Positions 1 through 64,000 of a stretch of 64,000 nt of DNA are shown in pieces; position 1 is the first letter of the stretch; the number at the start of each line of letters is the position of its first letter. The position numbers were made by a program, and so were the translations under genes. The notes beneath the pieces were generated by a model. That model was not told the origin of the DNA and ran no database searches. It saw only the letters and a list, made by a program, of their open reading frames with translations. The stretch lies in IMG/VR virus record IMGVR_UViG_3300031857_011362, positions 1 through 64,000 of that record; one strand, given 5' to 3'. Source of the DNA: a virus.

Positions 1-1
1 C

Positions 2-820
2 GATTTAATTATCAATGAGAACGAAGAACAAGCACGTGCATTATTCCACGATATCGTAGTTGAAAAAAGCCGCGAAATTTATGAGTCAATGATGGACGAA
101 GAATTAGAAGAAGCCCAAGACGAAGACCTAGAAGAAGGTCAAGAAGAACTTGAAGAAGGGGCTGATGAAGACCTAGAAGAAGGTTTTGATGACATGGGCG
201 AAGGTCAAGATGAAGTCGGTGGATTGATGGACGAAATTGCCTATGAAGAAGAAGGCATGACCGAAGAAGAAGACGAATTTGCTGATATCGATATGGATGA
301 CAGCATGGACGGTGAAGAAACACCAGAAGGTGGTTTAGAAGACCGCGTAGTTGAACTAGAAGACAAACTAGACGAACTAATGGCTGAATTCGAAGAAATG
401 ATGGGTTCAGACGAAGGTGGAGAAGACATGGGCGGTGAAGAAGGCGACATGGATATGGCTGCACCAGAAGAAGAAGAAGGCATGATGGAAGCTGTACAGT
501 TGCAGAAAGTTTCTGTAACACACGGTGACAACGGTGTTAACACTAAGAGCGTAACTAGCAATGGACCAAAGATTCCGTCAAATGGCGCTAAAGCTAATCA
601 CTTAGGTGGTGGCGATGGTGGCAAGGGTGGTACACAAGGTGGACTATTGAACCCAGCAGTTAAAGACATTCCTGGCAATTACAAAAATGCTCCAGGCAAA
701 GGTAACTTCTCTGAAAAAGGTGAAGCAGCCCCTAAGCCAGCAAAAGGTGATGATGGACAGAACAGTAAGTCTATCGTTGGTGAGTCAAGAAAGACAGTCA
801 AGAAGATTGTTAAGAAGTAA
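2..820 (+). CDS. Acidic prohead core protein (gp67/gp68-like), 5' truncated
   Basis: The reading frame is open from base 2, so the true start lies left of the window; the first internal ATG is at 89. The visible N-terminal part (ALFHDIVVEKSREIYESM) is followed by about 130 residues made mostly of Glu, Asp, Met and Gly, then a Gly/Lys/Asn-rich and finally basic tail (KTVKKIVKK). A small, very acidic core protein directly before the gp21 protease is the T4 arrangement for the prohead core proteins gp67/gp68, which fill the prohead and are cleaved during maturation. The assignment rests on position and composition; I see no catalytic motif. It ends 14 bp before gp21 and is probably cotranscribed with it. 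Much of the length may be disordered. Confidence 0.6.
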   Translation, partial: DLIINENEEQARALFHDIVVEKSREIYESMMDEELEEAQDEDLEEGQEELEEGADEDLEEGFDDMGEGQDEVGGLMDEIAYEEEGMTEEEDEFADIDMDDSMDGEETPEGGLEDRVVELEDKLDELMAEFEEMMGSDEGGEDMGGEEGDMDMAAPEEEEGMMEAVQLQKVSVTHGDNGVNTKSVTSNGPKIPSNGAKANHLGGGDGGKGGTQGGLLNPAVKDIPGNYKNAPGKGNFSEKGEAAPKPAKGDDGQNSKSIVGESRKTVKKIVKK

Positions 821-834
821 GGATACCTAAGATA

Positions 835-1470
835 ATGGCTTTGTATCTTAAAGAGCATCTAACTTTTGACCGTGCTAGTATGGAGGTCTTGAGTGAAGGT
901 GAAGGTAACAAGAAGTCCCTTTATATGAAGGGGATATTCATTCAGGGTGGGGTACGCAACGCTAATGAGCGTGTGTATCCTGTTTCTGAAATTGAATCTG
1001 CTGTTAATGCTCTAAATGAACAAGTTACCGAAGGCTATTCTGTATTGGGTGAAGTAGATCACCCAGATGATTTAAAAATCAATTTGGATCGTGTTTCACA
1101 TATGATTACTCAAATGTGGATGGATGGTGCAAATGGATTCGGGAAGTTAAAGATTTTACCAACTCCAATGGGACAGTTAGTGTCTACTATGTTGGAGAGT
1201 GGTGTCAAACTAGGCGTATCTAGCAGAGGTAGCGGAAACGTTAACGATGCTAATGGCCATGTCAGTGACTTTGAAATAGTCACTGTGGATATCGTTGCAC
1301 AACCTAGTGCACCTAATGCTTATCCTAAAGCGATATACGAAGGTATGATGAACATGAAACATGGTCATAAAACGCTTGAGATTGCAAAAGATGCGCAAAG
1401 TAACGCAAAAGTACAGAGATACTTGAAAGAGGAAGTAATGCGCCTCATCAGTGAGTTAAAGATTAAATGA
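835..1470 (+). CDS. gp21: Prohead core maturation protease gp21
   Basis: A 211-residue serine protease of the T4 gp21 type (peptidase family S80), which cleaves scaffold, core and capsid proteins inside the prohead before DNA packaging. Visible family features are the early segment GIFIQGGVRNANERVYP, the GEVDHP motif with the probable catalytic His at residue 76, and GVSSRGSG with the probable catalytic Ser at 129/130, followed by the conserved VDIVAQPSAPNA segment. The length matches T4 gp21 (212 aa). It lies between the acidic core protein and gp22, as in T4-like phages. Its stop codon overlaps the start of a homing endonuclease (ATGA, 1467-1470). The last residues, a helix rich in Lys and Glu, are probably a self-cleaved tail. 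Confidence 0.93.
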   Translation: MALYLKEHLTFDRASMEVLSEGEGNKKSLYMKGIFIQGGVRNANERVYPVSEIESAVNALNEQVTEGYSVLGEVDHPDDLKINLDRVSHMITQMWMDGANGFGKLKILPTPMGQLVSTMLESGVKLGVSSRGSGNVNDANGHVSDFEIVTVDIVAQPSAPNAYPKAIYEGMMNMKHGHKTLEIAKDAQSNAKVQRYLKEEVMRLISELKIK

Positions 1471-2063
1471 CAACTTCTTACATTTACAAATGGACTCATT
1501 TACCAACAATGAAATGGTATATAGGTTCACGTACTAGTAAAAATGCTCATGTAAATGATGGTTATATTTGTTCTAGTAAAATTGTAAAACCTTTGATTGT
1601 TGAAAATAAAATTGAATGGAAACGTGAAATTATTCAAACAGGAGATCCATTGGAAATGAGAAAATTAGAAGTAGAGATACTTCAATTACTTGATGCTAAA
1701 AATGATCCTAGAAGTTTTAATAAACACAACGGAGATGGTCTGTTTAACAACGATGGACATAACAAAGGTAAAAAAACGGTAAATAAAAACGGACTCTATA
1801 AAAGAGTTCATGTTAATTTATTAGATGAATATATATCTGCTGGGTGGGTCTTGGGAACACCGGCAATGGTAAAACAAAAAATTTCTGCATCCACAACAGG
1901 TGTTAATAAACTTGGTCATAAAAACGGCGGTGCAAAAAAGGGTTCTATTCCTTGGAACAAGGGTCGTAAAGAAACTCGTACTGAGGTTTTGAAAAAGCAA
2001 TCTCTAAGTCATGTAGGTAAAACCTACAGTAAAGAGATTAAACATAAAGGGGAAATCCAATGA
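1467..2063 (+). CDS. GIY-YIG homing endonuclease between gp21 and gp22
   Basis: A 198-residue free-standing homing endonuclease. The N-terminus carries a GIY-YIG nuclease domain: YIYKW at residues 5-9, then KWYIGSR with YIG at 18-20 and the following Arg at 22. A linker leads to a C-terminal half with NUMOD3-like DNA-binding elements (for example AKKGSIPWNKGRKE). Such proteins cut a cognate allele without the insert and spread by repair. The start ATG overlaps the stop of gp21 (ATGA) and its own stop overlaps the ATG of gp22 (ATGA), so it sits in the gp21-gp22 junction without any spacer and is translationally coupled to both. Codon use is more AT-rich than in the flanking head genes, in line with mobility. 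Confidence 0.88.
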   Translation: MTTSYIYKWTHLPTMKWYIGSRTSKNAHVNDGYICSSKIVKPLIVENKIEWKREIIQTGDPLEMRKLEVEILQLLDAKNDPRSFNKHNGDGLFNNDGHNKGKKTVNKNGLYKRVHVNLLDEYISAGWVLGTPAMVKQKISASTTGVNKLGHKNGGAKKGSIPWNKGRKETRTEVLKKQSLSHVGKTYSKEIKHKGEIQ

Positions 2064-3163
2064 GTTTGGAAATTATTAAACCATTACTTGAAAGTGGATT
2101 AATCAACGAAGAAACTAGTGTCGCATTAAATGAGGCATGGGAAACTAAGTTGAATGAAGCCAAAGAGCAAGTACGTGCAGAATTGCGTGAAGAATTCGCA
2201 CAACGTTATGAACATGATAAAAACGTAATGGTAGAAGCCCTAGATAATATGGTTACAGAAGGTCTTTCAGAAGAAATTTCCGAATTTCAGATTGAAAGAC
2301 AAGCGATGAACGAAGACCGCGCAAACGCAAAACGCAAGCTACATGAAAATGCAGCCAAGTTCAATAATTTTATGGTTACTAAACTATCCGAAGAAATTAA
2401 AGAACTACGCAATGAGCGTAAGATCCAGAAAGAAAGTCAAGAAAAGTTAGAACAATTCGTTGTTCGTGCTCTTTCACGTGAAATTAAAGAATTCACGCAA
2501 GACAAACAAGCTGTGGTCGAAGCAAAAGTTAAGTTAGTTGCAGAAGGTCGTAGACAACTTGAAGCATTGAAGGCACGTTTCGTGACCGAATCTGCTAAGA
2601 GAATGAACGAAACTGTAAGCAAACATCTTAAGGGTGAACTAGGCCAATTGAAAGAAGATATTAAGACTGCCCGTGAAAACGATTTTGGTCGTAAAATCTT
2701 TGAATCTTATGCAAGTGAATTCAGCACTACCTATTTACAGGAAAAAGCTGAGACACGTAAGTTATTCAAACAACTACAAGCAAAAGATCAGCAATTAGCT
2801 GAATCTATTACTACAATGAAAGCCGCAAAGCAATTAGTTGAAAACAAGGAACGTGAAATTCGTATCATTAAAGAATCCAATGTCCGTCAAACGACAATGA
2901 ATGAATTGCTATCTACTCTAAATGAGGAAAAAGCAACTATAATGAAGGATTTACTAGAAAGCGTACAAACAACCCGTTTGCAAACAGCTTTCGATAAGTA
3001 TTTACCAGCCGTATTGAATAACATCAATGAAAAATTAGAATCTAAAAAGTCTATGATTTCAGAAGGTGTAAAAGCAGTTACTGGTGATAAATCTGCCATG
3101 ACACAAGTTGAAGACCAACCACGTGATAACGTGATTGACCTAAGACGATTGGCAGGGCTTTAA
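2060..3163 (+). CDS. gp22: Prohead scaffold core protein gp22
   Basis: A 367-residue, strongly charged, largely helical protein (long Glu/Lys/Arg/Gln runs typical of coiled coil from about residue 25 to 290). In T4-like phages gp22 is the main internal scaffold on which gp23 assembles; gp21 degrades it to peptides during maturation. The short N-terminal segment LEIIKPLLESGLINEETSVALNEAWE is typical of gp22 proteins of this group, and the position between gp21 and gp23 agrees. The start ATG at 2060 overlaps the stop of the inserted endonuclease, so translation of this essential gene now follows that of the endonuclease. The C-terminus (about residues 320-367) ends in RDNVIDLRRLAGL. T4 gp22 is shorter (269 aa). 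Confidence 0.88.
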   Translation: MSLEIIKPLLESGLINEETSVALNEAWETKLNEAKEQVRAELREEFAQRYEHDKNVMVEALDNMVTEGLSEEISEFQIERQAMNEDRANAKRKLHENAAKFNNFMVTKLSEEIKELRNERKIQKESQEKLEQFVVRALSREIKEFTQDKQAVVEAKVKLVAEGRRQLEALKARFVTESAKRMNETVSKHLKGELGQLKEDIKTARENDFGRKIFESYASEFSTTYLQEKAETRKLFKQLQAKDQQLAESITTMKAAKQLVENKEREIRIIKESNVRQTTMNELLSTLNEEKATIMKDLLESVQTTRLQTAFDKYLPAVLNNINEKLESKKSMISEGVKAVTGDKSAMTQVEDQPRDNVIDLRRLAGL

Positions 3164-3192
3164 AAATCGACATAATTTAGGAGAAATATAAA

Positions 3193-4389
3193 ATGTCACA
3201 AGTTCTATTAGAAGGTCGTTGGGACGAGACCAAAGAAGCCCTACTTGAAGGTCTAAAAGGTACTCGCCGCTCAACAATGAGTGTTATCTTAGAAAACACT
3301 AAAAAATCGTTACTATCTGAGTCATCAGCTGGCACAACTACATCTGGCAATATCGCTACACTAAACCGTGTGATTCTACCAGTTATCCGTCGTGTCATGC
3401 CAACCGTTATTGCTAACGAGTTGGTTGGCGTTCAGCCAATGACTGGCCCAGTTGGTCAAATTCACACTCTACGTGTTCGTTATGCTCAGTCTTTAACAGA
3501 CAACAGCACAGCGGCAACAAGCGTATCAGCAGGTGAAGAAGCTCTAAGCCCGTTCAAAATTGCTCAGGCTTACTCAACACAGACAAATGCATCTGGTTCA
3601 TCATCTATCTATACTGGCAATAACACTGCCGCTCTAGAAGGTAATGGCGGTAAGCAAATCAGTGTTCAAATCTTGCGTCAGGCTGTTGAAGCTAAGTCAC
3701 GTAAGTTACAAGCTCGCTGGACATTCGAAGCTGCCCAAGACGCTCAAAGCCAACATGGTATTGACGTTGAAGCAGAAATTATGGCCGCTCTAGCACAAGA
3801 AATTACTGCTGAGATCGACCAAGAGATTCTATTGTCATTGAGCACATTGGCTACATTGGAAGAAACATTTGACCAAGCCGCTGTATCCGGTACAGCTACA
3901 TTCGTTGGTGATGAGCACGCCGCATTGGCAGTTCTAATCAACCGTGTTGCTAACAAGATTGCTCAACGCACTCGTCGTGGCGCTGGTAACTGGGCAGTTG
4001 TATCTCCAGCTGTGTTGACTGTATTGCAATCTGCAACTACATCAGCATTTGCTCGTACAACAGAAGGTACTTTTGAAGCTCCAACTAACACTAAGTTCGT
4101 TGGTACATTGAACGGTGCAATGCGTGTTTTCGTTAACACATATGCATCTGACAGCCAAGCTGTTCTAGTTGGTTACAAAGGTACATCTGAGACTGATGCG
4201 GCAGCATTCTATTGCCCATACATCCCATTGATGTCTTCTGGCGTTGTTCTAGATCCATCAACATTCGAACCAGTCGTGTCTTTCATGACTCGTTACGGTT
4301 ATGTTGAATTGACAAACACTGCATCATCTTTCGGTAATGCAGCCGACTATCTAGGCGAAATCGATGTTGCTAACTTGACATTCAAGTAA
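3193..4389 (+). CDS. gp23: Major capsid protein gp23
   Basis: A 398-residue major head protein of the T4 gp23 type (HK97 fold in the known family). Recognisable segments are LNRVILPVIRRVMPTVIANELVGVQPMTGPVGQIHTLRVRYA near the end of the N-terminal arm, ARWTFEAAQDAQSQHGIDVEAEIMAALAQEI in the middle, and WAVVSPAVLTVLQS and YGYVELTNT towards the end. It is shorter than T4 gp23 (521 aa), as in many aquatic T4-like phages, and is probably processed by gp21 in the first 60 residues or so. A Shine-Dalgarno sequence (taggaga) precedes the ATG. It is the last gene of the head block and is followed by a strong terminator, consistent with very high expression. Codon choice is less AT-rich than in downstream genes. 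Confidence 0.95.
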   Translation: MSQVLLEGRWDETKEALLEGLKGTRRSTMSVILENTKKSLLSESSAGTTTSGNIATLNRVILPVIRRVMPTVIANELVGVQPMTGPVGQIHTLRVRYAQSLTDNSTAATSVSAGEEALSPFKIAQAYSTQTNASGSSSIYTGNNTAALEGNGGKQISVQILRQAVEAKSRKLQARWTFEAAQDAQSQHGIDVEAEIMAALAQEITAEIDQEILLSLSTLATLEETFDQAAVSGTATFVGDEHAALAVLINRVANKIAQRTRRGAGNWAVVSPAVLTVLQSATTSAFARTTEGTFEAPTNTKFVGTLNGAMRVFVNTYASDSQAVLVGYKGTSETDAAAFYCPYIPLMSSGVVLDPSTFEPVVSFMTRYGYVELTNTASSFGNAADYLGEIDVANLTFK

Positions 4390-4412
4390 GCACAAACATC
4401 TTCTTGTTCGGG

Positions 4413-4434
4413 AGCACAGACCGCGGTCTGTGCT
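4413..4434. repeat. 22-bp perfect palindrome after the capsid gene
   Basis: The half-site agcacagaccg is followed directly by its exact reverse complement, centred on ccgcgg. In RNA it would form an 11-bp stem with no spare loop bases. It has no T-run of its own and lies 14 bp before the intrinsic terminator, so it may act as an RNA-stabilising or processing hairpin for the gp23 message. Confidence 0.7.
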
Positions 4435-4447
4435 ACGGGAAGGAATC

Positions 4448-4472
4448 AAAGAGCACTTCGGTGCTCTTTTTT
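4448..4472 (+). terminator. Rho-independent terminator after gp23
   Basis: A stem gagcac/gtgctc closed by a stable TTCG tetraloop (4451-4466) is followed by a run of T (4466-4472) and preceded by AAA, so the hairpin can extend by A-T pairs. It is placed 60 bp after the gp23 stop and separates the head operon from the fibre genes. Confidence 0.9.
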
Positions 4473-4505
4473 GTTGGCTACTCAAACACATATCATTGAA
4501 AAATG

Positions 4506-4513
4506 ATAAATAA
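4506..4513 (+). promoter_or_regulatory. Possible late promoter before the first GN-repeat gene
   Basis: ATAAATAA lies 27 bp upstream of the ATG at 4541, just after the gp23 terminator. It resembles the T4 late element TATAAATA. A new transcription start is expected here because the terminator ends the upstream transcript. The nearby tataaaa is an alternative. Confidence 0.45.
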
Positions 4514-4540
4514 GATATAAAATAATATTTGGGACTATAA

Positions 4541-5248
4541 ATGGCAGCTAATGCATTCAATTCGGTAGGTGGGTATACAGTAAATATACCTCCAGTTAAC
4601 ATTATAGATACTAATGGGAATATTACAGCCCCAAGAGCTAATATTTCTGGCAATCTTACGGTTGGTGGAAATGCCGCTGTATCTGGATCTATCACTGCTA
4701 CAAATTTTTACGGAAATGTTCAAGGTAACATTACGGCCAACATTACTATTACAGGTACTGATGGTGCATTATTGTTCAACGATAATTCTTTAGCAGGTTC
4801 AGCTTCTGGAGTTATTTACGATAAAGTTACTAAATCATTAACTGTAGAAGAAAATCTAACAGCAAACAATTTCTCATTAGGATTGGGCAATAATCAATTC
4901 TATACAATTTCATCTTTTATTGCTACTACAAATAGTACTGCGGTAGATCAAGTATTACACCGAGTATTAGCATCATCTGTAATTTCAATGGATTATACTA
5001 TCATTGCTACTGATACTATAGGAAACACTAGACAAACTAGTAAATTAATTGCTAGTGTATTAGGCACTGATGTTGGTTATTATGAGTATGGTACAATTGA
5101 TGCACCTATAACTAGTCCTGGTGTAGGTGATTTTAAGGTTAATTATGAAAGTGGTGGCATAGCTTCCGGAAACGTTACATTAACAGTAACACCAAAAGCC
5201 GCGCACTTAACAAATTACAAAGTTTTGATAACTAGCTACAAAGCATAA
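4541..5248 (+). CDS. GN-repeat virion protein, short form
   Basis: A 235-residue protein with an N-terminal FNSVGGYTV motif shared with the next two genes (FNSVGGFSVG, FNSLGGFSVG), then a few GN-type repeats (ANISGNLTVGGNAAVSGS) and a beta-rich C-terminal domain from about residue 120. The same C-terminal domain type closes the proteins at 5261 and 11863 (a segment like IIATDTIGN..., then GNVTLTVTPKAAH). Repeats of this kind are typical of large tail-fibre or baseplate-associated proteins of aquatic T4-like phages. It looks like the minimal version of the 1008-residue protein that follows 12 bp downstream. Role in the virion is inferred only. Confidence 0.7.
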   Translation: MAANAFNSVGGYTVNIPPVNIIDTNGNITAPRANISGNLTVGGNAAVSGSITATNFYGNVQGNITANITITGTDGALLFNDNSLAGSASGVIYDKVTKSLTVEENLTANNFSLGLGNNQFYTISSFIATTNSTAVDQVLHRVLASSVISMDYTIIATDTIGNTRQTSKLIASVLGTDVGYYEYGTIDAPITSPGVGDFKVNYESGGIASGNVTLTVTPKAAHLTNYKVLITSYKA

Positions 5249-5260
5249 AGGAAAAACGCA

Positions 5261-8200
5261 ATGGCAATAAGAACGTTTAATTCGGTTGGTGGATTCTCAG
5301 TAGGAGAAATACCAACCAATGTAATATATCCTAATGGTGATATATCAACTAGTAATGTTACGATTTTAACTAACATTACTGTTGGTAACATCTTATCAAA
5401 TACAGGTAACGTTACAGTAGGGAATACTCTAATTGCCGGAAATATTAGAACAAATAATTTATTATATGCTAATGGTACAGCATGGGATTTACAAGAGGCA
5501 GCAGGTAGTAATAATTATATTCAGTTTAATACAAGTAATAACTTTGCAGCCAGCGCTGATTTAACTTATGATGATTCTACTGGTGTAAAGAAGTTCAAAA
5601 CAGTTAATATTGAAGCTACGGGAAATTTAGTAGCGGCAAATGTTACAGTCAATACAGTATCAAATACTCAAGTATTATTTGCAGGCGCAAGTGGTTTATT
5701 AACAGGATCAAGCAGTCTCGTATTCAGTACAGCAACTAATACACTTACTGTTGAGAATTTAATAGCTAATACTGATGCAACCATCAATGGTAACTTAACT
5801 GTTAACGGTACAGTAACTAGTTTATCTACTAACAATACAACCATTGATGATAACACTATCACATTAAACAAAGGTGAAACAGGTAACGGAGTAACAGCGG
5901 GATCAGGGACGTCTGGTTTTGAAATTGACAGAGGTACTGCAGGAGCTAACGCAACACTATTGTGGACTGAATCGTCAAGTTCATGGACTTTTAAATTAGG
6001 AACTACCAATGCAGATGTATCACTTGGTAATCTGTTTGTAAGTGCTAACGCAAACATAGCCGGTAACGTCAACGTAACCAATGATGTTACAGCAGTTAAT
6101 TTTTACGGTAATTTAACTGGTAATGTTCAAGGTGGAAGTATTAAAGGTAATTTGGAAGCTCCTGGCTCAAATACTGAAATGCTTTTCAACGACGCCAATG
6201 TTGTTAAAAGTACACCTGGTGTAACATATAATAAGACTAGTAATTTAGTAACACTAACTGGTAATTTATCAGTAGCTCATATTACAAATGCATCAAGTAT
6301 AACGTTTTCAAACGGTGGCTATATTGACGGCACCGGCACAAACTCAATAGTAATTACAGCTAATACTTCAGCACAATTAAAATATAATGATGTAGCTAAT
6401 GTAAGTAACAGTACAATTGCAACAGCAAATGTCAATGGATTTGATATTCAAGTTCATGGTAATCATTGGTCATTCGACACAAGCGGTGATCTTAAAGCTC
6501 CTGGAAATATCTTTGCAAATACCGGAACATTTAGTGGTAGTCAATTATACATTTCAACTACCGGTAACATTCGCGGTGACGTTGAATTAGGTGGTAATTT
6601 AAGTGTAGCAAGTACTACAAATATACTAGGTGACTTAACAGTTGGTGATGGCACTACAGCAAGGGATGCAAACGTTACCGGTAATCTAGTAGTTGGGGTT
6701 GATGCAAATATTACTGCTAATCTAACTACTAATAACTTGACTGTTAGTAATTATGTAAACAGTAATTTATTACCTTCAGTACATGCTAACGGGGATCCTA
6801 AACTTGACTTAGGATCAGAAACACATCCGTGGAGAGATTTGTGGTTATCCGGGTTTACAATTAAATTAGGTAGTACTACACTTTCTTCCGGAACAAATAA
6901 TACTTTTGTGACAGCTAATGCAAACATATTTACTGGTTTGTTAGCAGGTAATATTAATACTACTGGTATCGTAAATGTTGGTAACGCAACTAATAGACAA
7001 ACATTAACTGTATCAGGTAATACTAGTATCACTACTAGTACAGCCGCTACTAGCAATACAACTGGTGCACTAACTGTAACAGGTGGTGTTGGAATTGGTG
7101 GGAATATATACATTGGTGGTGCTACTGCAAACATAGATGGTAATCTTTTAGTTGGTAAAGCAGGTGTAGGTAATGCGGCAAATGCAAACATCACCGGAGA
7201 TCTTAAAGTAGGCGGTAATGCTAGTGTTACCGGTGATGTTACAGTAAGTGGTAATTTGTTAGTAACAGGGGCTACAACTTATATTGACGTAACTACATCA
7301 AGTATCAAAGATCCAGTGATTGATTTAGGTGGTAATGGAAACGGTGTTAATGCAACTACATCTGATGGATATGATAGGGGTATAGTATTAAGAACATATG
7401 ATATTAGTCCGATTAATCACTTTATGGGTTGGAAGACCGGATCAAATCAATTCCAAATGTTGTCTAATATTACTGAAACTAGTAATAATGTTGTTAGCGG
7501 AACATACGCTACATTACGCATAGGAACTCTAAACAGTGACCACGTATATGGGACAATCGAAACAAGTAGTCAACCCAATATTGGAAATCTACTTGGATTA
7601 ACTCACGCAAATATATCTAATACACTTAATGTTAACAATGCAACAGTAACTACATTAGTTGCTAGTGATTTAAAATATCCAAAGAATGACGGTAATGTAC
7701 CGGCAGCAGATGAACTAACTATTTTAACATCAGATGGTGCAAAAAATCTTGGGTTTACTACAATTAAAAGAAACAGTTTGCTTAATGGTACTAGTAATAT
7801 TGTTGTCTTACATAACGGTAATATTAATCTAACTGCTAACGCTAACACATCTTTGGTTGTAACTGAAACTGGTGCGAACGTTTTTGGCAATCTAACAATC
7901 AGTGGTTCATTGATTGCTGGCAACATTAAATTAAATGACATATCAAGTAACACTGTAACTATTGGAAATTCTTCTATTGGTGCTTTTACAGTAACTACTA
8001 CCGCTGTAACAGCGGGGCAAATTCTTGCAGAAGTAAGTTCTGCTACTAATAGAGCAGTTGAATTTTTTGTAAAAGGCGAAGAAGTTGCTGGTGGTAAATA
8101 TAGTGTAGCCACAGTGGTTGCAGTACATAACGGAACAGATATAGCATATGATGTATATGGTACGTTAAACATAGGAGGCTATACTGGTAGTTTAGGAGTT

Positions 8201-8287
8201 AATAACGCTGGCGGAAAAATTAAATTAACCGTGACTCCAGCAACTAGTGATTCTACAGTATGGACAACTCAATATAAAACTATTTAA
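5261..8287 (+). CDS. Large GN-repeat virion protein (fibre-like)
   Basis: A 1008-residue protein beginning with TFNSVGGFSVGEIP, followed by long stretches of degenerate GN repeats (VTVGNTL, NLTVNGTV, ANITGDLKVGGNASVTGDVTVSG) expected to form elongated beta structure. Around residues 680-737 it has the recurrent 'DRG...GWD' module (DPVIDLGGNGNG...DRGIVLRTY...FMGWKTGSNQF), also found in the genes at 8297, 14629, 18993, 20788 and 21939. About residue 505-540 is the segment LDLGSETHPWRDLWLSG, typical of phage fibre proteins. The final 110 residues form the C-terminal domain shared with 4541 and 11863. It was probably made by internal duplication; the precise tail position is unknown. Confidence 0.75.
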   Translation: MAIRTFNSVGGFSVGEIPTNVIYPNGDISTSNVTILTNITVGNILSNTGNVTVGNTLIAGNIRTNNLLYANGTAWDLQEAAGSNNYIQFNTSNNFAASADLTYDDSTGVKKFKTVNIEATGNLVAANVTVNTVSNTQVLFAGASGLLTGSSSLVFSTATNTLTVENLIANTDATINGNLTVNGTVTSLSTNNTTIDDNTITLNKGETGNGVTAGSGTSGFEIDRGTAGANATLLWTESSSSWTFKLGTTNADVSLGNLFVSANANIAGNVNVTNDVTAVNFYGNLTGNVQGGSIKGNLEAPGSNTEMLFNDANVVKSTPGVTYNKTSNLVTLTGNLSVAHITNASSITFSNGGYIDGTGTNSIVITANTSAQLKYNDVANVSNSTIATANVNGFDIQVHGNHWSFDTSGDLKAPGNIFANTGTFSGSQLYISTTGNIRGDVELGGNLSVASTTNILGDLTVGDGTTARDANVTGNLVVGVDANITANLTTNNLTVSNYVNSNLLPSVHANGDPKLDLGSETHPWRDLWLSGFTIKLGSTTLSSGTNNTFVTANANIFTGLLAGNINTTGIVNVGNATNRQTLTVSGNTSITTSTAATSNTTGALTVTGGVGIGGNIYIGGATANIDGNLLVGKAGVGNAANANITGDLKVGGNASVTGDVTVSGNLLVTGATTYIDVTTSSIKDPVIDLGGNGNGVNATTSDGYDRGIVLRTYDISPINHFMGWKTGSNQFQMLSNITETSNNVVSGTYATLRIGTLNSDHVYGTIETSSQPNIGNLLGLTHANISNTLNVNNATVTTLVASDLKYPKNDGNVPAADELTILTSDGAKNLGFTTIKRNSLLNGTSNIVVLHNGNINLTANANTSLVVTETGANVFGNLTISGSLIAGNIKLNDISSNTVTIGNSSIGAFTVTTTAVTAGQILAEVSSATNRAVEFFVKGEEVAGGKYSVATVVAVHNGTDIAYDVYGTLNIGGYTGSLGVNNAGGKIKLTVTPATSDSTVWTTQYKTI

Positions 8288-8296
8288 AGAACACGT

Positions 8297-11200
8297 ATGG
8301 CAACAATACTAAAGAAATTTAACTCGCTTGGTGGATTCTCGGTAGGTGAATTAACACAAACACAAACGCCAATAGACGTAGTAGACGCTAATGCCAACGT
8401 TAGTGCAAATTATCTATCAGTTGGAAATAATTTAGCAGTATCCGGCGACGCTAATATAACTGGTAATACTAGTATTACTGGTAACTTGACAGTACTGGGT
8501 GCCGTATCATATATTCAAACAACTACTACCTACGTATCTGATCCGTTAACAGAAACAGGTGGCGGCCCTAACGGTGCACCTTTAACAAGTGATGATAATT
8601 CAGATAGAGGTTCTGTTCTTCATTATTATGAAGGTAATGTTGCCAATGGTGCTCCAGTTGACGCCTTTATTGGTTGGGATAATAGCAATTCAGAATTTGC
8701 ACTCGCAAGTAATGTAGTAGTGAACAAGGCTAATAACACTGTATCATATAATCAATTTGGTAATATACGGTTGGGTAACATAAGTGCAACTGGTGATATC
8801 AGCACAGCCGGTAATATAACAATTGAAGGCAATATTAATATTACAGGTTCTATTACTTCAGCAGGTGGCAGTGCAGCCATTGTAGGTAATGTAATTCCAC
8901 TGGGAGATCCTTATGATGCTAACTTACTATCACCTGGTGCACTAGATACTTGGTCTAATACCACAACAGTAACTAATGCTATTGATGACCTAAACGAAGT
9001 AATGTTAAATGTTGTTAAAAATACTTTTGTAGGTAATGTAGACTTTACGGCAAACGCAGTAGCAGGTCCTAGTCCATTATCGTTATCATTTAGTAGAACA
9101 TTTAATGGAAATGGTACTAGCTATCTATGGAATTTTGGTGACGGTACAACAAGTACAAGTTCAACACCTACTAAAACATATACTAATACATTAGGTGGTC
9201 AATTTACAGTTAGCTTAACCGTAACTAATAGTAGTGGTATAGGTGCTGGCTCAAGTGACGATAAAGTAAAAACAAACTACATTACATTATATACACCTAC
9301 TCCTATTGCATCGTTTACATTAGACAAAACGTCATTGGATACTGGTACTAGTGTAAGTTTGACCAATACTAGTCAATATGCACAAAGCTATGTGATTTAT
9401 TGGGGCGATGGCACAAGTGATACTATAGCAACAAACAGTGAGGCTGGTGGTACTACTGGCGGTGCAAAAACACATACATATAGTGTAACTGGAAGCGCAG
9501 ATACTAGATATCAACCATATATTGTAGCTACTAGTACAACCGCGGGCCCAATCGATGTGAGTATAACAAGTTCAACACAAAATGTTTACGTATACAAAAC
9601 ACATAGCCCAACATTTACAACAAGTACACTTGAAGGAAACAATGATTATACATTAAATCCAGATGGTTGGAATGTAATATTTACAAATACTACACCTGCA
9701 GGCGTGGGTGCTACATCTACATTCTCTAATAACTATTACAAGTGGACATGGGGTGATGGTACTACATCCAACGTGAATGCAGGTTCGGGTAGTGCAGGTG
9801 ATAGAAACGTTAACATAACTCATAAGTTTAGTTTAACAAATCCAGCAGTAACACAAACGTTTACCGTACAATTAGAAGTATACAATGGATATTCAACTAG
9901 CCCATTCAGTTCATCAACTGTTACAGTAACAGTTCACCCAGATCCACAATCAATCTTTACTGGCAATGTAGTTACGTTGTCTGATAGAACGGGTGACACA
10001 TCACAAACAGGATATTATTTTACTGATTTGAATGGTACTAACAGAGCAATTGTTAGATTTACTAATAGTTCACTAAACACAGATTCATTCAAGTGGACAT
10101 GGGGTGATGGAAGTAATAGTGGAGTAATAACAAGTGGAGCCGGAACACCTGGCTCTACTATTGACCATACATTTACGAGCGTAGGTAATTACACTATTGC
10201 ATTACTAGCTACTGGTACGTACAGTGAATCAGCTACTGATGATACAAATACTAAAACTAATTACATTTCAATTAATGCGGCTCCGGCAGCACCAGCTGGA
10301 TTGAGTTCTAAGACATTAAGTATGAGTACAGCTAGTGTTGGAACAAGTCCATTTTTGGCAGCACTTGCAACTGATAATTCAGGTGGTAATATTCCAGCTG
10401 CCGGCACAAGTGTAACACGATATACAACTGGTACAGTAATAACTAGTACACTTAGTGACGTATACAATTCATATACAGGTACATTAACTAATGAGTTCAA
10501 TGGAGTAGATGATGGTGCTATTGCATTTACTTCTAGCGATAATGCAGGAACATATGGTAATCTAGTAGTTACATTAGATAGAGATGCTCATGTACCTAGT
10601 CCGGCTACTTACCCTAGTGATTTCTATAAAGTTTTTTCAGCATACGCAACAAAAACAATTTCTTCTGTAAGTACAGGTTATAATCAAATCAAACTAACAC
10701 ATTCTACTACTGGAAATACAAACCCAGCTGGTTTTGTTAAAGACGATTTAACGTCAGTACCAACGGTAGACGTTTCTGGTGCCACACTCACTACAGGAAC
10801 AGCAGGCACTTACTTGTATATTTCGGGTGTTCCGTACTTTAACACAGGTAGTCCAACTGTATCATTAGCTGGCGCACAGATTTATGACTGGATAGGTCAA
10901 ACTTATCGAAATACTACAACACCATTTACTATCGCACCGGATACAAACGATGAAAGTACAACAGGTAACGTTATTGTGTCGCAGACTAAAACATATAGTA
11001 ATTTAGATGGTGCAACTACATTCTTAGCTACTGGTATACCAAAAGCTGACACAGGTAAAAATTCTAGTAACAAATATACTATAGGATCACAAACTATTAA
11101 CGTAGCCCCTGCAAGTACAGCGGCAGTTCAAACTATTAAGTATAGTGCTACAAACGTAAATGGAACAAGTGCAACAGCAACTGTAGCTACAAAAATTCAA

Positions 11201-11863
11201 GTGTTTACATCAACCCCTACTGGTTTTGTAGAGACTAGTATTCCTTACGGTGCTACTACTGCTAAACGTATTGTTATAGCCGGAGCGACCGGTGCTAACC
11301 CAACATATAATAGTGCAACAAATTATTATTTAAACAACGCATGGTCTGGTGCGGTAACAATTGCAGGTACTGATGAAGCAGTGGTTCGTTGGAATCAACT
11401 AAAGTGGTTCAATACTAATTTGAGTACAGGGTATTTACCAGTAGGACCTAATTTAAATTCAGGTAGAACTAGTGGAAATCAATACTTCCGTGGTGCATTT
11501 TCAAAAACATTGGTTCAAAATTTTAGAGTTACTATAACAGGTAAAATATCAGGACTATTCTTTGCAGTTCCAGGCACAACGATTGATACAGCTAGTACGT
11601 TGAATGGTTGGATTGATGCATCAATAACATACGATGGCGCAGGCGTACCTGGTGCAGGCGCTGGAGGAAATGGCAGTAACGGTTGTGCTAGTACACCTGG
11701 AGATAGAGTCCCTCTAGGTTCAGTAATTTCTGGAACAACATATAATATGACATTGGGTTCAGTGAGTACCGGAACTGCGATTTCAGGTTCTACCGGTAAT
11801 CAAGTACTATTCAGTATAGTGTTAGCCTCAGGAGATTATATAACATCATGGAGTTTTAGTTAA
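8297..11863 (+). CDS. Large virion protein with four PKD-like domains
   Basis: A 1188-residue protein. The first 20 residues hold KFNSLGGFSVGEL, as in the two preceding genes, then GN repeats and a DRG/GWD module (about residues 76-140). Residues about 249-660 contain four PKD-like Ig folds marked by WNFGDGTTS, IYWGDGTSD, WTWGDGTTSN and WTWGDGSNSG. PKD domains are known in extracellular adhesins and glycan-active proteins, so this part probably projects from the particle. The rest (about 660-1188) is Ser/Thr/Gly-rich, without a family I recognise, and ends in a Gly-rich stretch (GAGAGGNGSNG) and a beta-rich tail. The stop overlaps the next ATG by one base. Function in host or surface binding is an inference. 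Confidence 0.75.
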   Translation: MATILKKFNSLGGFSVGELTQTQTPIDVVDANANVSANYLSVGNNLAVSGDANITGNTSITGNLTVLGAVSYIQTTTTYVSDPLTETGGGPNGAPLTSDDNSDRGSVLHYYEGNVANGAPVDAFIGWDNSNSEFALASNVVVNKANNTVSYNQFGNIRLGNISATGDISTAGNITIEGNINITGSITSAGGSAAIVGNVIPLGDPYDANLLSPGALDTWSNTTTVTNAIDDLNEVMLNVVKNTFVGNVDFTANAVAGPSPLSLSFSRTFNGNGTSYLWNFGDGTTSTSSTPTKTYTNTLGGQFTVSLTVTNSSGIGAGSSDDKVKTNYITLYTPTPIASFTLDKTSLDTGTSVSLTNTSQYAQSYVIYWGDGTSDTIATNSEAGGTTGGAKTHTYSVTGSADTRYQPYIVATSTTAGPIDVSITSSTQNVYVYKTHSPTFTTSTLEGNNDYTLNPDGWNVIFTNTTPAGVGATSTFSNNYYKWTWGDGTTSNVNAGSGSAGDRNVNITHKFSLTNPAVTQTFTVQLEVYNGYSTSPFSSSTVTVTVHPDPQSIFTGNVVTLSDRTGDTSQTGYYFTDLNGTNRAIVRFTNSSLNTDSFKWTWGDGSNSGVITSGAGTPGSTIDHTFTSVGNYTIALLATGTYSESATDDTNTKTNYISINAAPAAPAGLSSKTLSMSTASVGTSPFLAALATDNSGGNIPAAGTSVTRYTTGTVITSTLSDVYNSYTGTLTNEFNGVDDGAIAFTSSDNAGTYGNLVVTLDRDAHVPSPATYPSDFYKVFSAYATKTISSVSTGYNQIKLTHSTTGNTNPAGFVKDDLTSVPTVDVSGATLTTGTAGTYLYISGVPYFNTGSPTVSLAGAQIYDWIGQTYRNTTTPFTIAPDTNDESTTGNVIVSQTKTYSNLDGATTFLATGIPKADTGKNSSNKYTIGSQTINVAPASTAAVQTIKYSATNVNGTSATATVATKIQVFTSTPTGFVETSIPYGATTAKRIVIAGATGANPTYNSATNYYLNNAWSGAVTIAGTDEAVVRWNQLKWFNTNLSTGYLPVGPNLNSGRTSGNQYFRGAFSKTLVQNFRVTITGKISGLFFAVPGTTIDTASTLNGWIDASITYDGAGVPGAGAGGNGSNGCASTPGDRVPLGSVISGTTYNMTLGSVSTGTAISGSTGNQVLFSIVLASGDYITSWSFS

Positions 11864-13089
11864 TGGCCTTATCTACTACAGAACAACTTGACTTCCTTTG
11901 GAAAAAGGTAGGCTTCGGGGTAACTAAAACTGATACCGCAGCAAATAAATTAGCGTTTAACGAAGCTATACCTAGTCCGTTACTATTACGTGCGGATAAA
12001 CTATGGGCACAGGCTTCAGAAATTCCTAATGCTAGACCCGATACAACTTCTACTATTGTTAGAATTTATAAAGATGGTACTGGTTCTTGGACTCCTACTG
12101 CTAAATTAATAGAAGACACTGCCGCAAGTGACAATAGAACTTGGAAAACGAATCTTACTGATTGGATTCCGCCCGAGTTTGGATCAACATATTTAGTTAG
12201 TGTTTACATTGATAATGATAATGCTACAACCCCACAAACTACAGGAACACGTATATTTGCCGCTGGCGCCAGCGGAACCAGCAATGATGAATGGTTCTTT
12301 GATTATCAATCGGGTGTACTGCATTTTATAGGAACAAACTTACCTACAGCAATTACAACCGGTGTTACTGGCAAAAGTATATTCATAAGTGGTGCTAGAT
12401 ATGTAGGTAAATTTGGTATTAGTTCCGCCGATACCCTAACTGCCAATACAGTTGTTATTACTACTTCTGCTAATATTGGTAACTTGAGAATAGCTGATAC
12501 AACTATTTCAAGCACAACAGCTAATAGTGATATAACATTGAATCCAGATGGTACTGGTAATATTAGTTTATCTGCAAACACAACTGTTACCGGAAACACA
12601 ACCGTTATAGGAAATCTAGTAGCTACCAATGCTAATTTGGGTAACGCTACATATGCTAATTACTTCATTGGTGATGGTAGTTTACTAACTAATATCTCAA
12701 CCTCTGCGATTGCAGGAAATTTATCAGTAGATAATGTTACTGCAAACTCAATAACCATATCTACTATTTTTAGTGGGAATTTGAACACCGTTAATGTTGT
12801 CACTGGTGCTAATACCGAAATTGACAGTTTTGCGATTGCATCGGCCAGAACCGCTAAATATGTAGTTAAAGCCAGTAATGATGATGGTTATGAATCTCTA
12901 GAAATATTATTGATACACAACGGCACTGACAGTTTCATAACAATTTATGGTTCAATTAGTACCGCGACAGACAGTAATAGTATTGTTAGTCTTTCTAGCA
13001 ATATTTCATCAGGGAACATTAAATTATATGCATCGGGATCCAATGCAAACACGGTTGTAAATTTTGTTGGTACCTACATTACTGATTAA
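11863..13089 (+). CDS. Virion structural protein with conserved N-domain and GN repeats
   Basis: A 408-residue protein. Residues 1-185 are a conserved domain of aquatic T4-like structural proteins, beginning TTEQLDFLWKKVGFGVTKTDTAANK and containing NEAIPSPLLLRADKLWAQ and WFFDYQSGVLHF. A short GN-repeat region follows (about 195-290), then the C-terminal beta domain shared with the genes at 4541 and 5261 (VVKASNDDGYESLEILLIHNGTDSF...). The ATG overlaps the preceding stop (taATG), so it is translationally coupled. The N-domain may be an attachment domain to a baseplate or fibre partner; this is an inference from its separate conservation. Confidence 0.72.
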   Translation: MALSTTEQLDFLWKKVGFGVTKTDTAANKLAFNEAIPSPLLLRADKLWAQASEIPNARPDTTSTIVRIYKDGTGSWTPTAKLIEDTAASDNRTWKTNLTDWIPPEFGSTYLVSVYIDNDNATTPQTTGTRIFAAGASGTSNDEWFFDYQSGVLHFIGTNLPTAITTGVTGKSIFISGARYVGKFGISSADTLTANTVVITTSANIGNLRIADTTISSTTANSDITLNPDGTGNISLSANTTVTGNTTVIGNLVATNANLGNATYANYFIGDGSLLTNISTSAIAGNLSVDNVTANSITISTIFSGNLNTVNVVTGANTEIDSFAIASARTAKYVVKASNDDGYESLEILLIHNGTDSFITIYGSISTATDSNSIVSLSSNISSGNIKLYASGSNANTVVNFVGTYITD

Positions 13090-13106
13090 TGAGAACATAG
13101 AATAAC

Positions 13107-13634
13107 ATGACAACAAGAAATTTTAACGTTAAAGTAGGTATATCTACTGGTAATATCATACTAGACGCTGCCAGCGGAAATGCAAACGTAGCCAACCTTA
13201 ATGCCGTTAATTATGTAAGAGCGGGCAACTTGTCAGTTACCTTATTAGCGTCTAATCTGATTCCTAATTCCAATGGTGTATTATCACTAGCAAACGCTAA
13301 TAGCAGATACAAAGACTTATTTTTAACTGGTAATATTGACATTAATGGGCAAACAATCTCAGCAAATGTTGACGGGATTACTGCCGGAAACATGTTTTTA
13401 GATGCTCTAAATGTTGACACTGTAACAGTGAATACGCAACTTGTCATAAATAGTAGTACACAATCTACATCTACTGGTACCGGAAGTTTTGTTACTGAGG
13501 GTGGGGTTGGGATTAAGAAAGATTTGACAGTGGGAGGCAATATTAACTTAGCAACAAGTTCAAATGCTAATCCATTGGGAGTTATTAATTATAACTCAAC
13601 TTCTAGTAGTATAGATTTTAAATTTAACGGATAA
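13107..13634 (+). CDS. Small GN-repeat virion protein
   Basis: A 175-residue protein consisting almost only of GN-type fibre repeats, including NSRYKDLFLTGNIDINGQTISANVDGI, a version of the 'W/YKDL-LSG' element in the larger fibre proteins, and TGSFVTEGGVGIKKDLTVGGNINLA. It ends with SSSIDFKFNG, the same kind of ending as the 1365-residue protein at 14629 (NSLDFIFN). It stands in a run of genes spaced by 4-18 bp and starts without a clear Shine-Dalgarno sequence, so coupled translation is likely. No independent function can be read from the sequence. Confidence 0.65.
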   Translation: MTTRNFNVKVGISTGNIILDAASGNANVANLNAVNYVRAGNLSVTLLASNLIPNSNGVLSLANANSRYKDLFLTGNIDINGQTISANVDGITAGNMFLDALNVDTVTVNTQLVINSSTQSTSTGTGSFVTEGGVGIKKDLTVGGNINLATSSNANPLGVINYNSTSSSIDFKFNG

Positions 13635-13637
13635 TAT

Positions 13638-14585
13638 ATGGCAACAATTGGGGCAAGATTAAAGAATGACGGGACACTGCTTACAGCAGGTAATGATCCG
13701 TTGGAATTTGACGATGGCTTGGATGAGGTAACTCAATCCATACATAGTGTCACGGTTACACAAATATTTGCAAGCGAATTTGATGAAGTTACTCTGTCAA
13801 CTGGTCAACCCTCAGGTGGCTCAATTTTGTTAAATGGGTCAACTAGTTATCTAACAGTGCCTGGTAGTGGGGACTTTCAATTTGGAAATGATCCGTTTAC
13901 CATTGAAGGATGGTTTTATGCTACTGCAAATACATATCAACGTTTATGGTGTTTTCCAAACGGAGACAATGTTGAACTACTAGGCTCAGCATTATACTAT
14001 TGGAATGGGGTAGATACTCCTATTAGTAGTGGATCTAATGTAATTCCTCAAAATCAATGGTTTCACGTAGCACTAGTTAAAACATCTGTAAGTGATGCTA
14101 AAGTATATGTCAATGGGATATCAGTAATTACTGACAATGCCCCTTATAATTCAAGTACATCTAGAGCACTAGTTATAGGTGGTGAAGGTGGTTCTGACGT
14201 TACTGGACAAAGTCCGTCCTCTGGGGCAGATGGTTTTTTCACCGGTAACATAACTAATTTTCGTGTAGTAAAAGGAGTAGCAGTGTATACTGGTAATTTC
14301 AGTACACCCTATTCTCCTCTTGGCGCTACACAACTTAGCAGTGTTAACATTTCTGCTATAACCGGTTCAGCTACTGTGTTGTTGTTAAGAGCAATAACGT
14401 CACTAGCTTTAACAACAGATGATTCGGGAACGAATAAAGCTGTTACTAATGTTGGTGGCGCAGTGTTTAGTGCATTGACACCGCTATCGTCTAATTACAA
14501 CGGAAAAATGAAGCAGAGAAAATCTGGTCAATTACTTGTTGCAAATGAATTCGATGAGTATACTGGGATTACAGTGTCAGTGTAA
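13638..14585 (+). CDS. LamG/concanavalin-like lectin domain protein
   Basis: A 315-residue protein. Residues about 55-235 form a LamG-type jelly roll: SILLNGSTSYLTVPGSGDFQFG, then DPFTIEGWFY, NQWFHVALVKT, KVYVNGISV and NITNFRVVKGVAVYTG. This fold often binds carbohydrate. The flanks are not part of LamG: residues 1-52 (IGARLKNDGTLLTAG...FASEFDEVTL) and the last 27 (GKMKQRKSGQLLVANEFDEYTGITVSV) closely match the two halves of the 77-residue protein at 18738. The lectin therefore appears to be a cassette inserted into a small host protein. It follows the upstream gene by 3 bp. Glycan binding at the host surface is the likely role, by inference. Confidence 0.75.
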   Translation: MATIGARLKNDGTLLTAGNDPLEFDDGLDEVTQSIHSVTVTQIFASEFDEVTLSTGQPSGGSILLNGSTSYLTVPGSGDFQFGNDPFTIEGWFYATANTYQRLWCFPNGDNVELLGSALYYWNGVDTPISSGSNVIPQNQWFHVALVKTSVSDAKVYVNGISVITDNAPYNSSTSRALVIGGEGGSDVTGQSPSSGADGFFTGNITNFRVVKGVAVYTGNFSTPYSPLGATQLSSVNISAITGSATVLLLRAITSLALTTDDSGTNKAVTNVGGAVFSALTPLSSNYNGKMKQRKSGQLLVANEFDEYTGITVSV

Positions 14586-14628
14586 AAACACTATAAACTA
14601 ACAAACGAAAGAATAAAAGGAAAATAAA

Positions 14629-17600
14629 ATGGCAAAATTAAAAGGCGGTACTAGAATTTACGGTAATGCTAATGTTGATTCTACGCTAACCACGTTGGAT
14701 TTAGTTGTTACCGGTAACATGACGATTCAGGGAACAACTACTACAGTTGATTCAACAATAACAACAATTGAAGATCCAGTAATCACGTTAGGTACAAACG
14801 CTACAAATGACGGGCTTGACCGTGGTCTTATCTTACAATATAATGACGGCGCAGCCAAAACAGGCTTCTTGGGTTGGGATCAAAGCCTAGGTGAATTTGC
14901 CGCGGTAGCCACAACTACTTTTACGGCAGCAAACAATAGCGTTGTAATTGGTACTTATGGTAATGTTCATGGATTACACTTTGTTGGTATTGGTGACACG
15001 CTATCTAGTATCACTGGTGCTAATGTTACTGGTACGGTTAATAATGCAAACATGTCTGCATTTGCAGGTAACGTTACAAACCCTGCACAGGGAAATATTA
15101 CTAGTGTAGGTACACTGACTGGTTTAACTGTAGGTAATGTAACTGCAAACACTACATTTGGTAATGGTACAATTACAGCTAATGGTGTAGTATCTATTAC
15201 TGATGCTACTATTTCTACATCAACATCATCCGGTGCATTAAAAGTTACAGGTGGTGCGGGGGTTGGTGGTAATTTATACGTTGGTGGAAACATCTATGGT
15301 AACTTTGCAGGTAACATTGCAGCCAAAGGCGCCAATACACAAGTTCAGTTCAATGATGATGGTGTTCAAAACGCAACGGCTGGACTTACTTTTAATAAGA
15401 ACGATAATGCACTAACTGCAACAGGCACAATCACTGGTGGCAATTTATCAACCGCCGGTACACTAAGTGTAACAGGTAATGCTAACGTTGGTAATTTAGG
15501 TACAGTTGGATCAATTGATGCTACAGGTACAATTACTGGTGGTAATTTATCAACAGGTGGAACACTAAGTGTAACGGCCAATGCTAACGTTGGTAATTTA
15601 GGTACAGGTGGACTAATTACTGCTACTGGCAATGTGTCTGGTGGTAACTTAACAACAGCCGGTGACGTAACAACGGTTACAGTAACTGCTTCGGGGAACA
15701 TCAGCACTACTGCAAATCTTTCTGTCACTGGTACAGCAAATGTTACTGGTATTGCAAATGCAGCCGGTGGCTTTAGAACTGGTGCAAATATTGACGGTAC
15801 CGGCTCAAGTAGTAGCTTAAATATCAAATATATCGAGGCAACTGGTACAGCAAATATTACAAGTACTGCTACTGTTGGTAATTTAGTATCAGGTGGTACA
15901 GCAAACGTAACTGGTAACGCTACAGTCGGTAATTTAAGTACTGCAGGTAGAGCTACTGTTGGTAACTTGACAATGAGTGCAGGTGCATTGGTTACCGGTA
16001 ATTTTATTCCAGATACAAATATTGCATATGATTTGGGTAATTCTACACGTGCATGGAGAGACTTATATTTGTCTGGTAGTAGTCTTATACTAGGTTCACA
16101 AACAATTACTTCCAATACAGATGGAGTTACTTTATCTAACTCAATTAACACAACCAATATTACTGCTTCTAATACAATTAGCACAGTGACACTGAATGCA
16201 TCTGGTGCAATCACTGGTGCTAACGTTACCGCTAACAACCTATCAAATACACAAGTTGCATTTGCAAATGGTAGCAAGATAGTTGGAGATGCTAATCTTA
16301 CATTTACTTCAACTACTGGTACATTAAGTGCTAATTTATTTACAGGTACACTAACAACAAATGCACAACCTAACGTCACTAGTGTTGGCACATTAACTGG
16401 ATTGACAGTAACCTCTAACATTGTTGGTAACATTGCTGGTTTTGCATATACTGTTGCTAATGGAACTCAATCCAACATTACTAGTTTGGGTACATTAACA
16501 AGTTTAGTTGTTTCCGGAAATATTCAATCTAATGCAACTGTAATCACAGATAACATTCTTGCAAAAGGAATAAACGTAACTGTAACTGCCGGTACAGATG
16601 GTAACATTGTATTAGCCCCGCAAGGTACTGGTACAGTTGATGTTTCTAGCAAGCGTATTACTGGTCTAGCAACCCCAACACAAGCGACAGATGCCGCTAC
16701 AAAAGGCTATGTTGATGCTTCATCACAAGGATTGGATATTAAGAATTCAGTTCGTGCGGCTACAACAACAAACATTACTTTAAGCGGTACTCAAACTGTT
16801 GACGGTGTGGCACTTGCTGTTGGTAATCGTGTACTAGTTAAAGATCAAACTACTGCAAGTCAGAATGGTATCTATGTTGTAGCCTCAGGCTTGTGGTCAC
16901 GTGCAGTAGATGCCGATGACAACGGAGATCTTACTGCTGGGTCATTTACTTTCGTTGAAGAAGGTACTTACAATAATGATTCAGGTTGGGTAATTTCTAC
17001 TAATGGCGAGATTGTTATTGGTACTGATGGTATAGCTTGGACACAATTCTCAGGTACTGGCTCATACTCAGCTAGTAATGGTGTACAATTAATTGGTACT
17101 AATTTTAGTGCTAATGTTGATAATTCTACAATTGCTGTTGTATCTGGTGCATTAAAAGTTAAAGATGGTCTAACATTAGTTACACCAAACATCGGTGTTG
17201 CAACTGGTACAAGTTTAAACTTAGGTTCTGGAGCAATCGATTCCGGTAACATCACTGTTGTGGCGAATGCGGACATCACATTAAGTGGTGTTGACTCACA
17301 AATCACTGGTGCAAACTTAGTTAGTGCTACATATATTACCGGTACATTAACAACGGCTGCACAACCTAACATTACTAGTGTTGGTACGTTGGGTAATCTA
17401 AATGTTGCTACAACACTAAATGTAGCTACTAATGCATTTATTGCAAATGCAAATGGTATCTACACAAATGGATACTACTATGCAAACGGAGCAGCAATTG
17501 ACTTCCAAACAGCCGCAGGTAATGCTACTGAACTTCAGTTCAAAGCAACTGGTTCTAATGATTTAGCATCAAGTCCTAACTTAACATTCAGTGGTACTGA

Positions 17601-18726
17601 ATTGAGTGTTACTGGTACAGCCAATATATCTGGTCAAGTAATTGCAGGTAACTTAAAAACAGATAGTTTGACTACTGGTCGTGTTACCTTACAAGGTGCA
17701 GGTAATGTATTAGCTGATAATGCTAACTTAACATTCAGTGGTACTGAATTGAGTGTTACTGGTACAGCCAATATATCTGGTCAAGTAATTGCAGGTAACG
17801 TTAAAACAGCTAGCCTAACTGTTGGCCGTGTAACATTTGCTGGTACTGGAAATATATTAGCTGACGATGAAGGCTTAACATTTGATGCATCAACTAATGA
17901 ATTACAGAGTGGAAATGCTAACGTTGCAGTTAATATGACTGCGGGTAATGTCACTTCACGTAACTTAACTTCAGGTAGAATTACGTTTGCAACATCAGGT
18001 GGATTACTATCTGACAATGCAAACTTGTTGTTTAATACAACTGGTAATATTCTCACAGTTGACAATGTGACCGCATCGGGTAATGTAAATGCTGGACAAT
18101 TTATTGGTAATGGTGTTCAACTTAGTAACGTTGCCGGTGGTAATGTTTCTGGTCAAGTTGCTAATGCATTAGTTGCAGGTACGGTTTATACTGCGGCACA
18201 ACTAAACATTACTAGCGTAGGTAATTTGACCGGATTAACTGTAACTGGTTTAACTACGCTAAACACCCTTGCTAATGTTAAAATTTCCGGTGGTGCAAAT
18301 GGTCAAATTATTTCAACAGATGGCGCAGGCAATTTAAGTTTCATATCTAATGATAGTGGTACAATTGTAAATGGTACAAGTAACGTAAGCATCCCCACTC
18401 TAAATGGTAACATCATTATGGTCAGCGGAGGAAATACTGTACTTACTGTGACTGGTGTAGGAGCTAATATAACTGGTACACTTGACGTAACTGGTAACAT
18501 TAGTGGTAATAATATATCTGCCGCAAATACAATTACTGCATCAGCTAATACAGATTCAACATCTAGTATTACTGGTACAATAAAAGTAACAGGTGGTATG
18601 GCAGCAACGGGTAATATCTATACTGGTAAATCAGTTGGATTTGCTAACAACAACGGTGGAACTACTAGTAAGGCATACATTCAATTCAACGACACTGCAA
18701 ATAGTTTAGACTTCATCTTCAATTAA
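14629..18726 (+). CDS. Giant GN-repeat fibre protein (1365 aa)
   Basis: The protein starts KGGTRIYGNANVDSTL, like the gene at 18993 (KSGTRIYGNATIDTQL). Residues 42-96 hold a DRG/GWD module (EDPVITLG...DRGLILQY...FLGWDQSLGEF). Most of the rest is GN repeats with the recurrent QPNITSVGTLTGLTV unit. Around residues 668-807 is a widespread phage-fibre module (RITGLATPTQATDAATKGYVD, then VDGVALAVGNRVLVKDQTTASQNGIYVV). It ends TSKAYIQFNDTANSLDFIFN. A good Shine-Dalgarno (aaagga) precedes the start. No peptidase S74 chaperone is visible at the C-terminus. It is probably a long, thin trimeric fibre subunit; the exact organelle is not known. Confidence 0.75.
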   Translation: MAKLKGGTRIYGNANVDSTLTTLDLVVTGNMTIQGTTTTVDSTITTIEDPVITLGTNATNDGLDRGLILQYNDGAAKTGFLGWDQSLGEFAAVATTTFTAANNSVVIGTYGNVHGLHFVGIGDTLSSITGANVTGTVNNANMSAFAGNVTNPAQGNITSVGTLTGLTVGNVTANTTFGNGTITANGVVSITDATISTSTSSGALKVTGGAGVGGNLYVGGNIYGNFAGNIAAKGANTQVQFNDDGVQNATAGLTFNKNDNALTATGTITGGNLSTAGTLSVTGNANVGNLGTVGSIDATGTITGGNLSTGGTLSVTANANVGNLGTGGLITATGNVSGGNLTTAGDVTTVTVTASGNISTTANLSVTGTANVTGIANAAGGFRTGANIDGTGSSSSLNIKYIEATGTANITSTATVGNLVSGGTANVTGNATVGNLSTAGRATVGNLTMSAGALVTGNFIPDTNIAYDLGNSTRAWRDLYLSGSSLILGSQTITSNTDGVTLSNSINTTNITASNTISTVTLNASGAITGANVTANNLSNTQVAFANGSKIVGDANLTFTSTTGTLSANLFTGTLTTNAQPNVTSVGTLTGLTVTSNIVGNIAGFAYTVANGTQSNITSLGTLTSLVVSGNIQSNATVITDNILAKGINVTVTAGTDGNIVLAPQGTGTVDVSSKRITGLATPTQATDAATKGYVDASSQGLDIKNSVRAATTTNITLSGTQTVDGVALAVGNRVLVKDQTTASQNGIYVVASGLWSRAVDADDNGDLTAGSFTFVEEGTYNNDSGWVISTNGEIVIGTDGIAWTQFSGTGSYSASNGVQLIGTNFSANVDNSTIAVVSGALKVKDGLTLVTPNIGVATGTSLNLGSGAIDSGNITVVANADITLSGVDSQITGANLVSATYITGTLTTAAQPNITSVGTLGNLNVATTLNVATNAFIANANGIYTNGYYYANGAAIDFQTAAGNATELQFKATGSNDLASSPNLTFSGTELSVTGTANISGQVIAGNLKTDSLTTGRVTLQGAGNVLADNANLTFSGTELSVTGTANISGQVIAGNVKTASLTVGRVTFAGTGNILADDEGLTFDASTNELQSGNANVAVNMTAGNVTSRNLTSGRITFATSGGLLSDNANLLFNTTGNILTVDNVTASGNVNAGQFIGNGVQLSNVAGGNVSGQVANALVAGTVYTAAQLNITSVGNLTGLTVTGLTTLNTLANVKISGGANGQIISTDGAGNLSFISNDSGTIVNGTSNVSIPTLNGNIIMVSGGNTVLTVTGVGANITGTLDVTGNISGNNISAANTITASANTDSTSSITGTIKVTGGMAATGNIYTGKSVGFANNNGGTTSKAYIQFNDTANSLDFIFN
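17576..17799 (+). repeat. Two identical 77-bp units 147 bp apart inside the fibre gene
   Basis: The stretch 17576-17652 recurs base for base at 17723-17799 (coding LTFSGTELSVTGTANISGQV and continuing). The shift of 147 bp is 49 codons, so the frame is kept. Identity at silent positions points to a recent duplication or gene conversion. Confidence 0.8.
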
Positions 18727-18737
18727 TTGGAGGTGAA

Positions 18738-18971
18738 ATGGCTAATATTGCGGCTAGATTGGATAGCACTGGCAAGCTCTACACTAACAGTAATGGTAAT
18801 GTAGGGTTTAACGAGATCAGTCAGAGCAACATAAGCATCACCCTTAACGGGGTGTTTGCTTATACTTTGGATGAGTACACTGGCACTGAAAATGGCAAGG
18901 CCATGCAACAGCTAAATACGGGTGTACTTAAAATTTCCGGAGTTTTTGACGAGGTGTCGGGAATTACATAA
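18738..18971 (+). CDS. Small protein, LamG-less paralogue of the 13638 protein
   Basis: A 77-residue protein with a strong, closely spaced Shine-Dalgarno (ggaggtga). Its first part (IAARLDSTGKLYTNS..., ending VFAYTLDEYTGT) matches the start of the 315-residue lectin protein, and its last part (NGKAMQQLNTGVLKISGVFDEVSGIT) matches that protein's end. The LamG domain is simply absent. Both genes follow or precede GTRIYGNA-type fibre genes, so the small scaffold may be a fibre-associated tip or joint protein into which a lectin can be inserted. I know no named family for it. Confidence 0.65.
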   Translation: MANIAARLDSTGKLYTNSNGNVGFNEISQSNISITLNGVFAYTLDEYTGTENGKAMQQLNTGVLKISGVFDEVSGIT

Positions 18972-18992
18972 GTATATGTAAGGCAGAAATGT

Positions 18993-20786
18993 ATGGCTCT
19001 ATTAAAATCAGGTACTAGAATTTATGGAAATGCAACTATCGATACCCAATTGGCAATCGATGGTAGTAATTCCGCAACCAGTGCTAATACCGGTGCACTA
19101 GTTTTATCAAACGGTGGTTTAGGTGTACATGGTAACATCTACTCTGGTGCTGGATTATTTGCCACAGACGCTACTATCAGTGGTAATTTAACTGTAGGTG
19201 GCAATATAGCATACATCAATGTAACCAATTCTTACTTAACTGATGCACTAATTGAATTGGGTGGTAATAGTAACGGTGGTGCATTAACTTCTGATGACAA
19301 CAAAGATAGGGGTACTTTACTTCATTATCACGATGGCAACACGGCCGTTGACGCATTTATGGGTTGGGATAACTCAAATAATGAATTTGGATTTGGTAGT
19401 AATGTAACTGTAGCTAACAACGTAGTAACTATTAATCAATATGGTAATGTACGTGCTGACAGGTATTATGGTAATGGTAGTTCGTTGACTGGAGTTGTAG
19501 CAGATACACTTGGCGGACCTATTGCCAATCTAACGGTATCAGGTAATATTAATTTTGCAGGTACTAGTAACATCTTATTGGGCAATGTTTCTAACATCAA
19601 CTTAGGTGGTGGAACTGTTGGACAATTCTTACGTACAGATGGTAATGGTAATATTGCATTCGCATCAGTACAATCATTAGTCAAATCAAATATAACAAAT
19701 ATTGTTGCAGGATCTGCGATTGACATAACAGTGGATATGGGTAATTTAACATATCCGGGTGGTATATTTACACTAGAACAGTTAGGACCGATCAGTTTAT
19801 CAGCTACAAATCAATGGAATCAGAGTGGAGCTAACATTGGTACAAGTAAAAACGCTTATGCAAATTTTATTGCAAACACGGTTAATACATCGAATATAAA
19901 AATTACATTAAATCTAGCTAATGCTACATTTAATATCAATGCACAAAGTGATTCAATAACTTTTGGTAGTAGTACTATAACAGGTGCTAATCTAACAGCC
20001 TTAGGTATCACTGGTACAGGCGGAACTTATACTGTACCTAGCACATATCTAACCTCTAGTTCAACGCAAACAAATACTTCAGTACCTACCTCTGTAAGTT
20101 TAACTACTAATAGAAACATTCAAACTGGTTCTGGAACAACATTAACAAACAATCAACCAGTACCGTTTAATGTTACTGCATTGTCTGGTACGTTCCCAGC
20201 GAGTACAGTTCCATATTGGAGCTTGAATCAAACATTCAATTGGAATGCTACCACAACTGCAGGTGCAACTGTAGCCAGCGGTAATGTTGCATATGCAAAT
20301 ACAGCTAATAGCGTCAGTGGATCATTAACTAGTGTAGGTGCTACTAGTGGAACAAGTGTATCATTGGATAGTACGTTAACATATACCCTTACTAGTAATG
20401 ATTACTTTGGCGCTGGCCAATTTGGTGCTGGGTCTAGAACAATGACAACTACAGTAAATGGCACAGTTAACCCTGCAACAAAATACTACCCGTTGTTTTG
20501 GAAAACAACAGCTAACAGCACTATCCCTACATTTACAACCAGTGATAGTCGCAATAGCAATAATTTTGCAGTAGGTCAATCAGCAAATACAACAGCAATA
20601 TCTACGGATTTTCTATGGCTAGCAACACCTACTAATGTCGCACATACTTTTAAACATATTTTCTTAGGCTCAGATATTGTAGACACACCAGATGCATCTG
20701 CTAATATTACTATATCCGAACAAACATACCGTGTTTGGGGATTTACGAACTTTAGTGCAATTACTGCAATTATAGTAACTTCATAA
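18993..20786 (+). CDS. GN-repeat fibre protein of the GTRIYGNA type
   Basis: A 597-residue protein whose N-terminus (MALLKSGTRIYGNATIDTQL) pairs it with the giant protein at 14629. It has a DRG/GWD module at about residues 78-140 (YLTDALIELGGNSNGG...KDRGTLLHYH...AFMGWDNSNNEFGFGSN), GN repeats to about 235, and then a different Ser/Thr-rich beta region to the end with no family I recognise (VDMGNLTYPGGIFTLEQLGPISLSA onward). The last 100 residues include TYRVWGFTNFSAITAIIVTS. The C-terminal half replaces the long repeat array of the paralogue and may be its own receptor-binding part; that is inference. Confidence 0.7.
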   Translation: MALLKSGTRIYGNATIDTQLAIDGSNSATSANTGALVLSNGGLGVHGNIYSGAGLFATDATISGNLTVGGNIAYINVTNSYLTDALIELGGNSNGGALTSDDNKDRGTLLHYHDGNTAVDAFMGWDNSNNEFGFGSNVTVANNVVTINQYGNVRADRYYGNGSSLTGVVADTLGGPIANLTVSGNINFAGTSNILLGNVSNINLGGGTVGQFLRTDGNGNIAFASVQSLVKSNITNIVAGSAIDITVDMGNLTYPGGIFTLEQLGPISLSATNQWNQSGANIGTSKNAYANFIANTVNTSNIKITLNLANATFNINAQSDSITFGSSTITGANLTALGITGTGGTYTVPSTYLTSSSTQTNTSVPTSVSLTTNRNIQTGSGTTLTNNQPVPFNVTALSGTFPASTVPYWSLNQTFNWNATTTAGATVASGNVAYANTANSVSGSLTSVGATSGTSVSLDSTLTYTLTSNDYFGAGQFGAGSRTMTTTVNGTVNPATKYYPLFWKTTANSTIPTFTTSDSRNSNNFAVGQSANTTAISTDFLWLATPTNVAHTFKHIFLGSDIVDTPDASANITISEQTYRVWGFTNFSAITAIIVTS

Positions 20787-20787
20787 T

Positions 20788-21768
20788 ATGGCAGCATTAA
20801 CGTTCCCCTCACCAACGCAACTGAAGAATATATCTGCACCATCGGATGGTGCGGATGCCGCCACAAAGATATATGTAGATAACGCATTAGCTAGTGGTAG
20901 TGCAGTTGCAGCCGCGGCCGGTAGTAATAACTATATTCAATTTAACAGCAATGGTGTACTAGGGGCAAATAGTAACTTCACGTTTGATAGTACTACAAGT
21001 CTATTAACACTTACTGGTGATGGTATAATTACTGGTAATTTAAATGTTGGTGGTAATGTACAGTATGTTAACGTAACTAATTTATATGTAAAAGATGCAT
21101 TAATTGAGCAAGGTGGCGGAGCTAATAATGCTTTACTGTCTGCTAATGATGGAAAAGATAGGGGAACATTACTTCACTATTATACCACTGTTCCTGTAGA
21201 TGCTTTCATGGGCTGGCAAACAGCTAACAGTGAGTTTGTGTTTGCAAGTAATGCTAGTGCTAGTAATAATTTAGTTACAGTAAACAGTTTAGGTAATGTA
21301 CGAGCAAATTACTTTATCGGTAATGGTAGTTCTATAACCGGTGTTTCAGCCTCAAGTGCAACAACGGCAGTAACAGTAACCGGTAACGCTCAACCTAACA
21401 TCACCAGTCTTGGAACATTAGCTAACTTAACCGTTGCCGGCCCGGTTAATCTAGGTAATATAGGTAATATCACAATTACTGGTGGCAGTAACGGACAAGT
21501 TATAACTACAAATGGTAGTGGTGTATTAACTTTCAATACTCCCGTAGTTCCTGCATTGTCAGCTACAGTAGACGAATTTACAGGTAACGGCATACAAACT
21601 AGTTTTACCTTATCAGTTATTCCTACCGGAAAGAACTATACTTTTGCAGTAATACAGGGTATTATGCAACCAAAAAGTTCATATTCAGTAACAGGAGCCG
21701 TGTTGACATTTAGTTCTGCACCCCCGGATACTGCGTTAATAGAAATTACAACAATGGGGGTCAATTAA
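20788..21768 (+). CDS. Fibre protein with DRG/GWD module and 'FTGNG' beta tail
   Basis: A 326-residue protein. It starts with FPSPTQLKNISAPSDGADAATKIYVDNAL, the 'DAATKxYVD' element common at collar points of phage fibres, then YIQFNSNGVLGANSNFTF, a DRG/GWD module (about residues 96-155), GN repeats, and a C-terminal domain (VDEFTGNGIQTSFTLSVIPTGKNYTFAVIQGIMQPKSSYSVTGAVLTFSSAPPDTALIEITTMG). Versions of this last domain occur in the proteins at 21939, 27911 and 33042. The start lies 1 bp after the preceding stop, with no clear Shine-Dalgarno, implying coupled translation. Confidence 0.7.
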   Translation: MAALTFPSPTQLKNISAPSDGADAATKIYVDNALASGSAVAAAAGSNNYIQFNSNGVLGANSNFTFDSTTSLLTLTGDGIITGNLNVGGNVQYVNVTNLYVKDALIEQGGGANNALLSANDGKDRGTLLHYYTTVPVDAFMGWQTANSEFVFASNASASNNLVTVNSLGNVRANYFIGNGSSITGVSASSATTAVTVTGNAQPNITSLGTLANLTVAGPVNLGNIGNITITGGSNGQVITTNGSGVLTFNTPVVPALSATVDEFTGNGIQTSFTLSVIPTGKNYTFAVIQGIMQPKSSYSVTGAVLTFSSAPPDTALIEITTMGVN

Positions 21769-21769
21769 T

Positions 21770-21865
21770 ATGGATATTGGACCCGTAATGGTAATAACAA
21801 GTGGATCCTATCCTGCAGTTATTACTTACCGTAGAATATCTAGAAGTTGTGTATTTTATAAGTAG
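21770..21865 (+). CDS. Possible 31-residue ORF
   Basis: An ATG one base after the preceding stop opens a 31-codon frame (MDIGPVMVITSGSYPAVITY...SCVFYK). It has no recognisable domain. It could be a coupled small protein or chance. The 73 bases after it hold only the promoter-like element before the next gene. Confidence 0.25.
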   Translation: MDIGPVMVITSGSYPAVITYRRISRSCVFYK

Positions 21866-21909
21866 ACTAGCTATATTATTGAGTGTAGACTACTAATATC
21901 ACGTAAAAG

Positions 21910-21917
21910 ATAAATAT
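21910..21917 (+). promoter_or_regulatory. T4-type late promoter element
   Basis: ATAAATAT lies 21 bp upstream of the ATG at 21939, with a Shine-Dalgarno (agagga) between them. This is the normal arrangement with a short leader, in contrast to the leaderless-type elements elsewhere in the window. Confidence 0.6.
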
Positions 21918-21938
21918 AATATAGAAAGAGGAATCACC

Positions 21939-24900
21939 ATGGCAATTTTAAAAATTAAACCATTCAGTATTGATACTGCTGAACGTTTCACGTTTGCTAA
22001 CGCAAATATTACCGGTAATATAGAATCGGGTAATGCAAATCTAGGTAATTTAGCAATAGCTAATTTCTTTAGCGGTAACGGTAGCGCACTGACTTCAATA
22101 GTCGGTGCTAACGTCTCCGGTCAAGTAGGCAATGCATTAGTAGCTAGCACAGTTTATACTGCGGCTCAACCAATTATTACAAGTGTTGGTACGTTAACTA
22201 GTTTAACTGTATCAGGTAACAGTGATCTTGGTTCAGTTGCGAATGTTAAAATTAGTGGTGGTTCTAACGGGTATGTACTAAAGACTGATGGTTCTGGTAA
22301 TTTGTCATGGATAGCCGCTTCGACTGGTAATGCAAATGTTGGTGGTAGTAATTCTCAAGTTCAGTTTAATAACGGTACTAATCTAGCAGGAAGTGCGAAT
22401 CTAACATTTGACACAACAACAAACACGTTGTCTGCTACTAATTTCGTTGGTAACGGTAGTGGATTAACTGGTATTGTCGCTTCAAGCGGCACTGCAACTA
22501 AAACAGCAAACGGTACAAGTAACGTAGACATAGCAACTGCTAGTGGTAATATTACAATGGGTGTTGGTGGTACAGCCGGCGTAGTAACAATTACAACAAC
22601 AGGTATCAATGCTAATGGATACATTACTGCATCAGGTAACATAACTGGTAGTTATATTCTTGGTAATGGTAGTTCATTATCTAGCATCACTGGTGCTAAC
22701 GTAACAGGTGCAGTAGCATATGCTACCACTGCTAATAGTGTCGCCGGCGCTAACGTATCTGGTGCTGTTAATTTAGCAACATTTGCAGGTACCGCTAATA
22801 GTGTCGCCGGCGCTAACGTATCTGGTGCTGTTAATTTAGCAACATTTGCAGGTACTGCAAATGCAGTAGCTGGTGCTAATGTATCTGGTGCTGTTGCATA
22901 TGCTACTACTGCTAATAGTGTAGCAGGGGCTAATGTATCTGGTCAAGTCGCTAATGCACTAGTTGCAGGTACAGTTTATACTGCGGCTCAACCAATTATT
23001 ACAAGTGTTGGTACACTAACAAGTGTAGCTGTAACAGGTAATTTAACTGCCGGTAACGCTAATATATCCGGTACGTTAACTGTTGGTACAATTACAACAG
23101 CAGCCGGTGGTAGTGGTAACATCAGTGGTGTTGATGTTATTTCTGCAAATTTCTTTAGCGGTTCAGGTAATTTATTAAGCAATATTCAAGGTGCTAACGT
23201 AACAGGTGCTGTTGGTTTAGCAACATTTGCAGGTACTGCAAATGCAGTAGCTGGTGCTAACGTATCTGGTGCTGTCGCATATGCTACTACTGCTAATAGT
23301 GTAGTCGGTGCTAACGTCTCCGGTCAAGTAGGCAATGCATTAGTAGCTAGCACAGTTTATACTAATGCACAACCAAACATTACTAGTGTTGGTACATTAA
23401 CAAGTTTAAGTGTTACCGGCGATATTGGTGCAGCCAATCTAACATTAACTGGCAATTTAATTATCAGTGGAACCACAACTTCAGTTAACTCAACAGTTAC
23501 ACGTGTAGTTGATCCGTTGTTTGAATTGGGCGGCGGCGCAAATGGCGCAGCTCTTTTAGCAGACGATAACAAAGACCGTGGTTTATTGTTACACTATTAT
23601 AGTGGATCATCTACCGTTGATGCATTTATGGGTTGGGACGACAGCAACGGTGAATTTGGTGTTGGTAGCAATGTAACCGTAACTAATGAAGTTGTTACAT
23701 TTAATAGTTATGGTAATATTCGTGCTAATGTATATTTTGGTAATGGTAGTCAGTTAACTGGAGTAACTGCAACCGAACTTGGAACATTTGCAAACGCCGG
23801 ATTAACTACAGATGAATTATATCTACAAGCCACAACACGACTAAATGTAACCGCTAGTGGCACATCTGGATATTTATTTGACCAATATGGTGCTACAGTC
23901 AATCCTACAATATATGTTACTAGTGGTCAAACAATAGCATTTAATTTGAATGTATCTGGTCATCCATTTTTAATACAAACGGGTGCTGGATCAAACTACG
24001 ACACTGGCTTAGAACACGTTGATACTACGGGAACAGTATTAACTACTAGTTCAGCACAGGGAAAAGTAGCAGGAACACTATACTGGAAAGTTCCATATGG
24101 CATAACAGGTACTTACAAATATCAATGTTCTGCACATGGCGGGATGAATGGCAATATTATTGTAACTGATGCTAATATTGCAAACATAACCGTTGGTTTA
24201 GCAACATTCGCAACCACAGCAAATGCAGTAGCGGGGGCTAATGTCTCTGGTGCTGTGTCTTTTGCAACAACAGCAAATGCTGTAGCACTTGCAAATGTAT
24301 CAGGTGCCGGAAATATTGCATCTATCAATATCAGTGGAAATGCATCAGAAATATTATATGGTAATGGTGTATTTGCTACCGCTCCAGTAACATATAGTAA
24401 TAGTAATGTAGCAACATTCTTAGCAAGTTTTGGAAATAATAATATCTCTACTACAGGTAATGTAGCATTTAGTGGTGCTAACATAACTTTAGGATCGGTT
24501 TCTAACTTACACATTAGTGGCGGTAGTGCTAATTATGTATTAAAAACAGATGGTACAGGTAATTTAAGCTGGACAGCATTAACAACTACTACGCTAGTTG
24601 TAGATAGATTTACCGGTGACGGTACATGGACAATGCAAACATTATCTGCTACACCCCTTAGTGTAGACTATACGATTGTAGCTATTGGTGGTGTATTGCA
24701 ACCAAGAAACACATACAGTGTATTGGTGGCAGTTATTACATTCAGCGAAGCTCCTCCAGTTGGAGCAGTAGTTGAGATTACAACTGTTACCGGTGGAACC
24801 GGAGGTGGAGGTGGTAGCGGATCAGCACTTACTATACAAGATGAAGGATCAAATTTAACTACTACTGCGTCACTTATTAATTTTGTAGGTAATGGAATAT

Positions 24901-25244
24901 CATCTACAAACGTAGGAAATAGTGTTACTGTTACAGTAAATGGTGGTGCAAGCTGGACATATTCAGCAATTAGTGCAAACACATCAATGGTTCCGTCATA
25001 TAAGTATATTGTAGATACATCAACTGCTAACTTGACATTGACATTACCTGCTTCAGGTACGTTGGGCGATGAAATTTCTATTATTGATGGAACTGGCAAT
25101 GCAAGCACACATGCTATTACTGTAGCTAGAAATGGTGGTAATATTCAAGGTACTGCAAGCGATATGACAGTTACGACTGACAGAGCCGCATTTACTTTAG
25201 CGTATTATAATAGTACACAAGGTTGGTTGTTAACTAACGTTTAA
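21939..25244 (+). CDS. Large fibre protein with cupredoxin-like domain
   Basis: A 1101-residue protein starting MAILKIKPFSIDTAERFTFANANITGN, a type shared with 27911 and 33042. GN repeats with 21-residue tandem units (TANSVAGANVSGAVNLATFAG) fill residues up to 510, then a DRG/GWD module (about 517-580). Residues about 627-745 resemble a type I copper fold: GQTIAFNLNVSGHPFLI with His675, then YKYQCSAHGGMNG with Cys730, His733 and Met736, the C-x2-H-x2-M spacing of amicyanin. A 'FTGDG' beta module follows (888-955), then a C-terminal domain (YKYIVDTSTANLTLTLPASGTLGDEISIIDG) seen in other phage fibres. Copper binding is not shown; the four ligand types are present in order. Confidence 0.75.
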   Translation: MAILKIKPFSIDTAERFTFANANITGNIESGNANLGNLAIANFFSGNGSALTSIVGANVSGQVGNALVASTVYTAAQPIITSVGTLTSLTVSGNSDLGSVANVKISGGSNGYVLKTDGSGNLSWIAASTGNANVGGSNSQVQFNNGTNLAGSANLTFDTTTNTLSATNFVGNGSGLTGIVASSGTATKTANGTSNVDIATASGNITMGVGGTAGVVTITTTGINANGYITASGNITGSYILGNGSSLSSITGANVTGAVAYATTANSVAGANVSGAVNLATFAGTANSVAGANVSGAVNLATFAGTANAVAGANVSGAVAYATTANSVAGANVSGQVANALVAGTVYTAAQPIITSVGTLTSVAVTGNLTAGNANISGTLTVGTITTAAGGSGNISGVDVISANFFSGSGNLLSNIQGANVTGAVGLATFAGTANAVAGANVSGAVAYATTANSVVGANVSGQVGNALVASTVYTNAQPNITSVGTLTSLSVTGDIGAANLTLTGNLIISGTTTSVNSTVTRVVDPLFELGGGANGAALLADDNKDRGLLLHYYSGSSTVDAFMGWDDSNGEFGVGSNVTVTNEVVTFNSYGNIRANVYFGNGSQLTGVTATELGTFANAGLTTDELYLQATTRLNVTASGTSGYLFDQYGATVNPTIYVTSGQTIAFNLNVSGHPFLIQTGAGSNYDTGLEHVDTTGTVLTTSSAQGKVAGTLYWKVPYGITGTYKYQCSAHGGMNGNIIVTDANIANITVGLATFATTANAVAGANVSGAVSFATTANAVALANVSGAGNIASINISGNASEILYGNGVFATAPVTYSNSNVATFLASFGNNNISTTGNVAFSGANITLGSVSNLHISGGSANYVLKTDGTGNLSWTALTTTTLVVDRFTGDGTWTMQTLSATPLSVDYTIVAIGGVLQPRNTYSVLVAVITFSEAPPVGAVVEITTVTGGTGGGGGSGSALTIQDEGSNLTTTASLINFVGNGISSTNVGNSVTVTVNGGASWTYSAISANTSMVPSYKYIVDTSTANLTLTLPASGTLGDEISIIDGTGNASTHAITVARNGGNIQGTASDMTVTTDRAAFTLAYYNSTQGWLLTNV
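22690..22970 (+). repeat. Tandem 63-bp (21-residue) repeats in the fibre gene
   Basis: Units coding (A/S)VAGANVSGAV(N/A)xAT follow each other at 63-bp period, for example tcgccggcgctaacg at 22741 and again at 22804. Neighbouring units are nearly identical, so unit number may change by slippage or recombination without breaking the frame. Confidence 0.8.
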
Positions 25245-25259
25245 CCGAAAGTTAATATC

Positions 25260-27620
25260 ATGGCAAATTATAATTCATTAAAAAACGCGGGAATAGCAAA
25301 ACCTACAGGAAACATAAGTTTGGGTTCGGATTCTAGTAGATACACAGATATCTTTCTGAGCGGTAATGTTAATATTGCTGGTACTAGCTTGACCAGTACC
25401 AATGCTATTGCACCTAGAATAGCATCTATTGCTTATTTAGGTAATGATACAGCAGCCGATATTGCAGGCGGCACAACTGTTACATTAACTGGTAGTGGCT
25501 TTCAATCGGGCGCAGCAGTTTATGTAAGTGGTACTATAGCGTCATTGGTTGTCGTAGTAAGTTCAACTCAACTAACTTTTACTGCACCAGTAAAAGCTGC
25601 AGGAAATTATTCTCTTAGTGTAGTAAATTCAGACGGAGCAACTGCAACATTTATTCCAGGAATACAATATTCAGGTGTTCCAACTTGGTCTACTACTGCC
25701 GGTAGTTTAGCTACAGTATATGAAACATTCGCAATTAGCAACACCTTATCTGCTACTAGTGATAGCACAGTTACATACTCAGTAACATCTGGCTCACTAC
25801 CTGCAGGTGGTTCATTAAATTCATCTACTGGTGCACTAACTGGTACAGCATCTTCGGTTGGTTCTTCTACCACGTATAATTTCACAGTACGTGCAAGTGA
25901 TGGTGAAAATCAAGACACCGATAGAAATTTCAGTTATACAATCAATCCAGACGTAGTAACTTGGTCATCACCTGCAGCAGGTGCAACATTAACCGCTCAA
26001 ACAGGAATTGCATATACCCAAGCATTGAGCGCAACTAGTGCCGCAGGAAAATCTATCACATATTCAGCAAATGCATTGCCCGCTGGGCTAAGTATCAGTG
26101 GTTCAAGTATTACCGGAACGCCAAGTGCGGCGTCTTCTATTGCATCATTAATAACTGCAACGGCTGCAACCACAAATAAAACTGCAACTAGGACATTTAA
26201 TTGGAATATTCCTCTTGCACCTACTTATACCCTAACACCGGCATCTTCAAGTGTTAATGAAGGTTCAGCGTTGACATTTAATGTTGGTGGAACAAATATT
26301 ACCAATGGAACATATTACTGGTCGATTAATAATATCTCAACTGCGGCTGGTGATTTTTCAGCCAGTACTGGTTCATTTACAATAACTTCTAATGCCGGAT
26401 CATTTACAGTAACACCAACAGCCGATACAACAACTGAAGGAGTTCAAGCATTTACGGTGTCATTGAGAACTGGTAGTACTAGTGGTACCATAGTTGCCAC
26501 AAGTAGTACAGTAACAATTAATGATACTAGTGTGTCTCCGATTAATATTCTTTACTCTTGGGGATTTAATGAATATGGCCAGCAAGGCGTAGGTGATACT
26601 ACAAATAGATCTAGTCCAGTGCAGATTAGCAACACTACTACTTGGTCACAAATTTCTGCAGGTAATCTTAGTGGTCTGGCCATCAAAACAGATGGCACTA
26701 TGTGGTCATGGGGATATAATGGCAACGGCACCCTGGGTTTAGGTGACACTCTTCACCGATCCAGCCGAGTACAAATTGGAGCAGGTACTACATGGTCAAA
26801 AATTTCTGCAAATGGGGCTAGTAGCCTGGCCATCAAAACAGATGGTACGTTGTGGGCATGGGGCAAAAATGATAAAGGTCAACTAGGACAAGGTGATACC
26901 ACAAATAGATCCAGCCCAGTACAGATTGGTACACTAACTAATTGGTTAAGTATTTCTGCAGGTTATTATAGCTCTAGGGCCATCAAAACAGATGGTACGT
27001 TGTGGGCATGGGGTCGCGGCGACTTTGGGACGTTGGGTTTAGGAAATACTACAAATATATCCAGCCCAGTACAAATTGGTGCACTAACTAATTGGTCAAG
27101 CATTGCCATTGGCAATTATCACAACGTGGCCATCAAAACAGATGGTACGTTGTGGGCATGGGGACTTAATTCTTTTGGTGGCGCCGCATTACTTGGTTTA
27201 GGTAACGATACTATAAGTAGGTCTAGCCCAACACAGGTTGGGGCATTAACCAATTGGTCAACGCTTCCTGAAAATCTGAAAGGCACACACTGCGTGGCCA
27301 TCAAAACTGATGGTACGATGTGGTCATGGGGATATAATAACAATGGTCGATTGGGCCGAGATGGTACAGGTTCAAGTCCTCTGCAAATTGGTGAATTAAC
27401 TAATTGGTTAAATATTGCTGCAGGTTATGATTTCAACATTGCAGTCAAAACAGATGGTACCATATGGTCTTGGGGGCATAATAACCATGGTCAATTAGGT
27501 GTCACCACAGCCCTGCTTGCAGGCGAGCTTCGCCTGAATTATCCGGCACAAATTGGCGCATCAAACACTTGGTTAAGAGCTGCTGCTGGGCGCCAATTCG
27601 CATTAGCCGGGACAAGTTAA
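25260..27620 (+). CDS. IPT - putative Ig - Calx-beta - RCC1 seven-blade protein
   Basis: A 786-residue modular protein. After a short fibre-like start (SDSSRYTDIFLSGNVNIAG), residues about 51-140 are an IPT/TIG domain (GGTTVTLTGSGFQSGAAVYVSG), about 141-320 are two putative-Ig (He_PIG-type) domains (SGSLPAGGSLNSSTGALTGTAS; ALPAGLSISGSSITGTPS), about 322-425 a Calx-beta domain (VNEGSALTFNV...VTINDTS), and 430-786 seven RCC1 repeats of about 50 residues marked YSWGFNEYG, WSWGYNGNG, WAWGKNDKG, WAWGRGDFG, WAWGLNSFG, WSWGYNNNG and WSWGHNNHG. Seven blades make a closed beta-propeller. All modules are extracellular-adhesin types. It is the first of eight complete RCC1 genes here. Ligand unknown. Confidence 0.85.
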   Translation: MANYNSLKNAGIAKPTGNISLGSDSSRYTDIFLSGNVNIAGTSLTSTNAIAPRIASIAYLGNDTAADIAGGTTVTLTGSGFQSGAAVYVSGTIASLVVVVSSTQLTFTAPVKAAGNYSLSVVNSDGATATFIPGIQYSGVPTWSTTAGSLATVYETFAISNTLSATSDSTVTYSVTSGSLPAGGSLNSSTGALTGTASSVGSSTTYNFTVRASDGENQDTDRNFSYTINPDVVTWSSPAAGATLTAQTGIAYTQALSATSAAGKSITYSANALPAGLSISGSSITGTPSAASSIASLITATAATTNKTATRTFNWNIPLAPTYTLTPASSSVNEGSALTFNVGGTNITNGTYYWSINNISTAAGDFSASTGSFTITSNAGSFTVTPTADTTTEGVQAFTVSLRTGSTSGTIVATSSTVTINDTSVSPINILYSWGFNEYGQQGVGDTTNRSSPVQISNTTTWSQISAGNLSGLAIKTDGTMWSWGYNGNGTLGLGDTLHRSSRVQIGAGTTWSKISANGASSLAIKTDGTLWAWGKNDKGQLGQGDTTNRSSPVQIGTLTNWLSISAGYYSSRAIKTDGTLWAWGRGDFGTLGLGNTTNISSPVQIGALTNWSSIAIGNYHNVAIKTDGTLWAWGLNSFGGAALLGLGNDTISRSSPTQVGALTNWSTLPENLKGTHCVAIKTDGTMWSWGYNNNGRLGRDGTGSSPLQIGELTNWLNIAAGYDFNIAVKTDGTIWSWGHNNHGQLGVTTALLAGELRLNYPAQIGASNTWLRAAAGRQFALAGTS

Positions 27621-27632
27621 AAAATTAATAAA

Positions 27633-27845
27633 ATGAAATTTATAGGAATAACTATATTCGGCGGAGTCAACATTACATCTCCTCCTCCACCGCTTGGTAA
27701 TAAAGCTATATTTGGATATGGAAATAATGGATCAATAACATCAATAACTAACCTAGTATCAAACACCGGTGTTGTTTCTAGTAATATAACAGGGGTTGGT
27801 ACTGTAATGCGAATGCTCGCAGCCGCAGGATATTCATCAACTTAA
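27633..27845 (+). CDS. Small protein with a single kelch-like 'KAIFGYG' repeat
   Basis: A 70-residue protein: KFIGITIFGG, a proline linker (SPPPPLG), then NKAIFGYGNNGSITSITNLVSNTGVVSSNITGVGTVMRMLAAAGYS. The last part is one unit of a repeat that occurs many times in tail-fibre proteins of other phages (KAIFGYG...TNLVSNTGV...GVGTAR..LAAAGY). A single unit cannot make a propeller alone, so this may be an oligomerising blade or a leftover. The gene at 42277 ends in the same unit, and a decayed copy of its start is seen at 55729. Confidence 0.6.
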   Translation: MKFIGITIFGGVNITSPPPPLGNKAIFGYGNNGSITSITNLVSNTGVVSSNITGVGTVMRMLAAAGYSST

Positions 27846-27899
27846 CAATTTTATTAGATATACTTTGGAATTGCCTTAACGGGATGAATAGGTAATTTG

Positions 27900-27907
27900 A
27901 TAAATAC
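27900..27907 (+). promoter_or_regulatory. Late promoter ATAAATAC, 3 nt before ATG
   Basis: ATAAATAC is followed by agt and then the ATG at 27911. By the T4 rule for TATAAATA, transcription would start at or within a few bases of the ATG. There is no Shine-Dalgarno in the space. Confidence 0.65.
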
Positions 27908-27910
27908 AGT

Positions 27911-30418
27911 ATGGCACTAGAAAAAATAAGACCCAGAGTAGTAGATGCAACCGGTAATTACACCTTCAATAATGTAACTCTTACCGGTAACATTTCCTCA
28001 CCTACAGCAAACATAGGAAATGTTACCGGTGTAGACAATATAGTAGCTAGTAGTAGTAGTATTACAGTTACTGGTAGCTTATCAACAACTGCAAATATTA
28101 CTGCTGGTAACATAAAAACAAACAATTTACTGTATGCAAACGGTAGTCCATGGCAAATCGGAACTACAACTACAGTATCGGGCAGTAATTCACAAGTTCA
28201 GTTTAATGACTCTAGTAGCTTTGGCGCTAGCGCAAACTTTACATTTGATAAAACATCTAATACTCTTACTGTTACTAACTTAGTAACAAATGGTTCTGGA
28301 ATAACTAATATAACTGGTAGTAGTGTAACTGGACAAGTACCTAACGCACTAATAGCAGCTACTGTTTATACTAACAGTCAACCTAATATTACAAGTGTTG
28401 GTACACTATCTAGTTTAACTGTAACAGGTAGTATCAATAGTGGTAATGCTGACTTAGGCAATACTGCTACAGCTAATTACTTTGTTGGTAGTGGTAATAA
28501 TTTAAGTAATATTCAAGGTTCAAATATTACTGGTGCAGTATCGTATGCCACCACTGCTAATAGCGTATCTGGTTCTAATGTTTCCGGCGCAGTAACCTAT
28601 GCCGCTACAGCTAACGCAGTAGCAGGAGCTAACGTATTAGGTCAAGTTGCTAATAGTATAGTAGCTGGAACAATATATACAGCGGCACAACCAAATATTA
28701 CGTCAGTTGGTACATTAACTAGTTTGGCTGTAACAGGTAATATCACATCTGGTAATGCTAACTTAGGTAACTTAGTTACAGCTAATTTCTTTACTGGTAA
28801 CGGTAGTTTATTAAGTTCATTAACTTTTGGTAATATCACAACTTTCAGTACTGCCGGAATAACTACAGATGAATTATATCTACCTAGTACAACACGACTA
28901 AATGTCACTGCTAGTGGAGCGTCTGGATATTTATTTGACCAATATGGTGCCACATTAAATCCTGCAATATATGTTACTAGTGGTCAAACATTGGCATTTA
29001 ATTTGAATGTATCAGGACATCCATTTTTAATTCAAACAAGTGGTGGTGCAAATTACAGTACTGGCTTAGAACATGTTGATAGTACAGGAACAGTATTAAC
29101 TACTAGTTCAGCACAAGGACAAGTAGCAGGAACATTATATTGGAAAGTTCCATATGGCATAACAGGTAATTACAAATATATATGCTCTATTCATGGTGGG
29201 ATGAATGGCAATATCGTTATAACCGACGCAAATGTTGCGAACATAACTGTTGGATTGGCAACATATGCTACTACAGCTAATGCAGTAGCCGGAGCTAATG
29301 TTTCTGGTCAAGTAGGAAATGCATTAGTAGCTAGCACAGTTTATACTAATGCACAACCAAACATTACTAGTGTTGGTACATTAAGTAACTTAGCGGTTAC
29401 GGGTAATATAAGTGCAGGTAATGTATTAACTAACAACTTACTATATGCTAATGGTGTTGCATGGTCTTTTGGTGGCGGAGCATCTATTAGTAATGGTAAT
29501 AGTAATGTAAATATTGCAACATCAGGTGGCAATATAAACTTTAGTGCAGATGGTACTGCTAATGTAATGACTATTACTGGTACTGGAGCAAACATTAATG
29601 GATATGCAAATATCTCTGGTAATGTAAATGCAGGTAACGCTAACTTAGGTAATTTAGTTACTGCAAATTACTTTACCGGTGACGGTGGATTACTAAGTAA
29701 TATTGCCCCGTCTAGCTCATTAGTCAGTGGGAACAGCAATGTTAAAGTTAGTACAAGCAGTGATATTTCATTCAGTATGAACGGTACATCCAATGTGGTT
29801 GTTCTTACTTCATTGGGTGCAAACATAAACGGTTATGCAAACATCACTGGTAATGTTACTTTTGGTAATTTAATAGTGTCTACATACGCAAACTTAGGAT
29901 CAGTAAGCGGTCTTACTATTACCGGTGGTAGCAACAATTATGTGTTACAGACTAATGGTAATGGTGCACTAAGTTGGGCGCCTCTTGGTGCATTAGTCAC
30001 ATTAGATACTTTTTCAGGTAACGGAGTTCAAACAACCTTCACTCTGTCTACAACACCGGCAACAATAAACCATACAATTATAAATATTAACGGTGTCCAA
30101 CAGTTTAAGAATTCATACAGCTTGACGGGTAACAGCGTAATCTTCTCAGAAGCTCCCCCAAATACAAGCTATATTGAAATCACCACTTTTGCACAGCGTC
30201 CTACTGTAGCAGGTTATATTAATAGAAAATACATCGGAAATGGATCTGCTAATACATACACGGTAACTGCTGGTTGCGGGGAAAATGATGTGTTAGTATT
30301 TCTGAATGGATTATGTCAAATGCCAGTTGATGGATACACAATAAGTGGAAGTAGTTTAACTTTCTCTTTCGCAATCTCAGCTGGTACCGAAATACAGATT
30401 AGAGAGTTACCTAGATGA
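27911..30418 (+). CDS. Fibre protein with cupredoxin-like domain, second copy
   Basis: An 835-residue paralogue of the 21939 and 33042 proteins, starting EKIRPRVVDATGNYTFNNVTLTGN. GN repeats and VAGANV units precede a cupredoxin-like region (about residues 320-440) with His370 in SGHPFLIQ and Cys425, His428 and Met431 in YICSIHGGMNG. More GN repeats follow, then two phage-fibre beta modules in tandem: LDTFSGNGVQTTFTLS...APPNTSYIEITT and RKYIGNGSANTYTVTAGCGENDVLVFLNGLCQMP...EIQIRELPR. Its stop overlaps the next ATG (ATGA), tying it to the RCC1 gene 30415. A 191-bp block is identical to part of 33042. Confidence 0.75.
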   Translation: MALEKIRPRVVDATGNYTFNNVTLTGNISSPTANIGNVTGVDNIVASSSSITVTGSLSTTANITAGNIKTNNLLYANGSPWQIGTTTTVSGSNSQVQFNDSSSFGASANFTFDKTSNTLTVTNLVTNGSGITNITGSSVTGQVPNALIAATVYTNSQPNITSVGTLSSLTVTGSINSGNADLGNTATANYFVGSGNNLSNIQGSNITGAVSYATTANSVSGSNVSGAVTYAATANAVAGANVLGQVANSIVAGTIYTAAQPNITSVGTLTSLAVTGNITSGNANLGNLVTANFFTGNGSLLSSLTFGNITTFSTAGITTDELYLPSTTRLNVTASGASGYLFDQYGATLNPAIYVTSGQTLAFNLNVSGHPFLIQTSGGANYSTGLEHVDSTGTVLTTSSAQGQVAGTLYWKVPYGITGNYKYICSIHGGMNGNIVITDANVANITVGLATYATTANAVAGANVSGQVGNALVASTVYTNAQPNITSVGTLSNLAVTGNISAGNVLTNNLLYANGVAWSFGGGASISNGNSNVNIATSGGNINFSADGTANVMTITGTGANINGYANISGNVNAGNANLGNLVTANYFTGDGGLLSNIAPSSSLVSGNSNVKVSTSSDISFSMNGTSNVVVLTSLGANINGYANITGNVTFGNLIVSTYANLGSVSGLTITGGSNNYVLQTNGNGALSWAPLGALVTLDTFSGNGVQTTFTLSTTPATINHTIININGVQQFKNSYSLTGNSVIFSEAPPNTSYIEITTFAQRPTVAGYINRKYIGNGSANTYTVTAGCGENDVLVFLNGLCQMPVDGYTISGSSLTFSFAISAGTEIQIRELPR
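28706..28896 (+). repeat. 191-bp block identical to 33642-33832
   Basis: The two paralogous fibre genes (27911 and 33042) carry the same 191 bases at these positions, and similarity continues beyond with scattered changes through the cupredoxin-like region. Exact identity including silent sites indicates recent gene conversion or duplication. Confidence 0.85.
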
Positions 30419-32988
30419 GTCAAACAAAAATAGATATTTCAAACTTATCAGATGCTGTAATTGCAGCATTGTCTGTGCCAAAAATTACCTCGATAACATA
30501 TCCAGGAGATGATACTGCTGCAAACCCAACTGGCGGGCAAGAGATCATTCTTACTGGTTCAGGATTTGGTACTGGTGCAATTGTACATGTTGCAGGTGTT
30601 CCTGTATCAGTATCATCAGTGGTAAATAATAATACTCTCTCTTTCACTAGTCCAGCTAAATCTACTGGTACATATTCATTGGCAGTCATTAACACAGACG
30701 GTGGAATTGCTACTTCTATTTCTAACATAGAATATTCCGGTGTACCAGCTTGGTCAACCCCTGCGGGCACACTAGGTACATTATATGAAGCATCATCCAT
30801 TAATGCACAATTAACCGCAACTAGTGACAGCACAGTAACATATGCAGTCACTGCAGGGGTTTTACCCACCGGTGGTTCATTAAATTCATCTACTGGTGCA
30901 CTGACTGGTACAGCATCTTTGGTTGGTTCTTCAACTACTTATAGTTTTACAATAGATGCGGTTGATGCAGAACAACAGGACACTAGCAGAAATTTCAGTT
31001 TTACAGTCAATCCAGACGTAGTTACTTGGTCATCACCTGCTGAAGGTGCAACATTGACTGGCACTCAAGACACTGCATTTAGTCAAGAATTGAGTGCAAC
31101 TAGTGCAGCAGGTAGGACAATTTCATATTCCGCAAATGCATTACCGTCTGGATTAAGCATCAGTGGATCAACCATTACCGGAACACCTACTGTAGGTTAT
31201 TCTAGTTCATCACTAATAACTGCGACAGCCGCAACTACAGGTAGAACTGCAACTAGAACATTTGTTTGGAATATTGCTTCACTTGCACCTACTTACACCA
31301 TAACACCGGCATCTTCAAGTGTTAATGAGGGTTCAGCATTGACATTTAATGTTGGTGGAACAAATATTACCAATGGAACATATTACTGGTCAATTAATAA
31401 TACCACTACTGCGGCTGGTGATTTTTCTGGCTCAGTAACTTCTGGTTCATTTACAATAACCTCTAATGCTGGTTCATTTACTGTAACAGCAACGGCTGAT
31501 GCAACAACAGAAGGAGCAGAAACATTTACGGTGTCATTGAGAACTGGTAGTACCAGTGGTACCATAGTTGCAACAAGTAGTACTGTAACTATTAATGATA
31601 CTAGTTTAACACCTACTTACACCATAACACCGGCATCTTCAAGTGTTAATGAAGGTACATCATTGACATTTACTGCAGGTGGAACAAATATTACCAATGG
31701 AACATATTACTGGTCAATTAATAATATCTCAACTGCGGCTGGTGATTTTTCAGCTAGTACTGGTTCATTTACAATAACATCAAATGCTGGTTCATTTAAT
31801 GTAACAGCAACGGCTGATGTAACAACAGAAGGTGCTCAAACATTTACAGTGTCATTGAGAACTGGTAGTGTTAGTGGTACCATAGTTGCAACAAGTAGCA
31901 CTGTAACTATTAATGATACTAGTTTGACTCTTTGGTCACCAATATCTGGTAAATTATTCACATGGGGCAGGAATGACTATGGCCAAATGGGTATCGGTGT
32001 TACTGGTGGAGGACTCTCTCCTACTCAAGTCGGTGCATTATCTACCTGGGTAAAAATTGACGGCGGCAATACAAGAACTGCAGGATTCAAAAATGATGGT
32101 ACTATGTGGACCTGGGGAACTTATGCCGATCAGGTTAGCGGATCATGGATTGATAGATCATCTCCCGTCCAAGTTGGTACAGAAACTAATTGGCGCGATA
32201 TGGCAGCAGGGACGTTTCACACCCTAGGAGTAAAAGACACCGGTACATTATGGGGCTGGGGAGTGCAGCAGCAAGGAGAAATTGTCAATCCAGGGCAATT
32301 CCCCTTACCTCAGCAGATAGGTACATTAACTAATTGGTCATCAGTTGGCGCCGCGTCATATTCATCGGCAGCTATCAAGACAGATGGTACACTGTGGACC
32401 TGGGGACAGAATGATTTTGGACAATTGGGATTAGGAACCACAATAAATATTTCAAGTCCTCAGCAAGTTGGTGCATTAACTAATTGGTATCAGGTTAGTG
32501 TGGGCAGTTCGAAATATATGATGGCTCTCAAGACAAATGGTACACTTTGGGCATGGGGTAACGGTGCTTGGGGCCAACTGGGCCTAGGTAGCGGAACCAA
32601 CGTTACTAGCCCGGTACAAATTGGTGCATTAACTAATTGGTCAAGTATTTCCGCCGGCGGATACACCTCAGCAGCAATCAACACGTCCAACGCATTGTGG
32701 GTCTGGGGAATTAACAACTATGGGGGGTTAGGACAAGGTGACACTATTAGCCGCTCTAGTCCTGTACAAGTTGGAACTGATTATTCTAAAGTTGCTGCAA
32801 ACTTTTCTCGCATAGCAGCTATTAAAACGAACGGTACTCTATGGGCTTGGGGTATCGGAGACAATGGCGGCGGCGGCGTGGGAGATGGTACTTCTTTAAA
32901 TAGATTTAGTCCAACTCAGATTGGTGCACTAACTACCTGGCTAAATGTATATTCACCAGAGAACACCAATGGGGCAATTAGGTCCTAA
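30415..32988 (+). CDS. IPT - putative Ig - two Calx-beta - RCC1 seven-blade protein
   Basis: An 857-residue protein with the same order as the 25260 protein: IPT/TIG (about 23-105, GGQEIILTGSGFGTGAIVHVAG), two putative-Ig domains (about 107-290), but two tandem Calx-beta domains (about 291-398 and 399-504, each VNEG...VTINDTS), then seven RCC1 blades (510-857; FTWGRNDYG, WTWGTYADQ, WGWGVQQQG, WTWGQNDFG, WAWGNGAWG, WVWGINNYG, WAWGIGDNG). The blades are more divergent than in the genes downstream. Start overlaps the preceding stop (ATGA). Blade six is nearly identical in DNA to the second blade of the short gene at 49894. Probably a surface adhesin; the ligand is unknown. Confidence 0.85.
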   Translation: MSQTKIDISNLSDAVIAALSVPKITSITYPGDDTAANPTGGQEIILTGSGFGTGAIVHVAGVPVSVSSVVNNNTLSFTSPAKSTGTYSLAVINTDGGIATSISNIEYSGVPAWSTPAGTLGTLYEASSINAQLTATSDSTVTYAVTAGVLPTGGSLNSSTGALTGTASLVGSSTTYSFTIDAVDAEQQDTSRNFSFTVNPDVVTWSSPAEGATLTGTQDTAFSQELSATSAAGRTISYSANALPSGLSISGSTITGTPTVGYSSSSLITATAATTGRTATRTFVWNIASLAPTYTITPASSSVNEGSALTFNVGGTNITNGTYYWSINNTTTAAGDFSGSVTSGSFTITSNAGSFTVTATADATTEGAETFTVSLRTGSTSGTIVATSSTVTINDTSLTPTYTITPASSSVNEGTSLTFTAGGTNITNGTYYWSINNISTAAGDFSASTGSFTITSNAGSFNVTATADVTTEGAQTFTVSLRTGSVSGTIVATSSTVTINDTSLTLWSPISGKLFTWGRNDYGQMGIGVTGGGLSPTQVGALSTWVKIDGGNTRTAGFKNDGTMWTWGTYADQVSGSWIDRSSPVQVGTETNWRDMAAGTFHTLGVKDTGTLWGWGVQQQGEIVNPGQFPLPQQIGTLTNWSSVGAASYSSAAIKTDGTLWTWGQNDFGQLGLGTTINISSPQQVGALTNWYQVSVGSSKYMMALKTNGTLWAWGNGAWGQLGLGSGTNVTSPVQIGALTNWSSISAGGYTSAAINTSNALWVWGINNYGGLGQGDTISRSSPVQVGTDYSKVAANFSRIAAIKTNGTLWAWGIGDNGGGGVGDGTSLNRFSPTQIGALTTWLNVYSPENTNGAIRS
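31287..31928 (+). repeat. Tandem duplication of the Calx-beta domain (about 320 bp each)
   Basis: Units 31287-31610 and 31611-31928 code two Calx-beta domains, both opening acctacttacaccataaca. The second lacks two codons (SASTGS against SGSVTSGS). Long stretches are identical, and similar blocks recur near 26220, 40900 and 42905. Confidence 0.8.
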
Positions 32989-33041
32989 CTGATAATCAGA
33001 CTACTACCATTCTAAAAGAATAAAAGATAAAAGGATAATAA

Positions 33042-35195
33042 ATGGCCATTACTAGACTCCCCGGTTTCATTATAGACAGTACAACTTCGTTTACGTTTGC
33101 AAATGTAAGTGTGACGAGTAATGTCACGGCTAGTAATGCTAATTTAGGAAACGCAGCAACCGCAAACTTCTTTATAGGTAACGGTAGTCTATTGACAGGT
33201 ATCATTGCATCTGGTGGTACAGCAACTAAAACAGCAAATGGTACAAGTAACGTAGATATTACAACTGCTAATGGCAACATTACAATGGGTGTTGGTGGAA
33301 CCGGTAATGTAGTTATTGTAACTACCACTGGTGTTAATGTTGCAGGTACATTAAATGCGACTGGTAATCTAACAGCCGCTAATGCTAACTTGGGTAATCT
33401 AGTAATAGCTAATTTCTTTGCCGGTAATGGTAGTTCATTAACATCTATCACTGGTGCTAACGTAACAGGCGGAGTTAGTTTTGCGGCAACTGCAAATGCA
33501 GTAGCTGGTGCTAATGTCTCAGGTGCAGTAGCATATGCAACAACTGCTAACGCAGTAGCCGGCGCTAATGTCTCTGGACAAGTAGCTAATGCATTGGTCG
33601 CTGGTACTGTATATACTGCGGCCCAGCCAAATATCACCAGTGTTGGTACATTAACTAGTTTGGCTGTAACAGGTAATATCACATCTGGTAATGCTAACTT
33701 AGGTAACTTAGTTACAGCTAATTTCTTTACTGGTAACGGTAGTTTATTAAGTTCATTAACTTTTGGTAATATCACAACTTTCAGTACTGCCGGAATAACT
33801 ACAGATGAATTATATCTACCTAGTACAACACGGCTAAATGTCACTGCTAGTGGATCAAGTGGATATCTATTTGACCAACACGGCGCTACAATAAATCCTG
33901 CAATATATGTTACTAGTGGTCAAACATTGGCATTTAACTTAAATGTATCTGGTCATCCATTTTTAATTCAAACAAGTGGTGGTGCAAACTATAATGTTGG
34001 TTTAGAACATGTTGATAGTACAGGAACAGTATTAACTACTAGTTCAGCACAAGGACAAGTAGCAGGAACATTATACTGGAAGATACCGTATGGCATAACA
34101 GGTAATTACAAATATATATGCTCTATTCATGGTGGGATGAATGGTAATATTGTTGTAACCGACGCAAATGTTGCGAACATAACTGTTGGATTGGCAACAT
34201 ATGCTACTACAGCTAATGCAGTAGCAGGAGCTAATGTCTCTGGTCAAGTAGGCAATGCATTAATCGCAGACACAGTTTATACTGCGGCTCAACCTAATAT
34301 TACAAGTGTCGGCACATTAACAAGTTTAGCCGTTACTGGTAATATCACATCTGGCAACGCTAATTTAGGTAATGCAGTCACTGCTAATTACTTTATTGGT
34401 GACGGTAGTATGTTGACTGGTATTACTGGTGGTGGCGGTGGTGGCGGCACCCCCGGCGGGGCAAACACTTATATTCAGTTCAATGACGGTAGTGTTTTTG
34501 CAGGTAATGCAGGTTTAACTTTTAATAAAACAAATACTGTTCTTACTGCAAATAATTTAGTAGTAACGGCGACCACTAACTTAGGAGCTGTTAGTAACAT
34601 TACAGTTACTGGCGGCGTGGGTGGTCAAGTACTTGGTACTAATGGTAGCAATATTCTGTCTTGGATTACTCCAGCAACAACTTCAATCACATCGACAACT
34701 GGTATTACGGTTGATACATTTACAGGTGATGGTTCAACTGTAGTGTTCCCTTTAAGTGTTACCCCAGCAACTATTACGCAAACTCAAGTTAACTATAACG
34801 GTGTGTTGCAATTGCGTTCTGCATATACACTGACTGGTTCGACTATTATATTCTCAACTGCGCCAATAAGTGGGTCATTAATTGAAATCACAACGACACA
34901 GGGAGTTAGTGCAACTTCGGGTTCATACGGAGTGCGTTCATACACTGGTACAGGTTCACTAACTACATTTACAGTAACAAATGGCTCAACTACTAGTAGT
35001 GTGCTTGTTACAGAAAACGGAGTATTACAAACCCCAACAACTGATTACACGGTATCAGGTACTGTACTAACCTTCACTACAGCACCGGCTAATGGGGTGT
35101 CAATACAAATTAGAGAGCTTGGTATTTTCGTAGTAAATACCACATCACCTACAACGACTGACATATTAAGTCCGTTCTTATTGATGGGAGCTTAA
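33042..35195 (+). CDS. Fibre protein with cupredoxin-like domain, third copy
   Basis: A 717-residue paralogue of 21939 and 27911 (start TRLPGFIIDSTTSFTFANVSVTSN). GN and VAGANV repeats precede the cupredoxin-like region (about residues 257-375), with His305 in SGHPFLIQ and Cys360, His363 and Met366 in YICSIHGGMNG. A Gly-rich hinge (GGGGGGGTPGG, about residues 463-473) separates it from the C-terminal part, which has a VDTFTGDGSTVVFPLS beta module and a second one (YTGTGSLTTFTVTNGST...IQIREL) and then a unique end (FVVNTTSPTTTDILSPFLLMGA). The start is preceded by aaaagga. It is followed at 11 bp by a gene with its own late promoter. Confidence 0.75.
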   Translation: MAITRLPGFIIDSTTSFTFANVSVTSNVTASNANLGNAATANFFIGNGSLLTGIIASGGTATKTANGTSNVDITTANGNITMGVGGTGNVVIVTTTGVNVAGTLNATGNLTAANANLGNLVIANFFAGNGSSLTSITGANVTGGVSFAATANAVAGANVSGAVAYATTANAVAGANVSGQVANALVAGTVYTAAQPNITSVGTLTSLAVTGNITSGNANLGNLVTANFFTGNGSLLSSLTFGNITTFSTAGITTDELYLPSTTRLNVTASGSSGYLFDQHGATINPAIYVTSGQTLAFNLNVSGHPFLIQTSGGANYNVGLEHVDSTGTVLTTSSAQGQVAGTLYWKIPYGITGNYKYICSIHGGMNGNIVVTDANVANITVGLATYATTANAVAGANVSGQVGNALIADTVYTAAQPNITSVGTLTSLAVTGNITSGNANLGNAVTANYFIGDGSMLTGITGGGGGGGTPGGANTYIQFNDGSVFAGNAGLTFNKTNTVLTANNLVVTATTNLGAVSNITVTGGVGGQVLGTNGSNILSWITPATTSITSTTGITVDTFTGDGSTVVFPLSVTPATITQTQVNYNGVLQLRSAYTLTGSTIIFSTAPISGSLIEITTTQGVSATSGSYGVRSYTGTGSLTTFTVTNGSTTSSVLVTENGVLQTPTTDYTVSGTVLTFTTAPANGVSIQIRELGIFVVNTTSPTTTDILSPFLLMGA

Positions 35196-35202
35196 TAAAT
35201 AC
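35195..35202 (+). promoter_or_regulatory. Late promoter ATAAATAC, 3 nt before ATG
   Basis: ATAAATAC is followed by agc and the ATG at 35206. It overlaps the end of the preceding gene: the stop TAA at 35193-35195 supplies its first base. No Shine-Dalgarno lies between. Confidence 0.68.
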
Positions 35203-35205
35203 AGC

Positions 35206-35826
35206 ATGGCAATAACATACAAAGTCCTTGGACAAATCAACCCCTCAGCAGCCACAGCTACTACCTTGTACACAGTGCCAGCCACTGTGAGCGCAGTGGT
35301 CAGTACCATTGTGATGTGCAATCAAGCAGCCACTGCAACTACATTTAGTTTGTTAATTAGACCAGCTGGTGCCACGGCTGACACTAAGCATTACTTGAAC
35401 TTTAACACTGCTATCTCAGCTAATGATATGATTCCATTAACACTGGGATTGACATTAGCACCAACTGATGTGTTGACTGCTAGTTCAGCATCGGGTAGTG
35501 TCAGCTTCAGTGCATTTGGTGCAGAAAGCACATTGGCAATCGGACCAGCACCCATCATCACACACTTGTACATAACTAACAGCAATTATGTGACACAAGT
35601 AGAAACAGTATTGCCTCTTGGGGGTGGATACATTAAATTGATTGGCATAGGGTTTGAGTCTGGTTGCGTAATTTATATCAACGGTGTTGCAGTTACTACC
35701 ACTGTAGTAAGCAGCACTGAACTTCGTACAGAACTATCTGCAAGAACAGCGGGCACATACTCAGTAATGGCGTTTAACACAACCGGCTCTGGTGCTATCT
35801 ATGCTAATGGCATTGTTTATTCGTAA
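35206..35826 (+). CDS. 'YKVLGQ' domain plus IPT/TIG protein
   Basis: A 206-residue protein. Residues 1-108 are a conserved virion domain of aquatic T4-like phages: YKVLGQINPSAATATTLYTVPA, then STIVMCNQAATATTFSLLIRPAG, KHYLNFNTAISANDMIPLTLGLTL and a closing VSFSAFGAE. Residues about 112-206 are an IPT/TIG domain ending GAIYANGIVYS. The same two modules open the 648-residue RCC1 protein at 37637, while the gene at 39651 has only the first. Here the protein stops where the RCC1 part would follow, and a separate IPT-RCC1 gene comes 82 bp downstream. The first domain is probably a virion-anchoring unit. Confidence 0.72.
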   Translation: MAITYKVLGQINPSAATATTLYTVPATVSAVVSTIVMCNQAATATTFSLLIRPAGATADTKHYLNFNTAISANDMIPLTLGLTLAPTDVLTASSASGSVSFSAFGAESTLAIGPAPIITHLYITNSNYVTQVETVLPLGGGYIKLIGIGFESGCVIYINGVAVTTTVVSSTELRTELSARTAGTYSVMAFNTTGSGAIYANGIVYS

Positions 35827-35908
35827 TGCCATATTAGCCATTGTTAATTAAAAAGAAGAACAAAAATGAACTTTAACCTCTATCTAGACGAATAAACAGG
35901 AACAAATT

Positions 35909-37573
35909 ATGACAACAAAACTAACAATAGCTAACTTAGATTCTTCGTTAGCATCAATTCTACCAATAGTAACTGCTGTGTCAGTGTGTGACGTTAATGG
36001 AACTGTTTTACCAGACTTGGTATTAAGACCCACTGGCGGCCACTTAAAACTAACTGGTTCTAATTTTGTCACTGGTTGCATACTGTATGTAAACGGTTTG
36101 CCTGCTACAGCTACAACTGTTATAAGTGCAACCGAAGTTCGTGTTCAGATGCCAGCACTGGCTGTGGGAACATATTCAATCATGCTGTTCAACACTGCTA
36201 CTGTTGCTGCAATTTGGGTGGCTGGTATAGTATACTCAGCCGCACCCGTTTGGACTACTAGTTCATACAGTAACTCTGGTAATGTGGTCAATGTTCAATT
36301 ATTGACAACGGGTGATGTACCATTAATCTATAGCTTACAAGCGGGAAGTACATTACCGACTGGTGTTACATTAAGTAGCTCTGGATTATTATCAGGTACT
36401 GCTACCGAAATATCAAGTACAACCACAGTTACATTCACTGTGGTAGTGACTGATCTACAGTCGCAATCTACTCCTCAATTGATCAGTCTATCGATGACGT
36501 TTTATATTGGTAAGTTGTGGATGTGGGGCCGTAACACCAACGGCCAGCTTGGTGACAATACAACTATTAATAAGTCTTCGCCTGTTCAAATTGGTGCACA
36601 AACCGAATGGAATTTAATTGACGGCGGCGGCCAGGGATTTACTGCATCTATTAAAACAGATGGTACGTTGTGGTCATGGGGTAACAATAGTTATGGGCCA
36701 TTAGGTTTAGGAAATACTACATCTTATTCTAGTCCAAAACAGATTGGTTCATTAACTACTTGGTCAAGTATGACTCTTGGCTGGTCGCATATTGCAGCAA
36801 TTAAAACGGATGGAACACTTTGGACATGGGGAAAAAATGGGTCTGGCCAACTCGGTTTGAGCAATTCTACATCTTATTCTAGTCCAAAACAGATTGGTAC
36901 CCTCGCAGATTGGGTAAGGGTATCCAGTAACTATAACCATACTGTTGCAATAAAAACGAACTACACTCTTTGGGCATGGGGTCTCAATACCTCGGGGCAA
37001 CTTGGCGACAATACTACTGCTAATAAATTAAGTCCGGTGCAAATTGGCACATTAACCGACTGGGCAAATGTCAGTGCAGGGTTCCAGTATACTATAGCAA
37101 TTAAAACAAATGGTACCCTTTGGGCTTGGGGTAGGAATGGCTATGGTCAATTGGGAGATAATACTATAATAAACCGATCTAGTCCAGTACAAGTCGGCGC
37201 ACTAACTACCTGGACAAGTTCCGATTCTACCCTCGCATCGGGGTTGTATCACAATGTAGCAATTAAAACAGACGGCACACTATGGGCCTGGGGCCGGAAT
37301 TATTTAGGAAGAATCGGGGACGGCACAACTATCAATAGGTCTAGTCCGGTGCAGTTAGGTGCAATCACCAATTGGTTAAAAGTTAGCGCCGGCAACTATC
37401 ACAGTATCGCAACTAGGACAACTGGGACATTATGGGCATGGGGAGATGGTTGGTATGGGCAAATCGGTGACAACGCCAATACTACCAAAACTGGCCCAAC
37501 GCAAGTTGGCACGCTTACTAATTGGTTAAATATTGGTGCCGGTTCCTATCACAGTATGGCAGTTTCTGCCTAA
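35909..37573 (+). CDS. IPT - putative Ig - RCC1 seven-blade protein
   Basis: A 554-residue protein: residues about 15-110 IPT/TIG (GGHLKLTGSNFVTGCILYVNG, ending AAIWVAGIVYS), about 112-198 a putative-Ig domain (SGLLSGTATEISSTTTVTF), then seven RCC1 blades (200-554; WMWGRNTNG, WSWGNNSYG, WTWGKNGSG, WAWGLNTSG, WAWGRNGYG, WAWGRNYLG, WAWGDGWYG). It lacks the YKVLGQ domain, which is supplied as part of the separate gene upstream. Several blades use GDNTT in place of GLGDTT, so its blade lineage differs from that of the later genes. The 82-bp gap before it includes a 9-codon ATG frame (35865-35894) of no clear meaning. Confidence 0.85.
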   Translation: MTTKLTIANLDSSLASILPIVTAVSVCDVNGTVLPDLVLRPTGGHLKLTGSNFVTGCILYVNGLPATATTVISATEVRVQMPALAVGTYSIMLFNTATVAAIWVAGIVYSAAPVWTTSSYSNSGNVVNVQLLTTGDVPLIYSLQAGSTLPTGVTLSSSGLLSGTATEISSTTTVTFTVVVTDLQSQSTPQLISLSMTFYIGKLWMWGRNTNGQLGDNTTINKSSPVQIGAQTEWNLIDGGGQGFTASIKTDGTLWSWGNNSYGPLGLGNTTSYSSPKQIGSLTTWSSMTLGWSHIAAIKTDGTLWTWGKNGSGQLGLSNSTSYSSPKQIGTLADWVRVSSNYNHTVAIKTNYTLWAWGLNTSGQLGDNTTANKLSPVQIGTLTDWANVSAGFQYTIAIKTNGTLWAWGRNGYGQLGDNTIINRSSPVQVGALTTWTSSDSTLASGLYHNVAIKTDGTLWAWGRNYLGRIGDGTTINRSSPVQLGAITNWLKVSAGNYHSIATRTTGTLWAWGDGWYGQIGDNANTTKTGPTQVGTLTNWLNIGAGSYHSMAVSA

Positions 37574-37640
37574 TTGCCAGGCCAGATCTGGAAACCTCGA
37601 CAACTGCACTACTAGTACAAAATTAATAAATACATCATGG
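37574..37640 (+). repeat. Intergenic promoter module, copy 1 (copy 2 at 39588-39654)
   Basis: These 67 bases match 39588-39654 with only 6 differences. Both copies run from just after an RCC1 gene to the ATG of a YKVLGQ-type gene and contain a small palindrome (ccagatctgg in copy 1, cctggccagg in copy 2), a constant actactagtacaaaatt stretch and the ATAAATAC element. The promoter has been copied along with the gene module it drives. Confidence 0.85.
37626..37633 (+). promoter_or_regulatory. Late promoter ATAAATAC, 3 nt before ATG
   Basis: ATAAATAC, then atc, then the ATG at 37637. Part of the duplicated 67-bp intergenic module; no Shine-Dalgarno. Confidence 0.68.
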
Positions 37641-39583
37641 CAATATCATATCTAGTTCTTGGTCAAATAATTCCCCCTGCTAATGCGGCTACTAATCTAT
37701 ACACAGTTCCGCCTTATATCAGCACAGTGGTCAGTACAATTGCAGTGTGCAATCAAGCAAATACTCCCACTACATTTAGTTTGTCAATTAGGCCGGCTGG
37801 AGCTAATGTAGAAACCAAACACTATTTAAATTACAACACTGCAATAGCCGGGAATGATACTATTGCATTGACACTGGGTATCACACTGGCAACCACAGAT
37901 GTAATCACTGCTACTTCTGCCTCGGGCACGGTCAGTTTTGTTGCATTTGGTGCAGAGACTGGTACATTGCCTGTGATAGTTGCTCCTGTTATTAACACGA
38001 TTGCTATCACTGATAGTTCTTATAGTACGATAAGTGCTACTGCTGTTGCATTAAGTGGTGGATATATTAAAATATTGGGTTCGGGATTTACACCTAGCTC
38101 AGTTGCATATTTGGGTGGAGTTGTTGCCACAACCACTACTTATATTAGTCCTGCTGAAGTCAGAGTACAATTGCCTGCAAAAACAGCAGGTACTCATTCA
38201 TTGATGTTGTTTACCGATATAGGCCTAGGAGCTATCTACGCTAATGGTGTGGTATATTCACCGACTCCAATATGGACATTTAGTTCTTACACCAATCCTA
38301 ATTTTAATAATATAGTTAACGTGCAGTTACTTGCAACTGGCGACGTGCCTTTGGTATACAGCTTGCAAAGTGGAAGTTCATTGCCAACTGGCGTTACACT
38401 AAGTTCGACTGGATTGATATCAGGTACTGCCACTGAAATTACTAGTACGACTACATTTACATTTACAGTAGTCGTGAGCGACCTGCAACTACAAACAGCA
38501 CCGCAATTGATTAGCTTGAGTATGACAGTTTATACTGGTATTATGTGGTCATGGGGCGCCGGCGGAAATGGCACCCTGGGGTTAGGCAATACTACATCTT
38601 ATTCTAGTCCAAAACAGATTGGTTCATTAACTGCTTGGTCAAAAGTTTCTGCAGGCTCCGCCCATGGGCTGGCCATCAAATTTGATGGTACTATGTGGTC
38701 ATGGGGTAGCGGTGGATCCGGCAAACTGGGGTTAGGCAATACTACATCTTATTCTAGTCCAGTACAGATTGGTTCATTAACTACTTGGTCAAGTATTTCT
38801 GCAAGTGATAGCAGCATAGCCGTCAAAACAGATGGTACCATGTGGTCATGGGGTACCAATGTTTGGGGTACTTTAGGTTTAAGCAATACTACATCTTATT
38901 CTAGTCCAAAACAGATTGGTTCATTAACTACTTGGTCAAATGTTTCTGCAGGTCAACGTCACGCCTTGGCCGTTAAAACAGATGGTACCATGTGGACATG
39001 GGGTAGCAATAGTTATGGGCAATTAGGTTTAAGCAATACTACATATTATTCTAGTCCAAAACAGATTGGTTCATTAACTACTTGGTCAAAAGTTTCTGCA
39101 GGTTTTAGTCACACCTTGGTCGTTAAAACAGATGGTACCATGTGGTCTTGGGGGCAAAATAGCTATGGGCAATTAGGTTTAGGTAATACTACATCTTATT
39201 CTAGTCCAAAACAGATTGGTTCATTAACTGCTTGGTCAAAAGTTTCTGTAGGTAATTATGGCAGCATGGCCATTAAAACAGATGGTACCATGTGGTCTTG
39301 GGGTTACAACATTGGTCAACTAGGATTAGGAGATACTATACGTAGATCCAGTCCAGTACAAGTTGGTGCATTAACTACTTGGTTAAATGTATCTGCCGGT
39401 AAGTATTACAGTGCAGCCATTAAAACAGATGGTACATTATGGGCTTGGGGTCGCAATTACGTCGGGCAATTAGGATTAGGCAATACTGCAAATACATCTA
39501 GTCCAGTACAGATTGGTGCGTTAACTACTTGGGCAAGTATTTCTGCGGGTCTTGGTAATTTTAGTTACGCAACTAGCAACTAA
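37637..39583 (+). CDS. YKVLGQ-type domain - IPT - putative Ig - RCC1 seven-blade protein
   Basis: A 648-residue protein which joins in one chain what the two preceding genes carry separately: a YKVLGQ-type domain (1-112, SYLVLGQIIPPANAATNLYTVP...VSFVAFGAETG), IPT/TIG (about 115-212), a putative-Ig domain (about 213-300) and seven RCC1 blades (302-648; WSWGAGGNG, WSWGSGGSG, WSWGTNVWG, WTWGSNSYG, WSWGQNSYG, WSWGYNIG, WAWGRNYVG). The first five blades are very alike in DNA (repeated actacatcttattctagtcc), indicating recent expansion within the gene. Probably a virion adhesin with an N-terminal anchor and a C-terminal propeller. Confidence 0.87.
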   Translation: MAISYLVLGQIIPPANAATNLYTVPPYISTVVSTIAVCNQANTPTTFSLSIRPAGANVETKHYLNYNTAIAGNDTIALTLGITLATTDVITATSASGTVSFVAFGAETGTLPVIVAPVINTIAITDSSYSTISATAVALSGGYIKILGSGFTPSSVAYLGGVVATTTTYISPAEVRVQLPAKTAGTHSLMLFTDIGLGAIYANGVVYSPTPIWTFSSYTNPNFNNIVNVQLLATGDVPLVYSLQSGSSLPTGVTLSSTGLISGTATEITSTTTFTFTVVVSDLQLQTAPQLISLSMTVYTGIMWSWGAGGNGTLGLGNTTSYSSPKQIGSLTAWSKVSAGSAHGLAIKFDGTMWSWGSGGSGKLGLGNTTSYSSPVQIGSLTTWSSISASDSSIAVKTDGTMWSWGTNVWGTLGLSNTTSYSSPKQIGSLTTWSNVSAGQRHALAVKTDGTMWTWGSNSYGQLGLSNTTYYSSPKQIGSLTTWSKVSAGFSHTLVVKTDGTMWSWGQNSYGQLGLGNTTSYSSPKQIGSLTAWSKVSVGNYGSMAIKTDGTMWSWGYNIGQLGLGDTIRRSSPVQVGALTTWLNVSAGKYYSAAIKTDGTLWAWGRNYVGQLGLGNTANTSSPVQIGALTTWASISAGLGNFSYATSN

Positions 39584-39587
39584 CTAA

Positions 39588-39654
39588 TTGCCTGGCCAGG
39601 TCTGAAAACCTCGATAACTACACTACTAGTACAAAATTAATAAATACAGCATGG
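39588..39654 (+). repeat. Intergenic promoter module, copy 2
   Basis: The second copy of the 67-bp module described at 37574, with 6 differences. The palindrome half is changed but still symmetric (cctggccagg), which suggests that the symmetry is kept by selection. Confidence 0.85.
39640..39647 (+). promoter_or_regulatory. Late promoter ATAAATAC, 3 nt before ATG
   Basis: ATAAATAC, then agc, then the ATG at 39651, the same trinucleotide as at 35195. No Shine-Dalgarno. Confidence 0.68.
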
Positions 39655-39980
39655 CAAACACATATAAAATCTTAGGACAAGTCAACACAGCAGTTGACAC
39701 ACTGACCACACTGTACACAGTGCCAGTCGCAACCAGTACCATTATCAGTACTTTAGCAGTGTGCAATCAAGCAAACACTGCATCTACATACAGTATAGCA
39801 ATCAGACCGGCTGGAGCGGCAATAGACTCTAGGCACTATATCAACTACAACACCACTGTGCCAGCCAATGACACAGTGACACTAGCTATTGGCATAACAC
39901 TAGGTGCAACTGATGTAATCACAGTGAGTTCAAATTCCGTATTGGTCAGTTTTCTAGCATTCGGAAGTGAGATTTCGTAA
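39651..39980 (+). CDS. Stand-alone YKVLGQ-type virion domain
   Basis: A 109-residue protein that is only the N-terminal domain found in the genes at 35206 and 37637: YKILGQVNTAVDTLTTLYTVP, STLAVCNQANTASTYSIAIRPAG, RHYINYNTTVPANDTVTLAIGITL and a final VSFLAFGSE. The stop overlaps the ATG of the next gene by one base (taATG), and that next gene begins with an IPT domain. The junction where the 37637 protein is continuous is therefore an in-register stop/start here. The pair is probably made in equal amounts and may assemble together. Confidence 0.72.
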   Translation: MANTYKILGQVNTAVDTLTTLYTVPVATSTIISTLAVCNQANTASTYSIAIRPAGAAIDSRHYINYNTTVPANDTVTLAIGITLGATDVITVSSNSVLVSFLAFGSEIS

Positions 39981-41941
39981 TGGGAGTCAGGCTCAGTAGC
40001 AAGCAGTCAACCGCGAGTGCTAGTGCAGTATCTAGCACGGTGATTACCACTACTACCAGTGTTTCTGCACCTGTCATAAGTCAAATCTATTACACTGACA
40101 GTTCGTACAACAATACTGCATCTACACTAATTTTATCAACTGGTGGATATATTAAAATAATTGGCACAGGCTTTGAAGCTGGATCCGTTGTGTATGTAGG
40201 TGGACAAACTTCAAATGTTATAGAAAAAACTTTTGTTAGTAGCACAGAAATTCGTATTCAAGTTGGTGCATTAATTTCTGCTACATATTCACTCATGGTG
40301 TTTAATACTAACAATACCGGCGCAATATATGCAAACGGTGTTGTGTCATCTTCTGTACCAAATTGGACAATTCCAGCTGGCAGTATAGCGACTGTTTATG
40401 AAACAATAGCTGTCAACAATTTGGTTACTGCTCCTAGTGATAGCGCAGTAACTTATTCTATAACCGGTGGCGCACTCCCGCCTGGTGTACTGTTAAATTC
40501 AGTTACCGGCAGTTTGAGTGGAACTGCTCCAACAGTAGCAAATCAAACTATATATAATTTCACAGTTACTGCTATTGATGCCGAATTACAGACAACAAGC
40601 AGAGAATACAGTTACACAATTAACCCAGACGTAGTTACTTGGAACTCCCCCGCAGCAGGTGCAACATTAACCGCTCAAATAGGAACTGCATATACCCAAG
40701 CATTGAGCGCAACTAGTGCCGCAGGAAAGACGATTTCTTATTCCGCAAATGCATTGCCCGCTGGGTTAAGTATCAGTGGTTCAAGTATTACCGGAACGCC
40801 AAGTGCGACGTCTTCTATTTCATCATTAATAACTGCAACGGCTGCAACCACAAATAGAACTGCAACTAGGACATTTAATTGGAATATTCCTCTTTTACCT
40901 ACTTATACCATAACACCGGCAGCATCAAGTGTTAATGAGGGTTCAGCATTAACATTTAATGTTGGTGGAACAAATATTACCAATGGAACATATTACTGGT
41001 CAATTAATAATTCTACTACTGCAGCCGGTGATTTTTCAGCCAGTACTGGTTCATTTACAATAACCTCTAATGCCGGTTCATTTACAGTAACTGCGGTTGC
41101 CGATGTAACAACAGAAGGTGCTCAAACATTTACGGTGTCATTGAGAACTGGTAGTACCAGTGGTACCATAGTTGCCACAAGTAGTACTGTGACAATTAAT
41201 GATACAAGCAGAGCGTCAGGTCAAGAATCCTTCACAACCGCTGGCACTTACACTTGGGTTGCGCCAGTCGGAATCACTAGTGTATGTGTAGTTGCTGTTG
41301 GAGGCGGTGGCGCAAGTGGCGGATGGAACGGCGGCTCCGGCGGCGGCCTTGGATGGAAAAATAACATAGCAGTAACACCAGGAGCAAGTTATACAGTCAG
41401 AGTCGGTGCAGGCGGTACGAAAGTTAACGGGGCGGTCGCTGGCAGTGCCGGCGGTGACAGTTATTTCATCAATACGACCACTGTCAAAGGTGGTGGCGGC
41501 GCAGGTGGAGCACAGGGCTTTGATGCACCGGCTGCAGCAGGTGGAACATACACTGGCGACGGCGGTGGTAACGGCGGCGCGAGTGGAATATACAACCTAT
41601 CCCCAAGCCAATATGGTGGCGGGGGTGGTGCAGGGGGCTACGCAGGCGCCGGTGGCCGGGGCAACAACGCCACGAATCCGCCAACGGCCGGCAGTGGTGG
41701 CGGTGGCGGTGGCGGTAATAGCGCACCCGGCGGTGGCGTAGGACTGAATGGACAAGGTACCAATGGCGCCGCTGGCACTGGCGGCGTCGGTGGTGGTGGC
41801 TCGGGCGGCACTACTGCCGGTTATGGTGCTGGCTCAAGTCATGCCGGCGGCACACTGCCAGTCACTGCTTCCAGTGGTGCAGTTCGTATTATCTGGGGAC
41901 CGGGTCGAGCATTCCCATCTACACTCACTACAGATCAATAA
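39980..41941 (+). CDS. IPT - putative Ig - Calx-beta protein with Gly-rich tip
   Basis: A 653-residue protein built like the RCC1 proteins: IPT/TIG (about 24-115), two putative-Ig domains (about 116-300), Calx-beta (about 303-410), but with a glycine-rich domain in place of the propeller (about 414-653; opening ESFTTAGTYTWVAPVGITSVCVVAVGGGG, then many GGGG and GGxGG runs). The opening is typical of glycine-rich tip domains of phage and bacterial adhesins; Gly-rich loops act in receptor binding in T4-type gp38 adhesins. The Gly-rich DNA is visibly G+C-rich against the AT-rich surroundings, so this end may have been acquired separately. No RCC1 blade is present. Confidence 0.78.
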   Translation: MGVRLSSKQSTASASAVSSTVITTTTSVSAPVISQIYYTDSSYNNTASTLILSTGGYIKIIGTGFEAGSVVYVGGQTSNVIEKTFVSSTEIRIQVGALISATYSLMVFNTNNTGAIYANGVVSSSVPNWTIPAGSIATVYETIAVNNLVTAPSDSAVTYSITGGALPPGVLLNSVTGSLSGTAPTVANQTIYNFTVTAIDAELQTTSREYSYTINPDVVTWNSPAAGATLTAQIGTAYTQALSATSAAGKTISYSANALPAGLSISGSSITGTPSATSSISSLITATAATTNRTATRTFNWNIPLLPTYTITPAASSVNEGSALTFNVGGTNITNGTYYWSINNSTTAAGDFSASTGSFTITSNAGSFTVTAVADVTTEGAQTFTVSLRTGSTSGTIVATSSTVTINDTSRASGQESFTTAGTYTWVAPVGITSVCVVAVGGGGASGGWNGGSGGGLGWKNNIAVTPGASYTVRVGAGGTKVNGAVAGSAGGDSYFINTTTVKGGGGAGGAQGFDAPAAAGGTYTGDGGGNGGASGIYNLSPSQYGGGGGAGGYAGAGGRGNNATNPPTAGSGGGGGGGNSAPGGGVGLNGQGTNGAAGTGGVGGGGSGGTTAGYGAGSSHAGGTLPVTASSGAVRIIWGPGRAFPSTLTTDQ

Positions 41942-41954
41942 AAAGGAAAACAAA

Positions 41955-42215
41955 ATGCAAGAAAATCTTTATATTGAAATTGAAAACGGTGTAACAAAAA
42001 ACCATCCTGCGTATGAAAGTAATTTAATTCAAGCGTTTGGTTCAGTACCATCTAATTGGATGCCGTTTATCCGTGTTGAGCGCCCTAAACCTAGTAGTTA
42101 CCAAATTGTTTTAGATGATACACCTGTTTATACGATAGTAGATGGTGTTTGCATGGATGTTTGGTCAGTACGAGAAATGACCGAAGAAGAAAAAATAGAA
42201 TATGATAGTCAATAG
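41955..42215 (+). CDS. Small DUF4376/fibre-assembly-like protein
   Basis: An 86-residue protein. A longer frame is open upstream, but the ATG at 41955 has a good Shine-Dalgarno (aaaagga), follows the previous stop by 13 bp and gives the sensible protein QENLYIEIENGVTKNHPAYESNLIQAFGSVPSNWMPFIRVERP...YTIVDGVCMDVWSVREMTEEEK. The pattern of a short 'nGv..nhP....n' start, 'pf.rv.rP' and an acidic end is that of small proteins that accompany phage fibres, some of them fibre-assembly factors. It stands directly behind the Gly-rich adhesin and is a candidate chaperone for it. Compare the 128-residue gene at 53408. Confidence 0.6.
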   Translation: MQENLYIEIENGVTKNHPAYESNLIQAFGSVPSNWMPFIRVERPKPSSYQIVLDDTPVYTIVDGVCMDVWSVREMTEEEKIEYDSQ

Positions 42216-42276
42216 AAAAAACTAGAAGAACTCTTGGCCATAAACACATAAACACATTTATTACAAAGGAAACAAA

Positions 42277-42534
42277 ATGATAGACTTAGAAAACATGCCT
42301 GCTCCAACAGCAGAACAAATTGCACAAGCCAGAGAAAACGCAATAAATGCTGAACGACCTGCAGCCGCAGGTTATGGCACAGATAAAGCTATATTTGGTT
42401 ATGGATTTAATAGTAGTTCACAAAGGGTATCAATGACAAATCTAGTATCAAACACTGGTATTGTAGCTACTGATACTGCAGGTGTTGGTACTGCTAGATT
42501 TTTATTAGCAGCCGCAGGGTATTCATTAAGTTAA
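42277..42534 (+). CDS. Small protein ending in one kelch-like 'KAIFGYG' unit
   Basis: An 85-residue protein: an acidic/Ala-rich N-terminal helix (DLENMPAPTAEQIAQARENAINAERPAAAGYG) and one repeat unit (DKAIFGYGFNSSSQRVSMTNLVSNTGIVATDTAGVGTARFLLAAAGYS). The unit is the one in the 70-residue protein at 27633, closer to its usual multi-copy form. The start has a Shine-Dalgarno (aaagga). As it has one blade only, it might work as an oligomer, as an end cap on a fibre, or be what remains of a longer fibre gene. Confidence 0.62.
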   Translation: MIDLENMPAPTAEQIAQARENAINAERPAAAGYGTDKAIFGYGFNSSSQRVSMTNLVSNTGIVATDTAGVGTARFLLAAAGYSLS

Positions 42535-42545
42535 AAGAGTAAAAA

Positions 42546-44285
42546 ATGGCGTATAAGACTACCAGCAAGAAATCAGTAGCAAACATTGGTGTTAAGGCTA
42601 GCAGTAATATAACTACAACTCCGCCTCCGGTGATCAGTCAAGTTTACTATACCGACAGTGCATACAATGTAATTCCAGCAATCACACCCGTTAGCTATCT
42701 CAAGTTAGTTGGCACTGGATTTCAGTACGGTGCCACCGTATATCTAAACGGATTAACAACCACAGTGTTGTCCACTACTGTGGTCAACAGCACAGAAATC
42801 AGAGTTCGCATCGCCGCACTCAGTGCAGGCACCTATTCACTCATGCTGTTTAATCCCAACAACACTGGCGGAATATATGCAACGGGTGTGACATTTTTAA
42901 CATCTACTTATACCATAACACCTGCAGCATCAAGTGTCAATGAAGGTAGTTCTTTAACATTTAATGTTGGTGGAACAAATATTATCAATGGAACATATTA
43001 CTGGTCGATTAATAATATCTCAACTGCGGCAGCTGATTTTTCTGGCTCAGTAACTTCTGGTTCATTTACAATAACTTCTAATGCCGGATCATTTACAGTA
43101 ACACCAACGGCTGATATAACAACCGAAGGTGCAGAAACATTTACGGTGTCATTGAGAACTGGTAGTGTTAGTGGTACCATAGTTGCAACAAGTAGTACTG
43201 TAACGATTAATGATACTAGTGTTCTTGTATATTATCTTTGGTCTTGGGGCCAGAATAACGGCACCCTGGGGTTAGGCAATAATACATCTTATTCTAGTCC
43301 AAAACAAGTGGGTGCATTAACTACTTGGTTAAATATTTCTGCAGGTAAATATCACTCCCTGGCCATTAAAACTGATGGTACGATGTGGTCATGGGGTGCT
43401 GGCGCAAACGGCAGAACAGGTTTAAGTAATACTACATTTTATTCTAGTCCAGTACAAATTGGTGCATTAACCACATGGTCAAGTATTTCTGCAAAAAATG
43501 CTGATCACTCCCTGGCCACCAAAACTGATGGTACGATGTGGTCATGGGGATTTAATGGCAACGGCCGACTTGGTTTAGGAGATACTACAGATAGATCCAG
43601 CCCAGTACAAATTGGTGCATTAACTACTTGGTCAAAGACTACTGTAAGTGAATACCACTGCCTGGCCATTAAAACTGATGGTACGATGTGGTCATGGGGT
43701 TCTGGCCAGAACGGCAAACTGGGTTTAAATAGTAGCGGAGAACAATATGTTCCAGCACAGATTGGTGCATTAACTACTTGGTCAAGTATTTCTGCAAGTA
43801 TTTATCACGGCATGGCCATTAAAACAAATGGTACTCTGTGGGTATGGGGTGGCAACCAGGTGGGCGTACTTGGTTTAGGAGATACTATATCTAGATCCAG
43901 TCCAGTACAAATTGGTGCATTAACTACTTGGTCAAAAATTAGTACAGGTCAGACTCACAACATGGCCATTAAAACAGATGGTACTCTGTGGGTATGGGGT
44001 GAAAATTCATATGGGCGGTTAGGTTTAGGAGATACCACAAATAGATCCAGTCCAGTACAAATTGGCGCATTAACTACTTGGTTAAATATTTCTGCCGGTA
44101 AGTATTACAGTTCGGCAATCAAAACAGATGGTACCATGTGGGCTTGGGGAAGAAATATATTCGGTGAGCTAGGACAAGGTGACACTATCAATCGGTCCAG
44201 CCCAGTGCAAGTTGGCGCATTAACTACTTGGTTAAATATTTCTGGAGGTGGTAGACACACCCTGGCTATTGGAGGCCTCCGATAA
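42546..44285 (+). CDS. IPT - Calx-beta - RCC1 seven-blade protein
   Basis: A 579-residue protein: IPT/TIG (about 24-118; LKLVGTGFQYGATVYLNG), one Calx-beta domain (about 120-227; SSVNEGSSLTFNV, ending VTINDTS) and seven RCC1 blades (230-579; LWSWGQNNG, WSWGAGANG, WSWGFNGNG, WSWGSGQNG, WVWGGNQVG, WVWGENSYG, WAWGRNIFG). The putative-Ig domains of the related proteins are missing, which shows that each middle module can be dropped. The Calx-beta DNA is nearly the same as in 25260 and 30415. The gene ends inside an inverted repeat. Confidence 0.86.
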   Translation: MAYKTTSKKSVANIGVKASSNITTTPPPVISQVYYTDSAYNVIPAITPVSYLKLVGTGFQYGATVYLNGLTTTVLSTTVVNSTEIRVRIAALSAGTYSLMLFNPNNTGGIYATGVTFLTSTYTITPAASSVNEGSSLTFNVGGTNIINGTYYWSINNISTAAADFSGSVTSGSFTITSNAGSFTVTPTADITTEGAETFTVSLRTGSVSGTIVATSSTVTINDTSVLVYYLWSWGQNNGTLGLGNNTSYSSPKQVGALTTWLNISAGKYHSLAIKTDGTMWSWGAGANGRTGLSNTTFYSSPVQIGALTTWSSISAKNADHSLATKTDGTMWSWGFNGNGRLGLGDTTDRSSPVQIGALTTWSKTTVSEYHCLAIKTDGTMWSWGSGQNGKLGLNSSGEQYVPAQIGALTTWSSISASIYHGMAIKTNGTLWVWGGNQVGVLGLGDTISRSSPVQIGALTTWSKISTGQTHNMAIKTDGTLWVWGENSYGRLGLGDTTNRSSPVQIGALTTWLNISAGKYYSSAIKTDGTMWAWGRNIFGELGQGDTINRSSPVQVGALTTWLNISGGGRHTLAIGGLR

Positions 44286-44305
44286 TTTTGGTCCGAAATT
44301 ATCGG
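44279..44305. repeat. Inverted repeat across the stop of the 42546 gene
   Basis: ccgataattt (44279-44288) and aaattatcgg (44296-44305) form a 10-bp stem with a 7-base loop. It spans the stop codon at 44283-44285. No T-run follows, so it is not a standard intrinsic terminator; a protective or weak terminating hairpin is possible. Confidence 0.6.
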
Positions 44306-44327
44306 TTAAAAGTAAATTTAAATATGA

Positions 44328-44465
44328 CAATACTACAATTACCTATATATATTAGTTTTAATACCAACATTAGCTTTTGCTGATCCACAAATTCTTACTT
44401 TTGATGGTTACTGTGATAAAACTGAAAACATTTTTAAAGCATTAAGAGAAAGATTTAATGTATAG
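44328..44465 (+). pseudogene. Remnant of a small secreted protein, start lost
   Basis: Within the 264-bp gap after the RCC1 gene, one frame reads YLYILVLIPTLAFA, which looks like a signal peptide with an AFA/D cleavage site, then DPQILTFDGYCDKTENIFKALRERFNV and a stop. There is no ATG in that frame; an ATG at 44324 (MTILQLPIYI) lies in another frame and could be joined by a one-base shift. It looks like a decayed gene for a small exported protein unlike any neighbour. Confidence 0.4.
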
Positions 44466-44524
44466 TGGCGGATGGGTACTTTCATACGATTGCAATCTCT
44501 AGCTAACTAAACAATCAACTCAGC

Positions 44525-44532
44525 ATAAATAC
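44525..44532 (+). promoter_or_regulatory. Late promoter element with leader
   Basis: ATAAATAC lies 17 bp before the ATG at 44550, with an aagaga Shine-Dalgarno-like stretch between. This one has a normal leader. Confidence 0.6.
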
Positions 44533-44549
44533 AATAAGAGAACACAAAT

Positions 44550-44933
44550 ATGGCATTAACACAAATACTCAGCTCCAGCGTATCAAACATAGCATCCATT
44601 ATCTTGAACGACATTTCTAGTCAGTTTGACGGGGCGAAATCTGTGTTTCCATTGATGTTAGATCAAACAAGCATAAATACTATTATTGATAGTAAAGATT
44701 TAGAAGTAGTGGTCAATGGACAAAGGTTAGCTCCGTACGTGACTACTTATACGTATCCATGGTTAACACCATATGATTCATTCAAAGGATTCAAAGTTAG
44801 TGGTAGCAATCTTATAATTTACAATGCGCCTTATATTGGCGACACTGCATTTTTAAAGTTGACACCCGTGTCTGCAACTAAGCAGACGAGAAGGTACCCG
44901 TTTTCAGCAACAACAATTGTATTAGGAGATTAA
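44550..44933 (+). CDS. Conserved virion structural protein
   Basis: A 127-residue protein containing DLEVVVNGQRLAPYVTTYTYPWLTPYDSFKGFKVSGSNLIIYNAPYIGDTAFLKL, a pattern I associate with small structural proteins of aquatic T4-like phages that precede a large structural gene like the next one. It starts a new transcript from a late promoter and is followed at 4 bp by the 964-residue gene. No enzymatic motif. The segment 'vvNGQRL.PY..tY' resembles the beta modules at the ends of the fibre proteins, so it may be a fibre or baseplate joint. Confidence 0.65.
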   Translation: MALTQILSSSVSNIASIILNDISSQFDGAKSVFPLMLDQTSINTIIDSKDLEVVVNGQRLAPYVTTYTYPWLTPYDSFKGFKVSGSNLIIYNAPYIGDTAFLKLTPVSATKQTRRYPFSATTIVLGD

Positions 44934-44937
44934 TTAA

Positions 44938-47832
44938 ATGGCAAAACACGTAATATTAGAGAGTTATACATTCACACCGTCAACTCGCACACTGGTAGTA
45001 AATGGTAAAAACATTCGCAGAGAGCAATTACTGCTAATTACTAATACCAACACCGGTACAGTAATATATAATTTCTCTGATCCGTCGTTACTTGCAACTG
45101 CTTACACTAATGCAGTGGACAGCGTAACGGGACTAGAAACAACTACACTGATATTGGCATACAATACCACTGCAATGCAGTCCTCAGATAAGATTTCAAT
45201 CGTAACAGAAGAAACTTATCAGGAAATCATTCCTTCGGAAGTGATGCGAGATCCAGTTGATAAACTTCGTGTGAGTACGCCACAATCATTGATTGATACT
45301 GACTTTGAATATGGTACACAGCCTACAAAATGGGACAATCTTAACTTATTACACAATCGCCCAATTGCATCATATGACCCAACACAAGGTATTAGTAATA
45401 CTTCAAGAAGCGATTTAACATTTGTTGGTTCTAATACTAGTGCTTATCAAATTACCAACGTTACATCAAGTGCAAAAGTAGTCACGGTTGCTATTAATAA
45501 CACTACTGGTATTACGGTTGGTTTACCAATCTATATTACAGGAACAGCAGATAACGCTAACGTAGATGGATGGTGGATAGTTGAAACAATTAGCGCCAAC
45601 ACTAATTTTACGTTCACTGTAACTAACACCCCAGTTACAACAGCATTATATGATGCTTTTAAAACTTATGTGTTTATTGGTGCTCGGTATACTGGGTCGG
45701 CAATTCCTCTTACAAGTATTGTAATGAATGGAACTGTAGGTACTGTCACTACATCTGTAGAACACGGGATGCGTGTGGGTGATGGTTTCAATATTGTTGG
45801 TACAACAGGTACAAGCGGTGCAGCTACAGCAGCCGGTACTATTAACTCAAGTTGGGTAGTAGCAACAACTCCCACTAATAGTACGTTTACGTTTGCGGCG
45901 GTATCAAATGCTGTTACTGCTACATTAAGCGCAGGAGTAGGTGCAACATTATTTCCAAGAGCACTGGGTTTCATACAACATAGACCATTTGACGGTGGAG
46001 TACAGTTTAGCAACGAAGTACCATATCACGGTTATCAATTAATTCGACAAACACGCCGCCAATTTCGCTATCAATCTGGTAAGGGTATACAGTTTTCAAC
46101 CGGTAGTATGATGAAACCATTAATTGTAACTGAAAATATTACATCAAGTGGTACTACGGTTACAGTCACTACAAAATATGCTCACGGCTTATTGCCGGGT
46201 GCATATGTGCGTGTTACAGGTTGCATTGAAACAGCTTACAATGGTACATTTGTTGTTGCAACCACAGCATCCGCAACAACTTTTACATATACTGCATTGT
46301 CTACTCCAACAGCATCACCGGCTACAGGTAACAATATAAATGTGAATCCGTGGACATGGTACGGTAGCAGTAACCGTCTCGGTATGTTTGATAGTCAAAA
46401 CGGATTCTTCTTTGAATTTGATGGGCAAACACTCTATGCTGTTAAACGCAGTAGTACCACACAACTATCAGGAGTAGCCTCAGTTACCAACGCTAGTCAA
46501 AGTATTACTGGTACAGGCACTAAATTTGGTAGTCAATTAAAACCAGGAGACTCCATTGTTATTCGAGGTATGACATATTTTGTAAACAATATTCAAAGTG
46601 ATACAGCAATGACTATCTCTCCAGAGTACAGGGGTGTTACCAACAGTTTAATTACAATAAGTAAAACTGTTGATACTCGTTTCCCACAGAGTTCTTGGAA
46701 CATTGACCGTTGTGACGGAACTGGTGCAAGTTTATTCAACATAGATTTGACTAAAATGCAAATGTTTTATATTGACTATACATGGTACGGTGCCGGTGCA
46801 ATACGATTTGGTTTTAAGAATAGTCGTGGTGAAGTGATCTACTGTCATAGAATTCCTAACAACAACTTAAATCCCGAAGCATACATGCGTTCTGGTAATT
46901 TAGTTGCTCGTTATGAAACTAATACAATACCGTACAGAACACATTTAACTGCTACACTAGCAAGTGCAGCCACTACCGGAGCTACAATTTCTGTAGCAGA
47001 TACAACAGATTGGCCATCTAGTGGTACTGTTGTGTTAAAACAGGCAGCGGCAACCGGTGCTGTGATTGAGTATATAACATACAGTGCCAAAACATTAACT
47101 TCATTGACTATTGCTGCCCGAGGACAAACAGGTGGCTCTAGTGCTACATTATTTACATTCTCTGCAACTGCTCCTATTTTAGCAGAACTATACAGTCCGC
47201 AGACTGCAAGTACAATCAGCCATTGGGGTAGTTCTGTCATTATGGACGGACGTTTTGATGACGATAAGTCATTGGTGTTTGTTGCGGGAATGCGCCGCAC
47301 ACAAACTATCACCAACGTAGGACAAGACGTTACTGTACCATTGATTAGTATTCGTATTGCACCAACTGTTGACAATGGTTTAACAGGTATATTAGGAGCA
47401 AGAGAAGTTATAAACCGTATGCAGTTAACAATGCGTAGTATGGGTTGTCAAACTACTGGTACTAACGCAACATTCTTAATTTCTCTGCGTTTGAATGGTC
47501 GTGTAAGTACAGGAACATTTAATTCAGCCGGCGGATCTAGTCTAGCGCAGGTAGCTTATCATGGTGCTGGTGCAACAATTACTGGTGGTGAAGATATATT
47601 TAGTTTCTATACAAACACCCCAGGTGTAACTGCACAGGACTTATCAACTGTTCGAGACATTGGCAATAGTATTTTAGGTGGCGGAACTAACAACACTTGC
47701 CCAACTACTGCCAGTGCTACTAACTTGTATCCAGATGGTCCTGATATTATTACAATTTGCGCCACAAACATTACTGCATCGAGTACAAACTCTATCAACG
47801 CACGTATTTCTTGGACTGAGGCTCAGGCTTAA
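44938..47832 (+). CDS. Large conserved virion structural protein (964 aa)
   Basis: A 964-residue protein without GN repeats. It starts KHVILESYTFTPSTRTLVVNGKNIRREQLLLITNTNTGTVIYNFSD and contains PVDKLRVSTPQSLIDTDFEYGTQPTKWDNL, repeated small beta domains (VTVAINNTTGITVGLPIYITG; VTVTTKYAHGLLPGAYVRVTG, where 'AHGL..G..V.v.G' is a known fibre element), then RLGMFDSQNGFFFEFDGQTLYAVKRSS and SSWNIDRCDGTGASLFNIDLTKMQMFYIDYTWYGAGAIRFGF. These last are hallmarks of a large conserved structural protein of aquatic myoviruses. Its place in the tail or baseplate is not known to me. It is more conserved in style than the adhesin genes and is probably essential. Confidence 0.75.
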   Translation: MAKHVILESYTFTPSTRTLVVNGKNIRREQLLLITNTNTGTVIYNFSDPSLLATAYTNAVDSVTGLETTTLILAYNTTAMQSSDKISIVTEETYQEIIPSEVMRDPVDKLRVSTPQSLIDTDFEYGTQPTKWDNLNLLHNRPIASYDPTQGISNTSRSDLTFVGSNTSAYQITNVTSSAKVVTVAINNTTGITVGLPIYITGTADNANVDGWWIVETISANTNFTFTVTNTPVTTALYDAFKTYVFIGARYTGSAIPLTSIVMNGTVGTVTTSVEHGMRVGDGFNIVGTTGTSGAATAAGTINSSWVVATTPTNSTFTFAAVSNAVTATLSAGVGATLFPRALGFIQHRPFDGGVQFSNEVPYHGYQLIRQTRRQFRYQSGKGIQFSTGSMMKPLIVTENITSSGTTVTVTTKYAHGLLPGAYVRVTGCIETAYNGTFVVATTASATTFTYTALSTPTASPATGNNINVNPWTWYGSSNRLGMFDSQNGFFFEFDGQTLYAVKRSSTTQLSGVASVTNASQSITGTGTKFGSQLKPGDSIVIRGMTYFVNNIQSDTAMTISPEYRGVTNSLITISKTVDTRFPQSSWNIDRCDGTGASLFNIDLTKMQMFYIDYTWYGAGAIRFGFKNSRGEVIYCHRIPNNNLNPEAYMRSGNLVARYETNTIPYRTHLTATLASAATTGATISVADTTDWPSSGTVVLKQAAATGAVIEYITYSAKTLTSLTIAARGQTGGSSATLFTFSATAPILAELYSPQTASTISHWGSSVIMDGRFDDDKSLVFVAGMRRTQTITNVGQDVTVPLISIRIAPTVDNGLTGILGAREVINRMQLTMRSMGCQTTGTNATFLISLRLNGRVSTGTFNSAGGSSLAQVAYHGAGATITGGEDIFSFYTNTPGVTAQDLSTVRDIGNSILGGGTNNTCPTTASATNLYPDGPDIITICATNITASSTNSINARISWTEAQA

Positions 47833-47847
47833 TCACAGGAATACCCA

Positions 47848-48732
47848 ATGTCAAGTAGAAATAGCTTACAACATACTGTGTCAGCGGTTGAACCCGTTGG
47901 CGCGGCCTTGGGTGACGAATGGTATAACTCCACTACCAACTTACTGTACAAACGTATGGTGGTTGGTGGCGTACCCCAATGGGCCACTATCACTGCTGGC
48001 GCCTCTTCGTCAACTAGTTCTGTAGTTGTTCCTACTAATATCTCAGAAAAAGTCAACAGGACTATTACTAATCAGACTAGCTACACTGTAACCAGCGCTT
48101 TGGCCGCGGCACTGACATTGCCTGTCACACCGGGCTATATGTACATCATACACTCAATTTATGTAACTAATGTTGATACAGCTTACGCTACTACCACTAC
48201 GGTCAGCGGCACTATAGCATATGCAACTCCCGTATCTACTGTGTCTTTTGCTAACAAGATACCAATTCCAGCAAGAGGCGCATTAGAACTACTACGCAAG
48301 CCGCAGTTGTTAAATCCCGGTGATGTAATTAATATACAGTCATTGGCTGCTGGCGTAGGCGCAAATAATTTGCTACAAGTTACTATAACATACGAACAAG
48401 TTCCTGCTGATGCCAACTACTTTGGTGTTGGTGTAAGTACTGCTGCTACAGTAGGCGATGTATATGTTGTGCCTGCAACTAGTGTTGCTGCTGTGATTGA
48501 CAGCATTAGAGTAGTAAATAGTAGTGACGTGGGTGATATTGCAATAACACTAACTTGGACTAATGCAACTAATTCGGTATTAGGAACACTGACTAGTAGT
48601 TTTATCGTACCAGCAAATTCTACTGTAGAATTATGTGAAACTGCCAAGCGTATTCCAACTGGAAATAAGATAAGAGCTGTGGCCACTACTGCATCAGCAA
48701 TAAGTGTTTTTGTATCTGGTAGGACACAGTAA
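47848..48732 (+). CDS. Structural protein with two related beta domains
   Basis: A 294-residue protein. The start ([43 protein letters not shown]) is the 'GDEWYdstt..LYkr...g..pqW' element common in phage tail proteins. It is followed by two similar beta domains (about 75-180: [12 protein letters not shown]...[20 protein letters not shown]; about 190-290: [12 protein letters not shown]...[21 protein letters not shown]). Each domain is reminiscent of the YKVLGQ fold type ('vv.si.v.N'), so the protein may hold the RCC1 protein encoded next. Its stop overlaps that gene's ATG by one base. Confidence 0.68.
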
Positions 48733-49874
48733 TGCCCGGTGGGATTTTTAGCCTGACTCAGGTTACCGAGCAACAAATAGACGGTACTTGGCCTACTCAA
48801 TGGTATTCCCCTGGATTATATAGTTGGGGTAATAATGGATATGGTCGATTGGGTTTAGGTGATACTACAGCTAGATCTAGTCCTAACCAAACTAGTTCTT
48901 TGACGCCTTGGTCAAGTATTTCTGCAGGTAGATTTCACAACCTAGCAATTAAAACCGATGGTACCATGTGGTCATGGGGGTTAAATCAATATAGTTGGTT
49001 TGGAATTCTTGGTTTAGGTGATACTACAGATAGATCCAGCCCAGTACAAATTGGTGCATTAACTACTTGGTTAAGTATTTCTGCCGGTGCCGGCAGTTAT
49101 CACAACCTGGCCATCAAAACAGATGGTACCATGTGGACATGGGGTAGAAATCATTATGGGCAATTAGGTCAAGGCAATACTACAGATAGATCCAGCCCAG
49201 TACAAATAGGTGCATTAACTACTTGGTCAAAAATTTCTGCCGGCGGTTATCACAGCATGGTCATCAAAACCGATGGTACACTGTGGTCATGGGGTAGGAA
49301 TGGCTCTGGTAATTTGGGTTTAGGTGATACTACAGATAGATCCAGCCCAGTACAAATTGGTGCATTAACTACTTGGTCAAAAATTTCTGCAGGTAGTCAC
49401 AGCACAGCCATCAAAACCGATGGTACACTGTGGTCATGGGGATATAATGGTTGGGGTGGTTTAGGTTTAGGTGATCTAACAAATAGATCCAGTCCAGTAC
49501 AAATAGGTGCATTAACTAATTGGTTAAGTGTTTCTGCCAGCTACAATCAGACGTGCATAGCAATTAAAACAGATGGTACACTATGGTCATGGGGATATAA
49601 TGCTCAAGGGCAATTAGGTTTAGGAAATACTACATCTAGAAATAGTCCAGTACAGATTGGAGCATTAACTACTTGGTTAAATGTTTCTGCCGGTAGCTAT
49701 CTCGGCTTGGCCGTTAAAACCGATGGTACCATGTGGACATGGGGCCAAAATAATAATGGGGAATTAGGTCAAGGCAATACTACAGATAGATCCAGCCCAG
49801 TACAGGTTGGTGCATTAACTACTTGGGAAAAAATTGCTGCAGGATCTAGGCACAGCCTAGCCACCAAGAATTAA
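48732..49874 (+). CDS. RCC1 seven-blade protein, compact form
   Basis: A 380-residue protein that is almost only a propeller. The N-terminal 28 residues ([21 protein letters not shown]) are shared in style with the genes at 52163 and 54577 ('LT......GtWPTqw') and are probably the virion-binding peptide. Seven RCC1 blades follow (30-380; [63 protein letters not shown]). Blades share long identical DNA (tagatccagcccagtacaaa). It is coupled to the upstream structural gene by a one-base overlap. No IPT, Ig or Calx-beta module is present. Confidence 0.87.
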
Positions 49875-49893
49875 TAATAAAAAGAACAACTAA

Positions 49894-50268
49894 ATGCCAT
49901 TTACTTTTTCAGGCTTAAATTTCGTCGGCGACGTTAGCGCGCAAGCAGTCTTTGCTCCTACTCCAGAATATTACCTTTGGTCATGGGGTCGCAATAGTTA
50001 TGGTAATTTAGGTTTAGGTGATACTACAAATAAATCCAGTCCAGTACAGATTGGTGCATTAACCACATGGTCAAATATTTCTGCAGGTAATGCTAACAGT
50101 GCAGCCATTAAAACAAATGGTACACTGTGGGTCTGGGGAATTGGCAACTTTGGGGGGTTAGGACAAGGTAACACTATTAGCCGCTCTAGTCCTGTACAAA
50201 TTGGCGCATTAACTACTTGGTCAAATATTTCTGCAGCCAACAATCACATCCTTGCCATCTTTAATTAA
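49894..50268 (+). CDS. Two-blade RCC1 gene (truncated or donor copy)
   Basis: A 124-residue protein: a short unrelated start (PFTFSGLNFVGDVSAQAVFAPTPEYY), then only two RCC1 blades ([18 protein letters not shown]...; LWVWGIGNFGGLGQGNTISRSS...), with a plain end (NNHILAIFN). The start resembles that of the 27633 protein (KFIGITIFGG), that is, a small fibre-tip leader. Two blades cannot close a propeller, so the product either oligomerises or is not functional. The second blade is 69/74 identical in DNA (50131-50204) to blade six of 30415 (32701-32774). It looks like an internally deleted relative or an exchange partner for the other RCC1 genes. Confidence 0.65.
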   Translation: MPFTFSGLNFVGDVSAQAVFAPTPEYYLWSWGRNSYGNLGLGDTTNKSSPVQIGALTTWSNISAGNANSAAIKTNGTLWVWGIGNFGGLGQGNTISRSSPVQIGALTTWSNISAANNHILAIFN

Positions 50269-50307
50269 TACTTCAATTTATTGATACCCTTGTAAAATAT
50301 TTTCCAC

Positions 50308-50335
50308 CATCAAGCATCACAGTAAATACTTGATG
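50308..50335. repeat. Inverted repeat around the late promoter and ATG
   Basis: catcaag (50308-50314) pairs with cttgatg (50329-50335). The right arm contains the ATG at 50333 and the space between holds the promoter element gtaaatac. A similar but longer repeat lies at 55818-55845. Confidence 0.6.
50322..50329 (+). promoter_or_regulatory. Late promoter-like GTAAATAC, 3 nt before ATG
   Basis: GTAAATAC, then ttg, then the ATG at 50333, the spacing seen at four fibre/adhesin genes. The flanking sequence, from about 50275, resembles that before 55846. Confidence 0.6.
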
Positions 50336-52105
50336 CAAAAAACACTTCACTTCTTATCAGGCATTCCCCGTTCGGGTTCAACGGTACTTGCTGCAATTTT
50401 AAATCAAAACCCACTTACTCATGTCAGTACAACTTCTGGGTTAGTTCATGCATTAGACGGACTAGCCAACACTTGGCACAGTGCTGGACTACTTAATGAA
50501 ACAGACGCTGACCGCTCTAAACTAGCTGCTACAATGCGAGGCACTATTGACGCATTTTATAGTGATATTGACAAACCAGTTATCATTGACAAATCACGAG
50601 GATGGCCTATTGCTCAAATCATGCAAGCAATGGCACAGGTACTACAACATGCACCCCGCATCATTGCTACTGTGCGCTCAGTACCTGACTGTGCTGCAAG
50701 TTTTATTCGTGTTGCAAAGCCCACTGACTTAGATGACTTTATGCAATCAGGGCAACTAATGGATCATTTACGGGCGGCATATATCTCATTGCAAAACGGG
50801 TATAACTTTGCACCCGAATGCTTCTTGTTTGTAGAGTATGAAGACTTAGTGCGTGACCCTAAAACAGAACTTGCAAGAGTACATGCTTTCTTGGGATTGC
50901 CTGACTTTGAATATGACTTTAACAACATCGACGGTTCCACTGTGTCTGAAGATGACGAGAACTTGCACGGACATGCAGGTATGCATGATGTTAAACCCGT
51001 GCTAGAGCGTCAACACAATCAAGACCCAAGAGAACTACTGAAGCACCACTATGCTACATTCTGTCAAGGTGAGTTCTGGTTAGAGCGGCCGCGCACTGTA
51101 CCCGAGATACATGATTTGGATTTGCAATTGGCAGCAAGCACAATTGGTGACTTCGTTGAAGGATGGAGATTAGCACAAAAGTTAGAAACAGAAGAACCTA
51201 ATAATCATCGTGCAGCATACAATCGTGGTTGGTACTTGCTACATCAAAGACAGATACAAAAAGGTTATCAGCTAATGAATCGCGGTAGATTGTCTAGTGT
51301 TTTTGGTGATGCAAGACCAAATGTACCTACCCCAGAATGGGATGGCAAGAGCAAGGGTATTGTGTTGTTATGCTTGGAAGGTGGACTGGGCGATCAGATT
51401 CATCAAATTCGTTATGCAAAGAACATTGCAGACCGTGGATGTAAAGTTATCGTAGCATGTTCGGGCCCACTAGCATCGCTATTCTTCAATGCAGAAGGTG
51501 TCTCTAGTGTGATTCAACATGAAGCAGTGTTTGGTATCTATCACGACTTTTGGGTTGCTGGCATGAGTGCAGTTGTGCCACTGGGCTTTGAGTTAGAAGA
51601 TATAAGTGGCAAGCCTTATCTAGCCAAGCCTAATGTAATCAAGGGTCATAAGAAACGAATCGGTCTACGCTGGCAGGGCAACAGCAAGTTTGAGCATGAG
51701 CATCACAAAAAGTTCCCCTTCTACTTGATGTTTGACGCAGTGAAAGATGCTGATGTTGAGTTTATCAGCTTGCAACGTGATGAAGGTGCAGAAGCATGTC
51801 CTTACTGGGTCAAGCAAGTTCCGTTAAACTCTTGGGAAGATACCCGTGCCGCAGTTGCCAGTTGTGATTTAGTTATCAGTTCTTGCACTTCAGTCAGTCA
51901 TTTGGCAGGAGCAATGGGAGTCGATACTTGGGTAGTTACCCCAATCATGCCCTACTTTTTGTATGCATTGCCCGGCGAGAAAACTCCCTATTATGACAGC
52001 TTTACTCTGTTCAGACAGGAATCTTTCGGAGACTGGACAGCACCGTTTGTCAAAATGAAAGAACGCTTGTCTATTACCAATCCCAAGCTAAAACTTGTGG
52101 GGTAA
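50333..52105 (+). CDS. Sulfotransferase - glycosyltransferase fusion
   Basis: A 590-residue protein. Residues 1-230 are a sulfotransferase: FLSGIPRSGSTVLAAILNQNP is the 5'-phosphosulfate loop, IIATVRSVPDCAASFIR the 3'-phosphate segment, and FVEYEDLVRDPKTELARVHAFLGLP the usual family helix. After a TPR-like linker (AAYNRGWYLLHQRQIQKGYQLMNRG), residues about 330-590 resemble a GT9/heptosyltransferase-like glycosyltransferase (VLLCLEGGLGDQIHQIRYAKNIADRG; IGLRWQGNSKFEHEH; VISSCTSVSHLAGAMGVDTWVVTPI). It would thus add a sugar and a sulfate to the same target. ATG at 50333 is preferred to the TTG just before. PAPS could come from the kinase at 57041. The target, virion or host glycan, is unknown. 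Confidence 0.8.
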   Translation: MQKTLHFLSGIPRSGSTVLAAILNQNPLTHVSTTSGLVHALDGLANTWHSAGLLNETDADRSKLAATMRGTIDAFYSDIDKPVIIDKSRGWPIAQIMQAMAQVLQHAPRIIATVRSVPDCAASFIRVAKPTDLDDFMQSGQLMDHLRAAYISLQNGYNFAPECFLFVEYEDLVRDPKTELARVHAFLGLPDFEYDFNNIDGSTVSEDDENLHGHAGMHDVKPVLERQHNQDPRELLKHHYATFCQGEFWLERPRTVPEIHDLDLQLAASTIGDFVEGWRLAQKLETEEPNNHRAAYNRGWYLLHQRQIQKGYQLMNRGRLSSVFGDARPNVPTPEWDGKSKGIVLLCLEGGLGDQIHQIRYAKNIADRGCKVIVACSGPLASLFFNAEGVSSVIQHEAVFGIYHDFWVAGMSAVVPLGFELEDISGKPYLAKPNVIKGHKKRIGLRWQGNSKFEHEHHKKFPFYLMFDAVKDADVEFISLQRDEGAEACPYWVKQVPLNSWEDTRAAVASCDLVISSCTSVSHLAGAMGVDTWVVTPIMPYFLYALPGEKTPYYDSFTLFRQESFGDWTAPFVKMKERLSITNPKLKLVG

Positions 52106-52120
52106 ATTACCAAACATATG

Positions 52121-52150
52121 TTGATAAATACTGTATGAAGAATTTATCAA
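52121..52150. repeat. Inverted repeat overlapping a late promoter
   Basis: ttgataaat (52121-52129) pairs exactly with atttatcaa (52142-52150). The left arm contains most of the ATAAATAC element at 52124. In RNA or DNA this could hide the promoter or the short leader ORF. Confidence 0.6.
52124..52131 (+). promoter_or_regulatory. Late promoter ATAAATAC before a leader ORF
   Basis: ATAAATAC, then tgt, then an ATG at 52135 that opens only an 11-codon frame; the main ATG is at 52163. The 3-nt spacing is the same as at the leaderless-type genes. Confidence 0.6.
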
Positions 52151-52170
52151 CGGAATATTATTATGGCTGA
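52135..52170 (+). CDS. Possible 11-residue leader peptide
   Basis: MKNLSTEYYYG and stop. Its ATG stands at the fixed 3-nt distance from the late promoter, and its end overlaps the start of the RCC1 gene (ATG at 52163, stop TGA at 52168-52170). Ribosomes ending here could restart at the overlapping ATG. It may equally be chance. Confidence 0.3.
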   Translation: MKNLSTEYYYG

Positions 52171-53341
52171 AACAAATACAAAAGGCGTACTGACAGTAGG
52201 AGAAGTTTACGAACGGCAGACTGCTGGAGTGTGGCCAACTGAGCGGCATAATAATTATGTTAATCTGGCGATACGTACAGCTGGCCTTGCCACCAACGGC
52301 CAGCTTGGTAATGATAGTCGTATTGGACGCAGTAGCCCGGTACAAGTTGGTGAGCACGCCGACTGGAGTACTACCTCTGGTGGCACATACTTCACTACTG
52401 CAATCAAAACAAATGGAACACTATGGGCATGGGGATTTAATAATGTTGGCCAGCTAGGATTAGGTGATGCTGGTATTGGTATTAACAGATCCAGCCCAGT
52501 ACAAGTTGGTGCATTAACTAATTGGTCAAAGATTAGTGGAGGTGATGCGCACATTGCGGCCATCAAAACAGGCGGAACATTGTGGACATGGGGAAGCAAT
52601 ACAAATGGCGGCCTTGGCTTGGGTGACACTACTAGTAGATCCAGTCCGGTGCAAGTCGGTGCATTGACTACTTGGAAACAAGTAAGTGTATCTTTTTATA
52701 ATCATTTATATGCTGTTAAAACAGACGGCACCCTATGGAGCTGTGGAAATAACAGCTTCGGCCAGCTAGGACTAGGTGATACTCTTAGCCGATCCAGCCC
52801 GGTGCAAGTCGGAACATTAACTACCTGGAGTACTGTAGCTGCCTGCGGTTACCACGGAATTATGGTAAAGACAGATGGTACCCTTTGGACCTGCGGCTAC
52901 AATTTTCAAGGTCGGCTCGGCCTAGGTGATACTCTTAGCCGATCCAGCCCAGTGCAAGTTGGCTTATTAACTAATTGGAAATCTGCCACAGCATCGTTGA
53001 GCAGTAGCACTACACTTAAAACAGATGGTACTATTTGGGCTTGGGGCAGTAACAGCAATGGCCAGCTAGGACTAGGTGATACTCTTAGCCGATCCAGCCC
53101 AGTGCAAGTCGGCGCATTAACTACTTGGAAATCTATTGCTGCAGGTGGCGGAGGTCATGTAAGCGCAACTAGAATAACTACTGATACTCTATGGAACTGG
53201 GGAAATAACAACTATGGTCAACTAGGCTTAGGTGACACTGTTAGCCGATCTAGTCCGGTTCAAGTAAGTTCAATCACGCTTCGGACGATCTCAATTGGCG
53301 AACCGTCTGGATATTATCACATGTTAGCAATCATCGAATAA
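52163..53341 (+). CDS. RCC1 seven-blade protein with degenerate first blade
   Basis: A 392-residue protein with the compact design: N-terminal peptide (GVLTVGEVYERQTAGVWPTERHN), then RCC1 blades. The first blade has lost its WxWG core (LAIRTAGLATNGQLGND) but keeps the length; six clear ones follow (WAWGFNNVG, WTWGSNTNG, WSCGNNSFG, WTCGYNFQG, WAWGSNSNG, WNWGNNNYG), two of them with Cys for Trp. Three blades share gatactcttagccgatcc in DNA. The blade DNA is of another lineage from that of 48732 and 54577 (gccagctaggactaggt). It lies between the two sulfotransferase genes. Confidence 0.85.
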   Translation: MAETNTKGVLTVGEVYERQTAGVWPTERHNNYVNLAIRTAGLATNGQLGNDSRIGRSSPVQVGEHADWSTTSGGTYFTTAIKTNGTLWAWGFNNVGQLGLGDAGIGINRSSPVQVGALTNWSKISGGDAHIAAIKTGGTLWTWGSNTNGGLGLGDTTSRSSPVQVGALTTWKQVSVSFYNHLYAVKTDGTLWSCGNNSFGQLGLGDTLSRSSPVQVGTLTTWSTVAACGYHGIMVKTDGTLWTCGYNFQGRLGLGDTLSRSSPVQVGLLTNWKSATASLSSSTTLKTDGTIWAWGSNSNGQLGLGDTLSRSSPVQVGALTTWKSIAAGGGGHVSATRITTDTLWNWGNNNYGQLGLGDTVSRSSPVQVSSITLRTISIGEPSGYYHMLAIIE

Positions 53342-53369
53342 ACTATTTCTAAATAACTCAGCACAAAGA

Positions 53370-53377
53370 ATAAATAC
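53370..53377 (+). promoter_or_regulatory. Late promoter element with leader
   Basis: ATAAATAC lies 30 bp before the ATG at 53408, with a clear Shine-Dalgarno (aaagga) near the start codon. It would drive the 53408 gene and the coupled sulfotransferase. Confidence 0.62.
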
Positions 53378-53407
53378 ATAACAGCATTTTACATAAAGGA
53401 AAACAAA

Positions 53408-53794
53408 ATGGCACTATTCGTACAAGTAATCAACGGTGAAGTCAAACAAGTCTGGGACTCTACTCCACCAGCCGGCGAAGCAGGCTGGGCAGATGCAGTA
53501 GAAGTTCGTTCACCTATTCAACCCGGGCGTCAGGGCTACCTAGCACATCGTTTTGATTTGACAACTACACCAATTCAAATCATCTGGGATACATATGATA
53601 TTTCGGTTGAGGATCGCAAAAATGACATGTCTGCTAATGCAGGTTTCGTGTTCCAGCAAGTTCTACAAGAACAAGCCCGCGATCCAGCATCTTACAATGC
53701 AGAGCAAGTTGAAGCAGCAAGAGAAGTAATGGTTGCTAAACAAGCGGCAATTGCAGCAACTACTACACATGACGAGCTAGACGCACTGGTTTGA
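53408..53794 (+). CDS. Small fibre-associated or assembly protein
   Basis: A 128-residue protein: ALFVQVINGEVKQVWDSTPPAGEAGWADAVEVRSPIQPGRQGYLAHRFDLTTTPIQIIWDTYDISVEDRKND, then a helical, Ala/Gln/Glu-rich tail. The form (a short 'v.nGev..vwd..P' head, a 'dais.e.rk' joint, a long helix) is that of small proteins found with phage tail fibres, often with DUF4376-like tails, some of which help fibre assembly. It has its own late promoter and is coupled by a one-base stop/start overlap (TGATG) to the sulfotransferase behind it. Related in style to the 86-residue gene at 41955. Confidence 0.6.
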   Translation: MALFVQVINGEVKQVWDSTPPAGEAGWADAVEVRSPIQPGRQGYLAHRFDLTTTPIQIIWDTYDISVEDRKNDMSANAGFVFQQVLQEQARDPASYNAEQVEAAREVMVAKQAAIAATTTHDELDALV

Positions 53795-54573
53795 TGATTT
53801 ATTTCTTAAGTGGCTTGCCACGATCGGGTTCAACATTGTTAGGCTCAATATTGAATCAAAATCCAGATGTTTATGTTTCACCAACAAGTCCTTTATTGGA
53901 CTTGTTGTGCCTACAGAATGAAGCATTAAACCGTGTCAAAGAGCAGTATACATTTGATGAAGATAAACAATCTGAATCAATTTACAAAGCATTGCCCCAG
54001 GCTTTCTATCAGCATATAAACAAACCACATATCATTGACAAGCACAGAGCTTGGGCAAGAAATGTGTTGCCAGCACAAATGCATATCAATAGTGACCCCA
54101 AAGTCATTTGCACATATCGTCCTGTTGCTGAAGTTGTAGTTAGTTTTTTAAAACTAATCAACAAAGACCCCAACAACTTTGTTGACGCTGAGTTACGAAA
54201 AAAAAGCATTGCTATTACTACCGAGAATCGTGCTAGAGAGTTATGGGAAGGCTATATCAGTGACCCGTGGCAAAGTATACAGATAGGATTGCAAAACTAT
54301 AAAAATAACTTATATTTTGTGTCATATGATGATTTAGTCAATAAACCTGAGACCACTATTGCAAGTGTATATAACTTTCTCGGTATTGATCAATACCAGC
54401 ATGTGTTTGATAGTATCAGCAATAGTTGCGGTGAATCAAAAGACGCAGCATGGGGACTCAAAGACCTACATACAATTAGACCTAAGCTAGCTAAGACTAG
54501 TGATGATCCTGTAACTGTGTTAGGTGAGAATTTGTGTAAATACTTTAATCAATTTGATATTAAACGAGTATAA
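53794..54573 (+). CDS. Sulfotransferase
   Basis: A 259-residue sulfotransferase of the PAPS-dependent type. YFLSGLPRSGSTLLGSILNQNP is the 5'-phosphosulfate loop, VICTYRPVAEVVVSFLKL the 3'-phosphate segment, and FVSYDDLVNKPETTIASVYNFLGI the conserved later helix. It is alike throughout to the N-terminal half of the 50333 protein, but has no glycosyltransferase part. The start is taken as the ATG at 53794, overlapping the previous stop, rather than the TTG before it. The acceptor (protein tyrosine, glycan or lipid) cannot be read from the sequence. Together with the kinase at 57041 it suggests a phage sulfation path. Confidence 0.82.
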   Translation: MIYFLSGLPRSGSTLLGSILNQNPDVYVSPTSPLLDLLCLQNEALNRVKEQYTFDEDKQSESIYKALPQAFYQHINKPHIIDKHRAWARNVLPAQMHINSDPKVICTYRPVAEVVVSFLKLINKDPNNFVDAELRKKSIAITTENRARELWEGYISDPWQSIQIGLQNYKNNLYFVSYDDLVNKPETTIASVYNFLGIDQYQHVFDSISNSCGESKDAAWGLKDLHTIRPKLAKTSDDPVTVLGENLCKYFNQFDIKRV

Positions 54574-54576
54574 CAC

Positions 54577-55707
54577 ATGACTAACAAGACCGCCCTGACA
54601 TTAACTCAAGCATACAATAAGCAATTAAGCGGCACTTGGCCTACTCAATGGTATATACCCATTGGATTATATAGTTGGGGATTTAATGGTAATGGTAACT
54701 TAGGTTTAGGCAATACTACAAATTATTCTAGTCCAAAACAGATTGGTGCATTAACTACTTGGTCAAAAATTGCTGCAGGTTATGATCACAACATAGCCGT
54801 AAAAACAGATGGTACGATGTGGTCATGGGGGCAAAATTTCTATGGCGCCTTGGGTTTAGGTAATACTACAAATAGATCTAGTCCAGTACAGGTTGGTGCA
54901 TTAACCACTTGGTCAAGTATTGTTGCCAACAGTTTTAATGGCAGCATAGCTATTAAAACAGATGGTACTATATGGTCTTGGGGTTACAATAATAATGGTG
55001 AATTAGGTTTAGGCAATACTACAGATAGATCCAGCCCAGTACAAATTGGAGCATTAAGTACTTGGTCAAGTATTTCTGGAGGTAGATTTCGCAGCCATGC
55101 AATTAAAACAGATGGTACACTGTGGTCATGGGGATCTAATAACCATGGTCGCTTGGGGTTAGGTAATACTACAAATTATTCTAGTCCAAAACAAATAGGT
55201 GCATTAACTACTTGGTTAAGTATTTCTGCAGGTAATTATCATAGCATAGCCATCAAAACCGATGGTACACTGTGGACGTGGGGGCAAAATAGCTATGGCC
55301 AATTAGGTCAAGGTGATACTACATCTAGATCCAGTCCAGTACAGATTGGTGCATTAACTACTTGGTTAAAGATTGCTGGAGGTATTTATCACAGCATGGC
55401 CATTAAAACAGATGGTACACTATGGACATGGGGCCAAAACAGTCATGGTCAATTAGGTTTAAGTGATACTATACGTAGATCCAGCCCAGTACAAATTGGT
55501 GCATTGACTAATTGGTTAAATATTGCTGCTGCATATCACAGCATGGCCATTAAAACAGATGGTACCATGTGGTCATGGGGATTGAATCAAGATGGCCAGC
55601 TTGGGGTAGGAGATACTACAGCTAAATCTAGTCCAGTACAAGTTGGTGCATTAACTAATTGGTTAAATGTTTCTGCAGGTAATAATCACAGCCTGGCCAT
55701 CGGTTAA
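54577..55707 (+). CDS. RCC1 seven-blade protein, compact form
   Basis: A 376-residue protein: N-terminal peptide (ALTLTQAYNKQLSGTWPTQW), then seven RCC1 blades (30-376; YSWGFNGNG, WSWGQNFYG, WSWGYNNNG, WSWGSNNHG, WTWGQNSYG, WTWGQNSHG, WSWGLNQDG). It is the closest relative of the 48732 protein, sharing start and blade DNA. It begins 3 bp after the sulfotransferase stop, so both are probably on the same late mRNA from 53370. This makes the propeller, or something produced with it, a reasonable candidate substrate of sulfation; that is inference. Confidence 0.87.
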   Translation: MTNKTALTLTQAYNKQLSGTWPTQWYIPIGLYSWGFNGNGNLGLGNTTNYSSPKQIGALTTWSKIAAGYDHNIAVKTDGTMWSWGQNFYGALGLGNTTNRSSPVQVGALTTWSSIVANSFNGSIAIKTDGTIWSWGYNNNGELGLGNTTDRSSPVQIGALSTWSSISGGRFRSHAIKTDGTLWSWGSNNHGRLGLGNTTNYSSPKQIGALTTWLSISAGNYHSIAIKTDGTLWTWGQNSYGQLGQGDTTSRSSPVQIGALTTWLKIAGGIYHSMAIKTDGTLWTWGQNSHGQLGLSDTIRRSSPVQIGALTNWLNIAAAYHSMAIKTDGTMWSWGLNQDGQLGVGDTTAKSSPVQVGALTNWLNVSAGNNHSLAIG

Positions 55708-55728
55708 TTAAAAAGAAGAACAAAAAAC

Positions 55729-55794
55729 ATAGAATTTGTAGGAATAACTATATGGTTAATAGTTATATATCTAATAGATACAATTTATTGGTGA
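55729..55794 (+). pseudogene. Decayed copy of the start of the 27633-type gene
   Basis: The bases (start ATA, then gaatttgtaggaataacta) match the first 29 bases of the gene at 27633 with few changes, but ATG has become ATA. The frame (EFVGITIWLIVIYL...) runs to a stop at 55792. It marks a place where a small fibre-tip gene once followed the RCC1 gene. Confidence 0.4.
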
Positions 55795-55817
55795 TCCGTT
55801 CATGAAATATTTCACAC

Positions 55818-55845
55818 TATCAAGTATCTTAGTAAATACTTGATA
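55818..55845. repeat. 10-bp inverted repeat abutting the ATG at 55846
   Basis: tatcaagtat (55818-55827) and atacttgata (55836-55845) pair perfectly across an 8-base loop. The late-type GTAAATAC (55832-55839) overlaps the loop and right arm. It could act as an operator or, in RNA, as a 5' hairpin. Confidence 0.7.
55832..55839 (+). promoter_or_regulatory. Late promoter-like GTAAATAC
   Basis: It lies 6 nt before the ATG at 55846; a TTG start directly follows it at 55840. The arrangement is the same as at 50322, with the same surrounding bases (agtaaatacttga). Confidence 0.55.
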
Positions 55846-56412
55846 ATGAAATTAAACTTAGGCTGTGGGTACAACAAGTTGCCCGGATATATCAATGTAG
55901 ATCACGACCCTATTTGTAAACCAGATGTGGTCGCTGATTTAGAAGCAACATTACCTTTCGAAGACAACACGATAGATGAGATTGTGCTTCACCATGTGCT
56001 AGAACATCTGGGACAGACAACCGAAACATACTTCAGTGTTTGGCGCGAGTTCTATAGAATTCTAAAAGATCAAGGTGTTATCAAAATCACCGTGCCGCAT
56101 TGGCAGCACGATAATTTCCATCACGACCCCACCCATGTACGCAAAGTAACACCCGTTGGGGTAGACATGTTTAGTCAGTCACGCAACATGAACACAATAA
56201 AAACTGGTGGCAATGAAACTACACTGGGCTTACAACTTAACATTGATATTGGGGTGACTGATGTGGGCTATGACATTGTGCCTGAATTCCAACAACAGAT
56301 CGAAAGTCAGCCAAAAAACTTCTTAGAAAATGCTATGGCAACATATAACAATGTATGTTATCAGATACAGATTCATGCAAAGGCACACAAGCCAGCTAGG
56401 AGCACCTTATGA
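55846..56412 (+). CDS. Class I SAM-dependent methyltransferase
   Basis: A 188-residue methyltransferase. LNLGCGYNKLPGYINVDHDP is motif I with the acidic residue after beta 2, VVADLEATLPFEDNTIDEIVLHHVLEHL the motif II/III region, and FYRILKDQGVIKITVPHWQHDNFHHDPTHV the motif before the C-terminal part. This is the form of small SAM methyltransferases found in glycan clusters. ATG at 55846 is chosen over the TTG six bases upstream. Its stop overlaps the next ATG (ATGA), so it forms one unit with the oxygenase-like gene. The substrate is unknown, perhaps a sugar or O-antigen-like group. Confidence 0.78.
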   Translation: MKLNLGCGYNKLPGYINVDHDPICKPDVVADLEATLPFEDNTIDEIVLHHVLEHLGQTTETYFSVWREFYRILKDQGVIKITVPHWQHDNFHHDPTHVRKVTPVGVDMFSQSRNMNTIKTGGNETTLGLQLNIDIGVTDVGYDIVPEFQQQIESQPKNFLENAMATYNNVCYQIQIHAKAHKPARSTL

Positions 56413-57038
56413 TTTTTGATAAAAAAATCATCATCATTGATGACTTCTACCCTGATCCTTACTCAGTGCGACAAACTGCATTGAATGCAGAGTACGAAGA
56501 TGTACCGGGAATTAAGAACTATCCCGGTAATAATACAACAAAATCATTCTGGAGTGATGAATTAACTAGACTTGTATGCAATGCTACTGGGGAGAATATA
56601 GAACCAGAACCCACATCAAGCTGTGGTCATTTTAGATATACACCTGCTACTGCAACCTCTAGACAAATCATTCACTTTGATCCTAAGCCAACTCAATGTT
56701 GGGCGGGAGTAGCATATCTAAGTTTGCCCGAACACTGTATCCCTGACGCTGGAACTAAGATATACTCACACAAGCGTACTGGCATGAGCACCGCACCCAA
56801 AGATCACATAGAAGCAAGTATCATTGGTGTTCGTACTGTAGAAGATATGAAAACTTTCTTTGAAACAGAGGGGTTAGATGAATCACTATGGCAAACAGAA
56901 CTAAATGTAGAAATCAAATTCAACAGATTAGTATTGTTCAGACCCTGGTTATGGCATGGAATATCTAAACATTTTGGCACAGACCTTACCAACAGCAGAT
57001 TAACTCAACTAATATTCTTACAACCTAAAGGACAATAA
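56409..57038 (+). CDS. 2OG-Fe(II) oxygenase-like protein (DUF6445 type)
   Basis: A 209-residue protein beginning IIIIDDFYPDPYSVRQTAL, a known opening of a family of putative 2-oxoglutarate/iron oxygenases. The iron triad is present: HFD at His89/Asp91 and RPWLWHGI with His183, followed by a probable 2OG-binding Arg in NSRLTQLIF (about 197). The double-stranded beta-helix core would run from about 70 to 205. Such proteins are common in aquatic phages; their substrates are not known. It is coupled to the methyltransferase upstream (ATGA) and stands 2 bp before the APS-kinase fusion, so it belongs to the same transcript. Confidence 0.68.
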   Translation: MIFDKKIIIIDDFYPDPYSVRQTALNAEYEDVPGIKNYPGNNTTKSFWSDELTRLVCNATGENIEPEPTSSCGHFRYTPATATSRQIIHFDPKPTQCWAGVAYLSLPEHCIPDAGTKIYSHKRTGMSTAPKDHIEASIIGVRTVEDMKTFFETEGLDESLWQTELNVEIKFNRLVLFRPWLWHGISKHFGTDLTNSRLTQLIFLQPKGQ

Positions 57039-57040
57039 AC

Positions 57041-57892
57041 ATGAAAAAAATTCTCATCATGGGCTTACCAGGCTCAGGTAAAACATTTCTAGCAACAGCA
57101 CTTAAAAAGTATTTGGAAGAAAACTCCAACATACAAACGATGCCAATTGAGCGTATGCTACATTTAGAATTGCCACCTATCTCGTATACTAGCAAAGTTG
57201 ACTGGTTCAACGCAGACGAGATTCGAAAACGATTCAATGACTGGGACTTTAGTCGTGAAGGACGCATTAGACAGAGTTTGCGCATGGCAGAGTTTGCATT
57301 GAAGTCAACTGGTGACTTTGTTATCTGTGACTTTGTTGCACCACTAGTAGAGATGCGTAATAACTTCAAAGCAGACTGGACTATCTGGATGGATACTATT
57401 GATGCTGGAAGATTCGATGATACTAACAAAGCATTTGTTCCACCAGAAGTATATGACTTTAGAGTAACAGAACAGAATGCAGACAAGTGGGCAGAGTTTA
57501 TCGGCAATCATATTTTAGAAAATCGTCGGAGACCTGTGTTTGATTGGCAAAAAGAAACAGTGCAACAACTTGGCCGGTGGCAACCTTGGCACCCGGGACA
57601 CCGTGCATTATTTGACAGATTGATTCAACGCACTGGTCAAGTTGTGATTCAAATTAGAGATTGTCAGGGATGGCAAGGAAGCAATCCATTTGCAATCGAT
57701 CAAGTTAAAAATGCAATTCGCAGAGACTTAGATCCGGTGTATCAGGGTCAATACGAGATTCAAGTCGTGCCTAATATCACGCACATTGGATGGGGTCGTG
57801 GTGTTGGGTATACCTCAGGTGAAGAAACATTTGACGAATCTATCACTAGTATCTCGGGTACACAAATTCGTAAGGAAATGGGCCTTGGTTGA
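57041..57892 (+). CDS. APS kinase - HxGH nucleotidyltransferase fusion (PAPS synthesis)
   Basis: A 283-residue two-domain protein. Residues 1-155 are an adenylylsulfate kinase: Walker A GLPGSGKT (8-15), then DWFNADEIRKRFNDWDFSREGRIRQSLRMAEFA and VICDFVAPLVEMRNNF, the CysC pattern. It would phosphorylate APS to PAPS, the donor for sulfotransferases. Residues about 170-283 have GRWQPWHPGHRALFD with His184/His187 (HxGH), GSNPFAIDQVKNAIRRDL and ISGTQIRK (271-278). These are adenylyltransferase motifs as in NadM, but ATP sulfurylase is also an HxGH enzyme with ISGT, so the domain may make the APS used by the first. With two sulfotransferases nearby, the most economical role is sulfate activation. 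A NAD-type role for the second domain is not excluded. Confidence 0.78.
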   Translation: MKKILIMGLPGSGKTFLATALKKYLEENSNIQTMPIERMLHLELPPISYTSKVDWFNADEIRKRFNDWDFSREGRIRQSLRMAEFALKSTGDFVICDFVAPLVEMRNNFKADWTIWMDTIDAGRFDDTNKAFVPPEVYDFRVTEQNADKWAEFIGNHILENRRRPVFDWQKETVQQLGRWQPWHPGHRALFDRLIQRTGQVVIQIRDCQGWQGSNPFAIDQVKNAIRRDLDPVYQGQYEIQVVPNITHIGWGRGVGYTSGEETFDESITSISGTQIRKEMGLG

Positions 57893-58088
57893 AACCGGAA
57901 CACGAAGTTTAGTCAAAACAATAAGCTGGCGGATAACCGGTTCTGGCGCGACATTTCTAGTTGCGTGGTTGATTTCTGGAAACCTAGCAGTATCCACTTC
58001 CATTGCAATAGTACAATTAACAATTAACACGATATTGTATTACTTTCACGAACGAATTTGGAACAGAGTATCTTGGGGCAAAGAGTAA
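57885..58088 (+). CDS. DUF2061 small membrane protein
   Basis: A 67-residue protein starting at TTG 57885, chosen because aaggaa lies 8 bases upstream, the frame before it is the wrong frame of the kinase gene, and homology begins here: VETGTRSLVKTISWRITGSGATFLVAWLISGNLAVSTSIAIVQLTINTILYYFHERIWNRVSWG. This is a complete DUF2061 domain with two membrane helices (about 17-33 and 36-53) and the final YYFHERIWNR. It overlaps the kinase gene by 8 bp, so the two are coupled. The coupling suggests a membrane role beside sulfate activation, such as transport or anchoring, but no function is established. Confidence 0.78.
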   Translation: MVETGTRSLVKTISWRITGSGATFLVAWLISGNLAVSTSIAIVQLTINTILYYFHERIWNRVSWGKE

Positions 58089-58093
58089 ACATA

Positions 58094-58810
58094 ATGGATA
58101 ATACACTTAATTTATTTTATTCACGTAACTGTGAAGTAGAACGTGCATACATCATTACTGTAAAAGGTAATGAGTCATCTGAGAAATATTCAGAACGATG
58201 CCAGAAAAGTTGCACTCAAGTGGGTATGAAATATCAAGTCTGGGACGCATTTGATGGCACTAAAGGCCCAATTACTACACCGGCGCAGTGCGAGAACGAT
58301 TCGTTCATGCGTATGCTGAAAGTAACGGATCATTATCTCACTAGGGGTGAAGTTGCTTGTGCATTGAGTCACATTAGTCTCTGGGCGCATTGTGTGAAGA
58401 TAGATCGTCCCATTGTTATTTTAGAGCATGACAGTATTGTTGTGAAAAAATTCGAAATGATGAGCACCTACAACTCTGTAGTATATCTAGGCGGCAGCGA
58501 ATGGGCTGAACAGGGTTGGAATATGTATCCTATCCCCCCACATGCTAGCGAAGGTCCTAATTATTTGTTCATTTGCCGTGCCCATGCATACGCAATTGAC
58601 CCGGTGGTTGCTAAGAATCTACTAAGTCATGTATTAAAGATGGGAATCTGTGCTCCATTAGATATTATTATGAAAGCTGACTTGTTTAACATATCGCATC
58701 AGGGTTTGTTTGCCTATGACAAGAATATTGATCTAGTGAATGATACTACTATTAAGTCACGCCCCAAAGCTGGCAGAACAACTGACCGCAACGATAACCT
58801 AACAACATAA
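58094..58810 (+). CDS. Glycosyltransferase family 25-like protein
   Basis: A 238-residue protein of the GT25 (LPS biosynthesis) type: VERAYIITVKGNESSEKYSERCQKSCTQVGMKYQVWDAFDG at the start, YLTRGEVACALSHISLWAHCVKIDRPIVILEHDSIV (GT25 core with the acidic EHD), then PNYLFICRAHAYAIDPVVAKNLLSH. Family members transfer galactose or glucose onto LPS or glycoproteins. The ATG at 58094 is chosen over an upstream TTG inside DUF2061. Phages use such enzymes on receptor glycans, on their DNA or on their own proteins; which one applies cannot be told. It is 5 bp from the previous stop. Confidence 0.75.
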   Translation: MDNTLNLFYSRNCEVERAYIITVKGNESSEKYSERCQKSCTQVGMKYQVWDAFDGTKGPITTPAQCENDSFMRMLKVTDHYLTRGEVACALSHISLWAHCVKIDRPIVILEHDSIVVKKFEMMSTYNSVVYLGGSEWAEQGWNMYPIPPHASEGPNYLFICRAHAYAIDPVVAKNLLSHVLKMGICAPLDIIMKADLFNISHQGLFAYDKNIDLVNDTTIKSRPKAGRTTDRNDNLTT

Positions 58811-58811
58811 T

Positions 58812-59417
58812 ATGTACAAATTCAGCATGGATTTTAACATGGGCAAGGGTGCGATGCAAAACATCAGTAATCTTGTCGGCATCTACGGTGTACCACACAC
58901 TATCATTGAAGTTGGTGTGTTCGAGGGTGGCACTACGTTCTGGATCAGTGAGCAACTTGCTAAAACTAGTGCAACATCACAGATTTATGCCATTGATCCG
59001 CATGTGGGCAGCAATGACATGAGTGAAGATTTTGCAGTAATCAAGCAGAACTTTGAATATAACTTGTCAGTTCACCCAGCTAAAAATGTAACTTACATTC
59101 AAAAGCACAGCAAGAATGGACTGATTGACCTGATCAATTTGGGTGTCCGTGCTGAGTTAATCTACATCGACGGTGACCACAAAGCTGCTGAAGTATTAAC
59201 CGATCTTGTGCTAGCATGGGAACTACTTAAAGTAGGTGGCATCATGCTATGTGACGATACTACGACATGGAAGTACAAAGACGCTAATGGAACGCAATCT
59301 GCACAAATGAGTCCTAGACTTGCAGTTGAAACCTTTATACAATGCAATTGGCACAAGCTAAATGTGTTGAGTCTCCCAGACGGCGCACAAACTGCGTTTA
59401 TTAAAATTCAAGAATAG
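58812..59417 (+). CDS. Class I methyltransferase (Methyltransf_24-like)
   Basis: A 201-residue protein with IIEVGVFEGGTTFWISEQLAKTSATSQIYAIDPHVG (motif I and the acidic residue for SAM ribose), NVTYIQKHSKNGLIDL, and AELIYIDGDHKAAEVLTDLVLAWELLKVGGIMLCDDTTTWKY, the 'YIDGdH....v..Dl..w..Ll..GGim..DD' pattern of methyltransferase family 24 and cephalosporin-hydroxylase-like proteins, often acting on sugars. It begins 1 bp after the glycosyltransferase. With 55846 it is the second methyltransferase of this island. Confidence 0.75.
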   Translation: MYKFSMDFNMGKGAMQNISNLVGIYGVPHTIIEVGVFEGGTTFWISEQLAKTSATSQIYAIDPHVGSNDMSEDFAVIKQNFEYNLSVHPAKNVTYIQKHSKNGLIDLINLGVRAELIYIDGDHKAAEVLTDLVLAWELLKVGGIMLCDDTTTWKYKDANGTQSAQMSPRLAVETFIQCNWHKLNVLSLPDGAQTAFIKIQE

Positions 59418-59462
59418 TCAGTAATTCTTAGTCATAATATCTATCTGATAAGTATAGTTGTA

Positions 59463-59897
59463 ATGAATGTATTCCAATTGAATTATGATACCAGGCTCAG
59501 CGACTGGTATAAGTTAAGGTCAAAACTAGAACATAGTGATACTAAAACCAAATGTGTGGAAATTGATAACTGGTGGCAAAAAGCTCCATTAGTTAATCAC
59601 CACCTACATATTTTGGACAGTGAGAATTGGCCCGGCCCCTGGGATCTTTTGGTAGAAAATACCTACTGTATGGTTGCAAGAGCATTAGGAATGTGTTATA
59701 CTTTACTTCTGACTGGAGTACAGGATATAGATTTGGTAGAAGCAACAGACATGCAGGGTGAAGATATGGTATTAGTCCTGGTCGATAGTGCAAAGTATGT
59801 ACTTAATTACTGGCCCGATACTGTAGTAAATAACAGTTCAAACGACTTTACAATTAAACGGCACATCGATGTGTCACCAATAAAATTAAAATTATAA
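59463..59897 (+). CDS. Conserved phage protein of unknown function
   Basis: A 144-residue protein: CVEIDNWWQKAPLVNHHLHILDSENWPGPWDLLVENTYCMVARALGMCYTLLLTGVQDIDLVEATDMQGEDMVLVLVDSAKYVLNYWPDTVVNNSSNDFTIKRHIDV. I recall the pattern (WW..AP...HHLH, WP.PWDL, YC..ARALGM.YT, KYVLNYWP) from hypothetical proteins of aquatic phages and plasmids, but know no function. The many conserved Trp, His and Asp residues suggest an enzyme or nucleic-acid-binding protein. It is preceded by 45 noncoding bases with a gataagtata stretch, and stands 11 bp before nrdA. Confidence 0.6.
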   Translation: MNVFQLNYDTRLSDWYKLRSKLEHSDTKTKCVEIDNWWQKAPLVNHHLHILDSENWPGPWDLLVENTYCMVARALGMCYTLLLTGVQDIDLVEATDMQGEDMVLVLVDSAKYVLNYWPDTVVNNSSNDFTIKRHIDVSPIKLKL

Positions 59898-59908
59898 TAG
59901 GCAAAAAT

Positions 59909-62239
59909 ATGAATATAAACGTAGTTAAACGCAACGGGGAAACCGTACCCTTAGATATTTCAAAAATACAAAGACAGGTAGCATATGGATGTAGAGGCAT
60001 CGATAACGTTAGCCCGAGTATGATCGAAATCAAAGCACAAATAGAACTATGTGATGGAATGACTACAAAAACAATTGATGAACTACTGCTTAAAGCAATG
60101 GTTAATCTGATTGATGAAAGCGAAAACAGCGATATCAATAACGTAAACTATCAATACGTAGCCGGTAGACAAAAAGTCTCTATGCTACGTAAAGAAGTAT
60201 ATGGAACCTATGATCCCCCTCCTTTATATGATATTGTAAAGACAAATATTGAAAAGGGAATGTACACTAGCGAACTACTAGACTGGTATACTAAAGAAGA
60301 ATGGGATATCATCGACTTATTTCTTGACCACAGCAAGGACGAAAATTACACTTATGCGGCTATCGCACAACTAACCGAAAAGTACTTAGTGCAGAACCGT
60401 GCTACTGGCCAAGTTTTTGAAAGTCCTCAAGTACGTTATGCAATCGCGGCCGCCACTGCCTTCCACAATGAACCCAAAGAAAAAAGATTAAAATATGTTA
60501 AAGAATATTATGAATGTGCGTCTGATGGTCATTTTACTCTCGCTACTCCTGTGCTCGCTGGCCTCGGTACTACAACTAAACAGTTCAGCAGTTGTGTGCT
60601 TATTAGCAGTGACGATACCCTTGATTCGATATTCGCCTCAGGAGAAATGATGGCAAAGTATGCTAGCAAACGTGCTGGCATTGGATTAGAGTTAGGGCGC
60701 ATTCGCCCACTAGGAGCCGCCATTCGTAATGGAGAAATCAAACACACAGGCATGATTCCTTTCTTAAAGAAGTGGTTTGGTGATCTACGTAGTTGCAGTC
60801 AAGGTGGTGTTCGCAATGCATCCTGCACAGTTACATTCCCAGTATGGCACTATCAATTTGAAGACCTTATTGTGTTAAAGAACAATCAAGGCACAGAAGA
60901 AACACGTGTGCGTCAAATGGATTACTCTGTTGTAGTCAACAAGATGTTCTGGAATCGTTATCGTAACAACGAAAATATTACATTGTTTGATCCACACGAA
61001 GTTCCTGATTTGTATGAAGCATATTACAGAGACAGTGAAGAATTTGAGAAACTGTATAAAAAATATGAACAAGATAAGACAAAGAAAAAGAAGGTACTAC
61101 CCGCGGTTGAAATATTCAAAAATGGAATACTTAAAGAACGCACTGATACTGGCAGAATTTATCTTGTCAATATCGACAACGTTATCAATCAGGGCCCGTT
61201 CGACACAAAACTTGATCCAATATATCAATCAAACCTATGCCAAGAGATACTTTTACCCACCCGTCCTTTCCAGAGAATTGAAGACGAAAAGGGCAGAATT
61301 GCTCTTTGCACTCTTGGTAGCATAAACTGGGGAGCATTCAAAACCCCACAAGAAATGCGTAAAGCATGTCGTGTATTAGTACGTAGCTTAAGTAATTTGT
61401 TAACCTATCAAGACTTTCTATCAATACAAAGTAAACTGGCTAACTTAGATTTTGAACCGTTAGGTGTTGGTATTACTAACTTAGCTTACTGGCATGCACG
61501 TAAGAGTTTCAAGTATGGTGAAGCAGATGCACTAGCAGAAGTCAAGCGTTGGATGGAACATCAAGCATACTACCTCACTGAGATGAGCGTAGAACTAGCA
61601 CAAGAAAAAGGTGCGTGTAAACGCAGTGAACATACGTATTATGGCAAGGGAGTATTTCCTTGGGAACGTAGAAATCCCGGAGTCAATGAACTAACAGATT
61701 TTACTCCTAGTGCAAATTTAGACTGGGAAGTCTTGCGCCAAAATCTATTGAAGTATGGCATTAGAAATGCTACACTAATGGCAGTAGCACCAGTTGAAAG
61801 TTCAAGCGTTGTATTGAATAGTACAAATGGTATTGAGATGCCAATGGAATTGATTAGTGTTAAGGAAAGCAAAGCTGGATCGTTTGTACAAGTAGTACCA
61901 GAATACAGACGATTAAAGAATCGATATCAACTAATGTGGGATCAAAAAGACTGTGTAGAGTATTTAAAAACTAGTGCAGTATTGGCAGTATACATTGACC
62001 AATCACTATCAACAAATACGTTCTATAACCCTGCATTCTTTGATCAAGGTAAAGTACCTGGCACATTGATTGCTAAGAACTTGATGCTAGCATATAAGTG
62101 GGGAATCAAAACTATATATTATAGTTTGATTAACAAAGTAGGTAGCAAAGCGTCCCTACAAGAAGAAAATAATATTATTCCTTTTGTAAAGTTAGATGCA
62201 ATAGAAGATGAAGAATACTGTGAAAGTTGTGTATTATGA
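59909..62239 (+). CDS. nrdA: Ribonucleoside-diphosphate reductase class Ia, large subunit
   Basis: A 776-residue large subunit. An ATP-cone is present at the N-terminus (INVVKRNGETVPLDISKIQRQV, about 1-90), so the allosteric activity site is kept. The catalytic core shows FSSCVLISSDDTLDSI (first redox Cys), KRAGIGLELGRIRPLGA, and SNLCQEI with Asn442, Cys444 (thiyl radical) and Glu446, then MAVAPVESSSVV. The C-terminus ends EYCESCVL, the CxxC pair that passes electrons from thioredoxin or glutaredoxin. It reduces ribonucleotides to supply dNTPs for phage replication. Length is close to E. coli NrdA (761). Its stop overlaps nrdB (ATGA). Confidence 0.96.
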   Translation: MNINVVKRNGETVPLDISKIQRQVAYGCRGIDNVSPSMIEIKAQIELCDGMTTKTIDELLLKAMVNLIDESENSDINNVNYQYVAGRQKVSMLRKEVYGTYDPPPLYDIVKTNIEKGMYTSELLDWYTKEEWDIIDLFLDHSKDENYTYAAIAQLTEKYLVQNRATGQVFESPQVRYAIAAATAFHNEPKEKRLKYVKEYYECASDGHFTLATPVLAGLGTTTKQFSSCVLISSDDTLDSIFASGEMMAKYASKRAGIGLELGRIRPLGAAIRNGEIKHTGMIPFLKKWFGDLRSCSQGGVRNASCTVTFPVWHYQFEDLIVLKNNQGTEETRVRQMDYSVVVNKMFWNRYRNNENITLFDPHEVPDLYEAYYRDSEEFEKLYKKYEQDKTKKKKVLPAVEIFKNGILKERTDTGRIYLVNIDNVINQGPFDTKLDPIYQSNLCQEILLPTRPFQRIEDEKGRIALCTLGSINWGAFKTPQEMRKACRVLVRSLSNLLTYQDFLSIQSKLANLDFEPLGVGITNLAYWHARKSFKYGEADALAEVKRWMEHQAYYLTEMSVELAQEKGACKRSEHTYYGKGVFPWERRNPGVNELTDFTPSANLDWEVLRQNLLKYGIRNATLMAVAPVESSSVVLNSTNGIEMPMELISVKESKAGSFVQVVPEYRRLKNRYQLMWDQKDCVEYLKTSAVLAVYIDQSLSTNTFYNPAFFDQGKVPGTLIAKNLMLAYKWGIKTIYYSLINKVGSKASLQEENNIIPFVKLDAIEDEEYCESCVL

Positions 62240-63336
62240 GTAAAGAACAATATAATTTAAGTAAGCAAACAAACTACCTCAAGCGTACAATGTTTTTAGA
62301 CCCAGCCGGTCCTGTAACAGTACAACGTTTTGAAGAAGTTAAGTACCCTCGCATTGCCAAGTATGAAGAAACAGCACGTGGCTTCTTTTGGGTGCCCGAA
62401 GAGATTTCGTTGACTAAAGATAAAATGGATCACAAAGATTCCAGTGATGCTATCAAGCATATTTTTACTAGCAACCTACTAAGACAAACAGCCTTAGACA
62501 GTATTCAAGGTCGTGCACCTAGTCAAGTGTTTAGTCCTGTAATCAGTATACCTGAACTTGAAGCACTAGTGGGTAACTGGAGTTTCTTTGAGACTAACAT
62601 TCACAGTAAGTCATACAGTCATATCATTCGCAATGTATATGGTGTACCTAAAGAAGAATTCAACAAGATACATGATACAAAAGAGATTATTGACATGGCT
62701 GCTAGCATCGGTAGATACTATGAAGCACTACATCAACTTAATTGTTTAAAAGAAACAGGTTCTGAAGTATCAGAACGTGAACACATTAAAGCTATTTGGA
62801 TGGCACTACATGCAAGTTATGCATTAGAAGCATTTAGATTTATGGTAAGTTTTGCAACAAGTCTTGCTATGGTAGAGAATCGAATTTACATTGGTAACGG
62901 AAACATTATCTCCTTGATCCTGCAAGATGAGTTGCTTCACGCTGAGTGGACAGCATGGTTGATTAATAACGTGACTAAGGATGATACTAGATTTGCTTCT
63001 ATTGTAGAAGAATGTCGTGTCGAAGTGTATGCATTGTATATGGAAGTTATTAAAGAAGAAAAAGAGTGGGCCGAGTATCTATTCAGTAAGGGTGTAGTAA
63101 TTGGCTTGAATGCAGAGATATTAAAAGACTTTGTAGACTTTACTGCATTTACTCGTTTGAAAGAAATTGGTATCAAGTACACGGAAAACTATCCTAAGCA
63201 TAGTCCTATCCCATGGTTCAACAAGCACGTTAATTTAAATAAAAAACAGGCCGCGCTCCAGGAGACAGAAAGTACATCCTATGTAATAGGGGTAATGTCA
63301 GATACAGTTAATTATGATGAGTTGCCAATTCTATGA
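62236..63336 (+). CDS. nrdB: Ribonucleoside-diphosphate reductase class Ia, small subunit
   Basis: A 366-residue radical-generating subunit. ATG at 62236 is chosen, since it forms an ATGA overlap with the nrdA stop and starts [22 protein letters not shown]. Conserved parts are [31 protein letters not shown] (iron-ligand helix with Glu and His), [21 protein letters not shown] and [18 protein letters not shown] (second iron-ligand set, DExxH-like). The C-terminal tail ([12 protein letters not shown]) is the part that binds NrdA in the family. The last 25 bp overlap the antisense endonuclease gene. No intron is visible. Confidence 0.95.
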
Positions 63337-63872
63337 CGACAATTATCAAAATGATACCTCTTCATTGCATTTGAGCCACCTTCTAGCTCACAGTGTGGGC
63401 AAGTAGTTTTAAGTTTTGACCCTAATTTTTTGCCCTTCAATATATTAGGCAACCCTTTATTCCAAGCAACATATCCTCTAGCCTTAGGACTAGCTAATCT
63501 AGCAGCCACAACATTCGCAATGTGCTCTGGTGATTTTTTACGGCCAGTAAGTTGTTTACTTGCATTGGATTTAAATTCATCGGACCTAATACATCCGGTA
63601 CCTCCTTCGCCACCGTCTGTCATATTGTGAAGTATCCCGTTACCCAAGTCTTTACGACCGTACCATTTGATATAACGTCTTTCTAATGCAAAAGCGCCTA
63701 GCTCAGATAGATTTTTCTCTAAAAAAACAATCCTACGTAGATCCTTAGGTGTATGTACTCCACCTCTCTTGGTACGATGTGATTGAAATGCTCTGCTATC
63801 TTTACCCTTACCAATGTAGTAGGGTTTGCCGTCTTTTCTTATATAGGCGTAGACATAATATGCTAAATACAT
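63312..63872 (-). CDS. GIY-YIG homing endonuclease, antisense to nrdB end
   Basis: A 186-residue endonuclease on the minus strand. [24 protein letters not shown] is the GIY-YIG start, with YYIG at 18-21 and the catalytic Arg soon after; [28 protein letters not shown] is the later part with the Glu and Asn region. NUMOD3-like elements follow ([24 protein letters not shown]), then a possible zinc-binding end (CPHC...HFDNCRH). Its start has a good Shine-Dalgarno (aagggag, 63882-63888 on the other strand). It is the only minus-strand gene found here and runs against nrdB, overlapping its last 25 bp. A mobile insertion at the nrd locus. Confidence 0.88.
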
Positions 63873-63943
63873 TGCTGATTGCTCCCTTAAAGCGTTAGAG
63901 TAGTTAGGAACTCCAATTCCGTGAACTACACTAATATTTATGC

Positions 63944-63960
63944 CATTATCATTGATAATG
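63944..63960. repeat. 17-bp palindrome over a -35 box
   Basis: cattatca and tgataatg are exact reverse complements around a single T. The right half includes most of the TTGATA -35 element at 63952, so a bound dimer would block the promoter. Confidence 0.6.
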
Positions 63961-63980
63961 ATAGGTATATCGTGTATAAT
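63952..63980 (+). promoter_or_regulatory. Sigma70-like promoter leading out of the window
   Basis: TTGATA (63952-63957), a 17-base spacer and a perfect TATAAT (63975-63980), followed by ataaaatt and a Shine-Dalgarno (aaagga, 63991-63996). The gene it drives begins just beyond the window. The type differs from the ATAAATA late elements and suggests early or middle expression by host polymerase. Apart from this and the endonuclease upstream region, 63873-64000 holds nothing I recognise. Confidence 0.68.
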
Positions 63981-64000
63981 ATAAAATTATAAAGGAAAAA

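Follow-up and report, generated by a model that had tools for sequence, protein, structure and literature searches.

A cupredoxin-like domain with a predicted type-1 copper site in phage fibre-like and baseplate proteins

Three fibre-like proteins of an aquatic phage, encoded on a virus contig of 124,442 bases (IMGVR_UViG_3300031857_011362), each contain a domain with the cupredoxin fold, in which a His, a Cys, a second His and a Met fall in the register of a type-1 (blue) copper site. Our preferred reading, to which we assign a probability of roughly 0.6, is that the domain serves tail fibres and baseplate connectors as a beta-sandwich module stabilised by copper, with a complete type-1 site (His, Cys, His, Met). 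Computed here are the fold, the ligand register, the conservation of the ligands, the purifying selection on the domain and its recurrence in tail and baseplate proteins. The cupredoxin fold with a type-1 site is of a known kind. Its presence in phage tail proteins appears to be undescribed: searches of the open literature, which covered few preprints and no closed journals, returned no account of it.

Domain copies in the window

The stretch of DNA analysed here, hereafter the window, comprises positions 1 to 64,000 of the record. The record carries T4-type head genes (major head protein, phrog_138, and head protease, phrog_207), and the product of one neighbouring gene matches a protein that is annotated in places as a scaffolding protein (jumbo phages, e.g., PA5oct). 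A homing-endonuclease-like ORF (1467-2063) separates the head protease from the structural gene that follows. Beyond the window, in the 64-90 kb part of the record, radical SAM proteins are clustered (6569-11247 and 17674-18735 of stretch L293; 3924-4916 of stretch L294). The features relevant to the domain are as follows, in window coordinates.

21939..25244, + strand: fibre-like virion protein A, 1101 aa; the cupredoxin domain is residues 628-745
23820..24173, + strand: cupredoxin-like domain copy A, 118 aa
23961..23963, + strand: predicted His ligand of copy A, H675 (domain H48), within SGHPFLIQ
24126..24146, + strand: predicted ligand loop of copy A, CSAHGGM, with C730, H733 and M736 (domain C103, H106 and M109)
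27911..30418, + strand: fibre-like virion protein B, 835 aa
28877..29230, + strand: cupredoxin-like domain copy B, with H370 (29018-29020) and C425, H428 and M431 (29183-29203)
33042..35195, + strand: fibre-like virion protein C, 717 aa
33813..34166, + strand: cupredoxin-like domain copy C, with H305 (33954-33956) and C360, H363 and M366 (34119-34139)
25260-27620, 30415-32988, 35909-37573, 37637-39583, 42546-44285, 48732-49874, 52163-53341 and 54577-55707: RCC1-type propeller ORFs

An earlier note, made from the sequence alone, had reported that the ORFs starting at 21939, 27911 and 33042 each contain SGHPFLIQ and, 55 residues later, a loop with the spacing C-x2-H-x2-M, all four candidate ligands being retained in the three copies. 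The ORF translations agree on each of these points. The region 23820-24175 reads through without a stop, the His at domain residue 48 precedes the Cys at residue 103 by 55 residues, and the loop reads CSAHGGM in protein A and CSIHGGM in both B and C. The complete sets are H675/C730/H733/M736, H370/C425/H428/M431 and H305/C360/H363/M366 in A, B and C, respectively.

The whole 124-kb record holds exactly three copies of the domain. Pairwise DNA identity among them is 84-92%, with dN of 0.04-0.10 and dS of 0.27-0.52. The ratio dN/dS is about 0.14-0.22, and the three copies are therefore under purifying selection.

Taken by itself, the motif is weak. Within the window, a loose motif pattern also matches, by chance, one of the RCC1 ORFs (CGYHGIM, inside 52163-53341) and one minus-strand frame. 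The case for more than chance lies in the fold, in the profile match and in the conservation described below.

The earlier note had also placed the domain inside fibre proteins, and the context supports this. The profile phrog_677 (cyanophage gp9, a baseplate wedge tail fibre connector) matches with an E value of 2.4e-28 over profile positions 304-410 of 412, which corresponds to the C-terminal domain of gp9, and the domain recurs in tail proteins of other phages. The whole-length gp9 architecture was not found in the window proteins, where the rest of the phrog_677 match falls in fibre repeats. We considered an auxiliary metabolic gene or a stand-alone plastocyanin and rejected both, since the domain sits inside long fibre-like ORFs.

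At least eight RCC1-type beta-propeller proteins are encoded in the window. An RCC1 propeller follows each cupredoxin fibre ORF, directly in the first two copies and with one small ORF between them in the third, and fibre plus propeller resembles a cassette repeated three times. We rejected a tie between the cupredoxin domain and its RCC1-propeller neighbours, as this arrangement is absent in relatives.

Fold and ligand register

An AlphaFold2 model of the 118-residue domain was obtained with high confidence (pLDDT 95.5, pTM 0.88), and the model and its structure matches identify a Greek-key beta-sandwich of the cupredoxin type. In a Foldseek search against the PDB, the best 50 listed matches were all cupredoxin-fold copper proteins and 133 chains reached an E value of 0.001; the top matches were 2dv6 (E 3e-5), AcoP, rusticyanin, amicyanin and plastocyanin. 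VIA-align superposed the model on the N-terminal cupredoxin domain of 2dv6 (residues 24-133) with a Z score of 10.8 and an rmsd of 1.9 over 92 residues (26% identity), and gave a Z score of 12.2 against the second cupredoxin domain of NirK, whose outline is similar. A separate model of full-length cyanophage gp9 was confident only at about residues 301-408 (pLDDT about 91) and mostly of low confidence beyond them; the confident part matched 2dv6 (Z 10.8, the top match) and rusticyanin. Structure matches in BFVD included giant-virus proteins with folds alike, annotated as "Blue type 1 copper protein" in Fadolivirus and as "Beta-sandwich protein" in Pithovirus and Marseillevirus.

We compared the phage profile by HMM-HMM alignment with cellular cupredoxins, a set made up of plasmid-borne sequences (amicyanin, pseudoazurin, plastocyanin/azurin-family and halocyanin-like) together with plastocyanin sequences. 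The match had a probability of 95% and an E value of 3e-8, and H48, C103, H106 and M109 all aligned opposite the four type-1 copper ligands, reproducing the His...Cys-His-Met order and register of type-1 copper proteins. Control profiles, one reversed and five column-shuffled, gave E values of 0.08-0.75. Masking the four ligand columns of the phage profile still left a match to the same stretch, with an E value of 0.002. The strand Gly and the ligand His are as far apart in the phage domain as in pseudoazurin and halocyanin-like proteins.

A HMMER alignment to plastocyanin 2plt differs by a two-residue slip, with F50 and not H48 facing the ligand His. We gave the HMM-HMM register more weight because both of its sides are profiles. 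In laccases, the first His of the HPFHLHGH motif is a type-1 ligand, and the first His of the phage domain likewise lies within HPF.

A profile built from 42 relatives and searched against the PDB returned only blue-copper proteins and copper nitrite reductases (best E 0.0016). Against the Pfam family PF00127 (Copper-bind), copy A scored 19.8 bits, below the cut-off of 21.2, and scores in a genome search were 14.9-19. A second Pfam hit, Herpes_ORF30, scored 20.8 against its own cut-off of 27 and covered domain residues 40-79 only; we set it aside as chance.

The cupredoxin-like domain proposed in the earlier note is thus borne out by the model, by the Foldseek and VIA-align matches and by the profile register. 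The note's further proposal, a type-1 ligand set with the loop spacing of amicyanin, gains support as a prediction from the HMM-HMM register and from the conservation of the four residues.

Conservation of the ligand residues

Homologues in which the four residues vary freely would, according to the earlier note, refute the site. Our survey showed no such free variation. It covered 194 distinct domains from phages (effective number about 81), 191 of which retain H, C, H and M. The four ligand columns are 96-99% conserved (97.5%, weighted, for the Met column) and rank among the top seven, against 47% for the median column. As seeds could select for ligands, we also ran two ligand-blind searches, with queries taken from the first ~50 residues of other family members and ending before the His. 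The full motif was present at 100 of 101 loci, and the remaining locus is cut by the contig end. A third search with ligand-free patterns yielded 43 further distinct domains, of which 42 keep all four residues.

The exceptions to the motif are L219, which lacks all four residues, L151, which lacks C, H and M together, and L068, in which one His is replaced (H to N). Joint loss of ligands, as in L219 and L151, is what a shared metal site predicts. The affected domain of L151 (1115-1441) is the first of two in its protein; it keeps HPF and has lost Cys, His and Met (YYNDQFLSAL), and the second copy is intact, which places a natural ligand-less variant beside a complete one. In Synechococcus phage S-SKS1, the loop is apparently lengthened to C-x4-H-x2-M (CTTGGHGGM) in a domain that otherwise matches.

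These data bear on whether the residues hold a metal at all. Phage virions are commonly decorated with beta-sandwich domains, and the label Ig-like has been given to some phage proteins of the same fold (P-HM2, MED4-213). This would suit a metal-free decoration that inherited the cupredoxin fold as a plain beta-sandwich and kept the old ligands for packing. Packing, however, gives no reason to keep H, C, H and M in nearly every one of the domains surveyed when their overall identity is low, and the joint losses and the retention of Cys in proteins that otherwise avoid it also argue against such a decoration, which we consider distinctly improbable.

Which metal is bound is a separate matter. 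Copper is scarce in the bacterial cytosol, where phage proteins fold, and zinc or no metal is therefore possible. The cupredoxin fold could instead house a structural ion of another metal, for example zinc, loaded in the cytosol, which offers more zinc than copper. Such a site is in keeping with the acceptance of zinc by cupredoxin sites in vitro and with the presence of AfNiR M150E with zinc (PDB 1ntd) among the structure matches. Yet a strictly kept Met is common at copper sites and rare at zinc sites, and we regard a zinc site as unlikely.

The cysteine content of the proteins is consistent with retention of the Cys as a ligand, although it also admits another explanation. In proteins A and C, the ligand Cys (C730 and C360, respectively) is the sole Cys, and the fibre ORFs neighbouring the domain-bearing ones are mostly Cys-free. 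Among 103 relatives, ligands account for 106 of the 149 cysteines, and 73 proteins have no other Cys. In each of 39 full-length cyanophage gp9 proteins, no Cys other than the single ligand is present. A Cys that is often the only one of its protein could form an inter-subunit disulfide in a trimeric fibre, the conservation of His and Met being incidental. This would leave unexplained why H48, H106 and M109 are as conserved as the Cys and why the residues are in register with copper sites, and we judge it very improbable.

Distribution, possible roles and known systems

In a scan of 50,697 phage records, 337 contained the gp9-type domain, and 329 of these bear the names Synechococcus phage, cyanophage or Prochlorococcus phage. 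The window-type query returned 275 records and the P-SSM5 type 326, and their make-up was as for the gp9 type. The domain is widespread in cyanophages and not peculiar to the window phage; among named isolates, it is almost confined to them. A scan of IMG/VR gave at least 585 confirmed stretches with the domain. Two scans of genome contigs returned no cellular relatives; the patterns used were narrow, so absence is not implied.

The carriers are the C-terminus of gp9, a long tail fibre subunit, a subtilisin-like protein and other structural proteins, and the domain also occurs in a podovirus. It ends the protein in many relatives and lies mid-protein in the window. Four related phage records (G002, G001, G013 and G009) have copies of the domain within ORFs of 4600-5845 aa. 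The S-SCSM1 protein QFG06495.1 bears the domain, and its record notes a virion protein. Virion proteins of S-SCSM1 were determined by mass spectrometry (PMC9602691), from which the note in the record probably stems. We rejected viral nirK as an instance of the same domain; it is an enzyme gene adjoining norB, according to the paper describing it (PMC8115048).

The prevalence of cyanophages raises the question of a redox switch or sensor, an electron-active site whose Cu(I)/Cu(II) state alters the fibre or connector and so makes attachment to a photosynthetic host sensitive to redox state, copper or light at the host surface. In cellular cupredoxins, the type-1 ligand set including the axial Met sets redox tuning, and the ligand set of the phage domain is complete, axial Met included. 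The 329 cyanophages among the 337 named records and the annotation of gp9 as a baseplate-tail fibre connector would also fit such a switch, as would light-dependent adsorption, which has been reported for several marine cyanomyoviruses and the freshwater phage AS-1 (PMC2984593). However, no electron partner is known, light-dependent adsorption may have other causes, and the conservation fits a purely structural metal equally well. The window phage, moreover, is without clear cyanophage identity, the nearest relatives of its ribonucleotide reductase being those of Xanthomonas and Stenotrophomonas phages. We therefore give a redox switch a low probability. A fuller proposal is a redox-active blue-copper centre, built into tail fibres and baseplate connectors, that responds to copper, light or redox state where the phage meets its host and controls whether the fibres attach or deploy. 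It could underlie light-dependent adsorption of cyanophages, and we consider it unlikely as well.

For the copper-stabilised module that we favour, the sequence-based evidence leads us to infer that the domain binds copper; the main benefit would probably be a more stable or more rigid adhesion module at an exposed position, and not electron transfer. The apo-domain would fold in the infected cell within a fibre or baseplate-connector subunit, and one copper ion would be taken up per subunit, presumably in the cell or after lysis. The metal would hold the HPF loop and the C-terminal ligand loop together and may thereby make the beta-sandwich stiffer, as a module standing out from the fibre or capping it.

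Blue-copper domains are known as soluble or enzyme-bound electron carriers. If the copper site is real in the tail proteins of hundreds of cyanophages, then phage particles would be metalloproteins of a new kind, with a reason for copper in virions. It would also provide a testable link between the redox or copper state of the host and attachment, and would assign a function to one part of gp9 in viruses that are very abundant in the ocean. We note as a caution that a viral cupredoxin match need not mean a metabolic gene.

Among known systems, the C-terminal domain of cyanophage gp9 is homologous to the window domain, with the same fold and, in 39 of 39 proteins, the same ligands. At about 408 aa, gp9 carries it C-terminally, whereas in the window proteins, 717-1101 aa long, the domain is central and further fibre repeats follow. 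The N-terminal cupredoxin domain of 2dv6, a three-domain copper nitrite reductase from Hyphomicrobium denitrificans, shares its fold with the phage domain but is part of a periplasmic redox enzyme, and the phage proteins have no comparable enzyme domain. Plastocyanin, pseudoazurin and halocyanin-like proteins (PF00127) have the same fold and the four ligands in register; they differ in being exported carriers with a longer loop, C-x2-H-x4-M, and the phage domain falls below the cut-off of their Pfam family. Amicyanin of Paracoccus has the short C-x2-H-x2-M loop (CTPHPFM) that is also found in the phage domain (CSAHGGM, CSIHGGM), and its fold and profile match as well. Its first ligand motif is HNV, compared to HPF in the phage. 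Amicyanin is an exported single-domain electron carrier of methylamine metabolism, the partner of methylamine dehydrogenase, whereas the phage domain is embedded in long fibre-like proteins encoded in a phage structural gene block.

Follow-up and report, generated by a model that had tools for sequence, protein, structure and literature searches.

A putative phage sulfation cassette with a fused APS-kinase-family and adenylyltransferase gene

Genes of the locus and its sulfotransferases

In this study, we describe a segment of a viral record of IMG/VR (IMGVR_UViG_3300031857_011362), 124,442 bp in length. The window, that is, the whole stretch of DNA analysed, comprises positions 1 to 64,000 of that record, and the annotation of the segment is provided in Table 1. 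Hereafter, ST denotes a sulfotransferase (Sulfotransfer_3, PF13469), K an APS-kinase-family domain, NT a small HxGH adenylyltransferase and K-NT the protein in which the last two are joined.

Table 1. Annotation of the ST and K-NT segment (positions within the window)
Feature	Position	Strand	Evidence or remark
RCC1 propeller protein, N-terminal motif [11 protein letters not shown]	48732..49874	+	PF25390 2.9e-125
Short RCC1 protein	49894..50268	+	PF00415 1.4e-21
ST (N-terminal ~250 aa) plus C-terminal part of ~300 aa, weak TPR	50333..52105	+	PF13469 E 9.6e-16; phrog_27463 1.4e-46; PAPS motifs
RCC1 propeller protein	52163..53341	+	PF00415 4.9e-66
128 aa protein, seen repeatedly between RCC1/ST genes and K-NT	53408..53794	+	Family in 19 of the compared loci
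Stand-alone ST	53794..54573	+	PF13469 5e-16; phrog_27463 4.8e-60; PDB tyrosylprotein sulfotransferases 8e-5
RCC1 propeller protein, 3 bp after ST	54577..55707	+	PF25390 7e-110
SAM methyltransferase, same operon-like run as K-NT	55843..56412	+	PF08241 4e-8
DUF6445 protein (phrog_1644), 2 bp before K-NT	56409..57038	+	PF20043 1.3e-12
K-NT: APS-kinase-family domain (~aa 1-160) and HxGH adenylyltransferase domain (~aa 167-283)	57041..57892	+	PF01583 2e-7; folds
DUF2061 small membrane protein	57885..58088	+	PF09834 3.2e-21
Family 25 glycosyltransferase	58091..58810	+	PF01755 8.9e-17
O-methyltransferase-like protein	58812..59417	+	PF13578 9.7e-17

The first-pass annotation had described RCC1 genes lying between and directly after two ST genes, and this was borne out by RCC1 repeats in the genes starting at 48732, 49894, 52163 and 54577, the last of them 3 bp from the stand-alone ST. 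The 128 aa gene appears translationally coupled to this ST, whose start lies inside the stop codon of the former in a TGATG overlap (53792-53796). Downstream, the genes for the methyltransferase, DUF6445, K-NT, DUF2061, the family 25 glycosyltransferase and the O-methyltransferase form, in this order, an operon-like run. The proposed coupling of the DUF2061 gene (E 3e-21) to K-NT agrees with its TTG start at 57885, which overlaps the K-NT stop codon (57890-57892). No enrichment of the exact T4-type late-promoter motif was found, nor any match in an Rfam search of 48-60 kb or in a megablast of 24 kb against known phages. The arrangement is not due to chance, as dozens of other viral contigs show it as well.

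Both STs scored above the PF13469 cut-off (59-60 bits vs. 27) and were assigned to phrog_27463, so that the second sulfotransferase announced at 53794-54573 (E 5e-16) was confirmed. Binding of PAPS requires a 5'-PSB loop and a 3'-PB Arg/Ser pair. In the ST family, the 5'-PSB loop is kept (GLPRSGST), and its GxPRSG as well as R108 and S116 of the 3'-PB site were invariant among 14 sequences. With respect to the gene at 50333, previously read as a sulfotransferase-glycosyltransferase fusion, the N-terminal ST stood (E 9.6e-16) and the glycosyltransferase half was not confirmed: its C-terminal 300 aa gave no glycosyltransferase match in Pfam or PDB, either as single sequences or as a 6-member profile. 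A weak TPR match was the sole one obtained, and the homologues of this part in cyanophages are annotated as hypothetical or TPR proteins. Cyanophages S-SRM01 and S-SKS1 and the OM43 phages carry STs of the same family as the window (35-45% identity), and the function of phage sulfotransferases has been described as unclear (PMC10580990). Unlike the window, the cyanophage records with STs gave no K-NT match.

The two domains of K-NT

The gene at 57041-57892 had been annotated as an APS kinase joined to an HxGH nucleotidyltransferase, and both halves were upheld. K reached 31.5 bits against PF01583 (APS_kinase; gathering cut-off 21.1), with 43-57 bits for the relatives L118, L188 and L191, and the C-terminal half resembled archaeal NMNATs (E 4e-5). 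A 44-row K profile searched against PDB gave APS kinases as best matches (5.6e-12), and the 12 best PDB fold matches of the K structure model (pLDDT 85) were also APS kinases. The P-loop, D59, R62, F70-S71 and P101 were invariant, and R75 was conserved in 36 of 37 alignment rows. These invariant residues align with the APS-kinase motifs DGDNxR/GFSxxDR/FISP, the N of GDN being replaced by E, D, K or Q, and the Rhodospirillaceae and viral relatives keep the LGFSxxDR-type motifs typical of APS kinase. The lid is shorter than in canonical enzymes (RDPKGLYKxA...FTGID), and matches to the APS-kinase profile end near aa 110; past this point K has a conserved GRFEDTNKxFxPP, which merely resembles FTGIDxPYExP.

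NT is a HIGH-superfamily adenylyltransferase of 117 aa (model pLDDT 91) with the near-invariant motifs GRWQPWHxGH, NPF, PNxxxxxYGRxVGY and ISATxIR. Its fold is closest to archaeal NMNAT and PPAT (NMN and phosphopantetheine adenylyltransferases) and not to ATP sulfurylase; the window K-NT protein gave no match to PF01747 (ATP sulfurylase), and a SAR11 NT reached only 16.7 bits (E 0.005), under the cut-off of 24.3. With archaeal NadM MJ0541, NT shares the fold and the motifs GRxQPxHxGH, NPF and (S/A)TxIR. It differs in lacking about half of the segment from the NPF helix to ISATxIR (22 residues between aligned blocks vs. 46 in MJ0541), in its total length (NMNATs have 168-181 aa), in scores far under the family cut-offs (23.3 bits vs. 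181.2 for TIGR01527, NMN adenylyltransferase) and in a genomic context related to sulfur instead of NAD. The order of domains in K-NT, with an APS kinase at the N-terminus and an HxGH/ISGT-type nucleotidyltransferase at the C-terminus, is that of PAPSS (human PAPSS1). However, the second domain of K-NT is NMNAT-like and has about 115 aa, whereas PAPSS has an ATP sulfurylase (PF01747) of far greater size. K-NT also has the shorter APS-kinase lid, and its genes reside in phages and in marine bacteria with streamlined genomes.

Given these likenesses, it could be argued that K-NT serves NAD salvage, NT being a true NMN adenylyltransferase and K phosphorylating nicotinamide riboside or a similar nucleoside (NadR-like), which would restore NAD or resist NAD-depleting defences. 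Archaeal NMNATs are the best profile and fold matches of NT and K-NT of Stenotrophomonas phages has a NADAR-domain gene as its neighbour and a MazG-like gene nearby. We consider this role unlikely, since profile and fold both place the kinase with the APS kinases, NT is too short and scores too low for an NMNAT and, as described below, NT without K adjoins aprBA while K alone lies beside ST in several phages.

K-NT in other phages and in bacteria

More than 590 relatives of K-NT were found in IMG/VR among the matches listed. In 80 viral loci, the family most often found near the K-NT gene was ST, present in 38 of them as counted by ST profile, given that single-linkage clustering merges some methyltransferases with STs. 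RCC1 genes were also found in 21 of these 38 loci. The first-pass annotation had stated that it would be refuted if these genes were unlinked elsewhere, and the counts did not refute it. Seen from K-NT, the linkage held, with ST upstream and on the same strand in 32 of the 57 loci having at least 4 kb of upstream flank. Seen from ST it was weaker and stood in part: of 80 loci recovered with a deep ST profile, 12 had K or K-NT at a distance of up to 10 kb, and K or K-NT was found in 8 of 30 long ST-phage records, 5 of which had been selected for a K-NT known beforehand.

When the stand-alone ST of the window was used as query, its 4 relatives all carried K or K-NT, directly after ST in 3 of them; the generalization that all ST phages carry K-NT was overturned by the deeper scan mentioned above. 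The closest relative, L188, has an ST 88% identical to that of the window and a K a few genes downstream, fused to DUF2061. The order in phage L191 is ST, K-NT, TauE and DUF2061. In bacteria, the link of DUF2061 to sulfate assimilation was occasional (2 of 20 loci whose neighbours were read). The lack of K-NT in most ST phages suggests that the STs can use host PAPS. Conversely, no PF13469 ST was found anywhere in 20 of 21 long records of K-NT phages whose K-NT locus has no ST, which points to further uses of K-NT. Such uses may be found, for example, in phages with Que/FolE-like genes or in those Stenotrophomonas phages where a NADAR gene adjoins K-NT.

In a genome scan, K and NT were found fused or adjacent in Pelagibacteraceae (SAR11), SAR86 and Rhodospirillaceae. 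SAR11 are the most abundant bacteria of the ocean. In those SAR11 genomes with NT alone, this gene was usually directly upstream of aprM, aprB and aprA (AprA, TIGR02061 1.8e-299; AprB, 3.6e-56). Among 118 SAR11-family genomes, NT lay within 8 kb of aprA in 24, and it was present in 73 of 81 AprA-positive vs. 9 of 37 AprA-negative genomes (Fisher p 1.6e-12, a value that overstates independence because the genomes share ancestry). The synteny of NT with apr may stem from a single ancestral event. A canonical ATP sulfurylase (Sat) was identified in 8 of the 118 genomes, and the SAR11 genomes with fused K-NT were all AprA-negative (6/6). In sulfite oxidation, the gene expected beside aprBA is that of ATP sulfurylase and, for this reason, NT is the obvious candidate for that enzyme. 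In Ca. P. ubique, cysDNCHIJ and sat are absent though AprBA is present, and APS would thus be formed from sulfite without a known onward enzyme (PMC5069961).

ST was also close to K in cells. In SAR11 L184 (G045) the ST gene abuts K-NT, in SAR86 L167 an ST (1.7e-39) ends 14 bp before K, and among the 118 SAR11-family genomes K was present in 28 of 36 strong-ST-positive vs. 32 of 82 ST-negative ones. In the NT tree, the apr-linked NTs form one clade inside the fused SAR11 K-NTs, and the phage NTs are sister to those of SAR86 (100/99).

With these data, a narrower role may be weighed, in which K is a genuine APS kinase making PAPS for the STs from host-made APS and NT has a role unrelated to sulfate. 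Phages L189, L190, L221, L255 and L188 have K without NT next to ST, as would be expected if their hosts can make APS. Nevertheless, phages and the three bacterial groups alike have NT adjacent or fused to K, and NT without K goes with AprBA, which makes so complete a separation of the two domains improbable. K-NT might also make a different 3'-phosphorylated activated group for surface-glycan transferases, similarly to the Campylobacter phosphoramidate pathway, in which an APS-kinase homologue makes such a group. Several K-NT loci indeed lie amid sugar epimerases and glycosyltransferases, but the genes directly next to it encode STs of the PAPS type, in which the PAPS motifs are conserved, and the AprBA and TauE neighbours point to sulfur; we regard this role as highly improbable.

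The chance is very slight that K-NT is an auxiliary gene assisting the host in assimilatory sulfate reduction, which is the usual annotation of phage cysC. Such cysC genes occur widely in phages and are transcribed in lakes (PMC10914622), yet the repeated partner of K-NT is a sulfotransferase among RCC1 genes and, in the 35 cellular genomes bearing K or NT, a full CysD/CysH-type match was found just once (Rhodospirillaceae), suggesting that PAPS would not be reduced there. The same 35 genomes gave a Sulfotransfer_3 match in 22 and a canonical Sat in 1. PF01507 matches in SAR11 were rejected as CysD/CysH, being weak, restricted to about 75 residues and mostly located in GuaA-like frames of about 520 aa.

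A proposed route to PAPS and its meaning

The idea of a phage-encoded PAPS supply for phage STs, central to the first-pass annotation, is well supported by the fold and profile matches of K, by the position of NT beside aprBA in SAR11 and by several phages and bacteria in which ST is immediately followed by K or K-NT. The segment is probably a phage sulfation cassette, in which K-NT would act as a single-chain PAPS synthase feeding both STs, with a host-surface glycan or the virion RCC1 adhesins as the acceptor. The most likely identities are a small non-canonical ATP sulfurylase for NT and a PAPS synthase in one chain for K-NT, because in SAR11 NT is found near aprA, in the place expected for the ATP sulfurylase reported as missing there.

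From the gene identities, motifs, folds and genomic context, which are established, we infer both enzyme activities, the direction of the reaction, the coupling of K-NT with the STs and the acceptor. The NT domain would adenylylate sulfate (ATP + sulfate -> APS + PPi), and the APS-kinase domain would then phosphorylate the 3'-OH (APS + ATP -> PAPS + ADP). The two STs would take the sulfuryl group of PAPS and transfer it to an acceptor, glycan or protein. Such an acceptor would most likely be a glycan, located either on the host surface or on the RCC1 adhesins of the virion and built with the help of the nearby family 25 glycosyltransferase and methyltransferases. NT may be carried besides K because hosts of the SAR11/SAR86 type are without canonical ATP sulfurylase. 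Sulfation of the virion is an attractive reading in view of the RCC1 adhesins located between the STs, but a modification of the host surface fits equally well. The gene order of L191 and the K-DUF2061 fusion of L188 agree with a PAPS synthase. Against it count the nearest solved relatives of NT, which are NMN and phosphopantetheine adenylyltransferases, the divergent lid of K and the partial linkage with ST.

Phage cysC auxiliary genes were already known (PMC10914622), as were phage sulfotransferases (PMC10580990). Like phage cysC (PMC10914622), K-NT is an APS-kinase-family gene on phages, but it is fused to NT and placed with sulfotransferases, so that sulfation is a more likely role for it than sulfate reduction. 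A literature search, with subscription journals and preprints largely outside its scope, found no paper joining phage cysC with phage STs, describing K-NT or assigning NT.

There is also a wider proposal, to which we give even chances. According to it, NT is a new minimal ATP sulfurylase family of NMNAT ancestry, which would close AprBA sulfite oxidation in SAR11 (APS + PPi -> ATP + sulfate) and would make PAPS together with K, the fused form being carried by marine phages along with STs for sulfation of either the host surface or the adhesins of the phages themselves. For the missing SAR11 step, a gene of about 125 aa beside aprMBA, which in phages occurs joined to APS kinase, offers a direct candidate whose activity is easy to assay. 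If the proposal is true, phage STs would gain a self-contained supply of PAPS, and some phage "cysC" genes may serve sulfation and not cysteine synthesis.

Putative sulfate activation genes next to DUF2061

The closest relative of the window's cassette (sulfotransferase, K-NT and DUF2061 genes) was locus L188, in which the kinase is fused directly to the membrane protein DUF2061 and the NT domain is absent. K-NT denotes the fusion of an APS-kinase-family domain (K) with a small HxGH adenylyltransferase domain (NT). In bacterial loci, DUF2061 adjoined genes reading like CysC and CysH (L285), and a CysN-like ORF contained a weak DUF2061 match (L287). Sulfate activation may therefore be the home of DUF2061.

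Coordinates of the features compared
Locus	Position	Feature
Window	35909-55707	Seven or more genes with RCC1 repeats
Window	50320-50334	TAGTAAATACTTGAT, start of sulfotransferase fusion
Window	55830-55844	TAGTAAATACTTGAT, start of methyltransferase gene
L191 (viral)	9977-12613	Sulfotransferase / K-NT / TauE-SafE exporter / DUF2061
L188	13161-13790	Kinase-DUF2061 fusion
L002 (Stenotrophomonas phages)	7559-8735	K-NT and overlapping NADAR-domain gene
G020 (SAR11), C3	21364-22848	Sulfotransferase reading frame, directly followed by full-length canonical-type APS kinase
L171 (SAR11)	5996-9950	NT (~126 aa), aprM-like, aprB, aprA, 116-aa gene

Repeated element and RCC1 genes of the window

The two copies of TAGTAAATACTTGAT, part of an inverted repeat, were near-identical, and their count was reached in 4 of 100 shuffles. 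Several RCC1-repeat genes have the N-terminal motif QxxGxWPT in common, which suggests a common virion anchor for their products.

K-NT in other phages

A second group of K-NT phages lacked the sulfotransferase (L014, L015, L019, L022-L024 and L029); there, K-NT lay next to genes reading like FolE, QueD and QueE and another small cytidylyltransferase. Upstream of K-NT, the Stenotrophomonas phages carried a MazG-like gene together with a 'cysteine dioxygenase'.

K and NT in SAR11

In most SAR11, K and NT were split and without sulfotransferase (L095, L105, L127 and similar), surrounded by genes for methyl transfer and oxidation (GcvT-like, MTHFR-like, Rieske, M24 peptidase and enoyl-CoA hydratase). 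Canonical ATP sulfurylase (Sat) was not found in genome G020.

The arrangement in L171, with NT ahead of the apr genes, was also present in L168, L170, L172-L176, L178 and L182, and this run adjoined a TenA/CADD-like gene and one reading like cystathionine lyase. The apr-adjacent NT is a candidate for the missing ATP sulfurylase of SAR11.
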